DNA from: Parundibacterium terreum
GTDB taxonomy: Bacteria > Pseudomonadota > Gammaproteobacteria > Burkholderiales > Burkholderiaceae_D
Assembly (NCBI RefSeq): GCF_014636315.1
Contig: NZ_BMED01000002.1
Location: 930,001-994,000, forward strand
DNA length: 64,000 nucleotides
Direction: 5' to 3'
In this document: positions 1 to 64,000 of the stretch, piece by piece
Position numbering within the stretch: the stretch's first letter is position 1
Layout of the letters: the number at the start of each line of letters is the position of its first letter
Translations under genes and position numbers: made by a program
Notes under the pieces: model-generated
Databases searched by the model: none
What the model saw: the letters and a program-made list of their open reading frames with translations, nothing else
What the model was told of the DNA's origin: nothing

Positions 1-1260
1 ATCATTAATCCGCATGGCCGCCCCGCGCCGAGCGGCACCATCCAGTGTCGCCAGAGAGAAGCACATCGCCATACGGTGATCGTCATAGGTGTCAATAGTG
101 GCTGGCTGGATGACGGCGGGCGGGGTGACGGAAAGGTAGTCCGCACCCTCTTCCACGATCGCGCCCAGCTTGCGCAGCTCGGTCGCCATCGCAGCGATGC
201 GGTCGGTTTCCTTCACGCGCCAGCTGGCAATGTTGCGCAATACGCTGGTGCCGTTTGCGTACAGCGCCGCTACCGCGATGGTCATCGCTGCATCCGGAAT
301 GTGGTTGAAGTCGGCATCTATCGCTTGCAGTACGCCATTGGACTTGGCTTCTATCCAGTTGTCGCCCATCGTGATGGTGGCGCCCATTCTTTCCAGCGCC
401 TCTACAAAGCGCACGTCGCCCTGTATGCTGTCGCGGCCTACGCCCTCTACCCGTATCGGGCCTCCTGCAATGGCGCCGGCAGCCAGGAAGTAGGATGCGG
501 AAGAGGCATCGCCTTCCACATGAATCACATCCGGCGATACATAGTGCTGGCCGGCGGCGATCGTGAAGGATGACCAGCCGTCGCGCTGTACTTCTATGCC
601 GAAGCGCTGCAACAGGTTCAGCGTGATTTCTATATAGGGCTTGGAGATCAGTTCGCCGATCACGTCTATCGTCACTGCATGCTCGCGCGCCATCAGTGGC
701 GACACCATCAGCAAGGCCGTCAGAAACTGGCTGGAGACATTGCCCCTCACCTGCAGGCGCTGCGCATGGATGTGGCCGCGGCGGATATGCAGCGGCGGGA
801 AACCGGCCACGCCGGTGTATTCCACCTGTGTGCCTACTGCGTTCAGCGCATCCACCAGATCGCCTATCGGGCGCTCATGCATGCGCGACACGCCATGTAT
901 CGTGTAGTCGCCGCCGATTACGGCCAGCGCCGCAGTCAAGGGGCGGATCGCCGTGCCGGCATTGCCCATGAACAGGTCAGCCTGATGCACCGGGAAAGCG
1001 CCGTTGATCCCCTGCACGGCGTAATCCTGCGTACCCTCTTGCTGGGTCCAATGCACACCCAGTGTGTTCAGCGCATTCAGCATCACCAGCGTATCGTCGG
1101 AGGCCAGCAAGTCCTTGATCTGGGTCGTGCCGTTGGCCAGCGCAGCCAATAACAGGATGCGGTTGGAAATGCTCTTTGATCCGGGCAGGCGTACCGTGCC
1201 CTTGACCTGCATTACAGGCGCCAGATCGATATAGTGAGGATATTGCTTGGCTTGGCTCAT
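1..1260 (-). CDS. aroA: 3-phosphoshikimate 1-carboxyvinyltransferase (EPSP synthase), 3' end outside window
   Basis: Sixth enzyme of the shikimate pathway, cytoplasmic; it transfers enolpyruvyl from PEP to shikimate-3-phosphate. About 420 codons are visible, open to the window edge, so only a few C-terminal residues are missing compared with the usual 427-440. The N-terminal [10 protein letters not shown] motif (about residues 25-34) and the PEP-binding GNAGTA motif match class I AroA, and YDDHRMAM is seen near the C-terminus. The start is the ATG at 1260, 55 bases after the tyrA stop, in the same direction. It is the last visible gene of the gyrA-serC-pheA-hisC-tyrA-aroA run typical of betaproteobacteria, where cmk and rpsA usually follow (known pattern, not visible here). 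Confidence 0.96.
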
Positions 1261-1315
1261 GGTCTTGACCTAAATTTTGCTTGCATAGGCTGGCGCTAGT
1301 CGACTTTCGTCTACT

Positions 1316-2218
1316 TTAGTCGCCGCCTTCCTTGTTTTGTTTTTCGGCCGCTTCTATCGCGCTGATCCAGCTATGCCGCGCACGCTGCGCATTGGCATAG
1401 ATCGCTTCTATCGCAGGGCCTTCTGATGCTGCCAGATGTTCGCGCAGCACCGCCAGCTTGGCTGTGTAGGCATCCAGCTCCAGCAGCATGGCATCGCGAT
1501 TGGCCAGTGAGATGTCGCGCCACATTTCCGGCGAAGAACCGGCGATACGGGTGAAATCACGAAAACCGCTCGCCGCATACTGGAACAGCCGGTCTGCATG
1601 CGGTTTGCGGGCGATGTCATCCACCAGTGCATAGGCTAGCAAATGCGGCAGATGGCTGACAGCCGCGAATACCTGGTCATGCTCAGCCGGGGTCAGGTGA
1701 TGGATGATTGCGCCGCATAAGCGCCACGCGGTTGCCACCCTAGCCACGTCTTCGGCAGAATTTTCTTTCAGCGCTGTGATGACTGCCTTCTTCCCTGCAT
1801 ACAGGTCCACCAGCGCCGCATCCGGTCCATTGGTTTCCCGGCCCGCGATAGGGTGCGCGGGCACAAACTGCGCCACCAGATCGCCCAGCACCTCCCGTGC
1901 AGCCGCAACCACATCCGACTTGGTACTGCCGGCGTCGGTCACGATGGTGCCCGGCTGCAAATGCGGCTTGATGGACGCCAGGATGGCCGGCGTCTGCGCT
2001 ACCGGTGCCGCGATCAGCACCAGATCGGCACCCTGCACCGCATCGGCAATGGAGGTCGCCGCCTGGTCGATGATGCCCAGCTCCTTTGCCCGCAACAGGG
2101 AATCATGGATGCGGTCCACGCCGACGACCTGCGCCACCGCGCCGGCTTTTTTCAGCGCCAGCGCGAAGGAGCCGCCTATCAGCCCAACCCCAAAAATGAC
2201 GACCTTGTTGAAGCTCAC
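1316..2218 (-). CDS. tyrA: Prephenate dehydrogenase
   Basis: Oxidative decarboxylation of prephenate to 4-hydroxyphenylpyruvate for tyrosine synthesis, cytoplasmic. The 300-residue protein opens with a Rossmann nucleotide-binding loop (GVGLIGGS, residues 10-17) and carries the HPIAGRE motif near residue 120, as in monofunctional TyrA or TyrA-type arogenate/prephenate dehydrogenases. There is no fused chorismate mutase; that domain is in pheA nearby. The start codon is GTG at 2218, with a GAGGAT ribosome site overlapping the hisC stop region; only 10 bases separate the two genes, so they are probably co-translated. Whether it prefers NAD or NADP, or accepts arogenate, cannot be read from the sequence. 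Confidence 0.95.
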   Translation of the reverse strand: MSFNKVVIFGVGLIGGSFALALKKAGAVAQVVGVDRIHDSLLRAKELGIIDQAATSIADAVQGADLVLIAAPVAQTPAILASIKPHLQPGTIVTDAGSTKSDVVAAAREVLGDLVAQFVPAHPIAGRETNGPDAALVDLYAGKKAVITALKENSAEDVARVATAWRLCGAIIHHLTPAEHDQVFAAVSHLPHLLAYALVDDIARKPHADRLFQYAASGFRDFTRIAGSSPEMWRDISLANRDAMLLELDAYTAKLAVLREHLAASEGPAIEAIYANAQRARHSWISAIEAAEKQNKEGGD

Positions 2219-2228
2219 GATTTTATCC

Positions 2229-3341
2229 TCAGGCAGCCGCCAGGATGGATTTCAAGGCGGCGATGAAAATGGCGTTTTCTTCAGGCAAGCCGATGGAGAT
2301 ACGCAGCCACTGCGGCAAACCGTAATTGCCTACCGGACGCACGATCACGCCGCGCTTCAGCAATTCCAGGTTGATGCGCGCACCGGCGCCGTCGTCATTG
2401 CCGACCTTTACCAGCACAAAGTTGCCGAAGGATGGAACGAATTCCAGGTTCAGCTCATTGAAGGCTTGCGTCAATTGCTTGTAGCCGTCCGAATTTAGCG
2501 TTGCGCTCTTTTGCAGGAAAGCAGTGTCGTTCAGTGCCGCGATCGCAGCAGCCTGTGCCATCGAGTTCACGTTGAAAGGCTGGCGTATGCGGTTCAGCAG
2601 ATCGGTGATGCCTGGCTGCGCAATGCCGAAGCCTATGCGCAAACCCGCCAGGCCATAAGCCTTGGACAAGGTGCGCGACACCAGCAGGTTAGGATACTGC
2701 TTGACCCAGGCGATGGAATCGTACTGCAGCTCAGGCGCCAGGAATTCGTTGTACGCCTCATCCAGCACAACGACTACGGAAGCCGGCACTTTCTTCAGGA
2801 AAGCCTCAATCGCAGCGGCCGGCAGGAAGGTGCCGGTAGGATTGTTCGGGTTAGCGATAAATACCAGCTTGGTGTCCGGCGTGATCGCCGCCAGCATCGC
2901 ATCCAGGTCATGGCCATAAGCCACCGCCGGTACGACTATCGCGCGGCCGCCAACGGCCTGCGTTGCCAGCGGATATACCGCAAACGAATACTGCGCAAAC
3001 ACCACGCCCTGGCCAGGCTCGACAAAAGCGTGCGCCGCCAGCTCCAAAATATCGTTACTGCCGTTGCCCAGCGTGATCCATTCTTGCGGCACACCGTATT
3101 TGGCGGTGATGGTGGCTTTCAGCTCAAAGCCGTTGGCGTCCGGGTAGCGGCCCAGGTCGGATGCTGCGCGCGCCATGGCTTCCTTCGCAGAATCAGGCAC
3201 ACCCAGCGGATTTTCATTGGAAGCCAGCTTGACGATCTTGGACTCATCCAGGCCGAATTCACGCGCCACCTCGGCTATCGGTTTGCCGCCCTGGTAAGGA
3301 GCGATTGCACGAACATAGTCAGGGCCGAATTTGATAGACAT
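2229..3341 (-). CDS. hisC: Histidinol-phosphate aminotransferase (HisC2 type)
   Basis: PLP-dependent fold-type I aminotransferase of 370 residues. The PLP lysine lies in SRTLSKAYGLAGLRIG and SNENPLG lies near the N-terminus, both typical of HisC. Its place between pheA and tyrA suggests that it also, or mainly, aminates phenylpyruvate and 4-hydroxyphenylpyruvate, as proposed for the second HisC copy in many proteobacteria (inference). An upstream extension to 3422 is open, but I start at ATG 3341 (MSIKFGPDY) because a GGAGTAAGT ribosome site lies just before it and the extension does not look like protein. The gene is followed at once by tyrA. Confidence 0.94.
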   Translation of the reverse strand: MSIKFGPDYVRAIAPYQGGKPIAEVAREFGLDESKIVKLASNENPLGVPDSAKEAMARAASDLGRYPDANGFELKATITAKYGVPQEWITLGNGSNDILELAAHAFVEPGQGVVFAQYSFAVYPLATQAVGGRAIVVPAVAYGHDLDAMLAAITPDTKLVFIANPNNPTGTFLPAAAIEAFLKKVPASVVVVLDEAYNEFLAPELQYDSIAWVKQYPNLLVSRTLSKAYGLAGLRIGFGIAQPGITDLLNRIRQPFNVNSMAQAAAIAALNDTAFLQKSATLNSDGYKQLTQAFNELNLEFVPSFGNFVLVKVGNDDGAGARINLELLKRGVIVRPVGNYGLPQWLRISIGLPEENAIFIAALKSILAAA

Positions 3342-3455
3342 ACTTACTCCAAAAATATTTCCGGTGCGGGAGAGTGACCGGACAAAGAAATCAATACCGT
3401 TTGCGATGCCATGGGCATACAAAGCAGCGCCGCTGCCTTGTTTTGCTAGATTTTG

Positions 3456-4532
3456 CTATATCGTGCAGGGATAAGAACCCAGCACTTTAAAAAATGCCGC
3501 GTTATCCTTCAGTTCCGCCGTCGCTTTGGCCACGCGCTCATCCATCACATGGCCTTCTACGTCGACATAGAAATAATATTCCCAATTGCCGGTGCGCGCG
3601 GGGCGGGATTCAAAGCGAGTCATCGATACGCCGTGGGTTGCCAGCGGGGCCAGCATCTTGTACACGGCGCCGGCCTTATTCGGCACAGCCAGCACCAGAG
3701 AAGTCTGGTCCTTGCCGCTAGGCGTAGTGTGCAGACGGCCGACGATTGCAAAGCGGGTGCGATTATGCGGATCATCCTGGATATGGGCGCTGACCACTTG
3801 CAGGTTGTATTGCTGGCCTGCAATCTCACCGGCAATTGCGGCAATCGTTGTGTCCTTGCTGGCCATCAATGCCGCTTCCGCGTTGGAGGCGACTGCATGG
3901 CGTTCTATATGCGGGTAGTGCTGGTTCAACCAGGCCTGGCACTGCGCCAGTGCCTGCGAATGCGCGCAGATGCGTGCAATGCCGTCCATATGGCCGAGCT
4001 TGGTCATCAGGCTGTGATGGACGGGAATCGATAGTTCACCGCTGATCACCAGGCTGGTTTGCAGCAACAGGTCCAGCGTGCGGTTGATCGCGCCTTCGGA
4101 AGAATTTTCTATCGGCACCACGCCAAAGTCGGCGGTGCCGGCCTCGGTTGCGCGGAATACCTCGTCGATCGATACGCAAGGCAGTACCAGCACGGCACGG
4201 CCGAACTGCTGGTACACCGCCTGCTCGCTGAAGGTGCCGACCGGGCCCAGGAAGGCCACGGTAACGCGCCTTTCCAGCGCGCGGCAAGCGGACATCACTT
4301 CACGGAATATGGTTTGGACGTCTTCGTCCTGCAATGGTCCCGGATTGTTATGCGCCACATTACGCAAGACCTGGGCCTCGCGCTCAGGACGGAATACCGG
4401 GGCATTGGTTTCTGCTTTGACGTGCCCGACTTCCTGCGCCACGCGGGCGCGCTCATTCAGCAGGGCGAGGATCTGCGCATCCAGCGCGTCTATCTTTTCG
4501 CGCAAGGGCAGTAATTTGTTGTCGCTAGTCAT
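3456..4532 (-). CDS. pheA: Bifunctional chorismate mutase / prephenate dehydratase (P-protein)
   Basis: Converts chorismate to prephenate and on to phenylpyruvate, the committed branch to phenylalanine. The 358 residues divide into an AroQ-class chorismate mutase domain (about 1-95, opening LREKIDALDAQ), a prephenate dehydratase domain (about 100-275, FLGPVGTFSEQAV and the VVPIENSSEG motif) and a C-terminal ACT domain (about 280-358) with the ESRP phenylalanine-binding motif. The ACT domain implies feedback inhibition by phenylalanine, known for the family. The start is ATG 4532. A 265-base gap upstream separates it from serC, long enough for its own promoter, but no leader peptide rich in Phe codons was seen. 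Confidence 0.96.
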   Translation of the reverse strand: MTSDNKLLPLREKIDALDAQILALLNERARVAQEVGHVKAETNAPVFRPEREAQVLRNVAHNNPGPLQDEDVQTIFREVMSACRALERRVTVAFLGPVGTFSEQAVYQQFGRAVLVLPCVSIDEVFRATEAGTADFGVVPIENSSEGAINRTLDLLLQTSLVISGELSIPVHHSLMTKLGHMDGIARICAHSQALAQCQAWLNQHYPHIERHAVASNAEAALMASKDTTIAAIAGEIAGQQYNLQVVSAHIQDDPHNRTRFAIVGRLHTTPSGKDQTSLVLAVPNKAGAVYKMLAPLATHGVSMTRFESRPARTGNWEYYFYVDVEGHVMDERVAKATAELKDNAAFFKVLGSYPCTI

Positions 4533-4746
4533 CGATATGCACCTATTTAATGCCTCGCACCTTATTGCTTATAAAGATGCAAGTTTGGCTTTACTACCTT
4601 TTGAATCCCATGCTGACAGGCAGGTGAACCTGGCAGGCAATGCCGGAGAACGCGATGACGCTCGATTTCCTGGCGTATCCCGGTTATTTTTTGAAGAACC
4701 GCAAATACTTCGAAGGTAAATTTAACACTGTTTTTAACACTATCTT

Positions 4747-4767
4747 GCCGGGCAAAAAATGCCCGGC
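4747..4767. repeat. Perfect inverted repeat between serC and pheA
   Basis: GCCGGGCA and TGCCCGGC flank a five-base A loop in the 265-base serC-pheA gap. On the minus strand it lies about 30 bases after the serC stop, so it could slow or end serC transcription. No T-run follows on either strand, so it is not a classic intrinsic terminator. The rest of the gap is AT-rich and holds no convincing gene. Confidence 0.5.
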
Positions 4768-4797
4768 CACATTGCTTGCGTATTACTTGCTTATTGC

Positions 4798-5904
4798 TTA
4801 CTTATTCGCCGCTGCAAATTTCGCCATAAAGGCAACCAGCGCCTGCACGCCTTCTATAGTCATCGCGTTGTAGATTGATGCACGCATGCCGCCCACTGAT
4901 TTGTGGCCTTTCAGTTGCAGCAGGCCGTTTTCCTTGGCTTGCGCCAGGAAGGCGGCGTTCAGCGATTCATCGCGCAAAAAGAAAGGCACGTTCATCCGTG
5001 AACGGTTGCCCTTGTTGATGCGGTTGATATAAAAATCGCTGGAATCCAGATAGTCGTACAACAAGGCCGCCTTGGCGATATTGCGCTCTTCCATCGCAGC
5101 GACGCCACCCTGGCGCTTCAGCCACTGGAACACCAGGCCGGCGATATAGATCGCATAGGTCGGCGGCGTGTTGAACATGGAATCATTGTCTGCGACTGTC
5201 TTCCAGTTGAAGGCAGATGGGCAGCACGGCAAGGCATGGCCCAGCAAGTCTTCGCGCACGATCACGATAGTCAGGCCGGCAGGGCCGATATTCTTCTGCG
5301 CACCGCCATAGATCACGCCGTATTGGGATACATCGATCACGCGCGACAGGATATGCGAAGACATGTCGGCCACCAGCGGCGCACCATTGGTATCGGCGCT
5401 GACATCCGGCACGAACTGATATTCGATGCCGTCTATCGTCTCATTGGTGCAGACGTGCACATAGGCTGCGTCCCTGGTCAGCTTCCAGCTATCGCGCGGC
5501 GGTATCGTTGCAAACTTGTCTGCCTCGGAAGAAGCAGCCACGTTCACATTCAAATACTTGCCTGCTTCCTTCAGCGACTTCACCGACCAGGAGCCGGTGT
5601 TGATGTAATCCGCAGTCGCCGGCTGAGGCTTCAGGCCGGCCAGGTTCATAGGCACGATTGCGTTTTCTGCAATCGCACCGCCCTGCATGAACAGGATTTT
5701 GTAGTTATCGGGAACCGCCAGCAACTCACGCAAATCTTTCTGCGCAGCAGTGATGATGGACGTGTACTCGGCACCGCGATGGCTCATCTCCATCACCGAC
5801 ATGCCGCTACCGTGCCAATCCAGCATCTCTGCCGCTGCCTGCTGCAATACTTCCTTGGGCAATACAGCAGGGCCCGCCGAGAAATTGTAGATCGTTGCCG
5901 GCAT
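4798..5904 (-). CDS. serC: Phosphoserine aminotransferase
   Basis: PLP enzyme that makes 3-phosphoserine from 3-phosphohydroxypyruvate for serine synthesis, and also the equivalent step of vitamin B6 synthesis. It has 368 residues, near the usual 360. The opening [11 protein letters not shown] and the PLP-lysine region [10 protein letters not shown] are diagnostic. The start ATG 5904 lies only 5 bases after the gyrA stop, so the gene is probably expressed from the gyrA transcript. The gyrA-serC-pheA-hisC-tyrA-aroA order is conserved in beta- and some gammaproteobacteria. Confidence 0.97.
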
Positions 5905-5909
5905 CGTGT

Positions 5910-8570
5910 TTACTCCGCGCTGCCGCTGTCTGCAGCAGTGTCGCCACCGGCATCGGCAACTTCACCGGCCTCTGCATCTGCATCAACGTCCGCATCGGTC
6001 TCAACAATACGCTGCAAGCCGCTCAGCTTGGTCCCGTCTTCCACTGCGATCAGGGTTACGCCTTGTGTTGCGCGGCCCATTTCGCGGATCTCTGCAACAC
6101 GGGTACGTATCAAGACGCCGCCGGTCGTGATCAGCATGATCTCGTCCGTCGTATCCACCAGCGTTGCAGCAACTACGCGGCCATTGCGTTCTGAAGTCTG
6201 GATCGCGATCATGCCCTTGGTGCCGCGGCCGTGACGGGTGTATTCGGTAATCGGCGTACGTTTGCCGAAGCCGTTTTCTGTCGCCGTCAATACCGATTGC
6301 TGTTCGTTTTCTGCGACCAGCAGTGCAATGACCTGTTGTCCTTCTTCCAGGTTCATGCCGCGCACGCCACGGGCGGTACGGCCCATAGGGCGCACATCGT
6401 TTTCGTCAAAGCGCACAGCCTTGCCGGAATCGGAGAACAGCATTACGTCATGCTTGCCGTCAGTCAGCGCAGCGCCGATCAGGAAATCGCCTTCATCCAG
6501 GTCCACCGCAATAATGCCGGCCTTACGTGGATTGCTGAAATCGTTCAACGGTGTTTTCTTCACAGTACCCAGGCTGGTCGCCATGAAGATGTAATGGTCT
6601 TCAGGGAAGCTGCGGTTGTCGCCGGACACCGGCAGGATCACGGTGATCTTCTCGCCGTCCTGCAATGGGAACATGTTCACGATAGGCTTGCCGCGCGAGT
6701 TGCGCGAGCCTTGCGGCACTTCCCATACCTTCAGCCAATACAGACGGCCGCGGTTGCTGAAGCACAAGATGTAGTCATGCGTATTGGCGATGAACAACTG
6801 CTCGATCCAATCGTCTTCCTTGGTCGCCATTGCCTGCTTGCCGCGTCCGCCGCGTTTTTGCGCGCGGTACTCGGAGACCGGCTGCGACTTCATGTAACCG
6901 GTGTGCGACAGGGTCACAACCATGTCTTGCGGCGTGATCAGGTCTTCGGTTTCCAGATCGGTGGCGTTCAGCTCTATCTGCGAGCGGCGTGCATCTTTGT
7001 TGCCTTCGCCGTATTCATTGCGTGCCGCTGTCATTTCGTCAGTGATGATGACGGTGACGCGTTCAGGCTTGGACAAGATGTCCAGCAGGTCGGCGATTTC
7101 GGCCATTACGTCTTTGTATTCGTTGACGATCTTGTCTTGTTCCAGACCTGTCAGGCGTTGCAGACGCATCTGCAGGATTTCCTGAGCCTGGTCGTCGGAC
7201 AGCTTGTACAAGCCGTCAGTCTGTATGCCGTAGTGCTTAGGCAGGCTCTCTGGACGGAAAGCATCGATACCGCCAGGATTGTCTGCTGCCGTACGCATCA
7301 GCATCTCGCGTACCATGGAAGAATCCCAGGCGCGGTTCATCAACTCTACCTTCGCCAAAGGCGGCGTTGGCGCGGCCTTGATGATCGCGATGAAATCGTC
7401 GATGTTCGCCAATGCAACTGCCAGGCCTTCCAGCACGTGGCCGCGCTCGCGCGCCTTGCGCAGTTCAAATACGGTACGGCGTGTGACCACTTCGCGGCGG
7501 TGCGACAGGAAGCATTCCAGCATCTGCTTCAGGTTCAGCAGTTTAGGCTGGCCATTGACCAGGGCCACCATGTTCATGCCGAAGGTGTCTTGCAGTTGAG
7601 TCTGCTTGTACAGATTGTTCAGCACCACTTCAGGTACTTCGCCACGCTTCAGTTCGATCACGACGCGCATGCCGGATTTATCGGATTCATCACGGATGTC
7701 CGAGATGCCGTCCAGCTTCTTGTCGCGCACCAGCTCGGCGATACGCTCCAGCAGCGATTTCTTGTTGACCTGGTAAGGCAGCTCATCGACGATCAGCGCC
7801 GTGCGGGCATCCTTGCCGAATTCTTCAAAGTGCGTTTTCGCGCGCATCACCACACGGCCGCGGCCAGTGCGATAACCGTCGCGCACGCCGGATACGCCAT
7901 AGATAATGCCGGCGGTCGGGAAGTCCGGCGCAGGAATGATCTCGATCAATTCATCGATCGTGCAATCCTTGTTGCGCAGCACATGCAGCGCGCCATTGAT
8001 CACCTCGGTGATATTGTGCGGCGGAATATTGGTTGCCATACCTACCGCAATACCGGACGCGCCATTGATCAGCAGGTTGGGGATGCGGGTAGGCAGGACG
8101 GAAGGTTCTTTTTCCTTGCCGTCATAGTTAGGCACGAAATCGACGGTTTCTTTTTCGATATCGGCCAGCAGCTCATTGGCGATCTTGTCCAGGCGGCACT
8201 CGGTATAACGCATCGCCGCGGCATTGTCGCCGTCAACGGAACCGAAGTTACCCTGGCCGTCCACCAATGTGTAGCGCAAGGAAAAATCCTGCGCCATACG
8301 CACCAGTGTGTCGTAAATAGAGGCATCGCCGTGCGGGTGATACTTACCCATGACTTCACCGACCACACGTGCGCATTTGACGAAGGGGCGGTTATACACG
8401 TTGTTCATTTCGTGCATCGCGAACAAGACGCGTCTATGCACAGGCTTCAGGCCGTCACGTACATCCGGCAAGGCGCGGCCTACGATCACGCTCATGGCGT
8501 AATCGAGGTAGCTCTTGCGCATTTCTTCTTCAAGGGAAATCGGGAGTGTTTCTTTAGCGAATTGATCCAT
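5910..8570 (-). CDS. gyrA: DNA gyrase subunit A
   Basis: Breakage-reunion subunit of type II topoisomerase; with GyrB it introduces negative supercoils. It has 886 residues: an N-terminal winged-helix/tower domain with active-site Tyr122 (AAMRYTE) and a C-terminal beta-pinwheel with the QRGGKG-type GyrA box, here [10 protein letters not shown] near residue 560. The tail is acidic and rich in Ala/Asp. The quinolone-resistance region reads [10 protein letters not shown], so the residue equivalent to E. coli Ser83 is Ala83, followed by Ser84; Asp87 is retained. The start ATG 8570 faces a long intergenic region shared with the divergent ompA. The downstream neighbour serC starts 5 bases later. 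Confidence 0.98.
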
Positions 8571-9101
8571 TGGCAGGCCGGCAATTTAGAGCTTGGGTTA
8601 AAAACGAATGCGCCAATCACGCGTCCGGCTTTTTGAGCCGGCCGCGCCGCCGATATTTGCCGTCAAACTTTACATATAGGCAATTACCGAGCTTTAGCGC
8701 TGAACTTTTGATTTTAGCATGCGCAGGGCCGGAAACCAGCTTTTGGGAGCTGTTTTAAGGATTTGGCGCGGGAATTTGCGTGTATTGACTATGAGCTCGC
8801 GCTCTAGCCGCCGCTGAAAACGATCATGGGGAAAAGGCATGCCAATGGCGCATCAATAGGCAATCCGGCAATTCGAATAAATCATTTCAATTTGCTTGCC
8901 ACGCAGATATTAAATATGCAAGTGCTTTCAGGAAAAATTTCTTTTGGGGCAATGACGTACAATAAGGGCAGGCAAGCATGGAATTCAGCATCAAGTTTGT
9001 GCAGACCGGGCGCAAATGGTGCGCCACCTAACAGACGGCCCTACCCTGGCTGATGCATTCTTTTGATGCGTGCTGCATGGAAACAAAGTCCGTGTATCAT
9101 G

Positions 9102-9183
9102 ATTTAACAGTTTTTGCGGCAATTAATCGTTGCGAAAAGACGACATTTTTGTCAAAATGTTACTTTGACAATTTAACAGTTTT
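9102..9183. repeat. Direct repeat ATTTAACAGTTTT, two copies upstream of ompA
   Basis: The 13-base string ATTTAACAGTTTT occurs at 9102-9114 and again at 9171-9183, 69 bases apart start to start. The second copy directly abuts the inverted repeat at 9149-9171. Spacing near six to seven helical turns would suit a dimeric regulator (inference). Confidence 0.5.
9149..9171. promoter_or_regulatory. Inverted repeat TTGTCAAA-N7-TTTGACAA, candidate operator or -35 region
   Basis: A perfect 8-base inverted repeat with a 7-base spacer, about 220 bases upstream of the ompA start. The right arm contains TTGACA (9165-9170), a consensus -35 hexamer, but no good -10 hexamer lies 16-18 bases further on. It could be a regulator site controlling ompA or gyrA. 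Confidence 0.4.
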
Positions 9184-9392
9184 CGTGTGGGAGCGGTTCC
9201 TATGGCAGAATGTAGCCTTGGGACCATGTCTACATCACAACAATAGCCCTTGAATTTGCTTCACGCCACTTCATGCCTATTTAGTAAGTGGAAACAAGAA
9301 TGTCATCAAGACGTGGTAGTATCGCTTTCAGTAATAATTTTGCAGTTTAGTTGCGCAGTCCATCTGCGGTAATCTCACCCGAGAGGAGAAAT

Positions 9393-10046
9393 ATGAAAAA
9401 TTTAGCAAAGCTCGTTATCGCAGCGTCGGCCTTAGTTGCCATTTCTGCATCAGCTCAAGAAGATATCAAAGCAAGCACACCTACTAGCGCTTATGTGCAA
9501 GATGGTCGTGGCGTTATTGCTCGTGATCCGTTCGGTCTGTGCTGGCGCACAGGCTACTGGACACCTGCTGACGCATTGCCAGGTTGCGATGCACCACTGG
9601 TTAAACCAGCGCCACCAGCACCTGCTCCAGAGCCAGCACCTGCTCCAGCTCCAGCGCCTGCTCCAGTAGTTGCACCAGCTCCTACTTCTGAAAAAGTCAC
9701 TTTCGCAGCTGATGCGTTCTTTGATTTCGACAAAGCAGTACTGAAGCCAGAAGCTAAAGTTAAACTGGATGACATGGCATCCAAACTGAAAGGTATCAAC
9801 CTGGAAGTTGTGATCGCTGTTGGCCATACAGACTCCGTAGGTTCCGATGCTTACAACCAAAAACTGTCGGTACGCCGTGCAGAAGCTGTTAAAGCTTACC
9901 TGGTAAGCGCCGGTATCGAAGCTAACCGTGTTTACACTGAAGGCAAGGGCAAAAAACAACCAGTTGCTGACAACAAGACAGCAGCCGGCCGTGCTCAAAA
10001 CCGTCGTGTAGAAATCGAAGTAGTTGGCACACGCACTACAAAATAA
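9393..10046 (+). CDS. ompA: OmpA-family outer membrane protein (short form)
   Basis: 217-residue exported protein. A signal peptide (about 1-21, ending ASAQA/SAQED) is followed by a short N-terminal segment with two cysteines (FGLCWRTGYW and LPGCDAP) that may form a disulfide. A Pro-Ala repeat linker follows (about 70-100), then a C-terminal OmpA peptidoglycan-binding domain (about 105-215, with GHTDSVGS and NQKLSVRRAEAVKAYL). There is no eight-strand beta-barrel, so this is the short betaproteobacterial form that tethers envelope and peptidoglycan rather than a pore. The start ATG 9393 has a strong GAGGAGAA ribosome site. A strong intrinsic terminator follows. Codon use looks optimised for high expression, with repeated use of single preferred codons. 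Confidence 0.95.
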   Translation: MKNLAKLVIAASALVAISASAQEDIKASTPTSAYVQDGRGVIARDPFGLCWRTGYWTPADALPGCDAPLVKPAPPAPAPEPAPAPAPAPAPVVAPAPTSEKVTFAADAFFDFDKAVLKPEAKVKLDDMASKLKGINLEVVIAVGHTDSVGSDAYNQKLSVRRAEAVKAYLVSAGIEANRVYTEGKGKKQPVADNKTAAGRAQNRRVEIEVVGTRTTK

Positions 10047-10070
10047 TCACTGACTAGTTCACTGATTTAA

Positions 10071-10096
10071 AAAAACCCCGCTTCGGCGGGGTTTTT
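10071..10096 (+). terminator. Intrinsic terminator of ompA
   Basis: CCCCGC and GCGGGG pair around a TTCG tetraloop (10076-10091), with an A-run before and TTTTT after. It lies 25-50 bases after the ompA stop, so ompA is a single-gene transcript. Confidence 0.92.
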
Positions 10097-10226
10097 CTTT
10101 TTGCGCGACTACTGCGCCGACGTGACGATTCCCCTACAATATCGTTAATCGAGATCCGCCACAGCAAGCCGTATTGCTGCGACCGCGACCATTGCAACCA
10201 ACGCACAGCAAAGCCCTCATCACACT

Positions 10227-10931
10227 ATGTCTACCGTCAACGCCGATCCAGCAGAAATCCAGAAATTCAGCGACCTCGCCCACCGCTGGTGGGACCCGAC
10301 GTCCGAGTTCAAGCCGCTGCATGAAATCAATCCGCTACGCCTGGAATGGATCAATGCCCGCGCCCCACTGGCCGGCAAAAACGTGATCGACGTCGGCTGC
10401 GGCGGCGGCATCCTGGCAGAATCGATGGCAAAAAAAGGCGCGAAAGTGACCGGTATAGACCTGTCCGATAAGGCGCTGAAAGTCGCCGACCTGCACGGCC
10501 TGGAATCCGGCGTGCAAGTGCGCTATGAAAAGATCGCCGCCGAAGACATGGCCGCGCGTGAAGCCGGCCAATATGATGTGGTCACCTGCATGGAAATGCT
10601 GGAACACGTGCCGGATCCTGCTTCCATCATCAAAGCCTGCACGGCAATGGTGAAGCCGGGCGGCAAGGTATTTTTCTCCACGCTGAACCGCAACCTGAAG
10701 TCCTACCTGTTTGCCGTCATCGGCGCAGAATACCTGCTGCAACTACTACCGAAGGGTACGCATGACTATGCCAAATTCATCACCCCGGCAGAACTGAGCC
10801 AGGCCATACGCAACGCCGGCCTGCAACTGGATGCGATGAAGGGCATGAGCTACAACCCGCTGACGCAGATCTACTCCCTGAACCAGGACACCAGCGTGAA
10901 TTACATGGTTGCCTGCACCCGCCCCGCTTAA
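10227..10931 (+). CDS. ubiG: Bifunctional 2-polyprenyl-6-hydroxyphenol methylase / 3-demethylubiquinol 3-O-methyltransferase
   Basis: SAM-dependent methyltransferase that carries out both O-methylation steps of ubiquinone synthesis, cytoplasmic with membrane-bound substrate. The 234 residues match the usual length. The SAM-binding motif I is [18 protein letters not shown], followed by [10 protein letters not shown] and a C-terminal THDYAKFI region typical of UbiG. The N-terminus begins with the family's [11 protein letters not shown] motif. gph follows 109 bases downstream in the same direction, an order common in proteobacteria. Confidence 0.96.
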
Positions 10932-11040
10932 ACAGCCCAGCCACAATACTCACACGCCTTGAGCACATCCGCGCGGAGCCACGCTCCGCGCACCCAGAAC
11001 ACGCAAATGCAAACACGCAGCACAGATAGCCGAACACACC

Positions 11041-11706
11041 ATGCAAAACCCAAAAGCAATACTGTTTGACCTGGACGGCACCCTGGCCGACACCGCCCCC
11101 GATCTGGCCGCCGCGCTGAACAAAATGCGCGAAACCCGGCACCTGCTGCCCGCCCCCTACGAAAGCCTGCGCCAGTACGCATCCGCAGGCGCCCGCGGCC
11201 TGATCGGCGCCGGCTTTGGCGTGACGCCGGAGAACAAGGAATACGAAGCCCTGAAGACGGAATTCCTGAGCAACTACGAATCCGCCATCAATGTGCGCAG
11301 CCGCCTGTTTGAACACGTACCGGCGCTGCTGACAGGCCTGGATGAACTGGGCGTGCCCTGGGGCATAGTCACCAACAAAGCGGCCCGCTTTACCGATCCG
11401 CTAGTGCCATTGCTGGGCCTGCAACGCTCCGGCTGCACCATCTCCGGCGACACCACGCCGCATCCAAAACCGCACCCTGCCCCTTTGCTGGAAGCAGCCA
11501 AGCGGCTGGACATTGCACCGTCCTATTGCTGGTATGTAGGAGACGACTTGCGCGATATACAGGCTGGCCACGCCGCAGGCATGGCCACCATCGCTGCCGC
11601 CTGGGGCTATTGCGGCGCGACAGAACCCACGCACTGGAGGGCAGACGCCATCCTAGACAGCCCGCTGGAACTGCTGGAATTCATTCGCGCCAAGCTGGAT
11701 CGCTAG
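11041..11706 (+). CDS. gph: Phosphoglycolate phosphatase-type HAD hydrolase
   Basis: HAD-superfamily phosphatase of 221 residues. Motif I FDLDGTLADT (catalytic Asp), motif II around GIVTNK, and motifs III/IV HPKPHP and GDDLRDIQAG are all present, with a helical cap between motifs I and II. The usual role is removal of phosphoglycolate made during DNA repair or oxygenation. The position just after ubiG is conserved. Substrate preference among HAD cap-1 enzymes (for example pyrophosphatase PpaX or MupP, the MurNAc-6-P phosphatase found next to ubiG in pseudomonads) cannot be settled from sequence; MupP is a real alternative in this context. Confidence 0.88.
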   Translation: MQNPKAILFDLDGTLADTAPDLAAALNKMRETRHLLPAPYESLRQYASAGARGLIGAGFGVTPENKEYEALKTEFLSNYESAINVRSRLFEHVPALLTGLDELGVPWGIVTNKAARFTDPLVPLLGLQRSGCTISGDTTPHPKPHPAPLLEAAKRLDIAPSYCWYVGDDLRDIQAGHAAGMATIAAAWGYCGATEPTHWRADAILDSPLELLEFIRAKLDR

Positions 11707-11851
11707 GTCTTTTGCAACAAAGGCAGGCTAAAAATCTGCCCTGCTGCCGGATTTGACAGGTTTTGGTAACATCAAGAAATATTAGTAACATTTATTTACA
11801 TTTCTCCTATACACTATTGCCGAAATAACACTCAATAGTTTTGGAGAAATG

Positions 11852-12040
11852 ATGAACCTAGAAAAAACCTGGTACGAAGTTTCCCCTTACATCTACGGCG
11901 TGATCGGCGTCGTGGCGCTGGCAATGGCAGAATCCAAAATCGCCTACCTGTCCGCCGCCCTGCTGATGTCCTCCTCCATCACCATCATCACCCTGCGCCG
12001 GCATTACCGCGCAGCGGAAAGAGACAGTATCCGCGGCTAA
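11852..12040 (+). CDS. Small membrane protein, unknown function
   Basis: 62 residues, with a central hydrophobic region (about 13-47, probably one or two membrane spans) and a basic C-terminal tail (LRRHYRAAERD), so the tail is likely cytoplasmic. Two ATG codons are adjacent (11849 and 11852); the GGAG site at 11843-11846 fits the second better. The gene stands alone between gph and ssrA. I do not recognise a named family. Confidence 0.7.
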   Translation: MNLEKTWYEVSPYIYGVIGVVALAMAESKIAYLSAALLMSSSITIITLRRHYRAAERDSIRG

Positions 12041-12061
12041 TTCCATAGAAAGAGCATGGCT

Positions 12062-12095
12062 GCAGGGCGCAGCGCTTGAAAAGCGCCGCCCCTGC
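12062..12095. repeat. Long hairpin between small membrane gene and ssrA
   Basis: GCAGGGCG and CGCCCCTGC (one bulged C) form the lower stem; GCGCTT and AAGCGC form the upper stem around a GAA loop. It follows the stop at 12040 by about 20 bases but has no T-run, so it is either a weak or Rho-assisted end or an mRNA 3' stabiliser. Confidence 0.5.
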
Positions 12096-12107
12096 CCCAT
12101 CTACTGC

Positions 12108-12137
12108 TTACTGCTGGCACGGCAGAAGTGTTACAAT
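12108..12137 (+). promoter_or_regulatory. Candidate promoter of ssrA
   Basis: TACAAT at 12132-12137 is a good -10 hexamer, 14 bases before the tmRNA 5' end. A weak -35, TTACTG, lies 18 bases upstream (12108-12113). The transcript would start a few bases before the mature end, which RNase P then makes. Confidence 0.5.
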
Positions 12138-12150
12138 GAACATCTGTTTT

Positions 12151-12510
12151 GGGGACGACCTGGTTTCGACGTGGGTTGCAAAGCAGCGCAGGGCATACCG
12201 AGGCCAGACTACCTCGTAAATACAATCTGAACTTTATAACTGCAAACGATAACTCGTACGCATTAGCCGCTTAATACCGGCTAACTCTACACTATCTCTT
12301 CCCTAGGGTAGGCTGGCAACAGCAGTAGAGTCATTCATAGGGAATCGTCTCAAGTCGGGTCACTTGGCTTGGGACTAAATAATAGGTGGCTCGCCTGTCC
12401 GCAGCGTGCGCGTCCGCGTCGTCCAGGTTAAATCAAATGGCAGCGCTAAGTATGTAGAACTGTCTGTAGAGTGCTTGCGGACGCGGGTTCGATTCCCGCC
12501 GTCTCCACCA
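12151..12510 (+). ncRNA. ssrA: Transfer-messenger RNA (tmRNA)
   Basis: Rescues stalled ribosomes by trans-translation with SmpB. The 5' end GGGGACGACCTGG and 3' end GTCTCCACCA form the tRNA-like acceptor; the T-arm GCGGGTTCGATTCCCGC is intact and CCA is encoded. The resume codon is GCA at 12242 and the tag frame 12242-12274 reads ANDNSYALAA then TAA, close to the ANDxxxALAA tags of betaproteobacteria. The length of 360 bases is normal for a one-piece tmRNA. Its 3' end is a favoured integration site for islands, and an integrase gene starts 164 bases further on. Confidence 0.97.
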
Positions 12511-12541
12511 TCAATTAGTTTTAAGAGTTCCAAAGCTGTCC

Positions 12542-12581
12542 AAAAAAGCCGCATCTCTCTCTATGAGGATGCGGCTTTTTT
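12542..12581 (+). terminator. Intrinsic terminator of ssrA
   Basis: GCCGCATC (12548-12555) pairs with GATGCGGC (12568-12575) around a 12-base loop, with A6 before and T6 after. It lies 32 bases past the tmRNA CCA end and would work on both strands. Confidence 0.92.
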
Positions 12582-12673
12582 GTCTTATACAGTCCAATCG
12601 ATATCATTGACATCCAGCATCGATGGGGGCAACATTGGGGGCAACTCCCCTACCGCTAACCGCAGTTGCCCCC

Positions 12674-13891
12674 ATGCCCTTATCTGACACAGCAATACGA
12701 AATGCAAAACCTGGCGAGAAGTCTATCCGTATGTATGACACCGGCGGCTTGTACCTCGAAATCGCCCCGTCGGGTGGAAAATGGTGGCGCCTAAAATATC
12801 GGGTGGACGGAAAAGAAAAAAGGATCTCACTCGGTGTGTATCCCGACGTGTCCCTCAAAGACGCACGTGAAAAACGTGATACAGCCCGAAAGCAGCTCGC
12901 AAATGATGTTGATCCAGGGGAGCATCGAAAAGCAGCCAAGTCATCAAACGTCCTAGTTGGCGAAAACAGCTTTGAGGTAATTGCTCGTGAATGGTTTGTG
13001 AAATTCGCGCCAAACTGGGTTGAGACTCATTCAGATAAAATCATCCGGCGCCTTGAGCGTGACGTTTTCCCCTGGTTAGGGAAACGCCCCATTCAGGAAA
13101 TCACAGCGCCAGAGATTCTCACAGTGTTGCGGAGAATTGAGGAGCGAGGGGCTTTGGAGACGGCCCACAGGGCCTTGCAGAATTGCAGTCAAGTATTTAG
13201 ATATGCCATCGCTACAGGACGTGCAGTGCGCGATCCGGCCGCGGATCTACGCGGTGCCCTCCCCCCAGCCAGGGTAAAACATCATGCGTCCATCACTGAT
13301 CCGAAATTGATTGGTGCACTACTTCGGGCAATAAAAGGCTATGAAGGTTCACTGGTAACAAAATGCGCATTGTAGATTGCACCGCTGACTTTTGTTCGGC
13401 CCGGCGAGTTACGAAAAGCCGAGTGGAGCGAATTCAATTTTGATGAGGCGGAGTGGCGCATTCCCGCTGAGAGAATGAAAATGGGAGAAAAGCATATCGT
13501 TCCACTTTCGAAGCAAGTGCTTGCACTTTTACGGGAACTCCACCCTTTGACCGGACATGGGAAATATGTTTTTCCTGGCGCCAGGACTAACGGGCGGCCG
13601 ATGAGTGAAAACACCGTAAATGCCGGGCTTCGCCGCCTGGGATACTCCAATGACGAAATGACAGGCCATGGATTTCGGAGTATGGCTTCAACACTTTTGA
13701 ATGAGCAAGGGTGGAATCGAGATGCAATTGAGCGTCAACTCGCTCATGCAGAACGTGATTCGATCAGAGCCGCGTATAACTACGCGGAACATTTACCGGA
13801 GAGGCGTCGAATGATGCAAGCGTGGGCAGACTTCCTTGACAGCTTATCGTTGTCCACAGAAATAATGGTGCTTAAAACGAAGGTGGCTTAG
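12674..13891 (+). pseudogene. Tyrosine recombinase (P4-type integrase), interrupted by in-frame TAG
   Basis: Site-specific recombinase of about 405 residues: N-terminal DUF4102-like arm-binding domain (about 1-90, MPLSDTAIRNAKPGEK), SAM-like core-binding domain (about 95-190) and catalytic domain. The first catalytic Arg is in FVRPGELRKAEW, the HxxR pair in GHGFRSMAS, and the nucleophile Tyr in RAAYNYAEHL. Codon 234 (13373-13375) is TAG, in frame, between TKCAL and IAPLTFVRPGEL; relatives usually have a Gln or Lys there, so one base change explains it. Both halves are otherwise intact and in the same frame. Unless an amber suppressor exists, the product lacks the whole catalytic domain. The start ATG 12674 fits the family N-terminus. 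Confidence 0.9.
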
Positions 13892-14420
13892 TTTGGTCTA
13901 AATCTTTTGATTCTTTTGTTAGAGAAGCATATTTGGGACTAACAGACTTCAGCCAAGGCAACCGGATCAAAACGACGCCGAGAAAAGTGAAATTTAACTG
14001 GAGGGAACGGGGTGACAGGCGCCAAACGCCCGTTTGATTAATCGTATGAAGCAAGATTTCCGCATGGAACCTGTCAGGTTTATTATATGTTGCATTTATA
14101 AAATTGTGGCTTTTGAAGTATAAAAATACAACTTAATCTGCCCGCTGGAACAGCACCAGACGCTAAACCTAGATCTTTTTCTGGCTACAAACCCAGTAAA
14201 TACTATTCCCTACACCACACAGTTTTGAATACACAAATACTGCCGGCGGTAGATCGAGCCTGAAGTGGCTCATGAGTTGTACGACGAGGTAATTTTTCTC
14301 GTCGTTCTATTCATTAAGACTCTGACTTCCCTTTGGGGTATCCCATCGATTGCATTTACGATTGAAACAGATTATCGAAATTTTCAGTCGAATTGATTCA
14401 CGAAAATGACACCAGCCCAT
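13892..14420. other. Non-coding island stretch with one hairpin
   Basis: No convincing gene in 529 bases. A frame without a start codon runs from about 13883 to a TGA near 14039 (containing FDSFVREAYLGLTDFSQG); it may be a gene fragment but I do not recognise it. ACGACGAG (14281-14288) and CTCGTCGT (14298-14305) form a perfect 8-base hairpin followed by a short T-rich stretch, possibly a terminator facing the convergent gene at 14421. Confidence 0.5.
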
Positions 14421-15269
14421 CTACTTATTCGGCTTCATATAAATCAAATGATTTTGGAGGTCTATCAGCACCAAAATTTTCTTGAAAAAGTCAGTTCCTA
14501 ATATTCCGTCAGCATGGAACTCATCCGGCAAATCCATCAATAGGGGCTTAACGACGTTGGCACCTGGAAGCGGTAAATTTATAGAGCGACAAACGCGTTG
14601 GGGTCCCAGGTCGAAATCGCACTTGTCTATTTGAGAGCCTTTTTCAGCTACCGACACCTTCACCATTGAAATGGTTGCAGCAGAATCAAGCACCATTCGA
14701 TATACGTTCTTTCCGTTGGATATTTTAAAAATCAATCCCTCATCGCCTTTTTCATAAGGGACCGGGGTCCAATCCGTCATTGGTTTCGAAATCTCGCCAA
14801 TTTCGTCGCTAATTAAGACTGTCTTCGCGGAAAAATTTAAGAGAATTTTTTTACCTTCAAAAAAATTAAGTCCTAGCACGGAAATATCAGAATCCAACCC
14901 CTTCTGTTTGCCCAGTGAAAGGCCCCATGGAGAAAATATGACTCCCTTTAAATGAGAAAAAGGTATGCCGTTTACGGTCAGCTTTGGTACAACAAACTCG
15001 TCAGATTCATTTATTGCGCCGCTAAGATCAACGCTCTTTATTTTTTTACCAGTATATTCCAATCCTGTTATGCCTCGAGCTACTTCCGGGGTCAAATGGA
15101 GGCTGATATTTGAACCCAAATCAAGAACAAATGGCACAGTTTTTTCATTCAGCTTCAAGTCAACCACCGGTATCCCGTTGTTAAACTTTACCGGAATGAC
15201 CGCTGTTGTACTTGCAAACGTCACTGCAGTGCTTAGAAACAGAGCCCACAAACAAAAGATTTTTTTCAT
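14421..15269 (-). CDS. Secreted retropepsin-like aspartyl protease family protein
   Basis: 282 residues. A clear signal peptide (about 1-19, MKKIFCLWALFLSTAVTFAS) indicates export. Two candidate Asp motifs are present: FVLDLGSN (about residue 49) and RMVLDSAAT (about residue 193); near the end is ADGILGTDFF, followed by LVLIDLQNHLIYMK. This DxGS...DSA...GILGxDF layout is typical of double-lobed pepsin/retropepsin-like bacterial proteins. In canonical enzymes the motif is DTG or DSG; here it is DLGS and DSAA, so activity is uncertain. The gene lies alone in the AT-rich island, and its codon use is more AT-rich than that of the host genes. The start ATG 15269 is preceded by an AT-rich stretch with no obvious strong ribosome site. 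Confidence 0.65.
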   Translation of the reverse strand: MKKIFCLWALFLSTAVTFASTTAVIPVKFNNGIPVVDLKLNEKTVPFVLDLGSNISLHLTPEVARGITGLEYTGKKIKSVDLSGAINESDEFVVPKLTVNGIPFSHLKGVIFSPWGLSLGKQKGLDSDISVLGLNFFEGKKILLNFSAKTVLISDEIGEISKPMTDWTPVPYEKGDEGLIFKISNGKNVYRMVLDSAATISMVKVSVAEKGSQIDKCDFDLGPQRVCRSINLPLPGANVVKPLLMDLPDEFHADGILGTDFFKKILVLIDLQNHLIYMKPNK

Positions 15270-15401
15270 GAAATTGACAATTTGAACAATTTAAATTTAA
15301 TAAAATCGCGCTGACCTTAAAAAACTCGCTCGGCTAAGTGCCTTTGCCTTGGTGGTCAAGTCGATTAATATCATGATAAACCTTGGGGCCGTCGAGGCTA
15401 A

Positions 15402-15539
15402 TTGACTCGCATAATTGTCGCTCATCGCCCGGAAACAATCGCTACCGCTCAACGCGTTGTCGTTCTTGAACATGGAGAAATTGTTCAAGACGTGCTACAA
15501 GGAGAAGCGCCGGAACCGCGAAAAGAATTACGAGCTTGA
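15402..15539 (+). pseudogene. C-terminal fragment of a bacteriocin-type ABC exporter ATPase
   Basis: A 45-codon open stretch translates to LTRIIVAHRPETI followed by ATAQRVVVLEHGEIVQ and a TGA at 15537-15539. AHRPETI is the H-loop region characteristic of the peptidase-containing ABC transporters that export colicin V-like peptides, here only the last part of the nucleotide-binding domain. A stop codon (TAA, 15399-15401) lies directly upstream in frame, and no Walker or signature motif was found upstream in any frame, so it is a relic left by deletion. It shows that the island once carried a peptide secretion system. Confidence 0.7.
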
Positions 15540-15759
15540 CCACGTCCTGGGCGCTTTAGCCTGGATAAAAAAGGTAACGATTGGGAACAACTTCGTCTTT
15601 AATTTGATAACTTGGTCTTGACCGGCTTCAATATAAAAGATTGGTAACCCAGGTACAGCGTATTTGTACTCCTTAAAACAGGATACGCAAATACAACCTC
15701 GTGGCAACAAAACCGCGTCGCGCAGATCAGTTTAAGTTTTGACAGAATAATGAACTACC

Positions 15760-15975
15760 ATGAGCCGGAACCACATCGACCTAATTTGTCCATATTGCGG
15801 GGAACTTGTCCTTCAACTACCAACTGAAGCACGACCGATTCAGGAACGACAATACATATGCACTTCTTGTAATCGTAAAACTAAAATTGCTAAATTGATG
15901 ACCAGCAACGGCAATACATTTCAGGATTACACGCGTCAAAACAGTCCGAATGCGCAAATTGTTGATTTGCACTGA
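15760..15975 (+). CDS. Small zinc-ribbon protein, 3' end formed by IS21-type end
   Basis: 71 residues with two CxxC pairs (CPYCGE near residue 10 and CTSCNRK near residue 34), so probably a single zinc ribbon. It is not recognised as a named family. The stop TGA (15973-15975) coincides with the first bases of the IS21-like terminal sequence, so the original gene was probably longer and was cut by the insertion (inference). No strong ribosome site precedes the ATG. It may be a transcribed remnant rather than a working gene. Confidence 0.45.
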   Translation: MSRNHIDLICPYCGELVLQLPTEARPIQERQYICTSCNRKTKIAKLMTSNGNTFQDYTRQNSPNAQIVDLH

Positions 15976-16446
15976 AAACTGACCCACTTTGCTGGGAAAT
16001 TTGCACGTAATTCTGACCCACGTTTAGAACACAATCCTACTTGTCTTGACGAGTAGGAGATTGGAGTGATCGACGTGGCATTACTAGGCATTATTCGACG
16101 CTGGCACATTCGTGACCAGGTCCCCTTGAGAGAGATCGCCAGAAGGCTGGGCATCTCACGCAACACTGTCCGGCGCTATCTGCGCTCGGAAATGACCGAG
16201 CCGGCCTACGCGGAGCGGCAAACAACCAGTGCCATCGATAAATATGCTTTCCAGCTTTCGGGCTGGTTAAAGACGGAGGCAGGCAAAAACCGCAAGCATC
16301 GCCGCAGCCTGAAACAACTGCACTTGGATCTGAAGGAATTGGGATTCGAAGGGTCGTACGACCGGGTGGCAGCCTTTGCCAGGCAGTGGAAGGTGGATCA
16401 AACTGACCGGGTCAATTCAGCAAGCAAAAGAACAGCCAGCAAATAA
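15973..16446 (+). mobile_element. IS21-family insertion sequence, left-end remnant
   Basis: The terminal region holds two direct copies of CTGACCCAC (15979-15987 and 16013-16021), the multiple terminal repeat pattern typical of IS21 elements, followed by the first part of istA. The rest of istA, all of istB and the right end are missing; homology ends somewhere in 16400-16446, where an unrelated frame takes over. The element cannot move by itself. Confidence 0.75.
16066..16446 (+). pseudogene. istA: IS21-family transposase IstA, truncated
   Basis: 126 codons of a protein that is normally about 500 residues. The N-terminal helix-turn-helix is clear (REIARRLGISRNTVRRYLRS), followed by WLKTEAGKNRKHRRSLKQLH and YDRVAAFARQWK, which are typical of the IstA DNA-binding region. 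The DDE catalytic domain is entirely missing. The start is GTG 16066 with an AGGAG ribosome site. The last 15 or so residues (after QWKVDQ) no longer resemble IstA and belong to the deletion junction. Confidence 0.85.
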
Positions 16447-16472
16447 TTTCACAAAAACTGGGCGCCACAGTA

Positions 16473-17156
16473 GTGGAACAGTCGGAACCCGGATATGGAT
16501 ATGTGTCATTAGGAGGCGGAGGTACGATTACACCTCAGACTATCAAGCCAGAAACTCTTTTTAGACTGCTAGCAGAATATGAGGAAATGGGTATTTCTTG
16601 GGACGACGAAAAGCGACTGGCAATCGAGCTTCTTAACTCGGCCCTCGTCGAAACCTCATTGAACGCAAGATTTTTAAACATGATGTTTATGTTCGAAAGC
16701 CTCGCAGTGCAAGAACAACGGCCTCAGCCCATAGTCGACCTAGTAAACTCTTTTATAGAAACCACCAAGCTAAACGCGAGAGAAATTGAAGATGGAATTT
16801 CAAAAGATATTTACGACACCATAATCTCGCAACTAGGCAATTTGAAGAATGATTCAATTAATAAATCACTGCAAAAGGTTGCGTTAGAAATTGCCCCGAA
16901 TTCTAAGTATATGAATCTGTCAGCAGACAACTTTATGCGCTACTGCTATAACAAACGAAGCAATTTGGCACATGGTGGCAATATAGGAATGTCAAATGAA
17001 GACCAAATGAAAATGGTGATTGAATTGCAAAAACTCTCTATCGATGCAATTGTTCATATCTGCAAACTAAAGAAAATCACCTTATTCCCGGAAGATATAG
17101 GACCACCAAATATCAATATGAATATTGGTCCACATGCGGTCGTCCCAGCTAGCTAA
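16473..17156 (+). CDS. HEPN-like (ApeA-type C-terminal) protein, possibly 5'-truncated
   Basis: 227 residues from a GTG at 16473. The frame is open upstream to about 16407, inside the IS21 junction, so the original start may be lost. The protein is largely helical and carries KRSNLAHGG near residue 170, matching the Rx4-6H motif of HEPN domains, which in many antiviral and toxin proteins is an RNase centre. The length and the Arg-X4-His context resemble the C-terminal HEPN of ApeA-like or abortive-infection proteins. The C-terminal tail is Asn/Pro-rich (NINMNIGPH). Base composition is AT-rich, as in the rest of the island. The function assignment is inference from one motif. Confidence 0.5.
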   Translation: MEQSEPGYGYVSLGGGGTITPQTIKPETLFRLLAEYEEMGISWDDEKRLAIELLNSALVETSLNARFLNMMFMFESLAVQEQRPQPIVDLVNSFIETTKLNAREIEDGISKDIYDTIISQLGNLKNDSINKSLQKVALEIAPNSKYMNLSADNFMRYCYNKRSNLAHGGNIGMSNEDQMKMVIELQKLSIDAIVHICKLKKITLFPEDIGPPNINMNIGPHAVVPAS

Positions 17157-17385
17157 TTTGTTGAGCTAACCCTATAAAACTAGGCACACGTTCGACAGCT
17201 TAATGCCGTAAGCTGGAGAATATCCTATGTGCGTGAAGACGCATGTGAGAGACCCCGGAACGGCTGCTTGACTTTCGCCTCACGAATCTGAGCGCGCTTG
17301 CAAGCTACATGTCACCATGTGTACTGCCCTAATAGCACCTTAGAGTCATTCTAATTAGCCACTGAATGCACCAAATCCCACCCCA

Positions 17386-17637
17386 TCAAAAAAACGGCCA
17401 CCTCAATATCCCCTTCAAATGCAGGATAGGCCGCACTGAGAAGTAGGCAATAACAACACCAAAGAACAGCAGGCAGCTCAAATCGCCCATGAACGCAAGC
17501 CCGACGCCGACTACCAGCGCAACCGACATCAGCAGCATCAGCCAGACTTCTATGCTCTTGAAAAATCCGCCGGCCTCGCGCCAAACCTGCACGATCAACG
17601 ATCCCACTTCCTTCAATGTTCTGTCCTGATGCTTCAT
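17386..17637 (-). CDS. Small inner-membrane protein, unknown function
   Basis: 83 residues starting at ATG 17637, which has an AGAGAAG ribosome site; the frame is also open to 17673. Two hydrophobic segments (about residues 32-51, WLMLLMSVALVVGVGLAF, and 55-70, LLFFGVVIAYFSV) suggest a two-span membrane protein with a charged N-terminus. I do not recognise a family. Host-like codon use suggests that it lies outside the island. Confidence 0.55.
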   Translation of the reverse strand: MKHQDRTLKEVGSLIVQVWREAGGFFKSIEVWLMLLMSVALVVGVGLAFMGDLSCLLFFGVVIAYFSVRPILHLKGILRWPFF

Positions 17638-17709
17638 TACACTTCTCTTAACAATACTAAATTGGCAATCCAAGCTTAAGGATTGCCCAAAACAGAATTA
17701 TTTCACACA

Positions 17710-17880
17710 TCAGGAACGGACGTTTATCGCGGCCTGAAAACCGTTAAGCCCAGCAATTGCCGCGCTAGCGTCCAACCCAATCGCGGGCATTTTTTTGCTC
17801 ACTGCATTGACCCCAGCTAGCTTGATCCAACTCCCGCTACCTGGCGATTCAAATCTGTGACCACTGACAAAAACTGACAT
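17710..17880 (-). CDS. Small hypothetical protein (56 aa)
   Basis: A 56-codon frame from ATG 17880 with a well-placed AAAGG ribosome site (spacing 5). The product is neutral to basic and Ala/Gly/Ser-rich (LDASAAIAGLNGFQAA near the end), with no clear membrane span. It is divergent from the plus-strand small ORF at 17957. No family is recognised; it is supported only by the ribosome site and host-like codons. Confidence 0.4.
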   Translation of the reverse strand: MSVFVSGHRFESPGSGSWIKLAGVNAVSKKMPAIGLDASAAIAGLNGFQAAINVRS

Positions 17881-17956
17881 AGCGACCTTTTATGATGAAG
17901 TCCAAGCCCAACGAAACCCTTTTCGTTCCGCCCAGACCTAAGCCTGAAGGACCGCC

Positions 17957-18127
17957 ATGCTACTCACCCTGCTACCACTACTCCCTTTTTCCTTCGCGTA
18001 CTTGAGAGGAAAATTAAGCGAGTTAAAGATAGAGCCAGAATCCGGCAATGATGTTTTTGATGCTCTAGCACCACAGGCCGCTACAGGCCGGAACAATCAC
18101 GTCTATCGCAGAACTGACGAATGTTAG
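17957..18127 (+). CDS. Small hypothetical protein (56 aa) with hydrophobic N-terminus
   Basis: ATG 17957 is preceded by AAGGA with a 5-base spacer. The N-terminus (MLLTLLPLLPFSFAYLRGK) looks like a signal anchor; the remainder is short and polar. There is no family match. An overlapping frame from 17892 is also open but less likely. The stretch from 18128 to the next gene at 18287 shows nothing. Confidence 0.35.
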   Translation: MLLTLLPLLPFSFAYLRGKLSELKIEPESGNDVFDALAPQAATGRNNHVYRRTDEC

Positions 18128-18286
18128 TTCTGCTATCTGTGAGCATGCAGTCTTACGGCAGATTGATATGAAGCCGGCTTCTCTTATCGCCTGCAGCAAA
18201 GCTGTATGTGCATTCGCACTGGAGAAAGAAGGCGGGAGAAATACTTTGGAAGGGGAAAAATAAAATGCTGCGGTGTTCAGGCCCTG

Positions 18287-19075
18287 CTACTTCAACGGCA
18301 AATAATGATACTGCCCAAGTATCCGCGCATAAGTCCCATCCTTCTGCATGGACTTGAATGCCATCTCCCATTTTTTTGCTTCTTCCGGATTGAAATTCTT
18401 GGACCCGGCAAGGTAAAGATCAACCGTCTCCAATACCGCCCCCTCTTTCAGCGACATGTGCGCGGAATCCGGCATGTTGCCCACCACAGTGACCATGCCG
18501 CCTAAGACGGCGATCGCATCTACGCGGCCGGCGGCCAGTTTGCGCACATTGCTTTCTGTGCTGGTAGTGGGATCGGTATGCTCGAAGCCGTTACGGCGGA
18601 CAGCCGATTCAGACGGGCCTCCGAACAGCACGCCTATGCGCAGCTTCCTGGCTGCATCCAGTGTTGAAATATCTACGCCGCTGTCTGCACGGCTGACCAG
18701 CACTATCCTGTCCTGCATCAGCTTGATGTGCCATGAATACAGCTGTTCGCGGTCTGCCAGCCTGCTGATGGCGCCCAATGAATTATTGTCGGTGCGCAGC
18801 ATTTCCAGCTCGCGCTTTAGCGGTACTACGTTGACAGTGCCACTGTGGCCGACGCGCAAGGCCAGCTCATGCAGCAGATCGTACAGCACACCTCGTTGAG
18901 CCTGGCCGGCTGGATAGGAAAACGGCGCGACGTTGCCAACATAGAGCGTGGTTTCCGCCTGGGAGAAGATAGGGAATAGCAGGCCGGCAATTAAAGCAGA
19001 GGCACGCAGGCGGCATTTCCATGCCCGCAGTGCATCGTCTTTTCTGTTGATGATTGAGTCCACCTGCGTCTCCAT
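18287..19075 (-). CDS. Periplasmic substrate-binding protein, family 3 (amino-acid type)
   Basis: 262 residues from ATG 19075. The hydrophobic stretch LRASALIAGLLFPIFSQAET (about 25-44) is a signal peptide with a long basic leader. The mature part has the bacterial extracellular solute-binding (SBP_bac_3) layout: LYVGNVAPFSYP, an LYDLLHELA helix, RIGVLFGG hinge and a C-terminal FKSMQKDGTYARILGQYH. No ABC permease or ATPase gene is next to it, so it may act alone, for example as a sensor or orphan binding protein. An open extension to 19201 exists but lacks protein character. The ligand cannot be predicted. Confidence 0.8.
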   Translation of the reverse strand: METQVDSIINRKDDALRAWKCRLRASALIAGLLFPIFSQAETTLYVGNVAPFSYPAGQAQRGVLYDLLHELALRVGHSGTVNVVPLKRELEMLRTDNNSLGAISRLADREQLYSWHIKLMQDRIVLVSRADSGVDISTLDAARKLRIGVLFGGPSESAVRRNGFEHTDPTTSTESNVRKLAAGRVDAIAVLGGMVTVVGNMPDSAHMSLKEGAVLETVDLYLAGSKNFNPEEAKKWEMAFKSMQKDGTYARILGQYHYLPLK

Positions 19076-19326
19076 GGGGCACTGCACCACGCAGCATGCC
19101 GAATTCACTCTCGGGCTGCCTGGCCGTTTCCGCTCGTTTTTACATGCGTTCACATAGTGTAACCGAGGAGTGCTCCGCCCGGCCATGAACCGATTCCGCA
19201 TAGCAATATCTGTTCGCTATCGCACGGTAGCGGCATGCAGGGCGGCGTAGCATGGATTGATCATATTGGCAGCCACTTTGCCATGACTTTGCCATGTCCC
19301 GCTGGCGACCAGAGAAAGAGCAATGC

Positions 19327-19605
19327 ATGTCCGTTTACAAAATCTCTTATGCCGTTCCGGGGGAGACTGAGCGCATCAAATTTGTTGTTGAGTCACCCCA
19401 TCCTTTGACGCAAGTTGAAGTTGTGTCTCTCGCTGCGCAGCACCGCAAACCCACTGTACGGGCGGCTTTCAGCACGCTGGCGCCGCCGCATACGCGCCAG
19501 TTGCAGATGGCGGCGAATAAACAGATGATGGTTACTGCAGGAATTGAGAATGTGGAGTACATCGTCGAAGGCAGTACCCATATACAGTGCGTGCCCTCCC
19601 GCTAG
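19327..19605 (+). CDS. Hypothetical protein (92 aa)
   Basis: Starts at ATG 19327 (MSVYKISYAV). The protein is soluble, of mixed alpha/beta character, without cysteine pairs or membrane spans; KFVVESPHPLTQVEV and VEYIVEGSTH suggest beta strands. It is divergent from the solute-binding gene at 19075. No family is recognised. AGAAAGAG upstream is a moderate ribosome site. Confidence 0.5.
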   Translation: MSVYKISYAVPGETERIKFVVESPHPLTQVEVVSLAAQHRKPTVRAAFSTLAPPHTRQLQMAANKQMMVTAGIENVEYIVEGSTHIQCVPSR

Positions 19606-19656
19606 CGCGAACCAGATACCTGCAACACCAACTCAATATCCAGCCTAATACTCGGG

Positions 19657-19685
19657 CAAAAAAAAGCGGGCCTTTTCAGGCCCGC
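19657..19685 (-). terminator. Intrinsic terminator of the GH128-like lipoprotein gene
   Basis: Read on the minus strand, GCGGGCC and GGCCCGC pair around a 6-base loop (19666-19685) and are followed by a T-run. It lies about 190 bases after the stop at 19874; the stretch between them is AT-rich and shows no gene. Confidence 0.85.
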
Positions 19686-19873
19686 AAACTCTGGAGTATT
19701 ACCGGTTTTACATCTACAAAACAGAAGCTGCGCTTTTAGACTGTCGGCTATCATCGCAGCAGCCGTGTTGTTCTTTAGCGGCCAGTCCCGGAGTTCAGCA
19801 TTTTTTTCTGCCAGGGGCTGCCGTTTTATTAATTACTTGTTACTGACTACTTGTTAGTGGCACTTGCCTTCAT

Positions 19874-22042
19874 CTATTTGATCGTCGAGCCCGCAGCGGG
19901 CGCTGTGCCCCAGGTTTCTATTTCAAAAATGGAATAGCCATATGGTGTGGCGCGCTTGCTGCCATTGATGCGCAGGTAGCGGCCGGAGGCTGCCAGATTC
20001 TGAAAGTCCTCTACGCCGCCATTGCTCCCTGTGACGGCCTTGACGGTAGTCCAGTTCACATTGTCATCGGATACCTGGATCTGGTATTCGGCTGCGTGGG
20101 CGTTTTCCCAGTTAAGGCGAATGCGCGAGAAACCAGCCTTGCCGCCGAAGTCCAGCGTGATCCACTGTGCATCATAGAACGCGCTGGACCAGCGGCTGCC
20201 CATATTCTTGTCTATCGCTTTTTCTGGACCGAGGGTGGCGTTTTCCATGCCCGAAGCGCTGGCACTGACGGCACTGATCACCCCGGTGGACGGTGCAGCA
20301 GAAGCTGCGCTGCCCCAGGTTTCCACTTCAAAAATGGAATAGCCGTATTGCGTGGCGCGCTTGCTGCCATTGATGCGCAGATAGCGGCCGGTGGCGGCCA
20401 GATTCTGGAAGTCTTCCACACCACCGGCGCTGCCGGTAACGGATTTAACGGTCGTCCAGTTGGTGTTGTCATTGGACACCTGGATCTGGTATTCGCTGGC
20501 GTGCGCCGCTTCCCAGTTGAGGCGGACCCGCGACAAGTTCACGGCATTGCCAAAATCCAGAGTAAGCCACTGCGCATCATTAAAGGCGCTGGACCAGCGG
20601 CTGCCCATGTTGCTGTCGATCGCGTTGGCGGGGCCGGTAGCATCGTTCTCGGAAGAGGACGCCGTGGCGCTGATAGCGTGCAGCGTGGATGACGGCGTGG
20701 ACGATGCCAGTGAGCGGAAGGCGCTTATTTCAAAGATGGAATATCCATACGGCGTAGAACGCTTGAGGCCGTTCATGCGCAGATACCTGCCGCTGCCGCT
20801 GAGGCCGGTCAGATCTTCCACGCCGCCGGCACTGCCCGTGACGGTCTTGATGGTGGTCCAGACCACCGCATCCGGCGAAGTCTGGAGCTGGTAGTCGGTC
20901 GCGTGCGCGTTTTCCCAACTGATCCTGACATGCGAGATATCGACGGTGGCGCCGAAATCGAGGTAGATCCATTGCTGGTCGTTAAAGGCGCTGGACCAGC
21001 GTGTGCCCTGATTATTGTCGATGGCTTTTGCCGGGCCAAGGTCGCCGTTCTCCGATGCGGAAGCAACTGCTGCCACAGGTGTCAATTGCACGTCGTTCAG
21101 GCTGGCAGGCAGGCTGACATACAACTGGCCCAGTTCAGTCAACTGGCCGTCACCGCCTAACAGGTTGATATTGGGGATTGCGCTATTCCTGCCGGAGAAC
21201 CATGAGTACCTGGCGACGATAGGTTCATTTTCCAGATAGTTGACCGCTGCGGTCATGTAGTTCTTTTGCACGTCCAGCGTAATCGTATTGTGCGGATTGT
21301 CGCCGCAGGCAAACTCGGTGACCCACAATGGCTTGTTGTACTTACGGAAGCGGTCTATGTAATTTCTGAGCGCGCTGACATCGCAGGCATACCAGTGCAC
21401 GGGAATGTAATCGACTTGGCATCCCTGGCAGGCGGCAAGGAAAGCATCCATGTAGGCCACAGGATCGGTGAAGGTCACGCCGTCTTCAGATACGCAATCG
21501 CCGCAGTAGTTGACAGCCGGCGCGCCCAATTGCAAGCCTTTGCGGCGCGCTACTTCCTGCAGCACCGGCCACAGCGCGGCAGCTTGCCTTGGCGTCTTGT
21601 TGGCCTGGGATTTAAAGTTGGGCTCATTAAAACCCAGCAGGTTTTTAGCGCCATCCGGCACTTGTGAATTTAACTGATCAGCCGTGGGCGTACCGCCCCA
21701 GGCCATGGGCACGAATTCCACGCCCAGAGTTTTATAGACGCCCGCCGCGCCGGATTCCGGTGCAGGCGACCAGTTGTACCACCAACTGATACCTTGCGAC
21801 AGCGCTGTGAGGTCCGCGGCGGAATTGCCACCGTAAGCGACGCCGCGCTTGGTGCTCTTTTGCGGCGCAACCGCTGCCGCGCTGAAACTGCTTCTTGCTG
21901 AATTTGCCGCCATTGCTGCAACCGGCGTCTTGGCTGTTGCAGCATCTTCCGACGAACCGCCGCACGCCGCCAATGCCAGCAGCAAAACGCTCGCACACAA
22001 AGCGGGGAGCCTTCGCATGAAACCTGATCCAGTACTGCGCAT
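19874..22042 (-). CDS. Lipoprotein: GH128-like glycoside hydrolase with three F5/8 type C (CBM32-like) domains
   Basis: 722 residues from ATG 22042, which has a GGAG site; the frame is open to 22111. The lipobox LALAAC puts the lipidated Cys at residue 27, so it is a surface or periplasmic lipoprotein. The catalytic part (about 65-330) resembles GH128/Asl1-type beta-glucanases: GISWWYNWSP, then LLGFNEPN (candidate acid/base Glu) and LWVTEFACG (candidate nucleophile Glu). Three tandem discoidin domains follow (about 335-465, 470-590 and 595-720), each with RWSSAF, WxxLDFG, TVTGSxGGVEDxxxL, GRYLRxNG and YGYSIFE. Domains 2 and 3 are nearly identical, so they are recent duplications. Likely target: beta-1,3-glucan. 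The gene stands alone with its own terminator. Confidence 0.85.
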   Translation of the reverse strand: MRSTGSGFMRRLPALCASVLLLALAACGGSSEDAATAKTPVAAMAANSARSSFSAAAVAPQKSTKRGVAYGGNSAADLTALSQGISWWYNWSPAPESGAAGVYKTLGVEFVPMAWGGTPTADQLNSQVPDGAKNLLGFNEPNFKSQANKTPRQAAALWPVLQEVARRKGLQLGAPAVNYCGDCVSEDGVTFTDPVAYMDAFLAACQGCQVDYIPVHWYACDVSALRNYIDRFRKYNKPLWVTEFACGDNPHNTITLDVQKNYMTAAVNYLENEPIVARYSWFSGRNSAIPNINLLGGDGQLTELGQLYVSLPASLNDVQLTPVAAVASASENGDLGPAKAIDNNQGTRWSSAFNDQQWIYLDFGATVDISHVRISWENAHATDYQLQTSPDAVVWTTIKTVTGSAGGVEDLTGLSGSGRYLRMNGLKRSTPYGYSIFEISAFRSLASSTPSSTLHAISATASSSENDATGPANAIDSNMGSRWSSAFNDAQWLTLDFGNAVNLSRVRLNWEAAHASEYQIQVSNDNTNWTTVKSVTGSAGGVEDFQNLAATGRYLRINGSKRATQYGYSIFEVETWGSAASAAPSTGVISAVSASASGMENATLGPEKAIDKNMGSRWSSAFYDAQWITLDFGGKAGFSRIRLNWENAHAAEYQIQVSDDNVNWTTVKAVTGSNGGVEDFQNLAASGRYLRINGSKRATPYGYSIFEIETWGTAPAAGSTIK

Positions 22043-22452
22043 TTTTATTCTCCTGATGTGGGACATTATTTGATTTGGTTGCCGCGATGCTTGCCAAATT
22101 TTTGCCCGCACACAGACACAGGAAATTGGTCAAACCTAGCTTTGATTCGCTTTTTTTCGCGCACGGCAGCAAAGGTACATGTACAAAAACTTGCCTCAGA
22201 GTATTAAAAGAGTATTACAGCTTTAAGACATTTTGATAAAACTTACATTTGATTACTTCTGTGACAGATTGCTTGCACTTGGCGATTTGCCGTCACTTTG
22301 CCGCGAGTTATGTGCAAATGCCGCATAAATAGCGTTTGGCCTGGTAAATCACACTATTTCCCTTGGGAAATCAAAGCCAAATCGCGATATTGTTGCACAG
22401 CAAAAATTATGCTATCTTATGATTAGATATCTAACCATTAGTGAGCTAGCCA
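22043..22452. other. Divergent intergenic region, lipoprotein gene / marR
   Basis: 410 bases, AT-rich, without genes. It holds the promoters for the lipoprotein gene (leftward) and the efflux operon (rightward). TACATGTA palindrome near 22176 and the repeated AGTATTA strings near 22200 are seen but are too short to interpret. The marR operator candidate is listed separately. Confidence 0.5.
22423..22434. promoter_or_regulatory. Palindrome TTAGATATCTAA, candidate MarR operator
   Basis: A perfect 12-base palindrome 18 bases before the marR start codon. MarR-family repressors commonly bind such AT-rich palindromes overlapping their own promoter (known). A TTGCAC hexamer 24 bases upstream (22393-22398) could be the -35; the -10 would then lie near TTATGA, overlapped by the palindrome. 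Confidence 0.5.
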
Positions 22453-22887
22453 TTGTTAACCATAGAAGAGCGCTTTTCCGCCGCCATGCATAACGCGGCA
22501 CGTAGCTGGCGGCAGGCATTGGACCGCCGCCTGAAACATCTGGGCGTGGGACAGGCCAGCTGGATGGCCATTGCGGTCATCGCCAAGAGCGGCCAGGCGC
22601 TGTCGCAGACCGAGCTGGCGCATAAGCTGGGCGTGGAAGACCCGACCATGGTGTCGATGATAGACAGGCTGGTAAAGGCCGGCTTTGTCATCCGCCAGCC
22701 GTCGCAGACCGATCGCCGCGTGAAGCTGGTGGTGCTGACCGATGAAGGCAATGCGCTATACCGCAAGGTGAAAGAGGTGGCCGATTCTTTCCGTGCCGAA
22801 TTCCTGGCGGACTTTGACAAGGAGCAATTGCGCGCCGCGACTGAACTGCTGGAAGCGCTGAACAGCGCGGCGGAGTCCACGCTATGA
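22453..22887 (+). CDS. MarR-family transcriptional regulator of the efflux operon
   Basis: 144 residues. The winged helix-turn-helix is clear: LSQTELAHKLGVEDPTMVSMIDRL followed by the wing VIRQPSQTDRRVKLVVLTDEG. The start appears to be TTG 22453. The stop overlaps the ATG of the MFS gene by four bases (ATGA), so the two are co-translated. It probably represses its own operon and releases DNA when a phenolic or similar toxic compound binds, as known for MarR/EmrR proteins (function inferred from family and context). Confidence 0.88.
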   Translation: MLTIEERFSAAMHNAARSWRQALDRRLKHLGVGQASWMAIAVIAKSGQALSQTELAHKLGVEDPTMVSMIDRLVKAGFVIRQPSQTDRRVKLVVLTDEGNALYRKVKEVADSFRAEFLADFDKEQLRAATELLEALNSAAESTL

Positions 22888-24452
22888 GTAGTGCTGCAAC
22901 AACCACTGCAGCAGGCCCGGTACCGGAGGTGCCCATCAACCGCCGCATGATCACCATCTCGATCATGCTGGCCACCATCATCCAGGCGTTGGACGGTACC
23001 ATTGCCAACGTGGCACTCCCGCATATGCAGGGCAGCCTGTCTGCATCGCAGGACCAGATCACCTGGGTGCTGACCTCCTTCATCGTGGCAGCCGCCATCG
23101 CCACACCGCTGACAGGCTGGCTTTGCGACCGCTTCGGCCAAAAAAATATCTTTCTGGTATCCGTTGCGGGTTTCACCATCGCCTCCATCCTGTGCGGGCT
23201 GTCGATGTCGCTCGGCCAGATCGTCGGCGCGCGGCTGCTGCAAGGCATTTTCGGTGCTGCGCTGGTGCCGCTATCGCAGGCGGTGCTGCTGGATATCAAT
23301 CCGCGCGAAAAACACGGTTCTGCAATGGCGGTATGGGGCATGGGCGTGATGATAGGCCCCATCCTCGGCCCCACACTGGGCGGCTGGCTGACCGACAGCT
23401 ATAACTGGCGCTGGGTCTTCTTCATCAACGTGCCTATCGGCTCCATGGCCTTCTACGGCATCTGGAAGTACATACGCCCTACCGCAGCAGCACGCCGCAT
23501 GAGCTTTGACATGTTCGGCTTTGCCACGCTAAGTATCGCCATCGGAGCCTTGCAGATGCTGCTGGACCGCGGCGAACAAAATGACTGGTTCTCTTCCCGC
23601 GAAACCTGGGTGGAAGCCATCGTGCTGGCGATGAGCCTGTGCTACTTCATCGCGCATACTGCACTGCGTCCGGCCGGAAAATCTTTTTTCGATTATCGCC
23701 TGCTGAAAAATTCCAACTACGTCACCGGACTGCTGTTCATCTTCATCGTCGGCATGGTCTTGTTTGCAACGCGGGCGCTGACGCCGTCTATGCTGCAGGG
23801 TTTGATGGGCTATCCGGCCAAGATTGCCGGCCTGGTCACGGCTCCCAGCGGTTTCGGTACGATGCTGGCGATGATGCTGGTGGGCAGGCTGGTGGGCAAA
23901 GTGGATTTGCGCTTCCTGCTGGCGACCGGATTTTCGATTACCGCGTTTTCCCTGTGGCAGATGTCGCGCTATACGCTGGTACTGTCGCCCAGCGACATCG
24001 TATGGCCAGGCGTGATCCAGGGCATAGGCCTGGGCCTGGTGTTTGTGCCCTTGAGCGCGGCCACCTTTGCCACGCTGACGCCTGAAATGCGCGCGGAAGG
24101 CACGGCGATCTACAGCCTGATCCGCAACATAGGCAGCAGTATCGGCATCGCCCTGGTGCAGACGCTGCTGGTGCGCAATACGCAAATTGCCCATTCATCG
24201 CTGGTGGAAAAAGTCTCCAATGTCAGCCCGGCTTACCAGGATGCGCTGGTGGCCTCCACCTATAACCTGGCAACCCAGAACGGCCTAACCGTGATCAATG
24301 GCGAGATCACCCGCAAGGCATCGATGATCGCCTATGTGAACGACTACTGGCTGATGCTGATCATGACGCTGATGGTCATTCCCTTGCTGCTGCTGATACG
24401 CCCGCCGAAGAAAAACGTGCCGGTGGAAATAGATCATGCGGCGATGGAGTAA
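22884..24452 (+). CDS. emrB: DHA2-family MFS multidrug efflux transporter (EmrB type)
   Basis: 522 residues, 14 predicted membrane spans, inner membrane proton-driven exporter. Typical DHA2 marks are LDGTIANVALPHM in span 1, GWLCDRFGQKN (motif A) after span 2, and the motif C-like GPILGPTLGGWLTD with NWRWVFFINVPIG. It starts inside the marR stop (ATGA). With the downstream outer membrane factor and membrane fusion protein it would form a tripartite EmrAB-TolC-like pump spanning both membranes. Confidence 0.93.
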   Translation: MSSAATTTAAGPVPEVPINRRMITISIMLATIIQALDGTIANVALPHMQGSLSASQDQITWVLTSFIVAAAIATPLTGWLCDRFGQKNIFLVSVAGFTIASILCGLSMSLGQIVGARLLQGIFGAALVPLSQAVLLDINPREKHGSAMAVWGMGVMIGPILGPTLGGWLTDSYNWRWVFFINVPIGSMAFYGIWKYIRPTAAARRMSFDMFGFATLSIAIGALQMLLDRGEQNDWFSSRETWVEAIVLAMSLCYFIAHTALRPAGKSFFDYRLLKNSNYVTGLLFIFIVGMVLFATRALTPSMLQGLMGYPAKIAGLVTAPSGFGTMLAMMLVGRLVGKVDLRFLLATGFSITAFSLWQMSRYTLVLSPSDIVWPGVIQGIGLGLVFVPLSAATFATLTPEMRAEGTAIYSLIRNIGSSIGIALVQTLLVRNTQIAHSSLVEKVSNVSPAYQDALVASTYNLATQNGLTVINGEITRKASMIAYVNDYWLMLIMTLMVIPLLLLIRPPKKNVPVEIDHAAME

Positions 24453-24454
24453 GC

Positions 24455-26011
24455 ATGAAAACAGAATTGAAGAAAACCGACCCAACTCTCAAAGAAAATT
24501 TCGCTGTGCATCTTTTTAAATTGAAACCCTCCGCTCTAAAGCCTGGCACCTTAGGAGTCGCACTGGCGATAGCCATCGCCGGCTGCGCCACGGTACCGCC
24601 GGACCGGAATATCTATCCGCAGCAGGATATGGCCAAGGTGCAGCTCGCTGCCGGTATCAAGCTGGCCAGCGAAGGCTGGCCCGACAAGCAGTGGTGGACC
24701 CAGTATGCGGATCCGCAACTGAATAGCCTGATCGCGCAGGCGCTGGCCGGCAGCCCTTCGCTGGAAATCGCAGCAGCCCGCATCGATGCAGCCCACGCCA
24801 CGCTGGAATTCAACGGCGCCGACAAGGCCGCCAATGTGAACCTGAACACGCAGGGCAACCGCCAGCGCTACTCCAGCAATGGCCTGTTCCCGGCACCGAT
24901 AGGCGGTAATTACTTTACCGAGACTGTGGTGCAAGTGCAGGCCCGCTATGACTTTGACTGGTGGGGCAAGCACCGCGCACAAATCGCTTCCGCGCTGGGT
25001 GAAGTAAACGCCCGCCGTGCCGACTATGCGCAGGCGGAACAAACGCTGGCAGCAAGCATTGCGCAGAGCTATTTCAACCTGCAAGGTGGTTGGGCCAGGC
25101 TGGAGAATCTGCGCCAGACTGTAGCCACGCAAAAGAACATCGTGACCGACAAAAGCCGGCGCATCGCCGGCGGCCTGGGCACAATAGACCAGCAGCGCAT
25201 GGCCGAAGGCGAACTCAGCACCCTGAATAAACAGGTGGCGCAACTGGAAGCGCAGGTCGCGACCGAACGCGAGGTACTGCGCGCGCTGGTCGGCGCAGAC
25301 GGCTCTGCGCTGGCTGACCTGAAGCCGCAGGCCATCCCTTCTGCGCCGCACGCATTGCCTGCCCAATTGGGCATGGATTTGCTGGCACGCCGGGCAGACC
25401 TGCAGGCGGCACGCTGGCGAGTGGAAGCCTCGCTGAGCCAGATCGAGGTGGCGCAGGCGGCGTTTTATCCGGATGTCAGCATCAACGGCGCGATAGGACT
25501 GGATTCGCTGTCGCTCAGCCATCTGCTGGAAAATTCCAGCCGCACGCTCTTCGCCGGCCCTGCGCTGACACTACCTCTATTCGATAGCCGGAGGCTGGAA
25601 GCAAGGCTGGGCTCGGTGCGTTCCGAGCGCAATGAGCTGATTGCCGACTATAACCAGAGCGTATTGAATGCGGTGCGCGATGTGGCGCAACAGGCTCTCA
25701 GCGTGCGCGGCCTGGAACAGCAGATTGCCGAGCAGGATGAAGTCATCCGCGCCAACCGCGATTTGCTGAAAACCGCGCAAGCAAAATTCAAACAAGGTTT
25801 GGCGGACCGCGGCAGCGTACTGAATGCCGAACTGGCATTGTCACGCCAGCAGGACATCAGCCTGCAACTGAGGAACCAGCAATTGCAGACGGAAGTGGCA
25901 TTGACCAAGGCCCTGGGCGGCGGTTACCGCGCCGACAGCGGCCCTGCCCCTACTCCAACCACAGCTAACACAGCCATCGGCGCGGCCACAGTCGCCCAGA
26001 CCACAAAATAA
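24455..26011 (+). CDS. Outer membrane efflux lipoprotein (NodT/OprM family)
   Basis: 518 residues. The lipobox IAIAGC is preceded by a longer than usual N-terminal region (Cys near residue 45). The mature part holds two OEP repeats of alpha-barrel and beta-barrel: WWxQYxDPQL near the start, NLQGGWARLENL, and a second repeat with RAELQAARWRVEASLSQIEVAQAAFYPDV. It starts 2 bases after the emrB stop with a GGAG site. It forms the outer membrane channel of the pump. The C-terminal tail is Ala/Thr-rich. Confidence 0.9.
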   Translation: MKTELKKTDPTLKENFAVHLFKLKPSALKPGTLGVALAIAIAGCATVPPDRNIYPQQDMAKVQLAAGIKLASEGWPDKQWWTQYADPQLNSLIAQALAGSPSLEIAAARIDAAHATLEFNGADKAANVNLNTQGNRQRYSSNGLFPAPIGGNYFTETVVQVQARYDFDWWGKHRAQIASALGEVNARRADYAQAEQTLAASIAQSYFNLQGGWARLENLRQTVATQKNIVTDKSRRIAGGLGTIDQQRMAEGELSTLNKQVAQLEAQVATEREVLRALVGADGSALADLKPQAIPSAPHALPAQLGMDLLARRADLQAARWRVEASLSQIEVAQAAFYPDVSINGAIGLDSLSLSHLLENSSRTLFAGPALTLPLFDSRRLEARLGSVRSERNELIADYNQSVLNAVRDVAQQALSVRGLEQQIAEQDEVIRANRDLLKTAQAKFKQGLADRGSVLNAELALSRQQDISLQLRNQQLQTEVALTKALGGGYRADSGPAPTPTTANTAIGAATVAQTTK

Positions 26012-26026
26012 GACGGAATACTCGCA

Positions 26027-27184
26027 ATGACTACCGATAATCAAACCAACCCCAACTCCGGCAAGCGCAAAGTAGTGCTGCTGTCCATTACGCTCGCCTT
26101 CATCCTGATCGCCGTCGCCTATGCAATTTATTACGTGCTGGTGCTGTCCAAGGAAGTAGATACCGATAACGCTTATGTCGGCGGTAATCTGGTGAACCTG
26201 TCTTCCCAGGTTGCAGGCAATGTGCAGGATATCCGTGCCGATGAAACGCAGATGGTGAAAGCCGGTGCAGAGATCGTCAAGCTGGATCCGGTAGATGCCG
26301 ATGTTGCGTTGAGCCAGGCAGAAGCCCGCTTGGGCACGACCGTGCGCCAGTTGCGCGAGCGCTATTCCAACGTGGCGCAATATGATGCGACGATAGAACT
26401 ACGCAAACTGGCTCTGAAAGATGCCAGCGACGACCTGGCGCGCCGTGCGCCGCTGGCGGCAGACCATACTGTATCCGGCGAGGAAGTGGCGCATGCGAAG
26501 CAGGCAGTGGAAACAGCAAAAGCAGCGCTGGAAGTGGCCGCCAGGCAGGCGGATGCAAACCGTGCCGGCGTTGCCGGTGTGGGCCTGGAAGCGCACCCCA
26601 GCGTGCTGGCAGCGAAGGCAGACTTTGTGCAGGCATGGCTGGCAGTGCGCCGTAATGCCATCCTGGCGCCGGTCACCGGCTATGTGGCAAAACGCAGCGT
26701 GCAGGTTGGCAGCCGCGTGACACCGGGCACAGCGCTGATGTCCATCGTGCCGCTGGACCAGTTGTGGGTCGATGCCAACTTCAAAGAATCCGAGCTGCGC
26801 GATATCCGCGTCGGCCAGAGCGCCCGCATAGAGGCGGACGTATATGGCAGCAAAGTGGTGTATCACGGCAAGGTGCTGGGCCTGTCCGCTGGTACCGGCA
26901 GTGCCTTCTCGCTGCTGCCTGCGCAAAACGCCACCGGCAACTGGATCAAGGTGGTGCAGCGCGTGCCTGTGCGTATCTCGCTGGATGCGAAGGAACTGGC
27001 AGACCATCCGTTGCGCGTAGGTCTGTCAACACTGGTGACGATAGACATCAGCCATGCCGACGGTGCCATGCTGGGAGCGCCGATGCCTGCAGCACCTGTG
27101 TATTCGACCCAGACCCTGAGCCAGCCAGTGAAAGAAGCAGAATCAGCGGCTGACGACATCGTTAAAAAGAATCTGGCCAAATAA
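26027..27184 (+). CDS. emrA: HlyD-family membrane fusion protein (EmrA type)
   Basis: 385 residues. One N-terminal transmembrane segment (about 18-40, LLSITLAFILIAVAYAIYYVLVL) anchors a periplasmic part: DTDNAYVGGNLVNLSSQVAG (biotinyl-lipoyl half), a long coiled coil (about 95-200), then VTGYVAKRSVQVGSRVTPGTALM and PLDQLWVDANFKE, matching EmrA. It links the MFS pump to the outer membrane factor. It starts 15 bases after the preceding stop. A GC-rich inverted repeat follows the stop at 27193-27226. Confidence 0.93.
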   Translation: MTTDNQTNPNSGKRKVVLLSITLAFILIAVAYAIYYVLVLSKEVDTDNAYVGGNLVNLSSQVAGNVQDIRADETQMVKAGAEIVKLDPVDADVALSQAEARLGTTVRQLRERYSNVAQYDATIELRKLALKDASDDLARRAPLAADHTVSGEEVAHAKQAVETAKAALEVAARQADANRAGVAGVGLEAHPSVLAAKADFVQAWLAVRRNAILAPVTGYVAKRSVQVGSRVTPGTALMSIVPLDQLWVDANFKESELRDIRVGQSARIEADVYGSKVVYHGKVLGLSAGTGSAFSLLPAQNATGNWIKVVQRVPVRISLDAKELADHPLRVGLSTLVTIDISHADGAMLGAPMPAAPVYSTQTLSQPVKEAESAADDIVKKNLAK

Positions 27185-27192
27185 GCTTTATC

Positions 27193-27226
27193 GGGGCGGA
27201 CCGGAGGTGGTCCACGGTTCCGCCCC
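27193..27226. repeat. GC-rich inverted repeat after the efflux operon
   Basis: GGGGCGGA and TCCGCCCC (one base slip) enclose an inner GGACC/GGTCC pair. No T-run follows, so it is a structured 3' end rather than a classic terminator. Confidence 0.5.
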
Positions 27227-27325
27227 GCCACCCTCTCCATGCGGCTTGCCTGGACGGTGGCCGCTATCACAATGCTGAAATAGCCTGTAACATCCGCGCT
27301 ATTATTCCCAGCTTTACTTCTTATC

Positions 27326-27712
27326 ATGATAGACGCTCTGATCAGCGGCAGACTGTATGGCCCTGCCCAAAAACGCTCGGGCCAGTCCGGCAGCGAATAC
27401 GTGACCTGCAAGCTCAAGGTGGCACTGGCAGACGGCGACCACATCTTTTGCAATGTGATCGCATTTGATGACCATGTGCAATATGTACTGACCGAACTGG
27501 GAGACGGCGACAGCGTGGCGCTATCCGGCGCGCTGACGCCCAAGGTGTGGGAAGACAAGCAGGGCAACGCCCGTCCGGCGGTGGACCTGATCGCGCATGC
27601 GGTGCTGACACCGTACCACGTGAAGCGCAAGCGGCTGGCGGCGCAAGGCGTGACCAAGGCCGGCGATGTGGTCTCGCCCCACGATGATGACCTGGACTTT
27701 CCGGAAAACTAG
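27326..27712 (+). CDS. Single-stranded DNA-binding (OB-fold) protein, SSB-like
   Basis: 128 residues. The N-terminal 105 residues fit an SSB OB-fold: LISGRLYG at strand 1, [19 protein letters not shown], and a [21 protein letters not shown] turn. The tail ends DDDLDFPEN, acidic like the SSB C-terminal tip that recruits partner proteins, although the classic terminal DDDIPF is not exact and two residues follow. It is probably a second SSB copy, not the housekeeping one. It lies alone, convergent with the chemoreceptor gene; the two stop codons overlap by four bases. Confidence 0.75.
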
Positions 27713-29301
27713 CGTCCCGCCTGTGCCAGCTTGAATACGCTAACCACTTGAGATAATTTTTCCGCCTGCTCATGCAGGCTGGCCGCTGCTGCCGCAGCTT
27801 GCTCCACCAGCGCGGCGTTTTGCTGCGTCATTTCATCGATGTGCGAGATCGCCAGATTGATTTCGCCTATGCCTTCACTTTGCTCGCGGCCAGCCACAGT
27901 GATCTGGCTCATGATGTCGGCCACATTCTGCACCGACACCACGATGTCGCCCATGGTCTTGCCGGCGTGCTCCACCAATTGATTGCCGGCCGCCACCTGG
28001 CCCACGGAATCGTCGATCAGCGACTTGATCTCCTTTGCCGCACCGGCCGAGCGCTGCGCGAGGTTGCGCACTTCGGAAGCCACCACTGCAAAGCCCCTGC
28101 CCTGCTCACCCGCACGCGCCGCTTCCACCGCCGCGTTCAGCGCCAGGATATTGGTCTGGAAGGCGATGCCTTCTATGGTACCGATGATGTCGCCTATCTT
28201 GCGCGAGCTTTGCTGGATATTGCCCATCATATCCACCACTTGCGACACGACCTGCCGCCCCTGCGTGGCAACCTGGGATGCCGATGCCACCAATTGGCTG
28301 GCGCGCTGTGCATTGGATTCATTCTGTTTGACGGTGGACGTCAGTTGTTCCATCGATGACACGGTCTGCTCCAGTGAACTGGCCTGCGATTCGGTACGTG
28401 AAGACAGGTCGGCATTGCCGCTGGCAATTTCACTGGTGACGGTTGCCAGTTGATCGGTACCGGCACGCACACTGCCGACCACGCCGGCCAGGCCGGTGCC
28501 TATGCCGTTGATAGATTGCATCAGCTGGCCGATCTCGTCGCGGCGGCCTATGTGCAGCAACATGGTCAGATCGCCGGCCGCCAGTTTCTGCGCGCCTTTC
28601 ATCGCATCGCGCAGCGGATGACTGACCATGCGCTGTATCAGCATGTTCAATACAAAACACAATACGGCAATTGCCACTAAGCCGCCCGCCATGCCCATGC
28701 TGCGCAAACCGGCAATGTCCACAGCACGCTGCGGCGCCAGATCCTGCATGGCAGCCCCCAGGCTCCACACTATCGCAATGAGCAACAGGCTGCTGAGCCC
28801 GAATACCAGCAGCGCTACCTTGGTACTGATGCCCATCTGGGCCTGGTCGCTGACATTGATGCCGACAAACAGCACGCCGATGATGCGGCCGCTGCCATCC
28901 TTGATGGGGTCGTAGCGTGTGATGTACTGGATGCCAAACAAGGTGGCATAGCCGATATAGGATTCACCTGCGATCAGGCGCTTGTAACCGGGATGCGCGC
29001 GGTCCAGCGGCGTGCCTATCGCGCGGTCGCCATTCTCTTTCTTGATCGACGTGGAAATGCGGATGAAATCGCTGCCATCCTTGACGAAGACTGTAGCTGC
29101 CAGGCCGGTCTGGCGGGCATAGCTGTCCACCAGAGAGAAATCCATATTGATCGCCGATGAACCATGCCACAGCACCGGCGTCAACCTGCCGGCGACATCG
29201 ATCAGTTGCGAGGCATCCAGCGTAATGCTGCCGGTGATGGAATCCCTGAAGCGGCTCGCGAAATGCGCAAGGCGCCGCTTTTGGGAAAACAATTTATTCA
29301 T
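27709..29301 (-). CDS. Methyl-accepting chemotaxis protein with Cache-type sensor
   Basis: 530 residues from ATG 29301, which has an AAGGT ribosome site. The N-terminal domain (about 20-165) looks like a single Cache sensor: [19 protein letters not shown] and [19 protein letters not shown]. Two hydrophobic segments near 170-195 and 210-235 flank a short loop; a HAMP-like region follows, and then a cytoplasmic signalling domain. Its hairpin tip carries [39 protein letters not shown], the strongly conserved CheA/CheW-binding region (two segments quoted here are parts of it). The C-terminal end lacks the NWETF CheR tether. It relays ligand binding to the flagellar motor. Confidence 0.93.
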
Positions 29302-29633
29302 TTTGACGACCTTAAAATACTGCGCAACAGTGCTGGACCCGGCTCTCTGATGAGATCGGAAAATTCGCATTTCGCGTTTTTCACATTGATGGATTAATGG
29401 TGGACTAAGGGCTAATAATTTCCCTAATGTAACAAAGTGTTGCTCAGGAAACTTATTTCGTCAATATGTAGTATCCGCTATCGCCAGTTTTTATATTTTT
29501 ATAAGTCTTTGATTATCAAAACAAAAACACCTTGAAAACATGCTGCATTGCGGCTCACCATTCTCAGCAAGTGCTTGCAAAACAGCATATACTTTCTAGT
29601 ACCCAACGAAGCACCCGCCACTGAGAGGTCAGC
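29302..29633. promoter_or_regulatory. Divergent regulatory region, chemoreceptor / formate dehydrogenase
   Basis: 332 bases without genes. TTTGATTATCAAA (29508-29520) is a perfect 13-base palindrome about 115 bases before fdnG; it resembles an FNR-type site with the wrong spacing, so the regulator is unknown. TATACT at 29588-29593 is a good -10 candidate, with no good -35 at the right distance. GAGAGG lies just before the fdnG ATG. Confidence 0.4.
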
Positions 29634-32600
29634 ATGATACAAATGTCACGCCGTCAGTTTCTCAAGGTAACCGGTTCCACGGTTGCAGGCTCCAGCCTGG
29701 CTCTGCTCGGTTTTGCACCGACAGAAGCCCTTGCCGAAGTGCGCCAATACAAACTCGCCCGTACCACGGAAACCCGCAACACCTGCCCGTATTGCTCGGT
29801 CGGTTGCGGCATCCTGATGTATGGACTGGGTGATGGCGCGAAGAATGCCACTTCCAGCATCATCCATATAGAAGGTGACGCCGACCATCCGGTGAACCGC
29901 GGTACTTTGTGTCCCAAGGGAGCCAGCCTGATCGACTTCATCCACAGCCCCAGCCGCCTACTGGCGCCGGAATACCGCGCACCGGGCAGCAGCGAGTGGA
30001 AGAAAATTTCCTGGGATGATGCGCTGGACCGCATATCCAGGCTGATGAAGGAAGACCGCGACGCCAACTTCATCGAGAAATCGGAAGATGGAAAAACCGT
30101 CAATCGCTGGGTATCCACAGCCATGCTGGCCGCTTCCGCAGCCAGCAATGAAGTCGGCTACCTGACGCACAAAACGGTACGCAGCATGGGGATGCTGGCC
30201 TTTGATAATCAGGCGCGTGTATGACATGGTCCGACGGTGGCAGGTCTTGCCCCGACGTTTGGCCGTGGAGCGATGACGAATCATTGGGTAGACATCAAGA
30301 ATGCCGATGTCATCCTGGTCATGGGCGGCAATGCCGCTGAAGCACACCCCTGTGGATTTAAATGGGTGACCGAGGCGAAGGCCCATAACAAGGCCAAGCT
30401 GATTGTGGTCGACCCCAGATTTACCCGTACCGCATCGGTGGCCGATTATTATGTAGCCACACGCACCGGCACGGACATCGTGTTCTTGGGCGGCATCATC
30501 AACTACCTGCTGACCAACGACAAGATACAGCACGAGTACGTCAAAAACTTTACCGACATGCCCTTCATCGTGCGCGAAGACTTTGCGCTGAACGACGGCC
30601 TGTATTCCGGCTACGATGAAAAAACCGGAAAGTACGCTGACAAGATCTCGTGGGATTACGAGATGGGCGTCGACGGCTTTGCCAAAGTGGATACCACGCT
30701 GCAGCATCCGCGCTGCGTCTATCAACTGATGAAGAACCACTATTCGCGCTATACGACGGATATGGTGACGCGCGTGTGCGGTGTGCCGCCGGAAAAATTT
30801 ACCCGCGTAGCAGAGATGCTGGCATCCACCGCCGTGCCCGGCCGGGCCGGTACCATTCTGTATGCACTGGGATGGACACATCACAGCACAGGAGCGCAGA
30901 CGATACGTACAGGCGCGATGGTGCAACTGCTACTGGGGAATATAGGCATTGCCGGCGGCGGCATGAATGCGCTGCGCGGGCACTCCAACATCCAAGGGCT
31001 GACCGATCTTGGCCTGCTGTCCAATGCGCTGCCTGGCTATATGAGCCTGCCAAGCCAGGGCGAGGATTTCAACGCCTATATCACCGCGCGTGCAACCAAG
31101 CCCCTGCGGCCCAATCAGCTCAGCTACTGGTCGAACTACAAGGCTTTCCATGTCAGCTTCATGAAAGCCTGGTGGGGAGATTCAGCCAAGGCCGATAACA
31201 ACTGGGCCTATGACTACCTGCCCAAGCTCGACAAGCTCTATGATCTGATGCAGGTGATAGAGCTGATGAACCAGGGCAAGGTGAACGGCTATATCGCACA
31301 AGGCTTCAATGTGCTGGCCTCGGCGCCGAACAAGCAAAAGACGACGGCAGCCTTATCCAAATTGAAGTTTCTGGTGATAATGGATCCGCTGGCTGTGGAA
31401 GTGGGCGAATTCTGGAAACCTTACGGCGAGTTCAATGTGGTGGATCCGGCCAAGATACAGACCGAAGTCTTCCGCTTGCCGACCACCTGCTTTGCCGAAG
31501 AACGCGGTTCCCTGGTCAGTTCATCCCGCGTGCTGCAATGGCACTGGCAAGGCGCCGAGCCGCCAGGCGAAGCGCGCAGCGACCTGGAGATCATGTCCGG
31601 TCTGTTCCTGCGCATGCGCAAGATGTATCAAAAGGACGGCGGCAAGTTTCCTGATCCTATCGTCAACCTGAGCTGGCCCTATTCCAACCCTGAAAGCCCG
31701 ACACCGGAGGAACTGGCGAAGGAATACAACGGCAAGGCGTTGGCCGACGTGCTCGACCCCAAGGATGCGAGCAAGGTGCTGGCCAAGAAGGGCGAACAAC
31801 TGGCGTCCTTTGCACAGTTGCGTGACGACGGCAGCACGTCCAGCGGCTGCTGGATCTTTTGCGGAGCATGGACGCAGGCCGGCAATAATATGGGCCGGCG
31901 CGATAATAGCGATCCTACCGGCATAGGCCAGACGCTGAACTGGGCCTGGGCCTGGCCGGCCAACCGGCGCGTATTGTACAACCGCGCCTCTTGCGATGTC
32001 GCCGGCAAACCGTTTGACCCCAAGCGCAAGCTGATTGCCTGGAACGGCAGCAGTTGGGGCGGTGCCGACGTCCCCGATTTCAAGGCGGATGAACCCCCCG
32101 AAAACGGCATGGGGCCTTTCATCATGCTGGGCGAAGGCGTGGCACGTTTCTTCGCACGTAAGACGATGAACGAAGGGCCCTTCCCCGAGCACTATGAACC
32201 TTTCGAGAATCCACTGGGCTACAACCCGCTGCATCCAAAAAATCCGCGTGCCACCAGCAATCCGGCGGCACGCGTATTTGCCGGTGACAGGGAGCAGTTT
32301 GGCAAACATGAAGAATTTCCACATGTCGCCACCAGCTACCGGCTGACCGAGCATTTCCACTTCTGGACCAAGCACGCGAAACTGAATGCGATTGTGCAGC
32401 CGGAACAGTTTGTGGAGATAGGTGAGGACTTGGCAAAAGAGGTGGGCGTGGTTGCCGGTGAAAAGGTCAAGGTCAGCTCCAAGCGCGGCCACATCATCGC
32501 CAAGGCGCTGGTGACCAAGCGTATCAAGCCGCTGATTATAGACGGTAAAAAAGTGCAGACTGTCGGCCTGCCTTTGCACTGGGGTTTTACGGGTGTAGCC

Positions 32601-32702
32601 AAACCAGGCTATCTGATCAACACGCTGACGCCGGTGGTAGGCGATGCGAATTCCTTTACACCGGAATTCAAGTCCTTCCTGGTGAAAGTGGAAAAAGCCT
32701 AA
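29634..32702 (+). CDS. fdnG: Formate dehydrogenase-N/O major subunit, selenocysteine-containing
   Basis: Oxidises formate to CO2 in the periplasm with a molybdopterin (bis-MGD) centre. 1022 residues, with TGA at codon 197 (30222-30224) read as selenocysteine: the context is QARV-Sec-HGPTVAG, the same position and setting as Sec196 of E. coli FdnG. The Tat signal SRRQFLKVTG is at residues 5-14; the [4Fe-4S] site CPYCSVGC is near residue 52. The second half continues in the same frame without break and ends LVKVEKA, like the E. coli protein. Start ATG 29634. A gene finder that ignores selenocysteine will split this into two. It is followed by fdnH and fdnI. Confidence 0.97.
30222..30262 (+). 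promoter_or_regulatory. SECIS element directing selenocysteine insertion at the TGA
   Basis: Directly 3' of the TGA, GGCA (30239-30242) pairs with TGCC (30248-30251) and the loop is GGTCT. A lower stem extends with a mismatch (GG/CC and C-G). The loop sequence and distance from the TGA match the bacterial SECIS of E. coli formate dehydrogenases, where the GGUCU loop contacts SelB (known). It lies in the coding sequence. Confidence 0.85.
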
Positions 32703-32735
32703 AGGCAAAATCGCAGATCAGAACAGGAGAAGAAC

Positions 32736-33659
32736 ATGGCTTACCAGTCTCTCGATATCAAACGCGCATCCGCCACGACGGTGCAGCCGACGTCGGTGCG
32801 CGAACCGGTGACCGGCACGGTGGCAAAGCTGATTGATGTGAGCAAGTGCATAGGTTGCAAGGCCTGCCAGACCGCCTGCATGGAATGGAATGACCTGCGC
32901 GACGAAGTCGGCGATACCGACGGCACCTACAATAATCCGCGCGACCTGACCGAGCACTCATGGACGGTGATGCGTTTCACCGAATATGAAAATCCGAAAG
33001 GCGACCTGGAGTGGCTGATACGCAAGGACGGCTGCATGCACTGCGAGGACCCAGGCTGCCTGAAAGCCTGCCCTTCGCCGGGCGCCATCGTGCAATACAC
33101 CAACGGCATTGTCGATTTCAATGAAGAGCATTGCATAGGCTGCGGCTACTGTGTCGCCGGCTGCCCTTTCGACGTGCCGCGTATCTCGAAGAAAGACAAT
33201 CGCGCCTATAAATGCTCGCTGTGTTCAGACCGCGTCGCAGTCGGGCAAGAGCCGGCCTGTGTCAAGACCTGCCCTACCGGCGCTATCGTGTTCGGCACCA
33301 AGGAAGACATGAAACAGCATGCGGAAGAACGCATTGTTGACTTGAAATCACGCGGTTTCGAGAATGCCGGCCTATATAACCCGGCCGGTGTCGGCGGCAC
33401 GCATGTGATGTATGTGCTGCATCATGCAGACAAGCCGCATATTTATCACAAGCTGCCGGACAACCCTAGCATCAGCCCCATGGTGGGTTTGTGGAAAGGC
33501 CTGGCCAAGCCGCTGGCGGTGGCCGGCATCGTGGCAACCGCGTTGGCCGGCTTCTTCCACTACACCAGGGTGGGGCCGAACGAGGTCAGCGACGAAGAGG
33601 AACGCGAGGCCAAGCAGGCTGCGGCAGACCTGAAGGAGAAGCAAAATGAACCGGGATAA
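32736..33659 (+). CDS. fdnH: Formate dehydrogenase beta subunit (four [4Fe-4S] clusters)
   Basis: 307 residues. Carries electrons from FdnG to the cytochrome b subunit. Four cysteine groups are visible: [35 protein letters not shown] and CSLCSDR...CVKTC. A single hydrophobic segment near residue 265 ([15 protein letters not shown]) anchors it to the membrane, and the tail is charged. The AGGAGA ribosome site precedes ATG 32736. Its last 14 bases overlap fdnI, whose ribosome site (AAGGAGAA) is inside this gene. Confidence 0.95.
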
Positions 33660-34293
33660 ACACGGCAGCCCTGAGATAGTCCGCTACACGCCCAACGAGC
33701 GCAGCAACCACTGGATTACCGCCATCTGCTTCGTGCTGCTGGCGATATCCGGCTTGTCGATGTTTCACCCGTCCATGTTCTGGCTGAGTAATGTGCTCGG
33801 CGGCGGACAATGGACGCGCATCCTGCACCCATTTATCGGCATCGTGATGTTTGTGTCGTTTGCCATCCTCGTTTTGCGCTTCTGGCATCACAATATGCTG
33901 GAGCCTGGAGACATGCAGTGGATGAAGCAGGTGGATGACGTGCTGAACAACCGGGAAGAAAAACTGCCCAAGGTAGGCCGCTACAACGCTGGCCAGAAGC
34001 TGCTGTTCTATGCAATGGTGATCTGCATGGCCGGTCTATTGCTTTCAGGAATCGTGATCTGGCGCGCCTATTTTTCGCTGTACTTCCCCATAGACATCAT
34101 CCGCGCAGCAGCGCTGCTGCATTCGGTGTGCGCGCTGGTACTGATCCTTGGTATTATTGTGCACATCTATGCAGCTCTGTGGATCAAGGGGTCGATAGGC
34201 GCAATGACACGTGGCACGGTTACCTATGGCTGGGCCAGGAAACACCACCGGCGCTGGTTTGAAGAAGTCGTCAAAGATTCCAGCGCAAAATAG
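33646..34293 (+). CDS. fdnI: Formate dehydrogenase gamma subunit, cytochrome b556
   Basis: 215 residues with four membrane spans. It binds two b-type haems and passes electrons to quinone. [18 protein letters not shown] (span 1), [23 protein letters not shown] and [22 protein letters not shown] supply the candidate histidine ligands. It overlaps fdnH by 14 bases. An intrinsic terminator follows the stop. Confidence 0.94.
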
Positions 34294-34345
34294 TTTGAGG
34301 ATAGTCTGGAATAGCCTGAAAGAGTTTTTGTAGCTCCTCGTGGAA

Positions 34346-34371
34346 TTGACCGCCTTCGGGCGGTTTTTTTT
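34346..34371 (+). terminator. Intrinsic terminator after fdnI
   Basis: ACCGCC and GGCGGT pair around a TTCG loop (34349-34364), followed by eight T. It separates the fdnGHI transcript from fdhE-selAB, although read-through is possible. Confidence 0.9.
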
Positions 34372-34568
34372 CGGCCCGATTTCAGGCGTCTTCTTGTTAA
34401 CGATTTGCCACACATCGCCGTACGCTTTTGTACCGCCGCATTTGTAAAAGCGTATTACAATATCTTCGCAGCATCATTCTCGCCCATACCAGACCCAGCG
34501 GAGTCAGCAGCCTCACCAGACTCACTTTACTGTGAGCCATCAGACCTGCCTTTTGAAAAGGAAATCTT

Positions 34569-35585
34569 TTGGTACAACGCATACTAGAACGCGGCGAGAT
34601 CGAAGCACTGGATCATACCTCCCTGCCCCGCCTGCGCCTGCCGGAATTAGGCGGCGTCTTCGCCCCGCGTGCGGCGCGCCTGCGTGAGCTTGCGGCCGGC
34701 AAGGTTGCCGGCATACCGGTTAATCCTGAGCTGAGCGGCTACCTGCTGCTGATGGCCGATATGGTCAGCGCCCAGGCGGAGACCCTGGCCACCCTGAATA
34801 CAAGCGATGCCGGCCTGCCGGATGCGGCCACGATGGAACGGGCGCAGCAGCATGCGATGCCTCCGCTGGCGGCATTTGCGCCGCGCGGCCCGGCATGGCG
34901 CGGCATACTCACCACCTTGCTGGACAAGCTGGATAGCGTCGCCGCCCGCCAAATAGAAATTTCCATTGTGATCGCTGCCTTGCGCACCATGCCGGTGGAA
35001 GAACTGGAAGCACTGGCCGATGCCGTCATTGCCCAGCGCATAGACGGCTTGAATGCCGCGCAAGCGCCGTTTATCGCCGCCGCGCTGCAGGTATTGTGGA
35101 CTTACCAGGCCAGCCATCTGCAGCAGCGCCAGGTACCGGTGCTGGAAACCGGCACCCTTTGTCCGGTGTGCGGCTCGCATCCGGTTGCCAGCGTGATACG
35201 CATAGGCGGCCAATCGCAAGGCTACCGCTATCTACAGTGCAGCCTGTGTTCCAGCGAGTGGCATATGGTGCGGGTGAAATGCTCTTGCTGCGAGCAAAAC
35301 GGCAAGATTTCCTATCAGGGACTGGGATACCTGGACGCCGCAGACGATACGGCAAAAGGAGCGGCGGCGCCGGGTAATAAGGCCAACGATCCAGGCAAAT
35401 TCGCCCGTGCAGAAACCTGCGACGATTGCCACGGCTATCGCAAGATCTTCAACCAGGAGCATGACTACAATGTAGAGCCGTTGGCCGACGACCTCGCCAG
35501 CCTGACACTGGACGTGCTGGTCTGCGAAGCAGGCTATCTGCGCGCCAGCGTCAATCCGCTGCTGTGGCTGGGCAACCTGGCATAG
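34569..35585 (+). CDS. fdhE: Formate dehydrogenase accessory protein FdhE
   Basis: 338 residues, rubredoxin-like protein needed to assemble active membrane formate dehydrogenase. Paired cysteines bind iron or zinc: CPVCGSHP, CSLCSSEW, CSCCEQ and CDDCHGY. The sequence GYRYLQCSLCSSEWHMVRVKC is typical of the family (only parts quoted). It appears to start at TTG 34569, preceded by AAAAGGAAAT; no nearby ATG in frame fits as well. It lies between fdnGHI and selA. Confidence 0.93.
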   Translation: MVQRILERGEIEALDHTSLPRLRLPELGGVFAPRAARLRELAAGKVAGIPVNPELSGYLLLMADMVSAQAETLATLNTSDAGLPDAATMERAQQHAMPPLAAFAPRGPAWRGILTTLLDKLDSVAARQIEISIVIAALRTMPVEELEALADAVIAQRIDGLNAAQAPFIAAALQVLWTYQASHLQQRQVPVLETGTLCPVCGSHPVASVIRIGGQSQGYRYLQCSLCSSEWHMVRVKCSCCEQNGKISYQGLGYLDAADDTAKGAAAPGNKANDPGKFARAETCDDCHGYRKIFNQEHDYNVEPLADDLASLTLDVLVCEAGYLRASVNPLLWLGNLA

Positions 35586-35589
35586 CATC

Positions 35590-37053
35590 ATGCAACCCGA
35601 ATCTACCCCCGCCACACAAAGGGCTGTCAAGCTGCCCTCGGTCGATAAACTCATGCTTGATCCGTCTGCCCTGCTGCTGACGGAAAAGTATGGCCGCACT
35701 CGCGTAGTGAATGAAGTGCGCAAGCTGCTGGCGGAACTACGGGTAGAGGCATTAAGCCATGCCGGAGCAATGGAAAAGGCTGGAGAAGCCGACATTTCCA
35801 CTATCGTTTCATCCGTTTCCGAGCGCCTGCGGCAAGCCGATGTGTCGCCGCTGAAATGCGTGTACAACCTGACCGGTACCGTACTGCATACCAACCTGGG
35901 CCGTGCCCTGCTGCCGGATGTGGCGGTGCAGGCGGTGATGCAAGCGTTAAGCTCGCCGATGAACCTGGAGTTTGACCTGGAGACCGGCAAGCGCGGCGAC
36001 CGCGACGACCTGGTGGAAGACTTGCTATGCGAGCTGACCGGCGCCGAGGCGGCAACCGTCGTCAATAACAATGCAGCGGCGGTGCTGCTGCTGCTCAGTA
36101 CGCTGGCAGGCGAACATCATGGCGAAGTCATCGTCTCGCGTGGCGAACTGGTGGAGATAGGCGGTGCCTTTCGCATTCCGGACATCATGCTGCGCGCGGG
36201 CGCCAAATTGCATGAGATAGGCACCACCAACCGCACTCACCTGGCCGATTACGCCAACGCAATCAATCCACAGACCGCATTGATGATGAAGGTGCATTGC
36301 AGTAATTATGCAATCAGCGGCTTTACCAAGAGCGTGGACCTGGAGCAGATCGCCGTACTGGGCCGCGAACGCGGCATCCCTACCGCCGTGGACCTGGGCA
36401 GCGGCACGCTGGTCGATCTTTCCGAATACGGTTTGCCGCGTGAGCCTACCGTGCGCGAGACTGTAGCCGCGGGCGCGGACCTGGTAACCTTCAGCGGCGA
36501 CAAGCTGCTGGGCGGACCGCAGGCCGGTATCATTGTCGGCCGTGCCGACCTGATTGCAAAAATCAAACGCAATCCGCTGAAGCGCGCACTGCGCGTAGGC
36601 AAGCTGACGCTGGCCGCGCTGGAGCCCGTGCTGGCACTATACCGCGCGCCGGAAATGCTGAGGGACAGGCTGACCACGCTAAGGCTGCTGACACGCCCGC
36701 GGGCCGACATGCAGCAGCAGGCGGAACAACTGCTTCCTTTGCTGCAGCAGGCATTAGGCAGTGCCTATCTGGTCAGCGCGGAAGCGATGCTGAGCCAGAT
36801 AGGCAGCGGCGCACTGCCGGTGGACCAGTTACCCAGCTACGGGCTGTCCATACGCGCCGCGCTTGAACACAAGCAAAGCAATGCGCTGGGCAAGCTGGAA
36901 AAATTGCTGCGCGACTTGCCGCGCCCGGTACTAGGCAGGATAGCGCAAGACGCGCTATGGCTGGACCTGCGCTGCCTGGAGGCGGCGCAACAGCCGGAGT
37001 TTGCCCAGCAACTGGGGCTACTGCGCGCATCACACCTTACAGGCGGCCAATGA
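35590..37053 (+). CDS. selA: L-seryl-tRNA(Sec) selenium transferase
   Basis: PLP enzyme, known to form a decamer, that converts Ser-tRNA(Sec) to Sec-tRNA(Sec) using selenophosphate. 487 residues, near the usual 460. N-terminal helical domain (about 1-70), then [32 protein letters not shown] and the PLP-lysine motif [14 protein letters not shown] (about residue 300). The start ATG 35590 lies 4 bases after the fdhE stop. Its stop overlaps the selB ATG by four bases. Confidence 0.96.
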
Positions 37054-39029
37054 TCGTCGGTACTGCTGGCCACATCGACCACGGCAAGACCACGCTGACG
37101 CGCGCCCTCACCGGCGTGGATACCGACCGGCTGAAAGAAGAAAAAGCGCGTGGCATCTCGATAGAACTGGGCTATGCCTATACTCCGCTGCCGAACGGCG
37201 ACGTGCTGGGACTGATCGATGTGCCCGGCCATGAAAAACTGATACACACGATGGCAGCCGGTGCCAGCGGCATTGACTATGCGCTATTGGTCATCGCAGT
37301 AGATGACGGCATCATGCCGCAAACTCGCGAGCATCTGGCGATATTACAATTGCTGGGCGTGCGCCAGGCGGCCGTTGTATTGACCAAGATAGACCGTGCG
37401 GACGCAACAAGAATAGCTGCGGTTGAAGCCGATATCGCGTCCCTGCTGGCGGGCACCCTGTTTGCCGGTGCGCCGGTCTTCCGCACGCAGGCAAACGCAG
37501 AAGGCAATCCCGGCGTGGCATCGCTGAAGCAACACCTGGAAGATATCGCGCAAGCGATGCCGCCGCAGCATGAAAAGCGGCTGTTCCGGCTCGCGATAGA
37601 CCGTGTTTTTACCCTGAGCGGCCACGGCACCATCATTGCCGGCACCGCACTGGCAGGCTCCGTCCGTGCCGGTGATGAGTTGCTGCTGGCCCCGTCCGGA
37701 AAACTGGTGCGGGTGCGCAGCATCCATGCACAAAACAGGGCTGCAGAAACAGGGTTGGCCGGCCAGCGGCTGGCGCTGAATCTGGCAGGCATAGAGAAGG
37801 AAAATATTTCCCGCGGCGACTGGATCCTGGCACCGGCGATGGCGCAATGTTCGGACAGGCTGGATGTAGAGCTGGATATGCTGGCTGATGCAGGCGTAAC
37901 ACTCAAGCCCTGGTCACCCGTGCATGTGCACCTGGGGGCAGCCCATCGCACCGCGCACGTGCTGATGCTGGACACGGCTTCCAGCGATGCCCTCGTACCG
38001 GGCCAGCATGCCAGGGCACAACTGGTGTTTGACGCTCCTGTGCATGCGGTGCCGGGCGACCGCTTTGTGTTGCGCAATGCACAGGCAAGCCGCACCATAG
38101 GCGGAGGCCGCGTGCTGGATCCTTTTGGCCCTGCGCGCAAGCGGCGCAGCCCGGCACGGCATGCCTGGCTGGACGCGCTCAGGCTATATCTGGAATCGGG
38201 CGATGCATCGCTATTGCTGCAGCATAGTCCGCTGGGCTTGAGCCGCTCCAGCATGATGCGCCTGACGCACCTGCCGGCTGAACAATTGCATTTTGGTGAG
38301 GGCATCTGCAGCATTCCCTTACGTGGCGACGATGCGGTACTGATATCGACAGCGGCACTGGAAGCTCTCGCAAACAGGGTGCTACAGGCCCTGCGCAGCT
38401 TTCATGAGCAATTTCCCGATGAAATGGGGCCCCAACTTCCCCGCCTGAAACGCATCGTAGAGCCGGACGCCGAGGAACAGGTGTGGAAATACCTGATCCA
38501 GCAATTAGGCGCATCCGGCAGACTGATACAACAAGGCCCCTGGCTGCGCTTGCCCGAACATGCAACGGAGCTGAAATCGCAGGAGCAGGCGCTGGCAGAC
38601 AAGCTGATGCTTTCCCTGCTCAACGCAGGCTTTGATCCGCCCTGGGTGCGCGATCTGGCGAAAGAGCAGCGGGTGGCGGAAAATGAAGTGCGTGACTTGC
38701 TGCGCAAACTGGCCATGCGCGGCCAGGTGTACCAGGTGGTGCGCGACCTGTTTTATCATCCGCAGCGCATCGCCGAGCTGTCCAGCTTGATCAAGGATAT
38801 TGCCAGGGATGAAGCCGCCGACGGCAAGGGCGGGAAAGGAAAAAAGCAGAATGCAGGCACGGTCAACAAGGCGGTGGACGCTGCCGGCTTCAGGGATGCG
38901 AGCGGCCTGGGCCGCAAACGCGCCATCCAGCTATTAGAATTCTTCGACCGCGTCGGCTATACTCGGCGGCTACGCGACACGCATATTTTGCGGGCGGATA
39001 GCCAGTGGCAAGCGAATGACCTGTCTTGA
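37050..39029 (+). CDS. selB: Selenocysteine-specific translation elongation factor SelB
   Basis: 659 residues. Brings Sec-tRNA(Sec) to the ribosome and binds the SECIS. GTPase domain with G1 GHIDHGKTT (residues 7-15), G3 DVPGHEK, G4 TKID; EF-Tu-like domains 2 and 3 (to about 370); C-terminal winged-helix repeats (about 380-655) that bind SECIS RNA. I start at ATG 37050 because the protein should begin [13 protein letters not shown]; the frame is open to 36957 but that part belongs to selA in another frame. The ATGA overlap indicates translational coupling with selA. Confidence 0.96.
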
Positions 39030-39087
39030 GTTACCTTAACTTGGCCTCAGAAAACTAGAGGCTGTCTAACAATTTATATGAAAATAA

Positions 39088-39183
39088 GGAAGGCAAACGT
39101 GTCCGGTGATGCGGGCGGGCTTCAAACCCGTCAGGGGATGTCTATCATTCTCTCGTAAGTTCGACTCTTACTGTCTTCCGCCA
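39088..39183 (+). tRNA. selC: Selenocysteine tRNA, anticodon TCA
   Basis: 96 bases including encoded GCCA. The 8-bp acceptor stem GGAAGGCA / TGTCTTCC, the 6-bp anticodon stem around loop CTTCAAA (anticodon TCA at 39122-39124), the long variable arm (GGGGATG / CATTCTC) and the T-arm GTAAG-TTCGACT-CTTAC all fit bacterial tRNA(Sec). It lies 58 bases after selB and completes the locus. Confidence 0.95.
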
Positions 39184-39750
39184 TTACACCGCGTTTGCAG
39201 CGCATCTCTGCTGCAAACGTCCCAGGGTGCGGACAAAGGCCTTGTGCTGATCCAGTGCCCGCGCCAGTACCAGTGCGCCCTGTATGCCGGCCACCACGTC
39301 TTCCGCCAGATCGGCCGCAGCTTCCGGCAATTTGCCGGCGCGTACCAGGGCGGCCGTCAGCGCACCTATCCATTCCTTGAAATAACCCTTCACCGCAGCA
39401 GAGAAACGATCCCTCTCATTGCCCAGTGCAAAGACGCCAACCAGGCATACCTTGCGGCCGGACAGGAAGTAGCGCTGCACCTCGTCAAACATGCGGGCTA
39501 TGCCTTCATCCGCCCGCGCTTCTTCCCTCAAGGGAGAAAACACGTGGATGCGGAACCACTCATCTATCTGCGCCAGTACCGCAGCGGCCATCTCCTCTTT
39601 CCCGCCGGGGAAAAAGTGATAAATACTGCCCTTGCCCAGTTTGGTGCCCTCGGTGATACGCGCCAAGCTCGCCCCTTCAAAACCATAGGTCCTGAAGATC
39701 TCGGCCAGTTGCGGTATCACATCGGCGCGCTCGGCGACCAGTTTTGCCAT
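39184..39750 (-). CDS. TetR-family transcriptional regulator
   Basis: 188 residues. N-terminal helix-turn-helix (about 10-55): FRTYGFEGASLARITEGTKLGKGSIYHFF, the standard TetR pattern (shorter parts are diagnostic: GKGSIYHFF). The C-terminal part fits the ligand-binding domain of the YxaF/LmrA-like group. The gene follows the NTF2-like gene on the same strand, 52 bases apart; together they probably form one unit controlled by the operator candidate at 40322-40362. The end of the gene abuts the CCA end of selC, convergent with it. Confidence 0.9.
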   Translation of the reverse strand: MAKLVAERADVIPQLAEIFRTYGFEGASLARITEGTKLGKGSIYHFFPGGKEEMAAAVLAQIDEWFRIHVFSPLREEARADEGIARMFDEVQRYFLSGRKVCLVGVFALGNERDRFSAAVKGYFKEWIGALTAALVRAGKLPEAAADLAEDVVAGIQGALVLARALDQHKAFVRTLGRLQQRCAANAV

Positions 39751-39802
39751 CTTGTTTATCCTGCTGCGAGTGAAAAGCTTCGTATTTTAAAACGCCACGC
39801 CG

Positions 39803-40273
39803 TCACAGTCCAAGTTCGCTCAAGCCAGGATGGTCTGCTGGACGCGGGCCGCTGGCATCCCAGTGGAATTTTCTTTCGCTTTCCTTGATCGGCAAATCAT
39901 TGATGCAGGCATGCCGCGTGTGCATCAGGCCGTTCTCGTCAAACTCCCAGTTTTCATTGCCGTAAGAGCGGAACCAGTTGCCTGAATCGTCATGCCATTC
40001 ATAGGCAAAGCGCACCGCAATGCGATTGCCATCGTGCGCCCACAACTCCTTGATCAGCCTGTAGTCCTGCTCACGAACCCACTTGCGGCTGAGAAAGGCA
40101 ACAATCTGCTCACGGCCTTGCACAAAATCAGCCCGGTTGCGCCAGCGGCTGTCTACGGTATAGGCCAGCGAAACTTTCTCAGGATTACGGGAATTCCAGC
40201 CGTCTTCCGCGCCGCGTACTTTTTGTATCGCAGTTTCACGGGTAAATGGAGGTAAAGGGGGACGGGTCGACAT
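39803..40273 (-). CDS. NTF2-like / DUF1348 family protein
   Basis: 156 residues starting at ATG 40273, with AAGGTGA upstream; a GTG start at 40282 is also open. Sequence marks of DUF1348 are [42 protein letters not shown] and [17 protein letters not shown]. The fold is a small cone-shaped alpha+beta barrel (SnoaL-like) and the function is unknown in the family. Probably regulated by the TetR gene downstream. Confidence 0.88.
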
Positions 40274-40282
40274 GATGTTCAC

Positions 40283-40759
40283 CTTATCTATACGAATTTG
40301 ATTAAGAAATTAGATATCGCGATTTGTACCAAAAAGAAAACAGTTTACCAATCGGTACAAATACAGTGTAGTGGATACGCAGCTTGAATGCAAATAGACT
40401 TTTTTGTGGGGGAGTATGGATGCGTAGTAAAAAAACGCTAACACAGAAAATGTTACAAAAAGACAACACTCACGGGGCAAACCCGAATTTTGCGCGGCTT
40501 ACTTACATCTGGAGACCAATTTGTAGCTGAATAAGTGAGTAAATGAATCAAATGTTCAACACAAGTCATTGATTTTCAATTATTTTAACCGTTAAACATA
40601 TATAGATAGGATTTGCCCGTGCCTGGATGAAACAAGTCAGTGTCTGAATCCGCTTCTTAAACAAGTTTATTTCTTGAACCTATTTGGTGCACGTAGTCCA
40701 ATAGTGTAAATTTCGGTTTCAGATAAAAATGCCATCCAAAATAGTCGCAAAGGTAGTGA
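40283..40759. other. Intergenic region between the NTF2-like gene and rpfR
   Basis: 477 bases, strongly AT-rich over most of its length, with no convincing gene. It holds the candidate TetR operator (next entry) and must hold the rpfR promoter. I see no clear -10/-35 pair close to the rpfR start. Confidence 0.5.
40322..40362. promoter_or_regulatory. Inverted repeat ATTTGTACC-N23-GGTACAAAT, candidate TetR operator
   Basis: Nine-base arms form a perfect inverted repeat, 49 bases before the NTF2-like gene start. The right half also contains TACC-AATC-GGTA (40346-40357), the shape of many TetR-family half-site pairs. It is probably bound by the TetR protein encoded at 39184-39750. Confidence 0.5.
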
Positions 40760-42757
40760 ATGAAAACAAAGGATATGGAAAGCACGCTGTTGTTCCAGCA
40801 TTTCGGAACCAGAAGTCCATTGTGGTACTTCCGGGACGATAGTGACGCTCTACATTTATCGGGTGACGGCGAAGTCACGGCCACGGCGATCAGCCTGCGC
40901 CCGGAACAAGCTGATGCAATACGCAAGCTGACCGGCGTTACATCCCACCTGACATTCGACCTGAAAATTTTCAATGACGAGGTCAAACTGCATCTGGTCG
41001 GCAAGAAAACCGATAAAGCGACTTGGGCCGGCACAGCCGCCGACTATTACGACACTGACACGGTTGCCCGCGATCTTGAACACGGCCTGATGTTTGCCGA
41101 ACAGGTAGTATCCGAAGTGAACTCGCTGGTCGTGATACTGGATGCGGACGGCAAGATCAAACGCTTTAACCGCCTGTGCGAAGAGCTCACTGGCCTGAAA
41201 GAAGAAAACCTGCTGGGCCTGAATGCGCACGACTTGTTCATGCCGGTCGACGAGCATGAGTCCGCGCGCGCCAATATACGCGATTTCTTTGCCACCCAAT
41301 CCTCCTTTGAAGTAGAACGCCCTGTGCAAAGCCGCTATGGCATACGCAAGGTCATCTGGCGCAACAAGCTGGTGGAAAGCGGCAGCGGCGAAAGTGAAAA
41401 CTTCCTGGTTTGCTCAGGCACCGATGTGACCGAAGAGCGCCGCGCCAAGGAAAGGCTGATGGAGCTGGCCACCAAGGACACGCTGACCGGCTTGCTGAAC
41501 CGGCATGCGATCCAGGAAATGATTACCGAGGCTATCACCGCGGAAGACGCACCGGTATTCAGCCTGCTGTTCCTGGACCTGGATAACTTCAAGAAAGTGA
41601 ATGACCACTACGGCCACGTGCTGGGCGACTGCCTGATACAGGCAGCCGCATCGGCCATCCACTCCTGCCTGCGCGAAGGCAACGTGATCGCGCGGCTGGG
41701 CGGCGATGAATTCCTGATCGTGATACCGAACGCCAACCAGCGTGCCGCCGAGCTGATCGCAGAGCGCATCCACGAACGCATGAAAGTGCCGTTTGACCTG
41801 AACCGGGCAGAAATCTATTCCAGTTGCTCGATAGGGATCGCAGTATTTCCCGAGCATGGCAGATCCATGGAAGAACTGATCCGCAATGCGGACATGGCAA
41901 TGTATGCGGCCAAGGATAGCGGCCGCAATACACACAGGATATTTACCAGCGAGATGGACCAGCGGGTCAGCGAATATGTATGGCTGGATACCAATATCCG
42001 CAAGGCGCTGGAAGAAAACCAGTTTGAATTGTATTACCAGGCCAAGCAATCGCTGACGACCGGCAAAGTGGAGAGCGTGGAAGCGCTGATACGCTGGAAC
42101 TCGCCTGAGCGTGGCCTGATACAGCCCATGAACTTCATCCCCTACGCGGAAGAATCCGGACTCATCACGCCTATCGGTAAATGGGTCATGGAAACGGCCG
42201 CCCGGCAAGCCGGATTGTGGAAGAAACAGGATTTCAATTTGCGGATAGCGATCAATCTGTCCGCGCGCCAGTTCCGCCATCCCAAGTTGGTGGAAGATTT
42301 CAAGATGGCGATCCTGGCTGCCGACATCTATCCATCCATTGTCGATCTGGAACTGACTGAGAGCTGCCTGATAGAGGATGAAACGCTGGCGCTGAAGCTG
42401 ATCAGCCAGTTCAAGGACCTGGGAGCAGAAGTGCACCTGGACGATTTCGGTACCGGCTATTCCTCGCTGTCGCAGCTATCGCGCCTGCCGTTGGATGTGT
42501 TGAAGCTGGATCGCAGCTTCATCAGCTCCATCCATAACGATATCCGCGCACAAAGGCTGCTGCGCTCCATGGTCGCCGTGGCGCAGGAGCTGCAATTGAA
42601 AATCGTGGCGGAAGGCGTGGAGACACAGGATCAGGCAGAATTCCTGCGCAGTATAGGCGTGGATCTGGCACAGGGCTTCCTGTTTGCCAAGCCCATGCCT
42701 GCAGCCGAATTTGAAGAATGGTTCCGGCAGTTCAGGCAACTCAAATCGGTTGCCTGA
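40760..42757 (+). CDS. rpfR: DSF receptor RpfR: FI-PAS-GGDEF-EAL cyclic-di-GMP protein
   Basis: 665 residues, no membrane span. N-terminal domain (about 1-105) of the RpfF-interacting type, with LHLVGKKTDKATWAGTAADY followed by DLEHGLMFAEQVVSEV; PAS (about 110-225) that in RpfR binds the fatty-acid signal; GGDEF (about 230-395, intact RLGGDEF near residue 313); EAL (about 405-660, intact VEALIRW, ELTES, DDFGTGYSSL, KLDRSF and VAEGVET). E. coli PdeR/Gmr shares this architecture, so that name is possible, but the adjacent convergent rpfF supports RpfR, as in Burkholderia and Cronobacter. Expected role: degrade c-di-GMP when DSF binds. The start is ATG 40760. Confidence 0.88.
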   Translation: MKTKDMESTLLFQHFGTRSPLWYFRDDSDALHLSGDGEVTATAISLRPEQADAIRKLTGVTSHLTFDLKIFNDEVKLHLVGKKTDKATWAGTAADYYDTDTVARDLEHGLMFAEQVVSEVNSLVVILDADGKIKRFNRLCEELTGLKEENLLGLNAHDLFMPVDEHESARANIRDFFATQSSFEVERPVQSRYGIRKVIWRNKLVESGSGESENFLVCSGTDVTEERRAKERLMELATKDTLTGLLNRHAIQEMITEAITAEDAPVFSLLFLDLDNFKKVNDHYGHVLGDCLIQAAASAIHSCLREGNVIARLGGDEFLIVIPNANQRAAELIAERIHERMKVPFDLNRAEIYSSCSIGIAVFPEHGRSMEELIRNADMAMYAAKDSGRNTHRIFTSEMDQRVSEYVWLDTNIRKALEENQFELYYQAKQSLTTGKVESVEALIRWNSPERGLIQPMNFIPYAEESGLITPIGKWVMETAARQAGLWKKQDFNLRIAINLSARQFRHPKLVEDFKMAILAADIYPSIVDLELTESCLIEDETLALKLISQFKDLGAEVHLDDFGTGYSSLSQLSRLPLDVLKLDRSFISSIHNDIRAQRLLRSMVAVAQELQLKIVAEGVETQDQAEFLRSIGVDLAQGFLFAKPMPAAEFEEWFRQFRQLKSVA

Positions 42758-42793
42758 AACTGCGGATGTTTTTCTGATGCTTAAGCTTTGGGT

Positions 42794-43804
42794 TTATGCA
42801 GCAAACAGCATCTGTCCTGCCGCTTCCGTAGTTGTATCTTCGCTGACTTCGACAGCAGCTTCCTGCGAGACAGTGGATGCCGTCAAGGCTGCTGCAGCGA
42901 TCGTTGCATTTGCCACCTGGGTGGCAGCCTCGCTGCTCATTGCCGGTGTCGGCGCGACTCCGGCGCGGCGATTCTGCAGCATGACCAGGCGTTCCATGTA
43001 GGCCAGATCCTTTGCTTCCAGCTTGAAGGCCGATTCGGCCCAGTCTTCGGTAATCGCGATCAGCTCTGCCTTGTCCACCGGCAGCACGCGGCGGCGAGTA
43101 CGCAGCATCGCGCGTATGCCGTTAATCTTTGGGCGTATCTCATCGATCAGCGTGCGAGCCGCTTTCTGCGCATCGCCCTGCTCAAATACGCGGTCTACCA
43201 GACCGCGCTCCTTATACCATTCTGCAGTGTGGGCTTCGCCGCTGCTGATCAGCTCTTCCGCCAAACCGCGATTGGCCTTGCGCGTCACCAGCGAATAGGC
43301 TCCCATGCCTGGATACAGGTTGAAAGCAATCTCGGGGAACCCCATCTTCACATCTTTCTGGGCGAGCACATATTCATGCGCCAGCGCTGCCTCGTAGCCG
43401 CCGCCCATTGCGGTGCCTTCTATCATGGCAATCGAAATAGCGCCGATATCAAAACCGACTGTGGCTGCATAGACCGCATCCACGCACTCATGTGCATAGG
43501 TACGCAGGGCCTCGGTCTCACCGGCGCGTATGTGGCGGGCAAAATACGACAGATCGCCGCCTACATTGAAGATGCCGGGAGCAGAAGAGCCTGTGACCCA
43601 GAAATCGATAGGCAGACCGCTGTCCTTTGCCGCTGCCCTGAGCGTGCGTATGTCTTGCAGCAGCTCCGGGTTGAAGCAAGGCCGTGGATAGCCGTGCAGC
43701 ATGACCCACAGCACATTGCGGCCTCGCTCATACCAGGCGTTCATTTGGGATAGTGGTCCGGCTTCGGTGAAGGGTCGGCAGTCGGGATGATTTTTGAAGT
43801 CCAT
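42794..43804 (-). CDS. rpfF: DSF synthase RpfF (crotonase family)
   Basis: 336 residues. Makes cis-2-unsaturated fatty acid signals from 3-hydroxyacyl-ACP, acting as dehydratase and thioesterase. The crotonase core has IEGTAMGGGYEAALAHEY and FPEIAFNLYPGMGAYS; Glu138 and Glu158 match the two catalytic glutamates (141 and 161) of Xanthomonas RpfF. The C-terminal about 50 residues are an Ala/Thr/Glu-rich extension (for example ATIAAAALTASTVSQEAAVE) beyond the usual 290-residue length. The start ATG 43804 has an AAGGAA site. The gene is convergent with rpfR (36 bases apart) and 20 bases downstream of the desaturase gene, so probably in an operon with it. Confidence 0.92.
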   Translation of the reverse strand: MDFKNHPDCRPFTEAGPLSQMNAWYERGRNVLWVMLHGYPRPCFNPELLQDIRTLRAAAKDSGLPIDFWVTGSSAPGIFNVGGDLSYFARHIRAGETEALRTYAHECVDAVYAATVGFDIGAISIAMIEGTAMGGGYEAALAHEYVLAQKDVKMGFPEIAFNLYPGMGAYSLVTRKANRGLAEELISSGEAHTAEWYKERGLVDRVFEQGDAQKAARTLIDEIRPKINGIRAMLRTRRRVLPVDKAELIAITEDWAESAFKLEAKDLAYMERLVMLQNRRAGVAPTPAMSSEAATQVANATIAAAALTASTVSQEAAVEVSEDTTTEAAGQMLFAA

Positions 43805-43824
43805 GTCAATATTCCTTATATTTC

Positions 43825-44973
43825 TTATGCTTGAACTAGGGATTCCTGATGTTCAAGAACTAAACGGCATGTTGGCGTAGTTGGTACCCCATCGAAATCA
43901 AGCCAACAGTGATTTTCGTAGTCATACAATTTGCATTTCTGAAAAATGTCTCTCAGCGCCGCAATGGAAAAATCGACGACGATGGCGCGCGCGCCCAGCA
44001 TCTGGTTCATGCGTGCCTGCGCTGCCCACAGCTCGTAGCAGGGAATTGCAGGATAGGCGTGGTGCGCAGGATGCTCATAAAAATTATGCACAAGATTGGC
44101 AAACCATTTTGGAAAGCGCAAATGCACAGTCATGTGCTCAGGCTGCACTTTCTTTTGCAACTTGCTGTCGACGCCAAACCACGGGATATCGGGATGGGTG
44201 TGATTGATATACAGCGAAGCCGACAGCAGCGACTGGAATACAAAGAACGGCAATACAAATCCGAGCAGAACGGCTGTCACCGAGCCTATCGGCGCATACA
44301 GCGGCGCTGCAATCAGCATGGCTATGAAAGCGACAAAATAAGTTACTACGAAGGCGGTGTGCTTCCACGCCGACGCGCGATGTGCCTTTGGCAAAAACGC
44401 ACCTGGCATGAACTTCACTTGCGACCAGCGCTGCAGGATGTAATAGCAGCCGAACGCCAGCGGATTGCCGGAACGGATAAAGCGGTACCACTGTTTTTTT
44501 ACCGGAGACAGCGCATCGTAGGCGGCCTTGGACAGAGGCTGATAAGAGTCGACGTGCTCGCCGTTGGTATGCGGGTGATGCAGCGCATGGTGGTCGTATA
44601 CCCACAAGCGGTAATTGAACAGACAAGGCATGAAAGACAGCACGCTGATCCACCAGTTCAGGCGGCGCGAAGGTGTCAGGCTATTGTGTGCACCCTCATG
44701 GGCAATGGATGCCAGGTTGGCGATTTTTACACCGGCAATGACCGACGCTATGATCTTCAATGTCAGCGAAGGTAGGAACAGCACGGCGGCAATTGCAGCC
44801 ACGAACAGGCTGAAATCTGCAACGAAAATCGTCAGGCCTTTCCGTGTATCCGGCTTCGCGTACGCAGCCATTTCCTTCACCACATCTCGATGCGAGGGCT
44901 GATCGGTCTGGGCCGCTAACTGGGTAGCGACACTGCTGGTCAATGCTGTCGTGGATCGCGCAAACAAAGTCAT
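43825..44973 (-). CDS. Fatty acid desaturase, membrane-bound
   Basis: 382 residues with about four to six hydrophobic segments. The three His boxes of membrane diiron desaturases are HEGAH (about residue 93), HHALHH (about 128) and HPAHHAYP (about 310). Introduces a double bond into acyl chains or a related lipid; the substrate is unknown. It sits directly upstream of rpfF and may supply unsaturated precursors or adjust membrane fluidity in the same response (inference). The start is ATG 44973. Confidence 0.85.
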   Translation of the reverse strand: MTLFARSTTALTSSVATQLAAQTDQPSHRDVVKEMAAYAKPDTRKGLTIFVADFSLFVAAIAAVLFLPSLTLKIIASVIAGVKIANLASIAHEGAHNSLTPSRRLNWWISVLSFMPCLFNYRLWVYDHHALHHPHTNGEHVDSYQPLSKAAYDALSPVKKQWYRFIRSGNPLAFGCYYILQRWSQVKFMPGAFLPKAHRASAWKHTAFVVTYFVAFIAMLIAAPLYAPIGSVTAVLLGFVLPFFVFQSLLSASLYINHTHPDIPWFGVDSKLQKKVQPEHMTVHLRFPKWFANLVHNFYEHPAHHAYPAIPCYELWAAQARMNQMLGARAIVVDFSIAALRDIFQKCKLYDYENHCWLDFDGVPTTPTCRLVLEHQESLVQA

Positions 44974-45259
44974 TTTATTGCACCGGATAAGGGGTTGAGG
45001 ACTAGCAACATTTGTATCCTACAGTCATCATTGCCGCGCAGAATCGACGAACAGGAGACGTAAACTCCCCCAATTGTGCGCTTTAGCGCAGCGTGCAAAA
45101 ATCATAAAAAATGAAAAAGAAAGCGCTGTTTTACCTATGAAAAAACAGGCAGTTGATGCTCAAAAAAAGGCGGGGAATGAGGAAAAAAGTTTAAAACGAC
45201 AAGACCGCGGAAAGGCTAAATGGAAATATTTTTTAAAATATTTTTTGGATGTGTGGCTT

Positions 45260-46084
45260 TTACGGGCGAACCCCGATGCCTTCGGTGATCATGCCCTTGG
45301 CGCGGATGGCAAGATAGAGTTCAAGTTCCGCCAACTCTTGCGAATCGTAGGCAAAGGGTTCGGCGCGCACGCCGCTCATGCAACCGCGCAAGCGGCGCTG
45401 CAAGGAGCCCATGCCCTGCCACTCCAGGCGATATACGGGATAGCCGGTAGGATGCGCCTGCGGGATCAGGCTGCTGCCAAGGCGCAGGCCCGCACGTTCT
45501 TCATGACATTGCGCACAGGAAAGATCAAGCTGCCCCATGCGCTGCGTAAACCGTTGCAAACCGGCGGCGATATACGGCTTCAGGCGACTATCCTGCGGCG
45601 GTGCAATCGGCATGCCGCGCGACTGGTAGGCGACATAGGCTTCCAGGCTGAGCAAGTCCTGGCTTTCCGAACGAAAACCCTCCGCCAGTTGCTTGGCGGT
45701 ACGGCATAGCTTGATGCGTTGTACCAGATCGACCGGCCGTTTCAGGCCCTCGTCAAAAGCGGGATAGCGCGCAGCGACGCCGCGCATGCTGACCTTGGCA
45801 TCACGATGGCAGGAAGCACAGGACAACTGGCTCTTGCCTGCTGCTTTTCCCCACAGCACCTCGCCATCCTTCACCCACAGCATGCCGGGATTCAGCGCCT
45901 CATTGAGCTGCATCGCCTGCGTGGATGCGCCCATGAATTCAAAGCCGGAGCGGCGCTGGTCGGTTTCAGGATTTTGGCTTTGCTCCTGTTTTTTTTCAGC
46001 AAAAGCCGTTGAGGAAAACAGCAAGGCTGCCATCGCATAGACGAGCATGCCTGCGCAGCGCAGGACCGGTGAAAATGCACTCAT
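45260..46084 (-). CDS. soxA: SoxA, di-haem cytochrome c of the sulfur oxidation system
   Basis: 274 residues with a signal peptide (about 1-29). Two haem sites: CASCH (near residue 88) and CAQCH (near residue 193). RSGFEFMGASTQAMQ, NPGMLWV and the conserved cysteine in LRGCMSGVRAEPF mark SoxA; that cysteine is the persulfide-carrying haem ligand in the family. With SoxX it forms the SoxAX enzyme that couples thiosulfate to the SoxY carrier. It is the last gene of the operon, 12 bases after soxZ. The AT-rich stretch downstream to 45220 may end transcription. Confidence 0.93.
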   Translation of the reverse strand: MSAFSPVLRCAGMLVYAMAALLFSSTAFAEKKQEQSQNPETDQRRSGFEFMGASTQAMQLNEALNPGMLWVKDGEVLWGKAAGKSQLSCASCHRDAKVSMRGVAARYPAFDEGLKRPVDLVQRIKLCRTAKQLAEGFRSESQDLLSLEAYVAYQSRGMPIAPPQDSRLKPYIAAGLQRFTQRMGQLDLSCAQCHEERAGLRLGSSLIPQAHPTGYPVYRLEWQGMGSLQRRLRGCMSGVRAEPFAYDSQELAELELYLAIRAKGMITEGIGVRP

Positions 46085-46096
46085 GGCCTATCAGCC

Positions 46097-46420
46097 TCAG
46101 TCGGCGACGCTGATCTTTGCGGTCTCGGTCTGCGTAAAGCCATTGTCGCCCTCCCAATGAAAGCTCAGCGTGCCGCTCTCGGTTGCGACCGTGTGGAAAG
46201 AGATATACGGATTGGCGGCCACTGCCGAAAACATCTCGGCGCTGAACACTTGCTCGCCATTGTAAAGGCAACTGAAGCGCTGGATGATGTCGCGCGGCTG
46301 TATGCGGCCATCGGCGCCGGGACGGAAGCCGGTCTCCATAGGGTGGCGTATCAGCGTACGGATTTCCAGTATCTCGCCGCGCCTGGCTTGGGCTGGAACA
46401 TTGATGACGGTGCTTGCCAT
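46097..46420 (-). CDS. soxZ: SoxZ, carrier complex partner
   Basis: 107 residues with no signal peptide; it is carried to the periplasm with SoxY. An immunoglobulin-like beta sandwich, recognisable from IRTLIRHPMETGFR and ISFHTVATESGTLSFHWEGDNG. It sits 3 bases after the soxY stop and precedes soxA. Together SoxYZ carries sulfur intermediates on a SoxY cysteine. Confidence 0.93.
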   Translation of the reverse strand: MASTVINVPAQARRGEILEIRTLIRHPMETGFRPGADGRIQPRDIIQRFSCLYNGEQVFSAEMFSAVAANPYISFHTVATESGTLSFHWEGDNGFTQTETAKISVAD

Positions 46421-46423
46421 GGC

Positions 46424-46960
46424 CTACACATCCCCTTCTATGCATGCAGCCAGCGTGACGATCACATCCACGCTGTCGGACCAGAAGCGGCCGTCGCTGG
46501 TCTGTGCAATCGCCACCAGCTTTTGCGAGGTCGCCAGGCGTATGCGGCTGGACACCTCGGCCTTGCCGGCCCTGGGTCCCAGCGTAAACTTGATCACATC
46601 ACGCTGCGGATTTTTTTCATTGAACACGGCTATTTTGACTACATGCTCGGCGGCCGTCATCGGGCTGTCTACGGTGATGGTGATCGGCACGGTATTGCCG
46701 TTATCTACCAGCGTTGCCACGTCCAGCTTGACCTTGCCGGGCAATGCGGCAGCACCGTCTGTGTAGCTGCGTATCGCCGTTGCCAGATCTTCCGAAGGAG
46801 CGGACATCGCCGGGCTCACCACGATCCATGCGCCCAGCACGGCCCCCGCCTTCAGCAAGCGGCGGCGCAGCGGGCTGGCTGCCTGCCCGCTGGATTGATC
46901 TGCGGAGTTCATCTGCTCACCCATCTGCTCACCTGCCTGCTCACTCATTTTATTTTCCAT
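46424..46960 (-). CDS. soxY: SoxY, sulfur carrier with atypical C-terminus
   Basis: About 178 residues. A twin-arginine-like leader (SPLRRRLLKAGAVLGAWIV) indicates Tat export. The body fits SoxY (LVDNGNTVPITITVDSPM, VFNEKNPQRDV). The C-terminus ends VTLAACIEGDV: a Cys is present five residues from the end, but the usual GGCGG swinging-arm motif is not. The start is ATG 46960, inside the soxX end (11-base overlap); ATG 46948 is an alternative. The product would pair with SoxZ. Confidence 0.88.
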   Translation of the reverse strand: MENKMSEQAGEQMGEQMNSADQSSGQAASPLRRRLLKAGAVLGAWIVVSPAMSAPSEDLATAIRSYTDGAAALPGKVKLDVATLVDNGNTVPITITVDSPMTAAEHVVKIAVFNEKNPQRDVIKFTLGPRAGKAEVSSRIRLATSQKLVAIAQTSDGRFWSDSVDVIVTLAACIEGDV

Positions 46961-47462
46961 TGCCTTTTTCGTCGCTACGCAAAGTAGCAAGAAATGCCAC
47001 CACATCCTCTATCTGCTGTGCCGTCAGGATGGTCTTGTCCTGCCATGCGCCTGCCACACGCAACAAGTCCTTGCTGCGATAATAGGACGGCATGATGGTC
47101 TCCGCATTGAAGTGCCGCGCATCCACGATACGCAGGCGCAATTGCCCTATTGTCCAGCGGCTGCCTGCACCCGCCAGGTCCGGCGCCAGATTGCCCTGAA
47201 AGCGCTCCTCCGAAATAGGCCCGGTATGGCACAGCAGGCACAGGCCCTGCTGGCGGCTGGCAACGATGGCGCGGCCACGCGCCGCATCCCCCGGTGATCC
47301 GGTCAGCGATAATGGTATCGCGTCAGCCACTATACTGTAATCCTGCCTCGCCTCTGTCTGCACCTGGGCCTGCGAGGGCCCGGCTGCCAGCGCCAGTAAT
47401 GCCGCCAATGCCGCCACTGCCATCCCCTTATAGGGAAGCAAGGACGGCATTGCGCTGAACAT
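46950..47462 (-). CDS. soxX: SoxX, mono-haem cytochrome c
   Basis: 170 residues with a signal peptide (about 1-32). The haem-binding CLLCH lies near residue 77, and TIMPSYY near residue 123 supplies the distal Met. The sequence GRAIVASRQQGLCLLCHTGPI is typical of SoxX (only parts quoted). It starts 3 bases after the stop of the molybdenum hydroxylase large-subunit gene, so the two are probably co-translated. Forms SoxAX with SoxA. Confidence 0.93.
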   Translation of the reverse strand: MFSAMPSLLPYKGMAVAALAALLALAAGPSQAQVQTEARQDYSIVADAIPLSLTGSPGDAARGRAIVASRQQGLCLLCHTGPISEERFQGNLAPDLAGAGSRWTIGQLRLRIVDARHFNAETIMPSYYRSKDLLRVAGAWQDKTILTAQQIEDVVAFLATLRSDEKGNGK

Positions 47463-47465
47463 CGC

Positions 47466-49670
47466 CTAGGCTTTCAGGCTGTGGTTCTTCAGTGGCAATT
47501 CACGTATGCGCTTGCCGGTCGCTGCGAAGATCGCATTCAGCACTGCCGGTGCCGCTACCGCGATCGTCGGTTCGCCTACGCCGCCCCAGAAGCCGCCGGA
47601 TGGCATCACGATGGTTTCCACTGCCGGCATCTTGTCCATCTTCATCGCCGGATAGGTATCAAAGTTCTGCTGCTCCACGCGACCGTCCTTGATCGTGCAT
47701 TCGCCATACAGCGCAGCGGACAGACCATAGGCAAACGAACCTTCCACCTGCGCCTCTATCTGCTGCGGATTGACCGCGTAGCCTGAATCGGTCGCAGCGA
47801 CTATGCGGTGCACCTTCAGTTCCCCGTCCTTGTTCACCGACACTTCGGCGCACGCAGCGACATAGCTGCCGAAACCCATTGTCTGTGCCAGGCCGCGGAA
47901 TACGCCCTTGGGCGCAGGCTTGCCCCAGCCGGCGCGCTCGGCAACTGCATTCAGCACGGCAAGGTGCTTGGGGCTATTGGCCAGGAACTTGCGGCGGAAG
48001 GCCAGCGGGTCCTGCTTGGTCGCATGGGCCAGTTCGTCGATAAAGCATTCGAAGTAGATCGTATTGTGGTTCAGGTTCACGCCACGCCAGAAGCCCGCCG
48101 GTACGTGATGGTTGCGCATCGCATAATCAATCAGCAGATTGGGGAAGCTATAGCCGAAAGATGCCTCCGGCCCGGGCGGGTTCAGGCCCTGGAACACAAC
48201 CGGGTCTTTGCCGTCCTTGATGCTTTGCGGAGAAATGCTGGCCAGGATGGACTGGCCGGATAAACGCATATGAAAGCCGGTGACATTGCCATTCTCATCC
48301 AGGCCAGCGCTAAGCTTGCACTGCGTGATGGGATGATAGCGGCCATGCGTCATGTCTTCTTCACGCGTCCACAGCAGCTTGATCGGCGTGCCCGGCATCT
48401 GCTTGGCGATCAGCACCGCCTGGCGCACCCAGTCATGCACCGCGCCACGGCGGCCAAAGCCGCCGCCCAGATGCAGCTTGTACACCTCGCATTTGGTCGG
48501 CGGCAAATCTGCGGCTTCTGCAGCCGCAGCCAGTGCCGCTTCGCCATTTTGCGTTGGGGTCCAGACTTCGCAGCGCTCCGGCGTCCACTTGACCGTCGCG
48601 TTCATCACTTCCATCGTCGCGTGATTCTGATAAGGATAGGAATACACGGCTTCTATCTTGCGTGGGGCTGCCGCAATAGCTGCCTTGGCATCGCCATTCT
48701 GGTTGCCCACCGCAGCTTCCGGCGCATCCAGGCCGGCTTTCAGTATCTCTGCAATGCTGGCACTGGACACTTGCGCATTGGGGCCGTAATCCCACTCTAT
48801 AGTCATGGCATCCAGTGCGCTCTTGGCCCGCCACCAGGTGTCTGCAATCACGGCAACGCCGCTGTCGCCGACCTGCACCACCTTCTTGATGCCGGGGCGT
48901 TTTTCTATCGCCGATGCATCAAAGCTTTTGACCTTGCCGCCAAACACCGGGCAATCCTTAATCGCCGCATTCAGCAAGCCCGGCATTTTCAGATCCATGC
49001 CGTAAATCTGCTTGCCGGTCGTCTTGTTGACCGTATCCAGACGGGCCAGGCGCTTGCCGACCAGCTTCCAGTCTTTCGGGTCTTTCAAGGTAACGTTTTC
49101 TGGCGGCGTCAGCTTGGAGGCGGCCAGCGCCACTTTGCCGTAAGTCGTGCTGCGCCCGCTGGCCTTGTGCGTAATCACGCTCTTGGAGACCGTGCATTCG
49201 GCGGCAGGCGCCTTCCATTCATCGGCTGCGGCCTGTATCAGCATGGTGCGGGCTATCGCGCCGCCTTTGCGCACATATTCATTCGATTCGCGTATGCCGC
49301 GGCTGCCGCCGGTGGAGAAGTTACCCCATACACGGTTGCGCGCCAGGCTCTGGCCCGGCGTCGGATATTCGGTGGTGACTCTGGCCCAGTTGCATTCCAG
49401 TTCTTCCGCCACCAGTTGCGCCAGCCCGGTCAGCGTGCCCTGGCCCATTTCTGAGCGGGCAATGCGGATCACGATTGTATCGTCTGGTTTGACGACCACC
49501 CAGGCATTGACCTCGGGAACTTCGGTGGTTTGTGCAGCAGCTTCGCCGCTGAAAGGAATATGGAAGCCTACGACCAGGCCGCCCAATGCGGCAACGGATC
49601 CGCCCAGGAAGCGGCGGCGTGAATGGTTAGGCGCAGCGGCATCGCCGGGCAAGGTAGTGGCGCGGCTCAT
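47466..49670 (-). CDS. Molybdenum hydroxylase large subunit (isoquinoline 1-oxidoreductase beta type), periplasmic
   Basis: 734 residues. A Tat signal ([15 protein letters not shown], about residues 17-31) and the GEAAAQ cleavage region indicate export. The fold is that of the xanthine dehydrogenase family molybdopterin subunit: [10 protein letters not shown] binds the cofactor, [21 protein letters not shown] is at the N-terminus, GFWRGVN in the middle, and [19 protein letters not shown] near the C-terminus supplies the catalytic Glu. No FAD subunit is nearby, so electrons go via the [2Fe-2S] subunit, probably to a cytochrome. IorB is the usual name for this group; the substrate (N-heterocycle, aldehyde or other) is unknown. 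It lies between the small subunit and soxX in one operon. Confidence 0.86.
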
Positions 49671-50170
49671 TTGACGCTCCCGTCTGTGTGCGTGATCTGC
49701 AGATGTGCCAGCTTGGTATCTCCGCCATGCGCAACAACCTTGATCGCGGCCCGCACGCGGTTATAGGTACCGCAGCGGCAGATATTAGTCATCGCATCAT
49801 CGATGTCGGCATCGCTGGGCTTGGGCTTAGTCTTCAGCAAGGCTACCGCAGCCATGATCATGCCGCTCTGGCAAAAACCGCATTGCGGCACATCCATCGC
49901 TGCCCAGGCTTTTTGCACGGGATGAGATCCGTCCGGCGACAGGCCTTCTATTGTGACGATCTTTTGCTTGGCGGTGAGCGCCGCAGCAGGCATGACGCAA
50001 CTGCGGGTAGCGACACCGTCTATATGCACGGTGCAGGCACCGCACTGGGCGACGCCGCAGCCATACTTAGTGCCGGTAAGACCCAATTGCTCGCGCAATA
50101 CCCAAAGCAGCGGCGTATCCTGCTCCGCTTCATATTGTCTTGGCTTGCCGTTGATGTTTAATGTTGCCAT
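49667..50170 (-). CDS. [2Fe-2S] small subunit of molybdenum hydroxylase (isoquinoline oxidoreductase alpha type)
   Basis: 167 residues from ATG 50170 with a GAGGAG ribosome site; the frame is open to 50251. N-terminal plant-type ferredoxin domain ([12 protein letters not shown] and RSC) and a C-terminal [2Fe-2S]-binding helical domain (QCGFCQSGM and NICRCGTY). It transfers electrons from the molybdenum centre of the large subunit. It has no signal of its own, so it is likely exported together with the Tat-tagged large subunit. Its stop overlaps the large-subunit start by four bases (ATGA). It is the first gene of the sox-linked operon. Confidence 0.9.
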
Positions 50171-50471
50171 GCCTGAGCTCCTCAATCTTGTCTGCTGAAT
50201 TCTGTGGAAACTGCCGGGTAGTATCGGTGAAGGAAGCTGCGCATAGCGCATTCTGTGATGACAGACAGCTGCGGAGCTTCGTTGGCGCGCAGATATATTA
50301 CACCTTCTGTTCAGGCCGTGTGCAGCGCTCCTGTATCGCTTTGTTACGCTGCAGCTTCGTTATATTCGACGGGGAATAATGAGGGGCAGGCGCGCGATGA
50401 CACAAGATATAGCCCCAAAAAAAAGGCGCGCCGCAGCGCACCTTTTTTACCGTCGAGACGACGCAAAATAA
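50171..50471. other. Short gap with operon promoter region and a terminator
   Basis: 301 bases upstream of the molybdenum hydroxylase operon and downstream of the amidohydrolase. It holds the terminator at 50417-50448; the rest must carry the operon promoter, but no clear hexamers are seen. Confidence 0.4.
50417..50448 (-). terminator. Intrinsic terminator of the amidohydrolase gene
   Basis: Read on the minus strand: A6-GG, a short GCGC hairpin with a small mismatch, CC and T8. It lies 25-55 bases after the stop at 50472, so the amidohydrolase and the molybdenum hydroxylase-sox operon are separate transcripts. Also T-rich on the plus side. Confidence 0.8.
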
Positions 50472-53400
50472 TCAATCGAGATCTGCGTCTTCTCCCGTGT
50501 TGCCGCCATGCGTATGGCCCCTCGCCTCCACCGGCATCGCAGCACCGCCGGCACCTTCAAAGAAGAAAGGTTTGCGCGCCTTGGGCTTTGCACCGACTTC
50601 ATTCATCGTCGCTGTGTCGTACAGACGGCCATTCAGCATCACCTGCACGACCTTGTCGGACTGGCGTATATCTTTCAGGATATCGGCATCGATGATGGCC
50701 AGGTCGGCCAGCTTGCCGGCCTCCAGCGAGCCTATATCCTTGTCCATGCCCAGATATTTGGCGCCGTTCAGCGTGGCGGTGCGTATGACTTCCAGCGGTG
50801 TCATGCCGCCGCGCGCAAAGGTCCACATCTCCCAGTGCGCGCCCAGGCCTTCGCGCTGGCCATGGGCACCGAGGTTGACCGGCACTCCGGCGCGCTGCAA
50901 CTCGGTGGCGGTGCTGGCGATCTTGAAGACGTTATAGTCCTCTTCCGGAGCCAGCTCACGCCTTATGCTGCGCGGCTCCAGCACCGAGCGCGGCACATAG
51001 CGCGACAGCAGCGGATGACGCCATACGTCGGTATGCGCGTACCAATAAGTCTCGCCGTCCAGCCCGCCATAGCCGACAATCAGCGTCGGTGTATAGCCAA
51101 CCCGGGTCTGCGACCACAACTGCTTAACGTCGTCATACGCATTTGCCACCGGTATCGCATGTTCAACACCGGTGTGGCCGTCGACCACCATCGTCATATT
51201 GGTTTCAAACAGGGAGCCGCCTTCCGGCACGACCATCATGCCGGTCAGGCGTGCCGCTTCCAGTATCTGCTGGCGCTGCTCGCGGCGGGGCTGGTTATAG
51301 CTCTTGACCGAAATCGCGCCACCGGCTTTCAGGCGCTTCAAATGCGTCAATGCATCGTCCAGGCTATTGACGACCGCCGTCATATTGGACTTGGCACCAT
51401 ACAGGATAGTACCGGTGGAAAAAATGCGCGGCGCTACCACTTCGCCAGCACGCTGCATCTCTGCCTGCGTAAAGATTTCCGAGGTCTTGTTGGAAGGATC
51501 GTGCAGCGTGGTCACACCAAACGCAAGCGATGCATAATTGATCCAGCTTTGCTGTGGGATGATTTCATCTTCGCCCATGCCGCCATGCCAGTGCACGTCA
51601 ACAATACCGGGGATGATAGTTTTTCCGCTGGCATCAATCTGTTTCGCGCCTGCAGGTGAAGCGACATCGTCCGCCTTGCCGATGGCAACGATACGATTAT
51701 CCTTAATAACGATGCGGCCATTATCGATGACTTCATCACCCTTCATCGTCACGATGCGAGCACCGGAAATAACGGTTGTACCCGTCGGCTTGCTTGCCGT
51801 TTCGCGGAAACCTATCTTCAGGCCGGCCTCGGCTGGCTTCGGCAGCTCCTTGGGTGCGCCGGGCATGAAGGCAAAGGCATTCTTCAGATCACTACTGAAC
51901 AGCTCGTCGCCCAGAGAAAAATGCAGCTTGCTGCTATCGCCCGACCAATGCAGATAATCACCTGCATTCACGTCCAGCTGCTTGACCGGCAGCGCTTCAG
52001 CCTTGGGTCCTATCGTCACCGCCTTGCCGGCCAGCGGCAGTGGCGTAACATAGGTGTGGAAGCGCTCCTGATACGCCAGCCACGCGCCATCCGGCGACAG
52101 CGCAAAATCGCTGACGAACTCGCCGGTAGCCACGCTCTGCTCTTCTTTAGTCCTGCCGGGCTTGTTGTCCAGATTGATGCGCACCAGCGACGTGGTCCAA
52201 TCCACTTCACCGCTATGCTTAGTGCGTGTGACATACAGCGTATCGCTGTCCTTGCCGAACTGCGGTGCACTGCCTTCTTCGGTCACCAGGCGCGGAGCAC
52301 CCTTGCCGTCGGCATCGACCGCATACACACCAGGCTCCAGCCCGTACCACGGAGTAGTCAGGTAGCCGCCGCGCGACTTGACGAACACGACCTGCTTGCC
52401 GTCCGGTGAAAAGGCCGGTTCCAGGTATTTGCCCGGTGCCTTGGTCAGCACGGTTTCCTTGCCGCTGCGCAGTTCCATGGTTCGCACCGAACCTAGCTTG
52501 TCGTCATCCCAGGTGGTAAATACAATCTGCTTGCCGTCGCGCGAGAACTGCGGGAAAAATTCAAAATGATCATTTTGTTTGCTCAGCCGCTGCGGCACGC
52601 CGTTCGGCAAATCGCGGACATACAAATGTCCCAGCGCCGAATACACGACTTTGTCGCCTTGCGGAGAGACGTTCACCCAGCGTAGCTGATGGACGTCGAA
52701 CTGATCCGGTGCGACCGGAGTTTCCACACGCAGTGCATTGTGGACTTCGCGCGTATCCTTGACGTGGAAGGCGATCTCTTTTGCTGCATGGCTGAAAGGA
52801 TTGACGCGCCAGATCTTGCCCTTGGCCCAAACCACGATTTCCTTGCTGTCGGGCAGCCAGCTAAATGCAGGATATACACCCTGCACCGCCCAGGCTTCCT
52901 GCATATCGCGTTCCAGCTCGCCCCAGGCCGGTGTTTCGATGCCGGTTTTCAGGTCCTTCAGGAATAGCGTGCTCTGGTTGCGCACCCTGCGCACAAAAGC
53001 CAGGTATTTGCCGTCAGGAGAAGGCACTGGCCGGATAGCGCCGCCGGGGCCGCTGACAAAGGCCTTGGTCTTGCCGTCCTGCAGATCCTTGCGGAAGATC
53101 TGGTAAATCTGTTTGTTGGAATTCTTGTTGTACTCAAAGCTGGTGCCCGGCGTCGTATCCTGGGAATAATAGACGTAGCGGCCATCCGGCGAGAAGGCCG
53201 GCTCACCCAGATCTTTTTGCCAGTTCGGTTTTTCATTCAATTGCACGCCTGCGCCGCCGCTGGCATGGTACAGCCAGATTTCGCCGGAGCCCAGCGAGCG
53301 TGTGCCGCTATAGTGCTTGCGTGCAGCGATATACTGTCCGTTGGGATGCCAGACCGGATTATTCAGCAGGCGGAAATTTTCTTTAGAGACTTCATGCGGA

Positions 53401-53822
53401 TTGCTGCCGTCCACATTCATGACCCAGATATTGTCGCCACCGCCGGCATCCGACATATACACCAGTTGCTTGCCGTCCGGAGAAAACCGCGCCTGCATTT
53501 CCCATGCAATGCTATGAGTCAGCGGCTTTGCTTCACCGCCCTCTATCGGCAGCAAGTACAGGTCACCCAGCAAGTCGAACACGATCTGCTTGCCGTCGGG
53601 GCTGACATCCACCGTCATCCAGGTACCGGTGCGGGTATCCAGGTTGACCGTCGATGCAGGGCCGGGAGGATGATTGACGTCCCATTTTTTCTTGTCGGCG
53701 TCTTTGCCGGCGACTTTGCTGACGTCTTTGGTCTCTTCTGCGAAACCGGTCATGGCCGTGGTACCAAGCGCGCCTATAGCCGCGGCTAGCAGCGTGGTCC
53801 GAAAAATTGGGTAAATCCTCAT
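50472..53822 (-). CDS. Exported TolB-like beta-propeller / amidohydrolase fusion protein
   Basis: 1116 residues from ATG 53822 (GGAG six bases upstream). Signal peptide about 1-28 (TTAMTGFAEE). Residues about 50-680 are WD40-like PD40 repeats with many copies of FSPDGKQ(L/I/V)V (for example near residues 75, 115, 205, 470), forming a propeller. Residues about 690-1080 are an amidohydrolase: metal-binding VDVHWHGG, then VKSYNQPRREQRQ, HTGVEHAI and a C-terminal LGMDKDIGSLEAGKLADLAIIDAD, the typical end of the family. The tail is His/Gly-rich (GHTHGGNTGED). Substrate unknown; exported peptidase or imidazolonepropionase-like hydrolase. Confidence 0.88.
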   Translation of the reverse strand: MRIYPIFRTTLLAAAIGALGTTAMTGFAEETKDVSKVAGKDADKKKWDVNHPPGPASTVNLDTRTGTWMTVDVSPDGKQIVFDLLGDLYLLPIEGGEAKPLTHSIAWEMQARFSPDGKQLVYMSDAGGGDNIWVMNVDGSNPHEVSKENFRLLNNPVWHPNGQYIAARKHYSGTRSLGSGEIWLYHASGGAGVQLNEKPNWQKDLGEPAFSPDGRYVYYSQDTTPGTSFEYNKNSNKQIYQIFRKDLQDGKTKAFVSGPGGAIRPVPSPDGKYLAFVRRVRNQSTLFLKDLKTGIETPAWGELERDMQEAWAVQGVYPAFSWLPDSKEIVVWAKGKIWRVNPFSHAAKEIAFHVKDTREVHNALRVETPVAPDQFDVHQLRWVNVSPQGDKVVYSALGHLYVRDLPNGVPQRLSKQNDHFEFFPQFSRDGKQIVFTTWDDDKLGSVRTMELRSGKETVLTKAPGKYLEPAFSPDGKQVVFVKSRGGYLTTPWYGLEPGVYAVDADGKGAPRLVTEEGSAPQFGKDSDTLYVTRTKHSGEVDWTTSLVRINLDNKPGRTKEEQSVATGEFVSDFALSPDGAWLAYQERFHTYVTPLPLAGKAVTIGPKAEALPVKQLDVNAGDYLHWSGDSSKLHFSLGDELFSSDLKNAFAFMPGAPKELPKPAEAGLKIGFRETASKPTGTTVISGARIVTMKGDEVIDNGRIVIKDNRIVAIGKADDVASPAGAKQIDASGKTIIPGIVDVHWHGGMGEDEIIPQQSWINYASLAFGVTTLHDPSNKTSEIFTQAEMQRAGEVVAPRIFSTGTILYGAKSNMTAVVNSLDDALTHLKRLKAGGAISVKSYNQPRREQRQQILEAARLTGMMVVPEGGSLFETNMTMVVDGHTGVEHAIPVANAYDDVKQLWSQTRVGYTPTLIVGYGGLDGETYWYAHTDVWRHPLLSRYVPRSVLEPRSIRRELAPEEDYNVFKIASTATELQRAGVPVNLGAHGQREGLGAHWEMWTFARGGMTPLEVIRTATLNGAKYLGMDKDIGSLEAGKLADLAIIDADILKDIRQSDKVVQVMLNGRLYDTATMNEVGAKPKARKPFFFEGAGGAAMPVEARGHTHGGNTGEDADLD

Positions 53823-53828
53823 CGTCAC

Positions 53829-54400
53829 TCCGTAATTTGTAAAAAGAGCATAGGCCCAGGCAATGCAATGTAGTGGCTATCCGCGATGCTCAAGGATGAA
53901 AAGCGAAGGCAAGTATCCTTGCGGGAGAGCCTTCATGTCAAGAAAGATGTCGTGCGGAAACTCAAATTTTTTCAGCTAATACCGGAGGCGGCCCCGCATG
54001 TGCCGGGCTATCCATGCATCGCAAAAAAAAACTCTGCGAACAGAACTTTTCTGTGAACTTATCGCAGTCTGCACGGGTCAGAACTACTGACGCCATCACC
54101 ATGCTTTGGAGAGACATGGCGTTCAGCCAAAATCCATGGAAGGCGGATTCCATATCGCTTTTCTGTTGGCACAGGGGAGTTTTAGATGATGGCAGAAGGT
54201 CCTTCCACGCCTGCATCCGGATCTGCGTTGGGGCCTCTTTCAGGCTTGTTTCCGGATCTTTCAAGACTGGCTTATTTTTTATCTATCCCTGATTTTTGTA
54301 TTCTGTCTCTCCAAAAATGCTGTTCATCACATTCCATTGGCAAAGAGCGCGGCGCAGGACTAAAGTGAAGTCAACACCGCAGCAACCGAAAGGAAAGATC
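53829..54400. other. Intergenic region without recognisable genes
   Basis: 572 bases. Short frames exist on both strands (for example 54014-54292 and the opposite 53962-54264), but none has a good ribosome site or a recognised motif. It holds the promoter of the amidohydrolase gene (leftward) and that of the small protein at 54401. No terminator hairpin was recognised. Confidence 0.5.
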
Positions 54401-54571
54401 ATGAAACTCGCAGAAAACATGGATGGAATCGTCATCGCCGCCATTGCAGCCGCGATAGCCTCAGGCCTCATGACAGCGGTCGTACCGGCACCGCAAACTA
54501 TGACTGCCGCAACGACCGATGGTGAAGTACACACTGTTGTCATTACCGGCAAACGGCTGACTGACTCCTGA
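54401..54571 (+). CDS. Small protein with one hydrophobic segment (56 aa)
   Basis: ATG 54401 has an AAAGGAAAG ribosome site. The product has an Ala/Ile-rich span (GIVIAAIAAAIASGLMTAVV, about residues 9-28), then a short polar tail with VVITGKRLTDS. It may be a signal anchor or an exported peptide. No family is recognised. Upstream in-frame ATGs at 54296 and others lack ribosome sites. Confidence 0.6.
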   Translation: MKLAENMDGIVIAAIAAAIASGLMTAVVPAPQTMTAATTDGEVHTVVITGKRLTDS

Positions 54572-54734
54572 TCCGAATAGCCTGGAATGCGCCCGCAGTG
54601 GCCTTGCAGCGACGAAGCTGCCAAGCCGCTGCACTACAAAGGGCTTCGTTTTGCAGCAAACGCAAACGATTACTCATGCAGTGAATGCGCATTCCGGTTT
54701 AATCTCTTACCCAAACCAAGGGGAAGCCTGGCTT

Positions 54735-54929
54735 ATGTTTGCTTTTTTATTGTGGCTAACGCTGTTTTTCTTTTGCTGGCCGCTGGCTTTGCTGGCGATC
54801 GTGCTGTATCCGCTGGTATGGCTGCTGCTACTGCCATTCCGGCTACTGGGTATAGCGCTGGAAGGCGTATTTGAATTGCTGCGGGCGATCATCCTGTTGC
54901 CTGCACGGGTCATAGGTGGCAGGCCCTGA
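54735..54929 (+). CDS. Small hydrophobic membrane protein (64 aa)
   Basis: Very hydrophobic; two or three spans (LLWLTLFFFCWPLALLAIVL, PLVWLLLLPF, LLRAIILLP). Start chosen at ATG 54735 with a GGGGAAG site 10 or so bases upstream; the frame is open to 54651 but the start there would be TTG. Similar small Leu/Pro-rich membrane proteins of unknown function occur in proteobacteria. Function not assigned. Confidence 0.6.
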   Translation: MFAFLLWLTLFFFCWPLALLAIVLYPLVWLLLLPFRLLGIALEGVFELLRAIILLPARVIGGRP

Positions 54930-54987
54930 ACGACCAAGATCACGCTATGGCTAGCGGATCAAGGGCGTGAACTACCAATCCGCATGC

Positions 54988-55851
54988 TTAATTTGTACTG
55001 TTGAACATTTCATGTAATTCTTCAAATCTGTCCTCTACCTCGTGCTGCGACAGGCCGAGGAAGTGGCAGGCAATGTCGCCGCCCTTTTCCCATTCGGCGA
55101 ATACGTCTTCCCCATGGTATTTGTGAATTGCATATTCCGCCAGCAAGGACAGCGCAATCAGCGTACGTACGCTGTCTTCCGTGGCCCGGTCCTGCAAGCT
55201 GCGATAATCGTGCTGCAGCAAGATGGCCAGCGACACCTCATTCGGCAAACCCCAGGTCCTTGCCAGCAAAGAACCGACTGCCGCATGATTGGCATTGAAG
55301 CGCAGATCTTCGAGGTCGGTGATGCTATTGATAAAGTCCCGGCTGGCTTTCTCCATGCTCTTGCTGTAATCAGGGAATTTCTCCATCAGCAAAGGCACGC
55401 CTATATCGCAAAACAGGCCAAAGGTATGCGCAAGATCGGTTGGGCAGGCGCGCATTTGCCGCGCCAGATAAGCCATCGCCTGCGCCCTTTTGGTGGAAAA
55501 ATCCCAAAATCGCGCCATCGAGGCACCGCCCTGGCTGATGGTCTGGCGCGCGATGATGCCGGTCAACAACAGGCTACACTGGTTCAAGCCCAGTAAATCC
55601 ACTGCATGCTCAACTGAGCTGGCCTTCAGCCTCAATCCAAAAAATGAAGAGTTTGTCAGCTTCATCAGCGATGCCGCCAACGACACGTCATGTGCAATGA
55701 TCTTTGCGAGCTTGCGCGGATCCGGGTCGCGCGCGGACAGTTCTTGCTGCACATCCGCCAGCAGGCTGGGCCTGGGGGGAATCCTGATAGTTTTCACCAG
55801 GGCATCAACCGACTTTTCAGTATTTATACTTGGTGACAGTGAATTTTTCAT
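54988..55851 (-). CDS. HDOD domain protein
   Basis: 287 residues from ATG 55851; an open extension to 55926 has no ribosome site. A single HDOD domain (about 20-215): IRIPPRPSLLADVQQEL, the hydrophobic HDVSLAASLMKLTNSSFFG, SSVEHAVDLLGLNQCSLLLTG and a GLPNEVSLAILLQHDY. HDOD proteins resemble HD phosphohydrolases but often lack the catalytic HD pair and act in signalling, including c-di-GMP and stress pathways. The metal-binding HD motif is not evident here. Confidence 0.8.
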   Translation of the reverse strand: MKNSLSPSINTEKSVDALVKTIRIPPRPSLLADVQQELSARDPDPRKLAKIIAHDVSLAASLMKLTNSSFFGLRLKASSVEHAVDLLGLNQCSLLLTGIIARQTISQGGASMARFWDFSTKRAQAMAYLARQMRACPTDLAHTFGLFCDIGVPLLMEKFPDYSKSMEKASRDFINSITDLEDLRFNANHAAVGSLLARTWGLPNEVSLAILLQHDYRSLQDRATEDSVRTLIALSLLAEYAIHKYHGEDVFAEWEKGGDIACHFLGLSQHEVEDRFEELHEMFNSTN

Positions 55852-56172
55852 CAATTTTTGAAAAGTACGGCAAAGAAATTCTGCGCCCTTTCCAGGGCTG
55901 AAAAGTAAAAAACAAGGATAAACCACGAAGACGGTGCAAATTCACCGTGACACAAAAACTTTCATTTCATCACAGTCGCTGCGTGCAAAATAACTGGATA
56001 AAATGACAATTTAGAGCACGGTAGATGGTACTGTAACTTGATACTGCAACATATAATGGCGCTTTGAAACGAAAGCTTCGCAGGCTGCGTGCACCAAAAC
56101 TCCTTTCCCAAATAGCATCTCACTCGGAGGGTGAATGAGTTTTCACTATTCTAAAGCAAAAAGGAACCCTAC
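55852..56172. other. Divergent intergenic region, HDOD / YdcF genes
   Basis: 321 bases without genes, with promoters for both neighbours. AAGGAACCC precedes the ATG at 56173. No operator-like palindrome longer than 8 bases was noticed. Confidence 0.45.
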
Positions 56173-56967
56173 ATGAGCGTCAGTGGCGTGCTCTACACTG
56201 CCTTCCGCGACCTGATTCTTCCACCGGCCAGCCTGCTCGTCCTGTTTGCACTCGGCTTCCTGATCAGAAAAAAATTTCCCCGTTTGAGCCAGATACTCTG
56301 CGTAGGCTCGGTATCGATACTGTTTGCGATAAGCACCGATCTGGGAGCCTGTCTGCTTGGCAATCCGTTGGAAAACCTGGAGCCGCCTCTGCGCTCTGCC
56401 CAGGGTACAGGCGCTCAGGCAATTGTCGTTCTCACCGCTGGAAGAGTGGTGGATGCGCCTGAGTATGGCGGAAAAGACATTCCCGATTACATAGGCCTGG
56501 CGCGCATGAGATACACCGCAAGGCTGCACCGGGAGAGCAGCCTGCCGGTGCTGGTTACAGGCGGCTTTGGTGAGCAATATGGCAATGACGATTCGCTGGC
56601 CGAAATCATGGCCAGCGCACTGGAACAGGATTTTTCCACGCCGGTCAGATGGAAAGAGACGGACTCCGTCAACACGGCGCAAAACGCTGAACTGTCGGCG
56701 AAAATACTGCTACCAGCAGGCGTAAGCCGTGTGCTGCTGATCACGGACGCCATGCATATGCACAGAGCCAAGCTTGCCTTCCAGCAGCAGGGCTTGCAGG
56801 TGGTGGCGGCGCCGACCATGTTCCTCAATGAATATGATCTGCGCTGGTCTTGCCTGGTACCTACCATGGGAAGCCTGCGCCGCTCCTACTACGCGATTTA
56901 CGAATGGATGGGTCTGATTCTTTACAAACTAAGCAAGGCTCCGCAAGCCAATGCAAAAATAACATGA
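56173..56967 (+). CDS. YdcF/SanA-type DUF218 protein
   Basis: 264 residues with an N-terminal membrane segment (about 15-45) and a DUF218 domain: AIVVLTAGRVVD, PVLVTGGFGEQYG, VNTAQNAELSAKILLPAG and VLLITDAMHMHRA. These match the ElyC/SanA/YdcF family linked to envelope integrity and undecaprenyl phosphate metabolism. AAGGAACCC ribosome site. The VanZ-family gene follows 27 bases downstream, probably in the same operon. Confidence 0.85.
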   Translation: MSVSGVLYTAFRDLILPPASLLVLFALGFLIRKKFPRLSQILCVGSVSILFAISTDLGACLLGNPLENLEPPLRSAQGTGAQAIVVLTAGRVVDAPEYGGKDIPDYIGLARMRYTARLHRESSLPVLVTGGFGEQYGNDDSLAEIMASALEQDFSTPVRWKETDSVNTAQNAELSAKILLPAGVSRVLLITDAMHMHRAKLAFQQQGLQVVAAPTMFLNEYDLRWSCLVPTMGSLRRSYYAIYEWMGLILYKLSKAPQANAKIT

Positions 56968-56994
56968 CGATACGAGCAGCCAGCAGCAATATCC

Positions 56995-58368
56995 ATGCAG
57001 GCTACCGCCCCTGCACCACTATTCATTTCATCCTCATTTGCCATGACTAGCAGATCTCCCCTCGCCGCCACTCCAGCCCATGGCCTGGATGCCCCCTCGT
57101 ATAAGTTCATTTCTTATATGGCATTCCTGTATGCCTTGCTGATCTTATACGGCAGCCTGTTCCCGTTCAGCGACTGGACCACTCCGAGCACACGTCTATT
57201 TACCTTCCTGGTCACCATGCCCAGCATAGAGCGCGCCGATATCGTGCAAAACATACTGGTCTACGCGCCGCTGGGCCTATTGCTGGTCCTGCGATTAAAC
57301 CGGAACATGGGCTTCTGGCTGGCATTGATACTCGCTACCATCGTGGGCACGCTGCTCAGTTTTGCCGTCGAGAGCATCCAGCAATTCCTGCCTAGCCGCG
57401 TTGCTTCGCTGTCTGATCTGGTCATGAATTTTCTCGGTACTTTCCTGGGTGGGGTATTGGCCGGCTTCATGAGCGCAGAGACGCTGACCGGCAAGGCTGT
57501 CGCAAAATACCGCGAACAGTGGTTTCGCACCGGCATCCTGGCAAATATCGGCATCGCGATACTGGCCATGTGGAGCCTGTCGCAAACCACGCCGCTGGTG
57601 CCGTCGCTGGACGTATCCCATCTGCGCCACGGTCTGGCGCTGCTCAAGCATGAGATCCTGTACCCGGATTCGTTCAGCTATGCAAAGATGGCGACCTATA
57701 GCCTGTATATACTGGCACTCGGCCTGTTGACCGTGACCGTCGTCCGGCGCGACAGGCCAGCGATGCTGGTATTCGCTACACTGGTGGCCGGCATACTCTG
57801 CGGCAAGGTGCTGATCGTTACCCGCCAGCTTGCTCCGGAAGTTTTGCTGGCCGCCATTGTTGCGCTACTGCTGCTTTTGCCGCTGCAGTATTTATCCAAA
57901 AAACTCAATGCTGTAAGCGGCATCCTTCTGATACTGGCAGGCTTCACGGTCTTTGAACTGGCGCCGGCGGACGCTGGATTCAGCTACCCCTTCAACTGGA
58001 TACCCTTTGCCGGCCAGATGTCTTCGCTGTCGGGCCTGGAAAACATCCTTGAATTGCTGTGGCCATTCATGGCGCTTGCCTATTTCACCCGTTCCATCGT
58101 GCCTTTCTTCCGCCACACGGAGGCAGCGTTCTTCGGCGGGCTGGCAGTACTCGTGATCCTGTTCTTCGAGGAGTGGTATCAGCAGTTTGTCCCTGGACGC
58201 TATGGAGACATCACGCAGATCATGCTGGGGTTTGCGGGCTGGGTATTGCCGTGGTGCGTGGGCAGCAGTTCAGACGATACGGATGCGGAGAGTGCACCGC
58301 CGAAACGCCGGCGCCGCCGCAGTAGCCACAGTGTGGGTCACGGCGGTAGTCTGAGGCAAGAAGAGTAA
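56995..58368 (+). CDS. VanZ-family multi-span membrane protein
   Basis: 457 residues with about ten membrane spans. The N-terminal half holds the VanZ domain: ADIVQNILVYAPLGLLLVLRLNR and FLPSRVASLSDLVMNFLGTFLGG (parts are diagnostic: SRVASLSDLVMN). VanZ-type proteins can give low-level teicoplanin resistance and are often linked to envelope functions. The second half is an additional membrane region without a recognised domain; the tail is Lys/Arg-rich (PPKRRRRRSS). Start ATG 56995; ATG 57043 is also possible. A strong bidirectional terminator follows. Confidence 0.78.
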   Translation: MQATAPAPLFISSSFAMTSRSPLAATPAHGLDAPSYKFISYMAFLYALLILYGSLFPFSDWTTPSTRLFTFLVTMPSIERADIVQNILVYAPLGLLLVLRLNRNMGFWLALILATIVGTLLSFAVESIQQFLPSRVASLSDLVMNFLGTFLGGVLAGFMSAETLTGKAVAKYREQWFRTGILANIGIAILAMWSLSQTTPLVPSLDVSHLRHGLALLKHEILYPDSFSYAKMATYSLYILALGLLTVTVVRRDRPAMLVFATLVAGILCGKVLIVTRQLAPEVLLAAIVALLLLLPLQYLSKKLNAVSGILLILAGFTVFELAPADAGFSYPFNWIPFAGQMSSLSGLENILELLWPFMALAYFTRSIVPFFRHTEAAFFGGLAVLVILFFEEWYQQFVPGRYGDITQIMLGFAGWVLPWCVGSSSDDTDAESAPPKRRRRRSSHSVGHGGSLRQEE

Positions 58369-58378
58369 AACAGGAAAA

Positions 58379-58418
58379 TAAAAAATCCCCGCATGCTTGC
58401 ACATGCGGGGATTTTTTT
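58379..58418. terminator. Bidirectional intrinsic terminator, VanZ gene / TonB receptor gene
   Basis: AATCCCCGCATG and CATGCGGGGATT form a 12-base stem around a short loop (58384-58413), with T-run on the right and A-run on the left, so it serves the convergent genes on both strands. Confidence 0.92.
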
Positions 58419-58428
58419 AACAGACCGC

Positions 58429-60762
58429 TTACAGTTTTCCAGATAAGCTGAGACCTACCGTCAACGGCCGCAAGCGATAGCCTTCGCTGACGGACTGCAC
58501 ATTTGGCCGCTGAATGACTTTATCGTTATTCAGCAAATTCTTTGCAAATAAGGATACTTCCCAGCTTCCAAACGTTGCGCCTACGCTGGCGTCCACCGTG
58601 CTGTAGGAAGGACGTACGTAGTCAGGATCAGTATGGATCAGGCTACCGTGGCTGCTACCCACCCAATGTACGCCGGCACGCGCGAAACCATAGGTATCTT
58701 CAGTGATGCTGAAGTTATAGGTAGCCGCCAGGCTGGCATTGTATTTAGGTACGCCCTGGATCTGGTCGCCGGATTTGGCGCCCAGGGAAGGTACGTCACT
58801 GGCCAACGTCGCGTTGGTATAGCCGCCGGAAAAACTCAGCAAGAGGTTGGCAGTCGGCTTGGCCTTGATTTCGACTTCAGCGCCATAGCTCTTGGCTTTG
58901 CCTACGTTGGTTTCAAAGTCGAAACCGCAACCCGGCAAAGTAATATCCTGCTGCAGCTTGTTCCAGTCTATGTAGAATGCCGCCAGGTTCACAGACAGGC
59001 GATTACCCATCAGCCTGGATTTGCTGCCGACTTCATAGCTCCAGAGCTTATCCGGGCCAAAGGACAGCGGCGCTTCTGACAGATTCAGGTTATGAAAATC
59101 CGCTGCGCAGACCGAAGTCGGAATCGCGCGATTTTGGCCACCCAGACGGAAACCCTGTGCTGCAGTTGCATACAAGGTGTTGTTAGGGTCAACTTGCCAG
59201 GAAATCGCAAACTTTGGAGTGAAAGCCTTGAAATCGGAAGATGCTTCCGAGTGCTGAGGGCCGCCGGCAAAGAAGAAATCGCCATCACGCACCAAAGAAT
59301 CGGACGCACGCAGGTAACGCGCACCGACTGTCGCTTGCAGCGCCGGGCTGAAGTAATAGCTGGCTTCGCCGAATACCGCTTTCTGCGTGGTGTGATAATG
59401 GCGTGCACTGAAGTAGGAATTATCCCCTGGGAAAGCCGAACCCAGTTGGCTAGGGTCGGCGATATTCACGCCGGCTGCATTGAAAGCCTGATTGATGCCG
59501 AATACAGGTTCGTTATCAACAACCGTGGTGAACAGGTTGGAATAATAGACACCGCCCAGCCAGGTAATCGGAGAGCCGCCTTTGGGATCATAAGGCTTGG
59601 ACGCTACGCGTATTTCTTGAGAAAATTGCTTGATCTCATTGTTCAGATAGACCGCAGAGGGCAGGCCGGAAACCAGATCACCCAGGCCAGGCGGCGTCGT
59701 GATCAGGCTGCCGATATAGCTGCTGTTGACGACAGTACCGTCCTGCGTACGATCAAAATTGCGCTTGAAGTAGCTGGATACCGATACCAGGTCGGCTGAA
59801 CCGAGGTCGTAATTGACCGTCAGGCTGGGTACCAGCAATCTATCTTTGCCCGGCTCGCGAACAATTTTATTAGTCTGGTTTTTTGGCAAATCGGTGTAGG
59901 AAGCATCGATATCATCGCTTTTCACGTCCTGATAAAAGACCGATGGTGTAATCACCAGGCCGGTCATGGGCACCCATTTCAACGCCAATCGTGCCACCGA
60001 GCTATCTTGTGAGTTGATGCCGGACGCGACTACCTTGCCGGTCGTCGGCGATACCTGGTCGATGTAGCCGCTGTCACGGCCTTTTTGCAAGCCTATGCGC
60101 AGTGCCAGCTCGTCCTTGATCAGCGGAAAATTGAATACGCCATTGGCCGTGTAATTGGTGCCGCCGCCTTTAGTGGAAGAAACCTCTGAATACACATTGT
60201 TTTCGCGCTCATTCAGATTGGGCTGGTTGGTGATGAATTTGATCGTACCGCCCATGGAGCTGGCGCCGTACAAAGTACCTTGCGGGCCGCGCAAGACTTC
60301 AATGCGATCAAGGTCGAACAGTTTTGGTTCCGCACTGCCCAGGCTATACAGATTGCGCGTGGTCAAAGATACGTCATCCATGTACATGCCGACCGTGGCG
60401 GAGCCTGCGGCAGAACTGACGCCGCGAATTTCTATATTGCTGAGGCCTGCACCGGTACCGCTGGCGCCGGAGTTGGAAATATTAGGAATGGAGCGCGTAA
60501 TATCGCCCACATCGGTGATATGGCGGCCTACCAGGTCTTCACCTGTCATCACGGAAATACTCAGCGGCACTTTGCTGGCGTCTTCCTTGCGCTTTTGCGC
60601 GGTGACGGTCACGGTTTCAATTTGTTCAGAACGCTTGCCGGGAGTAGCGGCAGCAGGTGTAGTGGATGCAGTATCGGTAGATTGTTGCGCCCAGGCTGAG
60701 CTCGCGAATAAGGATGAAATTGCGGCCGCGAGAAAAACCATTTTCCCTTTTTGAACTTGCAT
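58429..60762 (-). CDS. TonB-dependent outer membrane receptor
   Basis: 777 residues. Signal peptide about 1-26 (SSLFASSAWA). Plug domain (about 45-170) with ETVTVTAQKRKEDASKVPLSI and IEIRGVSS; the barrel follows, with WLGGVYYSNLF, QATVGARYLRASDS, YATAAQGFRLGGQNR and LAATYNF. TonB box-like IETVTVTAQ near residue 48. No regulatory or metal-binding neighbour is adjacent, so the ligand cannot be predicted; the architecture fits both siderophore and carbohydrate or plant-compound uptake. It ends at the shared terminator. Confidence 0.93.
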   Translation of the reverse strand: MQVQKGKMVFLAAAISSLFASSAWAQQSTDTASTTPAAATPGKRSEQIETVTVTAQKRKEDASKVPLSISVMTGEDLVGRHITDVGDITRSIPNISNSGASGTGAGLSNIEIRGVSSAAGSATVGMYMDDVSLTTRNLYSLGSAEPKLFDLDRIEVLRGPQGTLYGASSMGGTIKFITNQPNLNERENNVYSEVSSTKGGGTNYTANGVFNFPLIKDELALRIGLQKGRDSGYIDQVSPTTGKVVASGINSQDSSVARLALKWVPMTGLVITPSVFYQDVKSDDIDASYTDLPKNQTNKIVREPGKDRLLVPSLTVNYDLGSADLVSVSSYFKRNFDRTQDGTVVNSSYIGSLITTPPGLGDLVSGLPSAVYLNNEIKQFSQEIRVASKPYDPKGGSPITWLGGVYYSNLFTTVVDNEPVFGINQAFNAAGVNIADPSQLGSAFPGDNSYFSARHYHTTQKAVFGEASYYFSPALQATVGARYLRASDSLVRDGDFFFAGGPQHSEASSDFKAFTPKFAISWQVDPNNTLYATAAQGFRLGGQNRAIPTSVCAADFHNLNLSEAPLSFGPDKLWSYEVGSKSRLMGNRLSVNLAAFYIDWNKLQQDITLPGCGFDFETNVGKAKSYGAEVEIKAKPTANLLLSFSGGYTNATLASDVPSLGAKSGDQIQGVPKYNASLAATYNFSITEDTYGFARAGVHWVGSSHGSLIHTDPDYVRPSYSTVDASVGATFGSWEVSLFAKNLLNNDKVIQRPNVQSVSEGYRLRPLTVGLSLSGKL

Positions 60763-61150
60763 TGTTTTTTATACCTTCCCAAGGATGCCGGGTCCAGACA
60801 AATTGCTGTTTGGGCCCAGAGAGCTTACGATCGATTGCAGTGCTGGCTTGCACTGTTTCGCTATAAGCATATTATTAATATTGAACCAACCGGGGGCTAA
60901 GGTAGCATAGACTTTTGGCACCGCAAAGGTCGTGTGGTATTAATGCTGAAAAGCGTCAAACATGAAAATTTCTTGAAAGAAAATAGTGCAAATCCCGTAC
61001 GCAGATGGTGCAGCGACGGGCCAAATTCCCAACTATGGGGAGCGAAAAACAAAGCGCCCGTCGCGTAAAAATTTGCGGGACGGGCGCGGTGGTATGCAGG
61101 GGATAAAAATATCGCTGAAGCCGCCTACTTTAGCAGCTTATGCCGGTGCC
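60763..61150. other. Intergenic region between TonB receptor and creA
   Basis: 388 bases with no gene. It carries the promoter of the TonB receptor gene and the creA terminator (next entry). The stretch near 60860-60990 is AT-rich. Confidence 0.45.
61044..61087 (-). terminator. Intrinsic terminator of creA
   Basis: On the minus strand GCGCCCGTC pairs with GACGGGCGC around a 16-base loop (61054-61087), followed by TTTGTTTTT. It lies about 65 bases after the creA stop. Confidence 0.85.
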
Positions 61151-61621
61151 TTATTTCAGTGGAATAGGCTGGCTTCTGTCGACCGCCACTGCAGTGATAT
61201 TGTTCTTGGGCGAACCGTCCACCAGCTTGTCTGAATAGGTCAGATAGACCAGTGCATTGCGCGATTTATCGACTATGCGCACGATGCGCAGTTTCTTGAA
61301 CAGGATGGACAGTCGTTCATTGAATACCTCTTCCTGCATAGGCAAAGGCTTCTTGAAGTTGATAGGTCCGACCTGGCGACAGGCAATCGCGGCCTCGGCC
61401 TTATCTTCGGCCAAGCCCAGCGCACCGCTGACGCCGCCGGTTTTGGCACGTGAGATATAGCAGGTCACGCCATCCACTTTAGGATCGTCATAGGCTTCCA
61501 CGACGATTTTGTGGTCAGGTCCTATCAGCTTGAAGGCGGTATCGACACTACCCAGTGTCTCGGCATGGGCGGCGCCGGCAAACAGACATGCTCCGGCGAT
61601 CGCCAGTTTATGTAATTTCAT
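61151..61621 (-). CDS. creA: CreA-family periplasmic protein
   Basis: 156 residues; ATG 61621 with a GAGGAT site. The signal peptide ends around residue 20 (FAGAAHAET). The body fits Cre[41 protein letters not shown] and [17 protein letters not shown]-like segments, and [24 protein letters not shown]. The function of the family is not settled. It lies 39 bases after the permease gene stop... read in order: permease at 61663-63135 upstream of it on the minus strand is in the reverse position, so creA is transcribed before the permease gene. Confidence 0.85.
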
Positions 61622-61662
61622 CACTATCCTCGCAATATAAAAACTACCTGAAGACTGTCCGT

Positions 61663-63135
61663 TCAGGCTTGATTATTGGTATTCAGACGCGAATTACGCA
61701 TGCCGTAGATAAAGTAACCCGCAACTGCAATACCCATCCAGATAAAAAATACCCAGTAAGTCAGCCGTGACAAATCCTTCAGGATATACAGGCAGGCAAT
61801 GATACTCAGCGCCGGCACCAGATACGGGCCGAAAGGCACGCGGAAGCCTCCATGGTCCGTGCTCAGGTCAATGTGTTTTTTACGTATCACCGGCACTGCC
61901 GCCGATACCACGATAAATGCGACCAGCGTGCCCATGCTCACCATATCCCACAGGAAAGTGGAATCGACGAAACCGGCCACCAGAGCGACGGCCAGGCAAA
62001 CGATAATGGTATTGTTGACCGGCACGCGGGTGCGGGCGCTGACGGCATGGAAGGACTTGGGAATCAAGCCGTCCTTGCTGATCGCATACAAGATGCGGCT
62101 CTGGCCGTAGATCGTCACCAGCGTTACGCTGAAGACGGATATAACGGCGCCGCCAGACAGTATCAATGCGGGCCAGGCCTTGCCTGTAACGTTTTGCAGG
62201 ATCACGGCCAGGCCAGCCTCCTGGCCTTCAAATTTGCTGGCTGGTTGGGCGCCCATTGCGGCTACCGCAACCACCAGGTAAAACACCGTGACGATAACTA
62301 GTGCCGCCAATATGCCCAGCGGCACATTGCGCTTGGGGTCCCGCACTTCCGAACCCGCCGTGGCAACCGTATCAAGACCGATAAAAGAGAAAAAGACCGT
62401 TGCCGCTGCGGCAGTCACGGCAGACAGCCCGCCTGGGCCCTTGGCGCTGTCAGTCATAAAGAACGGCGTGAAATTAGCTGCATCAAAACCCGAGAACGCG
62501 ATCACGGCAAAGAAGGTCAGGATGATCAGCTTGATCGATACCATCACCGCATTGACCGTGGCCGATTCCTTTGCGCCACGCAATAACAAAAAGCCACAGA
62601 TGACAACCAGTGCTACAGGTGGGAGGTTAAAGTGTCCGGCATGTATTTCCAGGCCATTCGGCCCGGAAGCGATCATCGGGGAGCGCAGCATTCCAGGAAT
62701 TTTCCATCCGGTAGCATTGACGAGAAAATTGTTCAGGTAGTCCGACCATCCTATCGCGGTGGCACTGGCGGCCAGGCCATACTCCAGCAGCAGGCAACCA
62801 GCCACAATGAATGCGGCAAACTCACCCAGCGTCGCGTAAGCAAACGAATAGGAAGAGCCGGAGGCCGGAATCCTGGACGACAGCTCTGCGTAGCACAGTG
62901 CAGTCAACCCGGCAGTGACCGCCGCCATGATGAAGGACAGGATGACGGAGGGACCGGCTTTTGGCACGGCTTCCACCATCGTGAAGAAAATACCGGTACC
63001 TATGGTGGCACCGACACCTATCATGGTCAGTGCGAACAGGCCCAGCGAGCGTTTCAGTTCATGGTCTCCAGCATGTTCGGCCGTACCTATAGGCTTGGTC
63101 CGGGTCAGTTGCTGGGCTAAAGTTTGTCGTCCCAA
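61663..63135 (-). CDS. APC-family amino acid permease (cationic amino acid transporter type)
   Basis: 490 residues with about 12 membrane spans, inner membrane. [13 protein letters not shown] in span 1 is the substrate-binding loop of APC transporters; [28 protein letters not shown] and [26 protein letters not shown] are typical of the CAT/YfnA group. Starts at TTG 63135 with AAGGAA six bases upstream. It is followed by creA on the same strand after 38 bases, and preceded by an amidohydrolase gene. Substrate could be a cationic or other amino acid released by peptide or amino acid breakdown. Confidence 0.9.
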
Positions 63136-63199
63136 GAGAGTTCCTTCTTTATTAATCTAAGTCTGTTGTTCTTATTCTTGCCTGTACTGCCGCCCAGGC

Positions 63200-64000
63200 C
63201 TAATCTGCCCTGGCGGGCTTGATCACTTGTCCGCCCTTCATCACAAAACTGACCTGCGTCAGCTTGGTCACGTCGGCCAGCGGATCATCAAAGACCGCAA
63301 TGATATCTGCATATTTTCCGGTTTTGATACTGCCTATGTCTTTTTTCAGGCCCAGCAGATCTGCGGCACTGATCGTGGCGGCCTGGATTGCCTGCATGGG
63401 TGTCATGCCGTACTTCACCATGTAAAAGAACTGCCGCGCATTGTCGCCGTGCGGATAGACGCCGGCATCGGTGCCGAAAGCCATGTGTGCGCCACCCTGG
63501 AATGCTTTGCGGAAATTATCCCTTTGCAACTGACCTATTTCCTTTTCCTTGGCCAGCGATTCCGGCAGGAAGCCTGCTTTTTCGCCCTCACCCAGGATAT
63601 AGTCGTCGTTATAGATGTCCATCACCAGCCAGGTGCCTTTTTCCCGTGCCATCTTGATGCCCTCGGCATCGATCAGGCTGGCATGCTCGACAGAATCCAC
63701 TCCCGCGCGTATCGCATCATTGATGCCGCTGGTGCCATGCGCATGGGCGGCGACCTTGCGCCCCAGCTTATGCGCTTCGGCAACAATCGCCTGCATTTCT
63801 TCCAGCGTGTATTGCTGCGCGCCAGCTGCATCGCCCTTGGACAGTACGCCACCGGTAGCGCAGATCTTGATCAGGTCGGCGCCATATTTGACCATTTCCC
63901 TGACCTTGGCCCGGGCTTCCCAGGGGCCGTCTGCGACGCCACGCCCGGTATCGTTGTATTCCGGCGGCAGCAGATTATTGTCGCAGTGACCGCCCTTGAT
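63200..64000 (-). CDS. Amidohydrolase, Xaa-Pro dipeptidase-like, 5' end outside window
   Basis: 267 codons are visible, open to the right window edge. Motifs of the metal-dependent hydrolases are seen: MVKYGADLIKICATGG, KVAAHAHG (metal His), DSVEHASLIDAEG, and FGTDAGVYPHGDNARQF (catalytic Asp), ending IGSIKTGKYADIIAVFDDPL. These match imidazolonepropionase/Xaa-Pro dipeptidase-like exported or cytoplasmic amidohydrolases. The N-terminal beta-sandwich and HxH are out of view. The permease gene follows 64 bases downstream on the same strand, suggesting joint degradation and uptake. Confidence 0.85.
   Translation of the reverse strand: MKGGHCDNNLLPPEYNDTGRGVADGPWEARAKVREMVKYGADLIKICATGGVLSKGDAAGAQQYTLEEMQAIVAEAHKLGRKVAAHAHGTSGINDAIRAGVDSVEHASLIDAEGIKMAREKGTWLVMDIYNDDYILGEGEKAGFLPESLAKEKEIGQLQRDNFRKAFQGGAHMAFGTDAGVYPHGDNARQFFYMVKYGMTPMQAIQAATISAADLLGLKKDIGSIKTGKYADIIAVFDDPLADVTKLTQVSFVMKGGQVIKPARAD

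Follow-up and report, generated by a model that had tools for sequence, protein, structure and literature searches.

Six genes on the minus strand of the 64,000-nt window (the whole stretch of DNA analysed here, to which all positions refer) form a tightly packed operon in the order [2Fe-2S] subunit and large subunit of a molybdenum (Mo) hydroxylase, soxX, soxY, soxZ and soxA (Table 1). The first two genes overlap by 4 bases, and gaps of 3, 3 and 12 bases separate the large-subunit gene from soxX, soxY from soxZ, and soxZ from soxA, respectively; for soxY there are three candidate start codons (ATG at 47005, 46960 or 46948), and the [2Fe-2S] gene has a GAGGAG immediately 5' of its ATG. Pfam and NCBIfam profiles found no soxB, soxC or soxD in the operon or adjoining it, and coordinates, gaps and profile matches agree with the original prediction of six tightly spaced minus-strand genes without soxB or soxCD. 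The operon is flanked downstream by genes for a fatty acid desaturase and a crotonase, and upstream by an amidohydrolase/beta-propeller gene, whose likely intrinsic terminator (GGTGCGC TGCG GCGCGCC, then eight T) probably sets it apart from the operon. A consensus terminator scan returned another site (50427-50412) in partial overlap with this one, and a promoter scan returned 0 promoter-like sites.

Table 1. Features of the Mo hydroxylase-sox operon and its upstream border (positions in the 64,000-nt window)
Feature	Position	Strand	Evidence
[2Fe-2S] subunit of Mo hydroxylase	49667..50170	-	Pfam Fer2 + Fer2_2
Mo large subunit, xanthine oxidase family	47466..49670	-	Pfam MoCoBD_1 + MoCoBD_2
soxX	46950..47462	-	TIGR04485, 81 bits (cut-off 61)
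soxY, SoxY-related carrier	46424..46960	-	TIGR04487, 197.8 bits (cut-off 172)
soxZ, SoxY partner	46097..46420	-	Pfam SoxZ; TIGR04490, 84 bits (cut-off 76)
soxA	45260..46084	-	TIGR04484, 214.9 bits (cut-off 110); 1h31_A, E 2.9e-39
Likely intrinsic terminator of upstream amidohydrolase gene	50417..50448	-	by eye

With its Mo-binding domains, two [2Fe-2S] domains and the glutamate of the GEP motif, the Mo enzyme belongs to the xanthine oxidase family. Its large subunit bears a signal of the Tat type (15 protein letters not shown; residue 402), and Glu700 in the motif GVGEP, the catalytic residue by its role in the family, is invariant in an alignment of eight sequences. No signal peptide is visible by eye in the [2Fe-2S] subunit, which is presumably exported jointly with the large subunit and whose NCBIfam matches all fall under their cut-offs. 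The earlier designation as an enzyme of the isoquinoline oxidoreductase type holds as a family label only: no NCBIfam model, that of the isoquinoline type included, reaches its cut-off for the Mo hydroxylase, and the best solved structure by sequence is 8gy3_C, the large subunit of an aldehyde dehydrogenase (E 9e-77). The window enzyme shares with periplasmic Mo hydroxylases of the 8gy3 type the two-subunit make-up, the signal of the large subunit and, in the alignment, the motifs GGGFGRR and GEP, but differs from them in its operon with soxXYZA and in having Trp695 where 8gy3_C has a proline.

SoxX, SoxZ and SoxA of the window all score above the cut-offs of the NCBIfam models for the thiosulfate system. 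SoxX has one c-type haem site (CLLCH) and a TIMPSYY motif, and SoxA has two CxxCH motifs and retains the haem-ligand cysteine (RLRGCM), so that these motifs, together with the match to 1h31_A, suggest a SoxXA with a cysteine-ligated haem. SoxAX has been reported to stay active without the ligand cysteine (cited in PMC4423706). SoxY, in contrast, is of the SoxY family, with a Tat-type signal (by eye) and matches to the SoxY structures 2ox5, 2oxg, 4uwq and 2nnc, but it is not a canonical SoxY: it ends in VTLAACIEGDV, i.e., it has the arm AACIE instead of GGCGG, which the original prediction had overlooked, and it passes the model TIGR04487 ("SoxY-related AACIE arm protein") while remaining below the cut-off of TIGR04488 for true SoxY (92.9 bits; cut-off 125). 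Judged by the model name, the profile library labels the arm only; what is added here to TIGR04487 is a constant Mo hydroxylase partner, a subtype lacking SoxXA, and an occurrence without SoxB.

The linkage of these genes is kept across beta- and alphaproteobacteria. A TIGR04487 match of at least 119 bits was found in 31 of 196 genomes (the window's own included), and in 30 of the 31 it is adjoined by the [2Fe-2S] and Mo genes, one of these having a divergent arrangement (L076), while in the thirty-first the locus is divided over two contig ends (L051/L119). Likewise, Mo genes adjoin soxY in all 20 genomes with a match of at least 158 bits in a sample of 398 genomes of the phylum, three of which are also among the 31, and a Mo subunit is present in all nine loci of a further set. 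On these counts (30/31 and 20/20) chance adjacency was rejected. Among weaker TIGR04487 matches of the phylum sample (at most 145 bits, 32 listed), no Mo genes were seen in the 24 surroundings inspected; the weak matches of the 196-genome search were compared by eye with the list of Mo paralogues, few loci being fetched. Besides the complete type I loci, of which there are 39, seven loci represent a reduced form (type II) consisting of the [2Fe-2S], Mo, SoxY and SoxZ genes only, with no soxX or soxA alongside; SoxA is found elsewhere in all seven genomes. Throughout type I, SoxX has a single CxxCH and SoxA keeps its haem-ligand cysteine in the alignment column (39/39 each). In 21 of the 39, a flavocytochrome c sulfide dehydrogenase (its family checked on one example) lies within 7.5 kb, whereas none adjoins the window operon. 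Apart from the flavocytochrome c pair and antisense frames, no neighbour family occurs in more than five of 57 loci under the crude gene calling used, and an organosulfur catabolic cluster was dismissed on this count. The largest other real-looking families, e.g., an ABC transporter ATPase, reach 5/57, two-component regulators recur in three to four, and the members checked of a cluster seen in 11 loci are frames antisense to soxYZ.

The type of arm follows the type of partner. A Mo enzyme lies within 7 kb of 46 of 51 SoxY without a GGC arm versus 2 of 37 with it, and SoxB lies within the same distance of 0/51 and 22/37, respectively, although Fisher p-values overstate the significance of this comparison as the rows are related and were fetched via TIGR04487 matches. 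In these tables three fused or arm-less rows were excluded, identical SoxY were counted once (L123, equal to L041, and L057, equal to L038, being removed), and both fragments of L083 count as non-GGC. In the SoxY tree (L083 fragments left out, L051 treated as Mo-linked), the 47 Mo-linked rows all lie on one side of a branch with support 97/94; on account of this branch of their own and the open genes of the window, a decayed remnant of the canonical cluster was rejected. The view that the Mo hydroxylase belongs with soxXYZA is supported by a conserved linkage that tracks the special SoxY arm. Within the sampled loci the partner enzyme can be told from the arm motif, so that a clean test is possible.

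On the side of the Mo enzyme, one group of 52 rows takes in all 46 linked rows (types I and II; SH-aLRT 100). For this tree, frames below 600 aa (L044) were excluded, L119 was labelled as linked, and L053's second Mo copy, which lies on the opposite strand within about 5 kb of soxY, as unlinked. Trp695, close to Glu700, is present in 52/52 rows of this group, and a proline stands there in 11 of 12 outside rows. However, six of the 52 (L111-L116) have no SoxY nearby, one of these enzymes being 76% identical to that of the window among the matches listed; since they share Trp695, the Mo enzyme can evidently persist without the carrier, and this residue does not in itself signal a carrier. In two genomes belonging to a single genus (L151, L152), SoxYZ and SoxC are adjoined by another Mo enzyme, whose identity is 39-40% among the matches listed. 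Three further Mo paralogues of the window's genome (L118, L157, L158) have no SoxYZ nearby; the search took at most the best five candidates per genome, and more paralogues may exist. Pairwise distances of the Mo enzyme correlate more strongly with those of SoxY (0.775) than with those of its own [2Fe-2S] subunit (0.639; L041, L043 and L044 excluded), and the distance correlation is therefore not a specific measure of partnership.

As to soxB elsewhere in the genome, a search suggested with the original prediction, it was found above cut-off on a separate contig (L003), within a cluster of the order soxC-D-Y-Z-A-X-B in which soxD was assigned by position and two cytochrome c matches. Such a second cluster with soxB and soxC had been named, together with a lack of conservation in relatives, as what would refute the original hypothesis; the cluster exists, but the linkage is conserved. 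SoxB is missing from 14/31 and 4/17 Mo-linked genomes, i.e., from 18 of 48, and still from 17 of 45 at a completeness of at least 90% and a contamination of at most 5%.

The recurrence of this gene set in many bacteria points to an undescribed periplasmic oxidation of sulfur compounds. Its best explanation, which we hold tentatively and at slightly less than an even chance, is a periplasmic module independent of SoxB and SoxCD, in which the Mo hydroxylase would oxidise a sulfur substrate held by the altered SoxYZ. First, SoxXA would oxidatively load the cysteine in the arm of the altered SoxY with a sulfur nucleophile, not necessarily thiosulfate, and where a flavocytochrome c sulfide dehydrogenase is present there might be a second route, starting from sulfide. 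The Tat-exported Mo hydroxylase would then oxidise the carrier-bound group, in the position held by SoxCD in the canonical system, and electrons would leave via both [2Fe-2S] clusters for a c-type cytochrome, either SoxX/SoxA or an encoded small FccA-like cytochrome. We infer the direct contact between carrier and Mo enzyme, this electron flow and the substrate, our guess for the latter being either a sulfane or a small organosulfur compound of the thiol type. In favour of the module count the conserved linkage, the split of partners by arm type, the grouping of the linked rows in the SoxY and Mo trees, Trp695 in 52/52 rows, the genomes without SoxB and the haem-ligand cysteine of SoxA. That type II keeps only the Mo enzyme and SoxYZ is as expected if the two work directly together, and the second, different Mo enzyme beside SoxYZ and SoxC also counts in favour. 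Against this explanation count the Mo enzymes without SoxY, type II loci without local SoxXA, the lack of a flavocytochrome next to the window operon, the reported activity of SoxAX without its ligand cysteine, and the chemistry of the xanthine oxidase family, whose known members act on C-H bonds in aldehydes and N-heterocycles, not on sulfane sulfur. The proposal that SoxX and SoxA are needed as electron acceptor of the Mo enzyme can likewise not be extended to the whole group, given the seven loci without adjacent soxX and soxA, even though SoxA occurs elsewhere in each of these genomes.

Compared with the canonical system (SoxXA-YZ-B-CD), the operon has SoxX, a SoxY-family protein, SoxZ and SoxA with its haem-ligand cysteine, and it likewise includes a periplasmic Mo enzyme, but it lacks SoxB and SoxCD, its Mo enzyme is of the xanthine oxidase family, and AACIE replaces GGCGG. 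A Mo hydroxylase in the place of SoxCD is a fair, though hypothetical, picture. A SoxYZ-type carrier accompanying a periplasmic, cytochrome-linked oxidoreductase is also known from the quinoprotein dehydrogenase-associated carriers (TIGR04557), but these are fused and PQQ-linked, whereas SoxY and SoxZ are separate in the window and fail the cut-off of 140 (53.9 and 42.4 bits, respectively); the fused type was discarded, as no TIGR04557 match above cut-off occurs in the genome. Literature searches returned nothing on the AACIE arm or on soxXYZA paired with an isoquinoline enzyme; the parts seen of PMC4782131 contain no link between isoquinoline 1-oxidoreductase and sox, and those of PMC5373536, PMC2864759, PMC7074706 and PMC11582611 do not describe the Mo-Sox pairing. 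Nor was a carrier-bound substrate in the xanthine oxidase family found among the literature matches listed.

We know of no precedent for such a substrate in this family. Among the alternatives, a free sulfur-containing aldehyde or heterocycle might be oxidised by the Mo hydroxylase and the released sulfur taken up by flavocytochrome c and SoxXA/YZ, with no contact between Mo enzyme and carrier, which comes close to the hypothesis first put forward for this locus. The aldehyde dehydrogenase subunit as nearest solved enzyme by sequence, the six of 52 Mo enzymes without nearby SoxYZ and the flavocytochrome near 21/39 type I loci all favour such a division of labour. However, it requires no link between arm and Mo enzyme, which nevertheless change together, type II has SoxYZ but no SoxXA beside the Mo genes, and the neighbourhoods offer no further recurrent family beyond the limits given above, so that we consider it unlikely.

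Less probable again is an accessory role, in which SoxYZ would serve the exported Mo enzyme, e.g., restore its terminal Mo=S ligand or shield it from thiols. The analogy to fused SoxYZ-like proteins with quinoprotein alcohol dehydrogenases, the pairing of Mo enzyme and SoxYZ alone in type II, the second Mo group beside SoxYZ (L151, L152) and the recurrence of SoxYZ-like carriers next to other periplasmic oxidoreductases (PMC12997753 and PMC11237559) would fit this. Yet SoxXA with its haem motifs and, often, flavocytochrome c in type I exceed the needs of maintenance, and the three Mo paralogues of the same genome do without nearby SoxYZ. Furthermore, XdhC has a role in the sulfuration of Mo enzymes, and an XdhC-type gene adjoins the unlinked paralogue L118, and members of its sequence cluster also occur in two linked loci (L124, L125), so that sulfuration there is probably cytoplasmic.

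That the operon is a spare thiosulfate system, in which the Mo hydroxylase replaced SoxCD for the same job as in the canonical cluster, is improbable. SoxX, SoxZ and SoxA do pass the thiosulfate-model cut-offs and SoxC is likewise a Mo enzyme, but a canonical cluster coexists in the window's genome, and SoxB is near 0/51 non-GGC SoxY and absent from 18/48 genomes. In addition, soxY1 is essential for thiosulfate oxidation in Bradyrhizobium diazoefficiens and soxY2 is not (PMC5748708), soxY2 being by our inference the Mo-linked type. Most improbable of all are unrelated genes held together by co-regulation or block transfer: operons can contain unrelated genes, and the block lies on plasmids of three alphaproteobacteria and is thus able to move as a unit, but gene order and arm type stay coupled across beta- and alphaproteobacteria, seven loci without SoxXA still pair Mo enzyme and SoxYZ, and a second Mo group does so in two genomes.

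Genomes may be scored as those of thiosulfate oxidisers by soxA, soxX, soxY or soxZ alone. As soxYZ and soxXYZA sets exist with a different arm and a Mo enzyme, and no soxB was found in 18 of the 48 genomes, such scoring probably mislabels. In its most specific form, to which we give a rather low probability, the module explanation would make these operons a second, SoxB- and SoxCD-independent Sox branch, in which a Mo hydroxylase of the xanthine oxidase family acts on a substrate bound covalently to the SoxY arm, i.e., a periplasmic carrier-bound hydroxylation. If true, the carrier-bound reaction would extend SoxYZ to a new chemistry and Mo hydroxylases to a new kind of substrate.

As predicted originally, the FeS, Mo large subunit, soxX, soxY, soxZ and soxA genes form a tight operon: the window gene map places six closely packed genes on the minus strand, and Pfam and NCBIfam confirm the family membership of all six. 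By eye, Tat-type signals are found at the N-terminus of the Mo subunit and of SoxY and Sec-type signals at those of SoxX and SoxA, while no signal is visible in the FeS subunit and SoxZ, as would be expected if these two were co-exported with signal-bearing partners. A likely terminator separates the FeS gene from the amidohydrolase gene upstream of it, and a promoter scan of 44900-50600 gave no match of the sigma-70 type.

Genes of the Mo-sox operon, in window coordinates
Gene	Position	Strand
FeS subunit	50170-49667	minus
Mo large subunit	49670-47466	minus
soxX	47462-46950	minus
soxY	ends 46424	minus
soxZ	46420-46097	minus
soxA	46084-45260	minus

At 42794-44973, a crotonase gene (PRK08788, 382.7 bits) adjoins a fatty acid desaturase gene, in an order identical in the fetched locus L038; the crotonase resembles the diffusible signal factor synthase RpfF, yet remains under the RpfF cut-off. 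Elsewhere in the window, 30219-39183 holds a selenocysteine set in a row (SECIS_3 element, formate dehydrogenase subunits, FdhE, SelA, SelB and tRNA-Sec), and 12151-18000, a stretch of low G + C content (0.42-0.51), carries a tmRNA gene and, after it, the gene of a 250-aa integrase matched just in the arm-binding and central domains, and is perhaps an element integrated at the tmRNA.

The gene first called soxY does belong to the SoxY family, but it does not code for an ordinary carrier, as its product passes the NCBIfam model TIGR04487 'SoxY-related AACIE arm protein' (197.8 bits versus a cut-off of 172) and fails the model of true SoxY (92.9 versus 125 bits). In its C-terminus, LAACIEGDV, the arm cysteine is retained and the flanking glycines are lost.

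With respect to relatives, 31 of 196 genomes, the window's own included, have a TIGR04487 match of at least 119 bits (the cut-off is exceeded in 19 of the 196), and examination of the surroundings in all 31 revealed that FeS and Mo genes adjoin soxY in 30, in one of them (L076) divergently; in the 31st (G087), the contig stops within soxX and FeS-Mo-soxX lies at the end of another contig (L051, L119). Likewise, among 398 genomes sampled across the phylum, FeS-Mo accompanies soxX-Y-Z-A in all 20 genomes with at least 158 bits, three of which are already counted among the 31, and Mo genes were found at none of the 24 weaker matches examined of 32 listed. A search of genome contigs yielded a Mo subunit in nine of nine loci, of which L044 ends before FeS. 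The Mo-sox set is plasmid-borne, too, in Neorhizobium galegae, Methylobacterium and Roseomonas marmotae; the Mo gene of N. galegae may be interrupted, since the annotation listed lacks it and the profile matched in two pieces. The observation is genuine and conserved, and it is more specific than first stated.

After removal of identical SoxY sequences, a Mo enzyme lies within 7 kb of 46 of the 51 SoxY that lack a GGC arm versus two of the 37 that have one, and SoxB is near none of the former versus 22 of the latter, although p-values for these counts are not true probabilities because the rows are related and were fetched via TIGR04487. The five non-GGC exceptions comprise L051, a contig end, and L082, two fragments of one L083 gene and L141, which represent a separate type with SoxYZ and flavocytochrome c. 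In these three loci genes for a small cytochrome and for flavocytochrome c sulfide dehydrogenase come after SoxYZ, whose arm is ATNGC(R/K/L) (soxY of L083 being in two pieces), and no SoxXA, SoxB or Mo genes occur within the fetched stretch; SoxYZ next to flavocytochrome c has been reported in SAR324 (PMC4782131). L151 and L152, the two exceptions among the GGC arms, carry IGGCLG; their Mo enzyme is a different one (39-40% identical), clustered with SoxC and, in L152, also with a cytochrome, the FeS gene lying 3.9 kb (L151) or 0.6 kb (L152) from soxZ. This second pairing (L151 6000-18000, L152 1-8400) runs SoxC, SoxY, SoxZ and then the other FeS-Mo hydroxylase, with flavocytochrome c divergent; SoxB was not found in either genome.

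Two subtypes of the Mo-linked locus can be distinguished. Type I contains soxX and soxA; flavocytochrome c sulfide dehydrogenase lies within 7.5 kb in 21 of 39 such loci (family checked on one example) and occurs in nine of 11 loci of an additional set, and none is present at the window operon. Type II (L063, L065, L067-L071) consists solely of FeS, Mo, soxY and soxZ, with arms such as AGCGL and SSCG, and shows that local SoxXA is dispensable. All seven type II genomes have SoxA elsewhere; L070 stops right after soxZ, and SoxA of that genome is on other contigs. Six of the seven genomes contributed a single SoxA place apiece (L159-L164). Each is a soxX-Y-Z-A cluster lacking soxB over the length fetched; the SoxY arm is of the GGC kind in five, and in L161 its end lies outside the reading frame used. 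SoxB was not found anywhere in four of the six genomes concerned (G154, G179, G131, G189).

In a quick-method tree of 64 Mo subunits (SH-aLRT support alone), a branch with support 100 sets off 52 rows, namely all 46 linked ones of types I and II plus L111-L116, which have no SoxY nearby; type I by itself is not one group (4 changes). Similarly, a branch with 97/94 support in a tree of 86 SoxY has the 47 Mo-linked rows of both types on one side. Between Mo subunit and SoxY, pairwise distances show a correlation of 0.775 (43 loci, uncorrected for species history), which is unspecific, as it exceeds the 0.639 between the Mo subunit and its own FeS subunit. Trp695, five residues ahead of Glu700, is invariant across the 52 rows, in contrast to proline in 11 of 12 rows outside and, by alignment, in 8gy3_C, the best solved match; this suggests a changed pocket in the whole group, the unlinked six included.

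SoxB exceeds the cut-off once in the window's genome, on another contig (L003), in a cluster of flavocytochrome c, SoxC, a cytochrome at the SoxD position (two domains matched), SoxY (GGCGG), SoxZ, SoxA, SoxX and SoxB. By its gene content this cluster looks like a complete thiosulfate system, which the organism would hold besides the window operon. This genome also encodes three or more additional Mo large subunits (41-43% identity to the window enzyme), and no SoxY occurs in the fetched stretches around them (L118, L157, L158). SoxB is not required, since none was found in 14 of 31 and four of 17 Mo-linked genomes (17 of 45 when restricted to a completeness of 90% or more and a contamination of 5% or less).

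In the simplest reading, SoxXA would still load a sulfur compound onto the altered SoxY arm and the Mo enzyme would act afterwards, a mechanism that is the best supported, if still tentative. All 39 type I loci retain the SoxA haem-ligand cysteine and a single CxxCH in SoxX. For TsdA, of the SoxA family, there is evidence for an S-thiosulfonate on the ligand cysteine as intermediate, and a report cited in the same source has SoxAX active without that cysteine (PMC4423706); a SoxYZ sulfane adduct may hold Sox intermediates (PMC5336275). Against the Mo-carrier mechanism counts that L111-L116 show the Mo enzyme can persist without a carrier nearby, and so does the type II layout, which manages without SoxXA at the locus.

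Among the matches listed in the literature searched, which covers few subscription journals, no description of a Mo hydroxylase-SoxY pairing was found. A broad SoxY study dropped sequences without the GGC motif before tree building, so that, by the filter described there, the AACIE-type group would have been left out; for other divergent SoxYZ, the study argues for a role in carbon metabolism (PMC11237559). A review of the ped cluster places a SoxYZ-like carrier next to PQQ alcohol dehydrogenases (PMC12997753). In B. diazoefficiens, one of two soxY genes alone is essential for thiosulfate oxidation (PMC5748708), and since the Mo-linked type occurs in nine genomes of 6-9 Mb (L121, L122, L169-L174, L177) that seem to belong to the Tardiphaga family and are probably Bradyrhizobium, the dispensable soxY2 may be of the same kind. 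The operon represents a Sox-machinery variant with a carrier arm and a Mo enzyme of its own.
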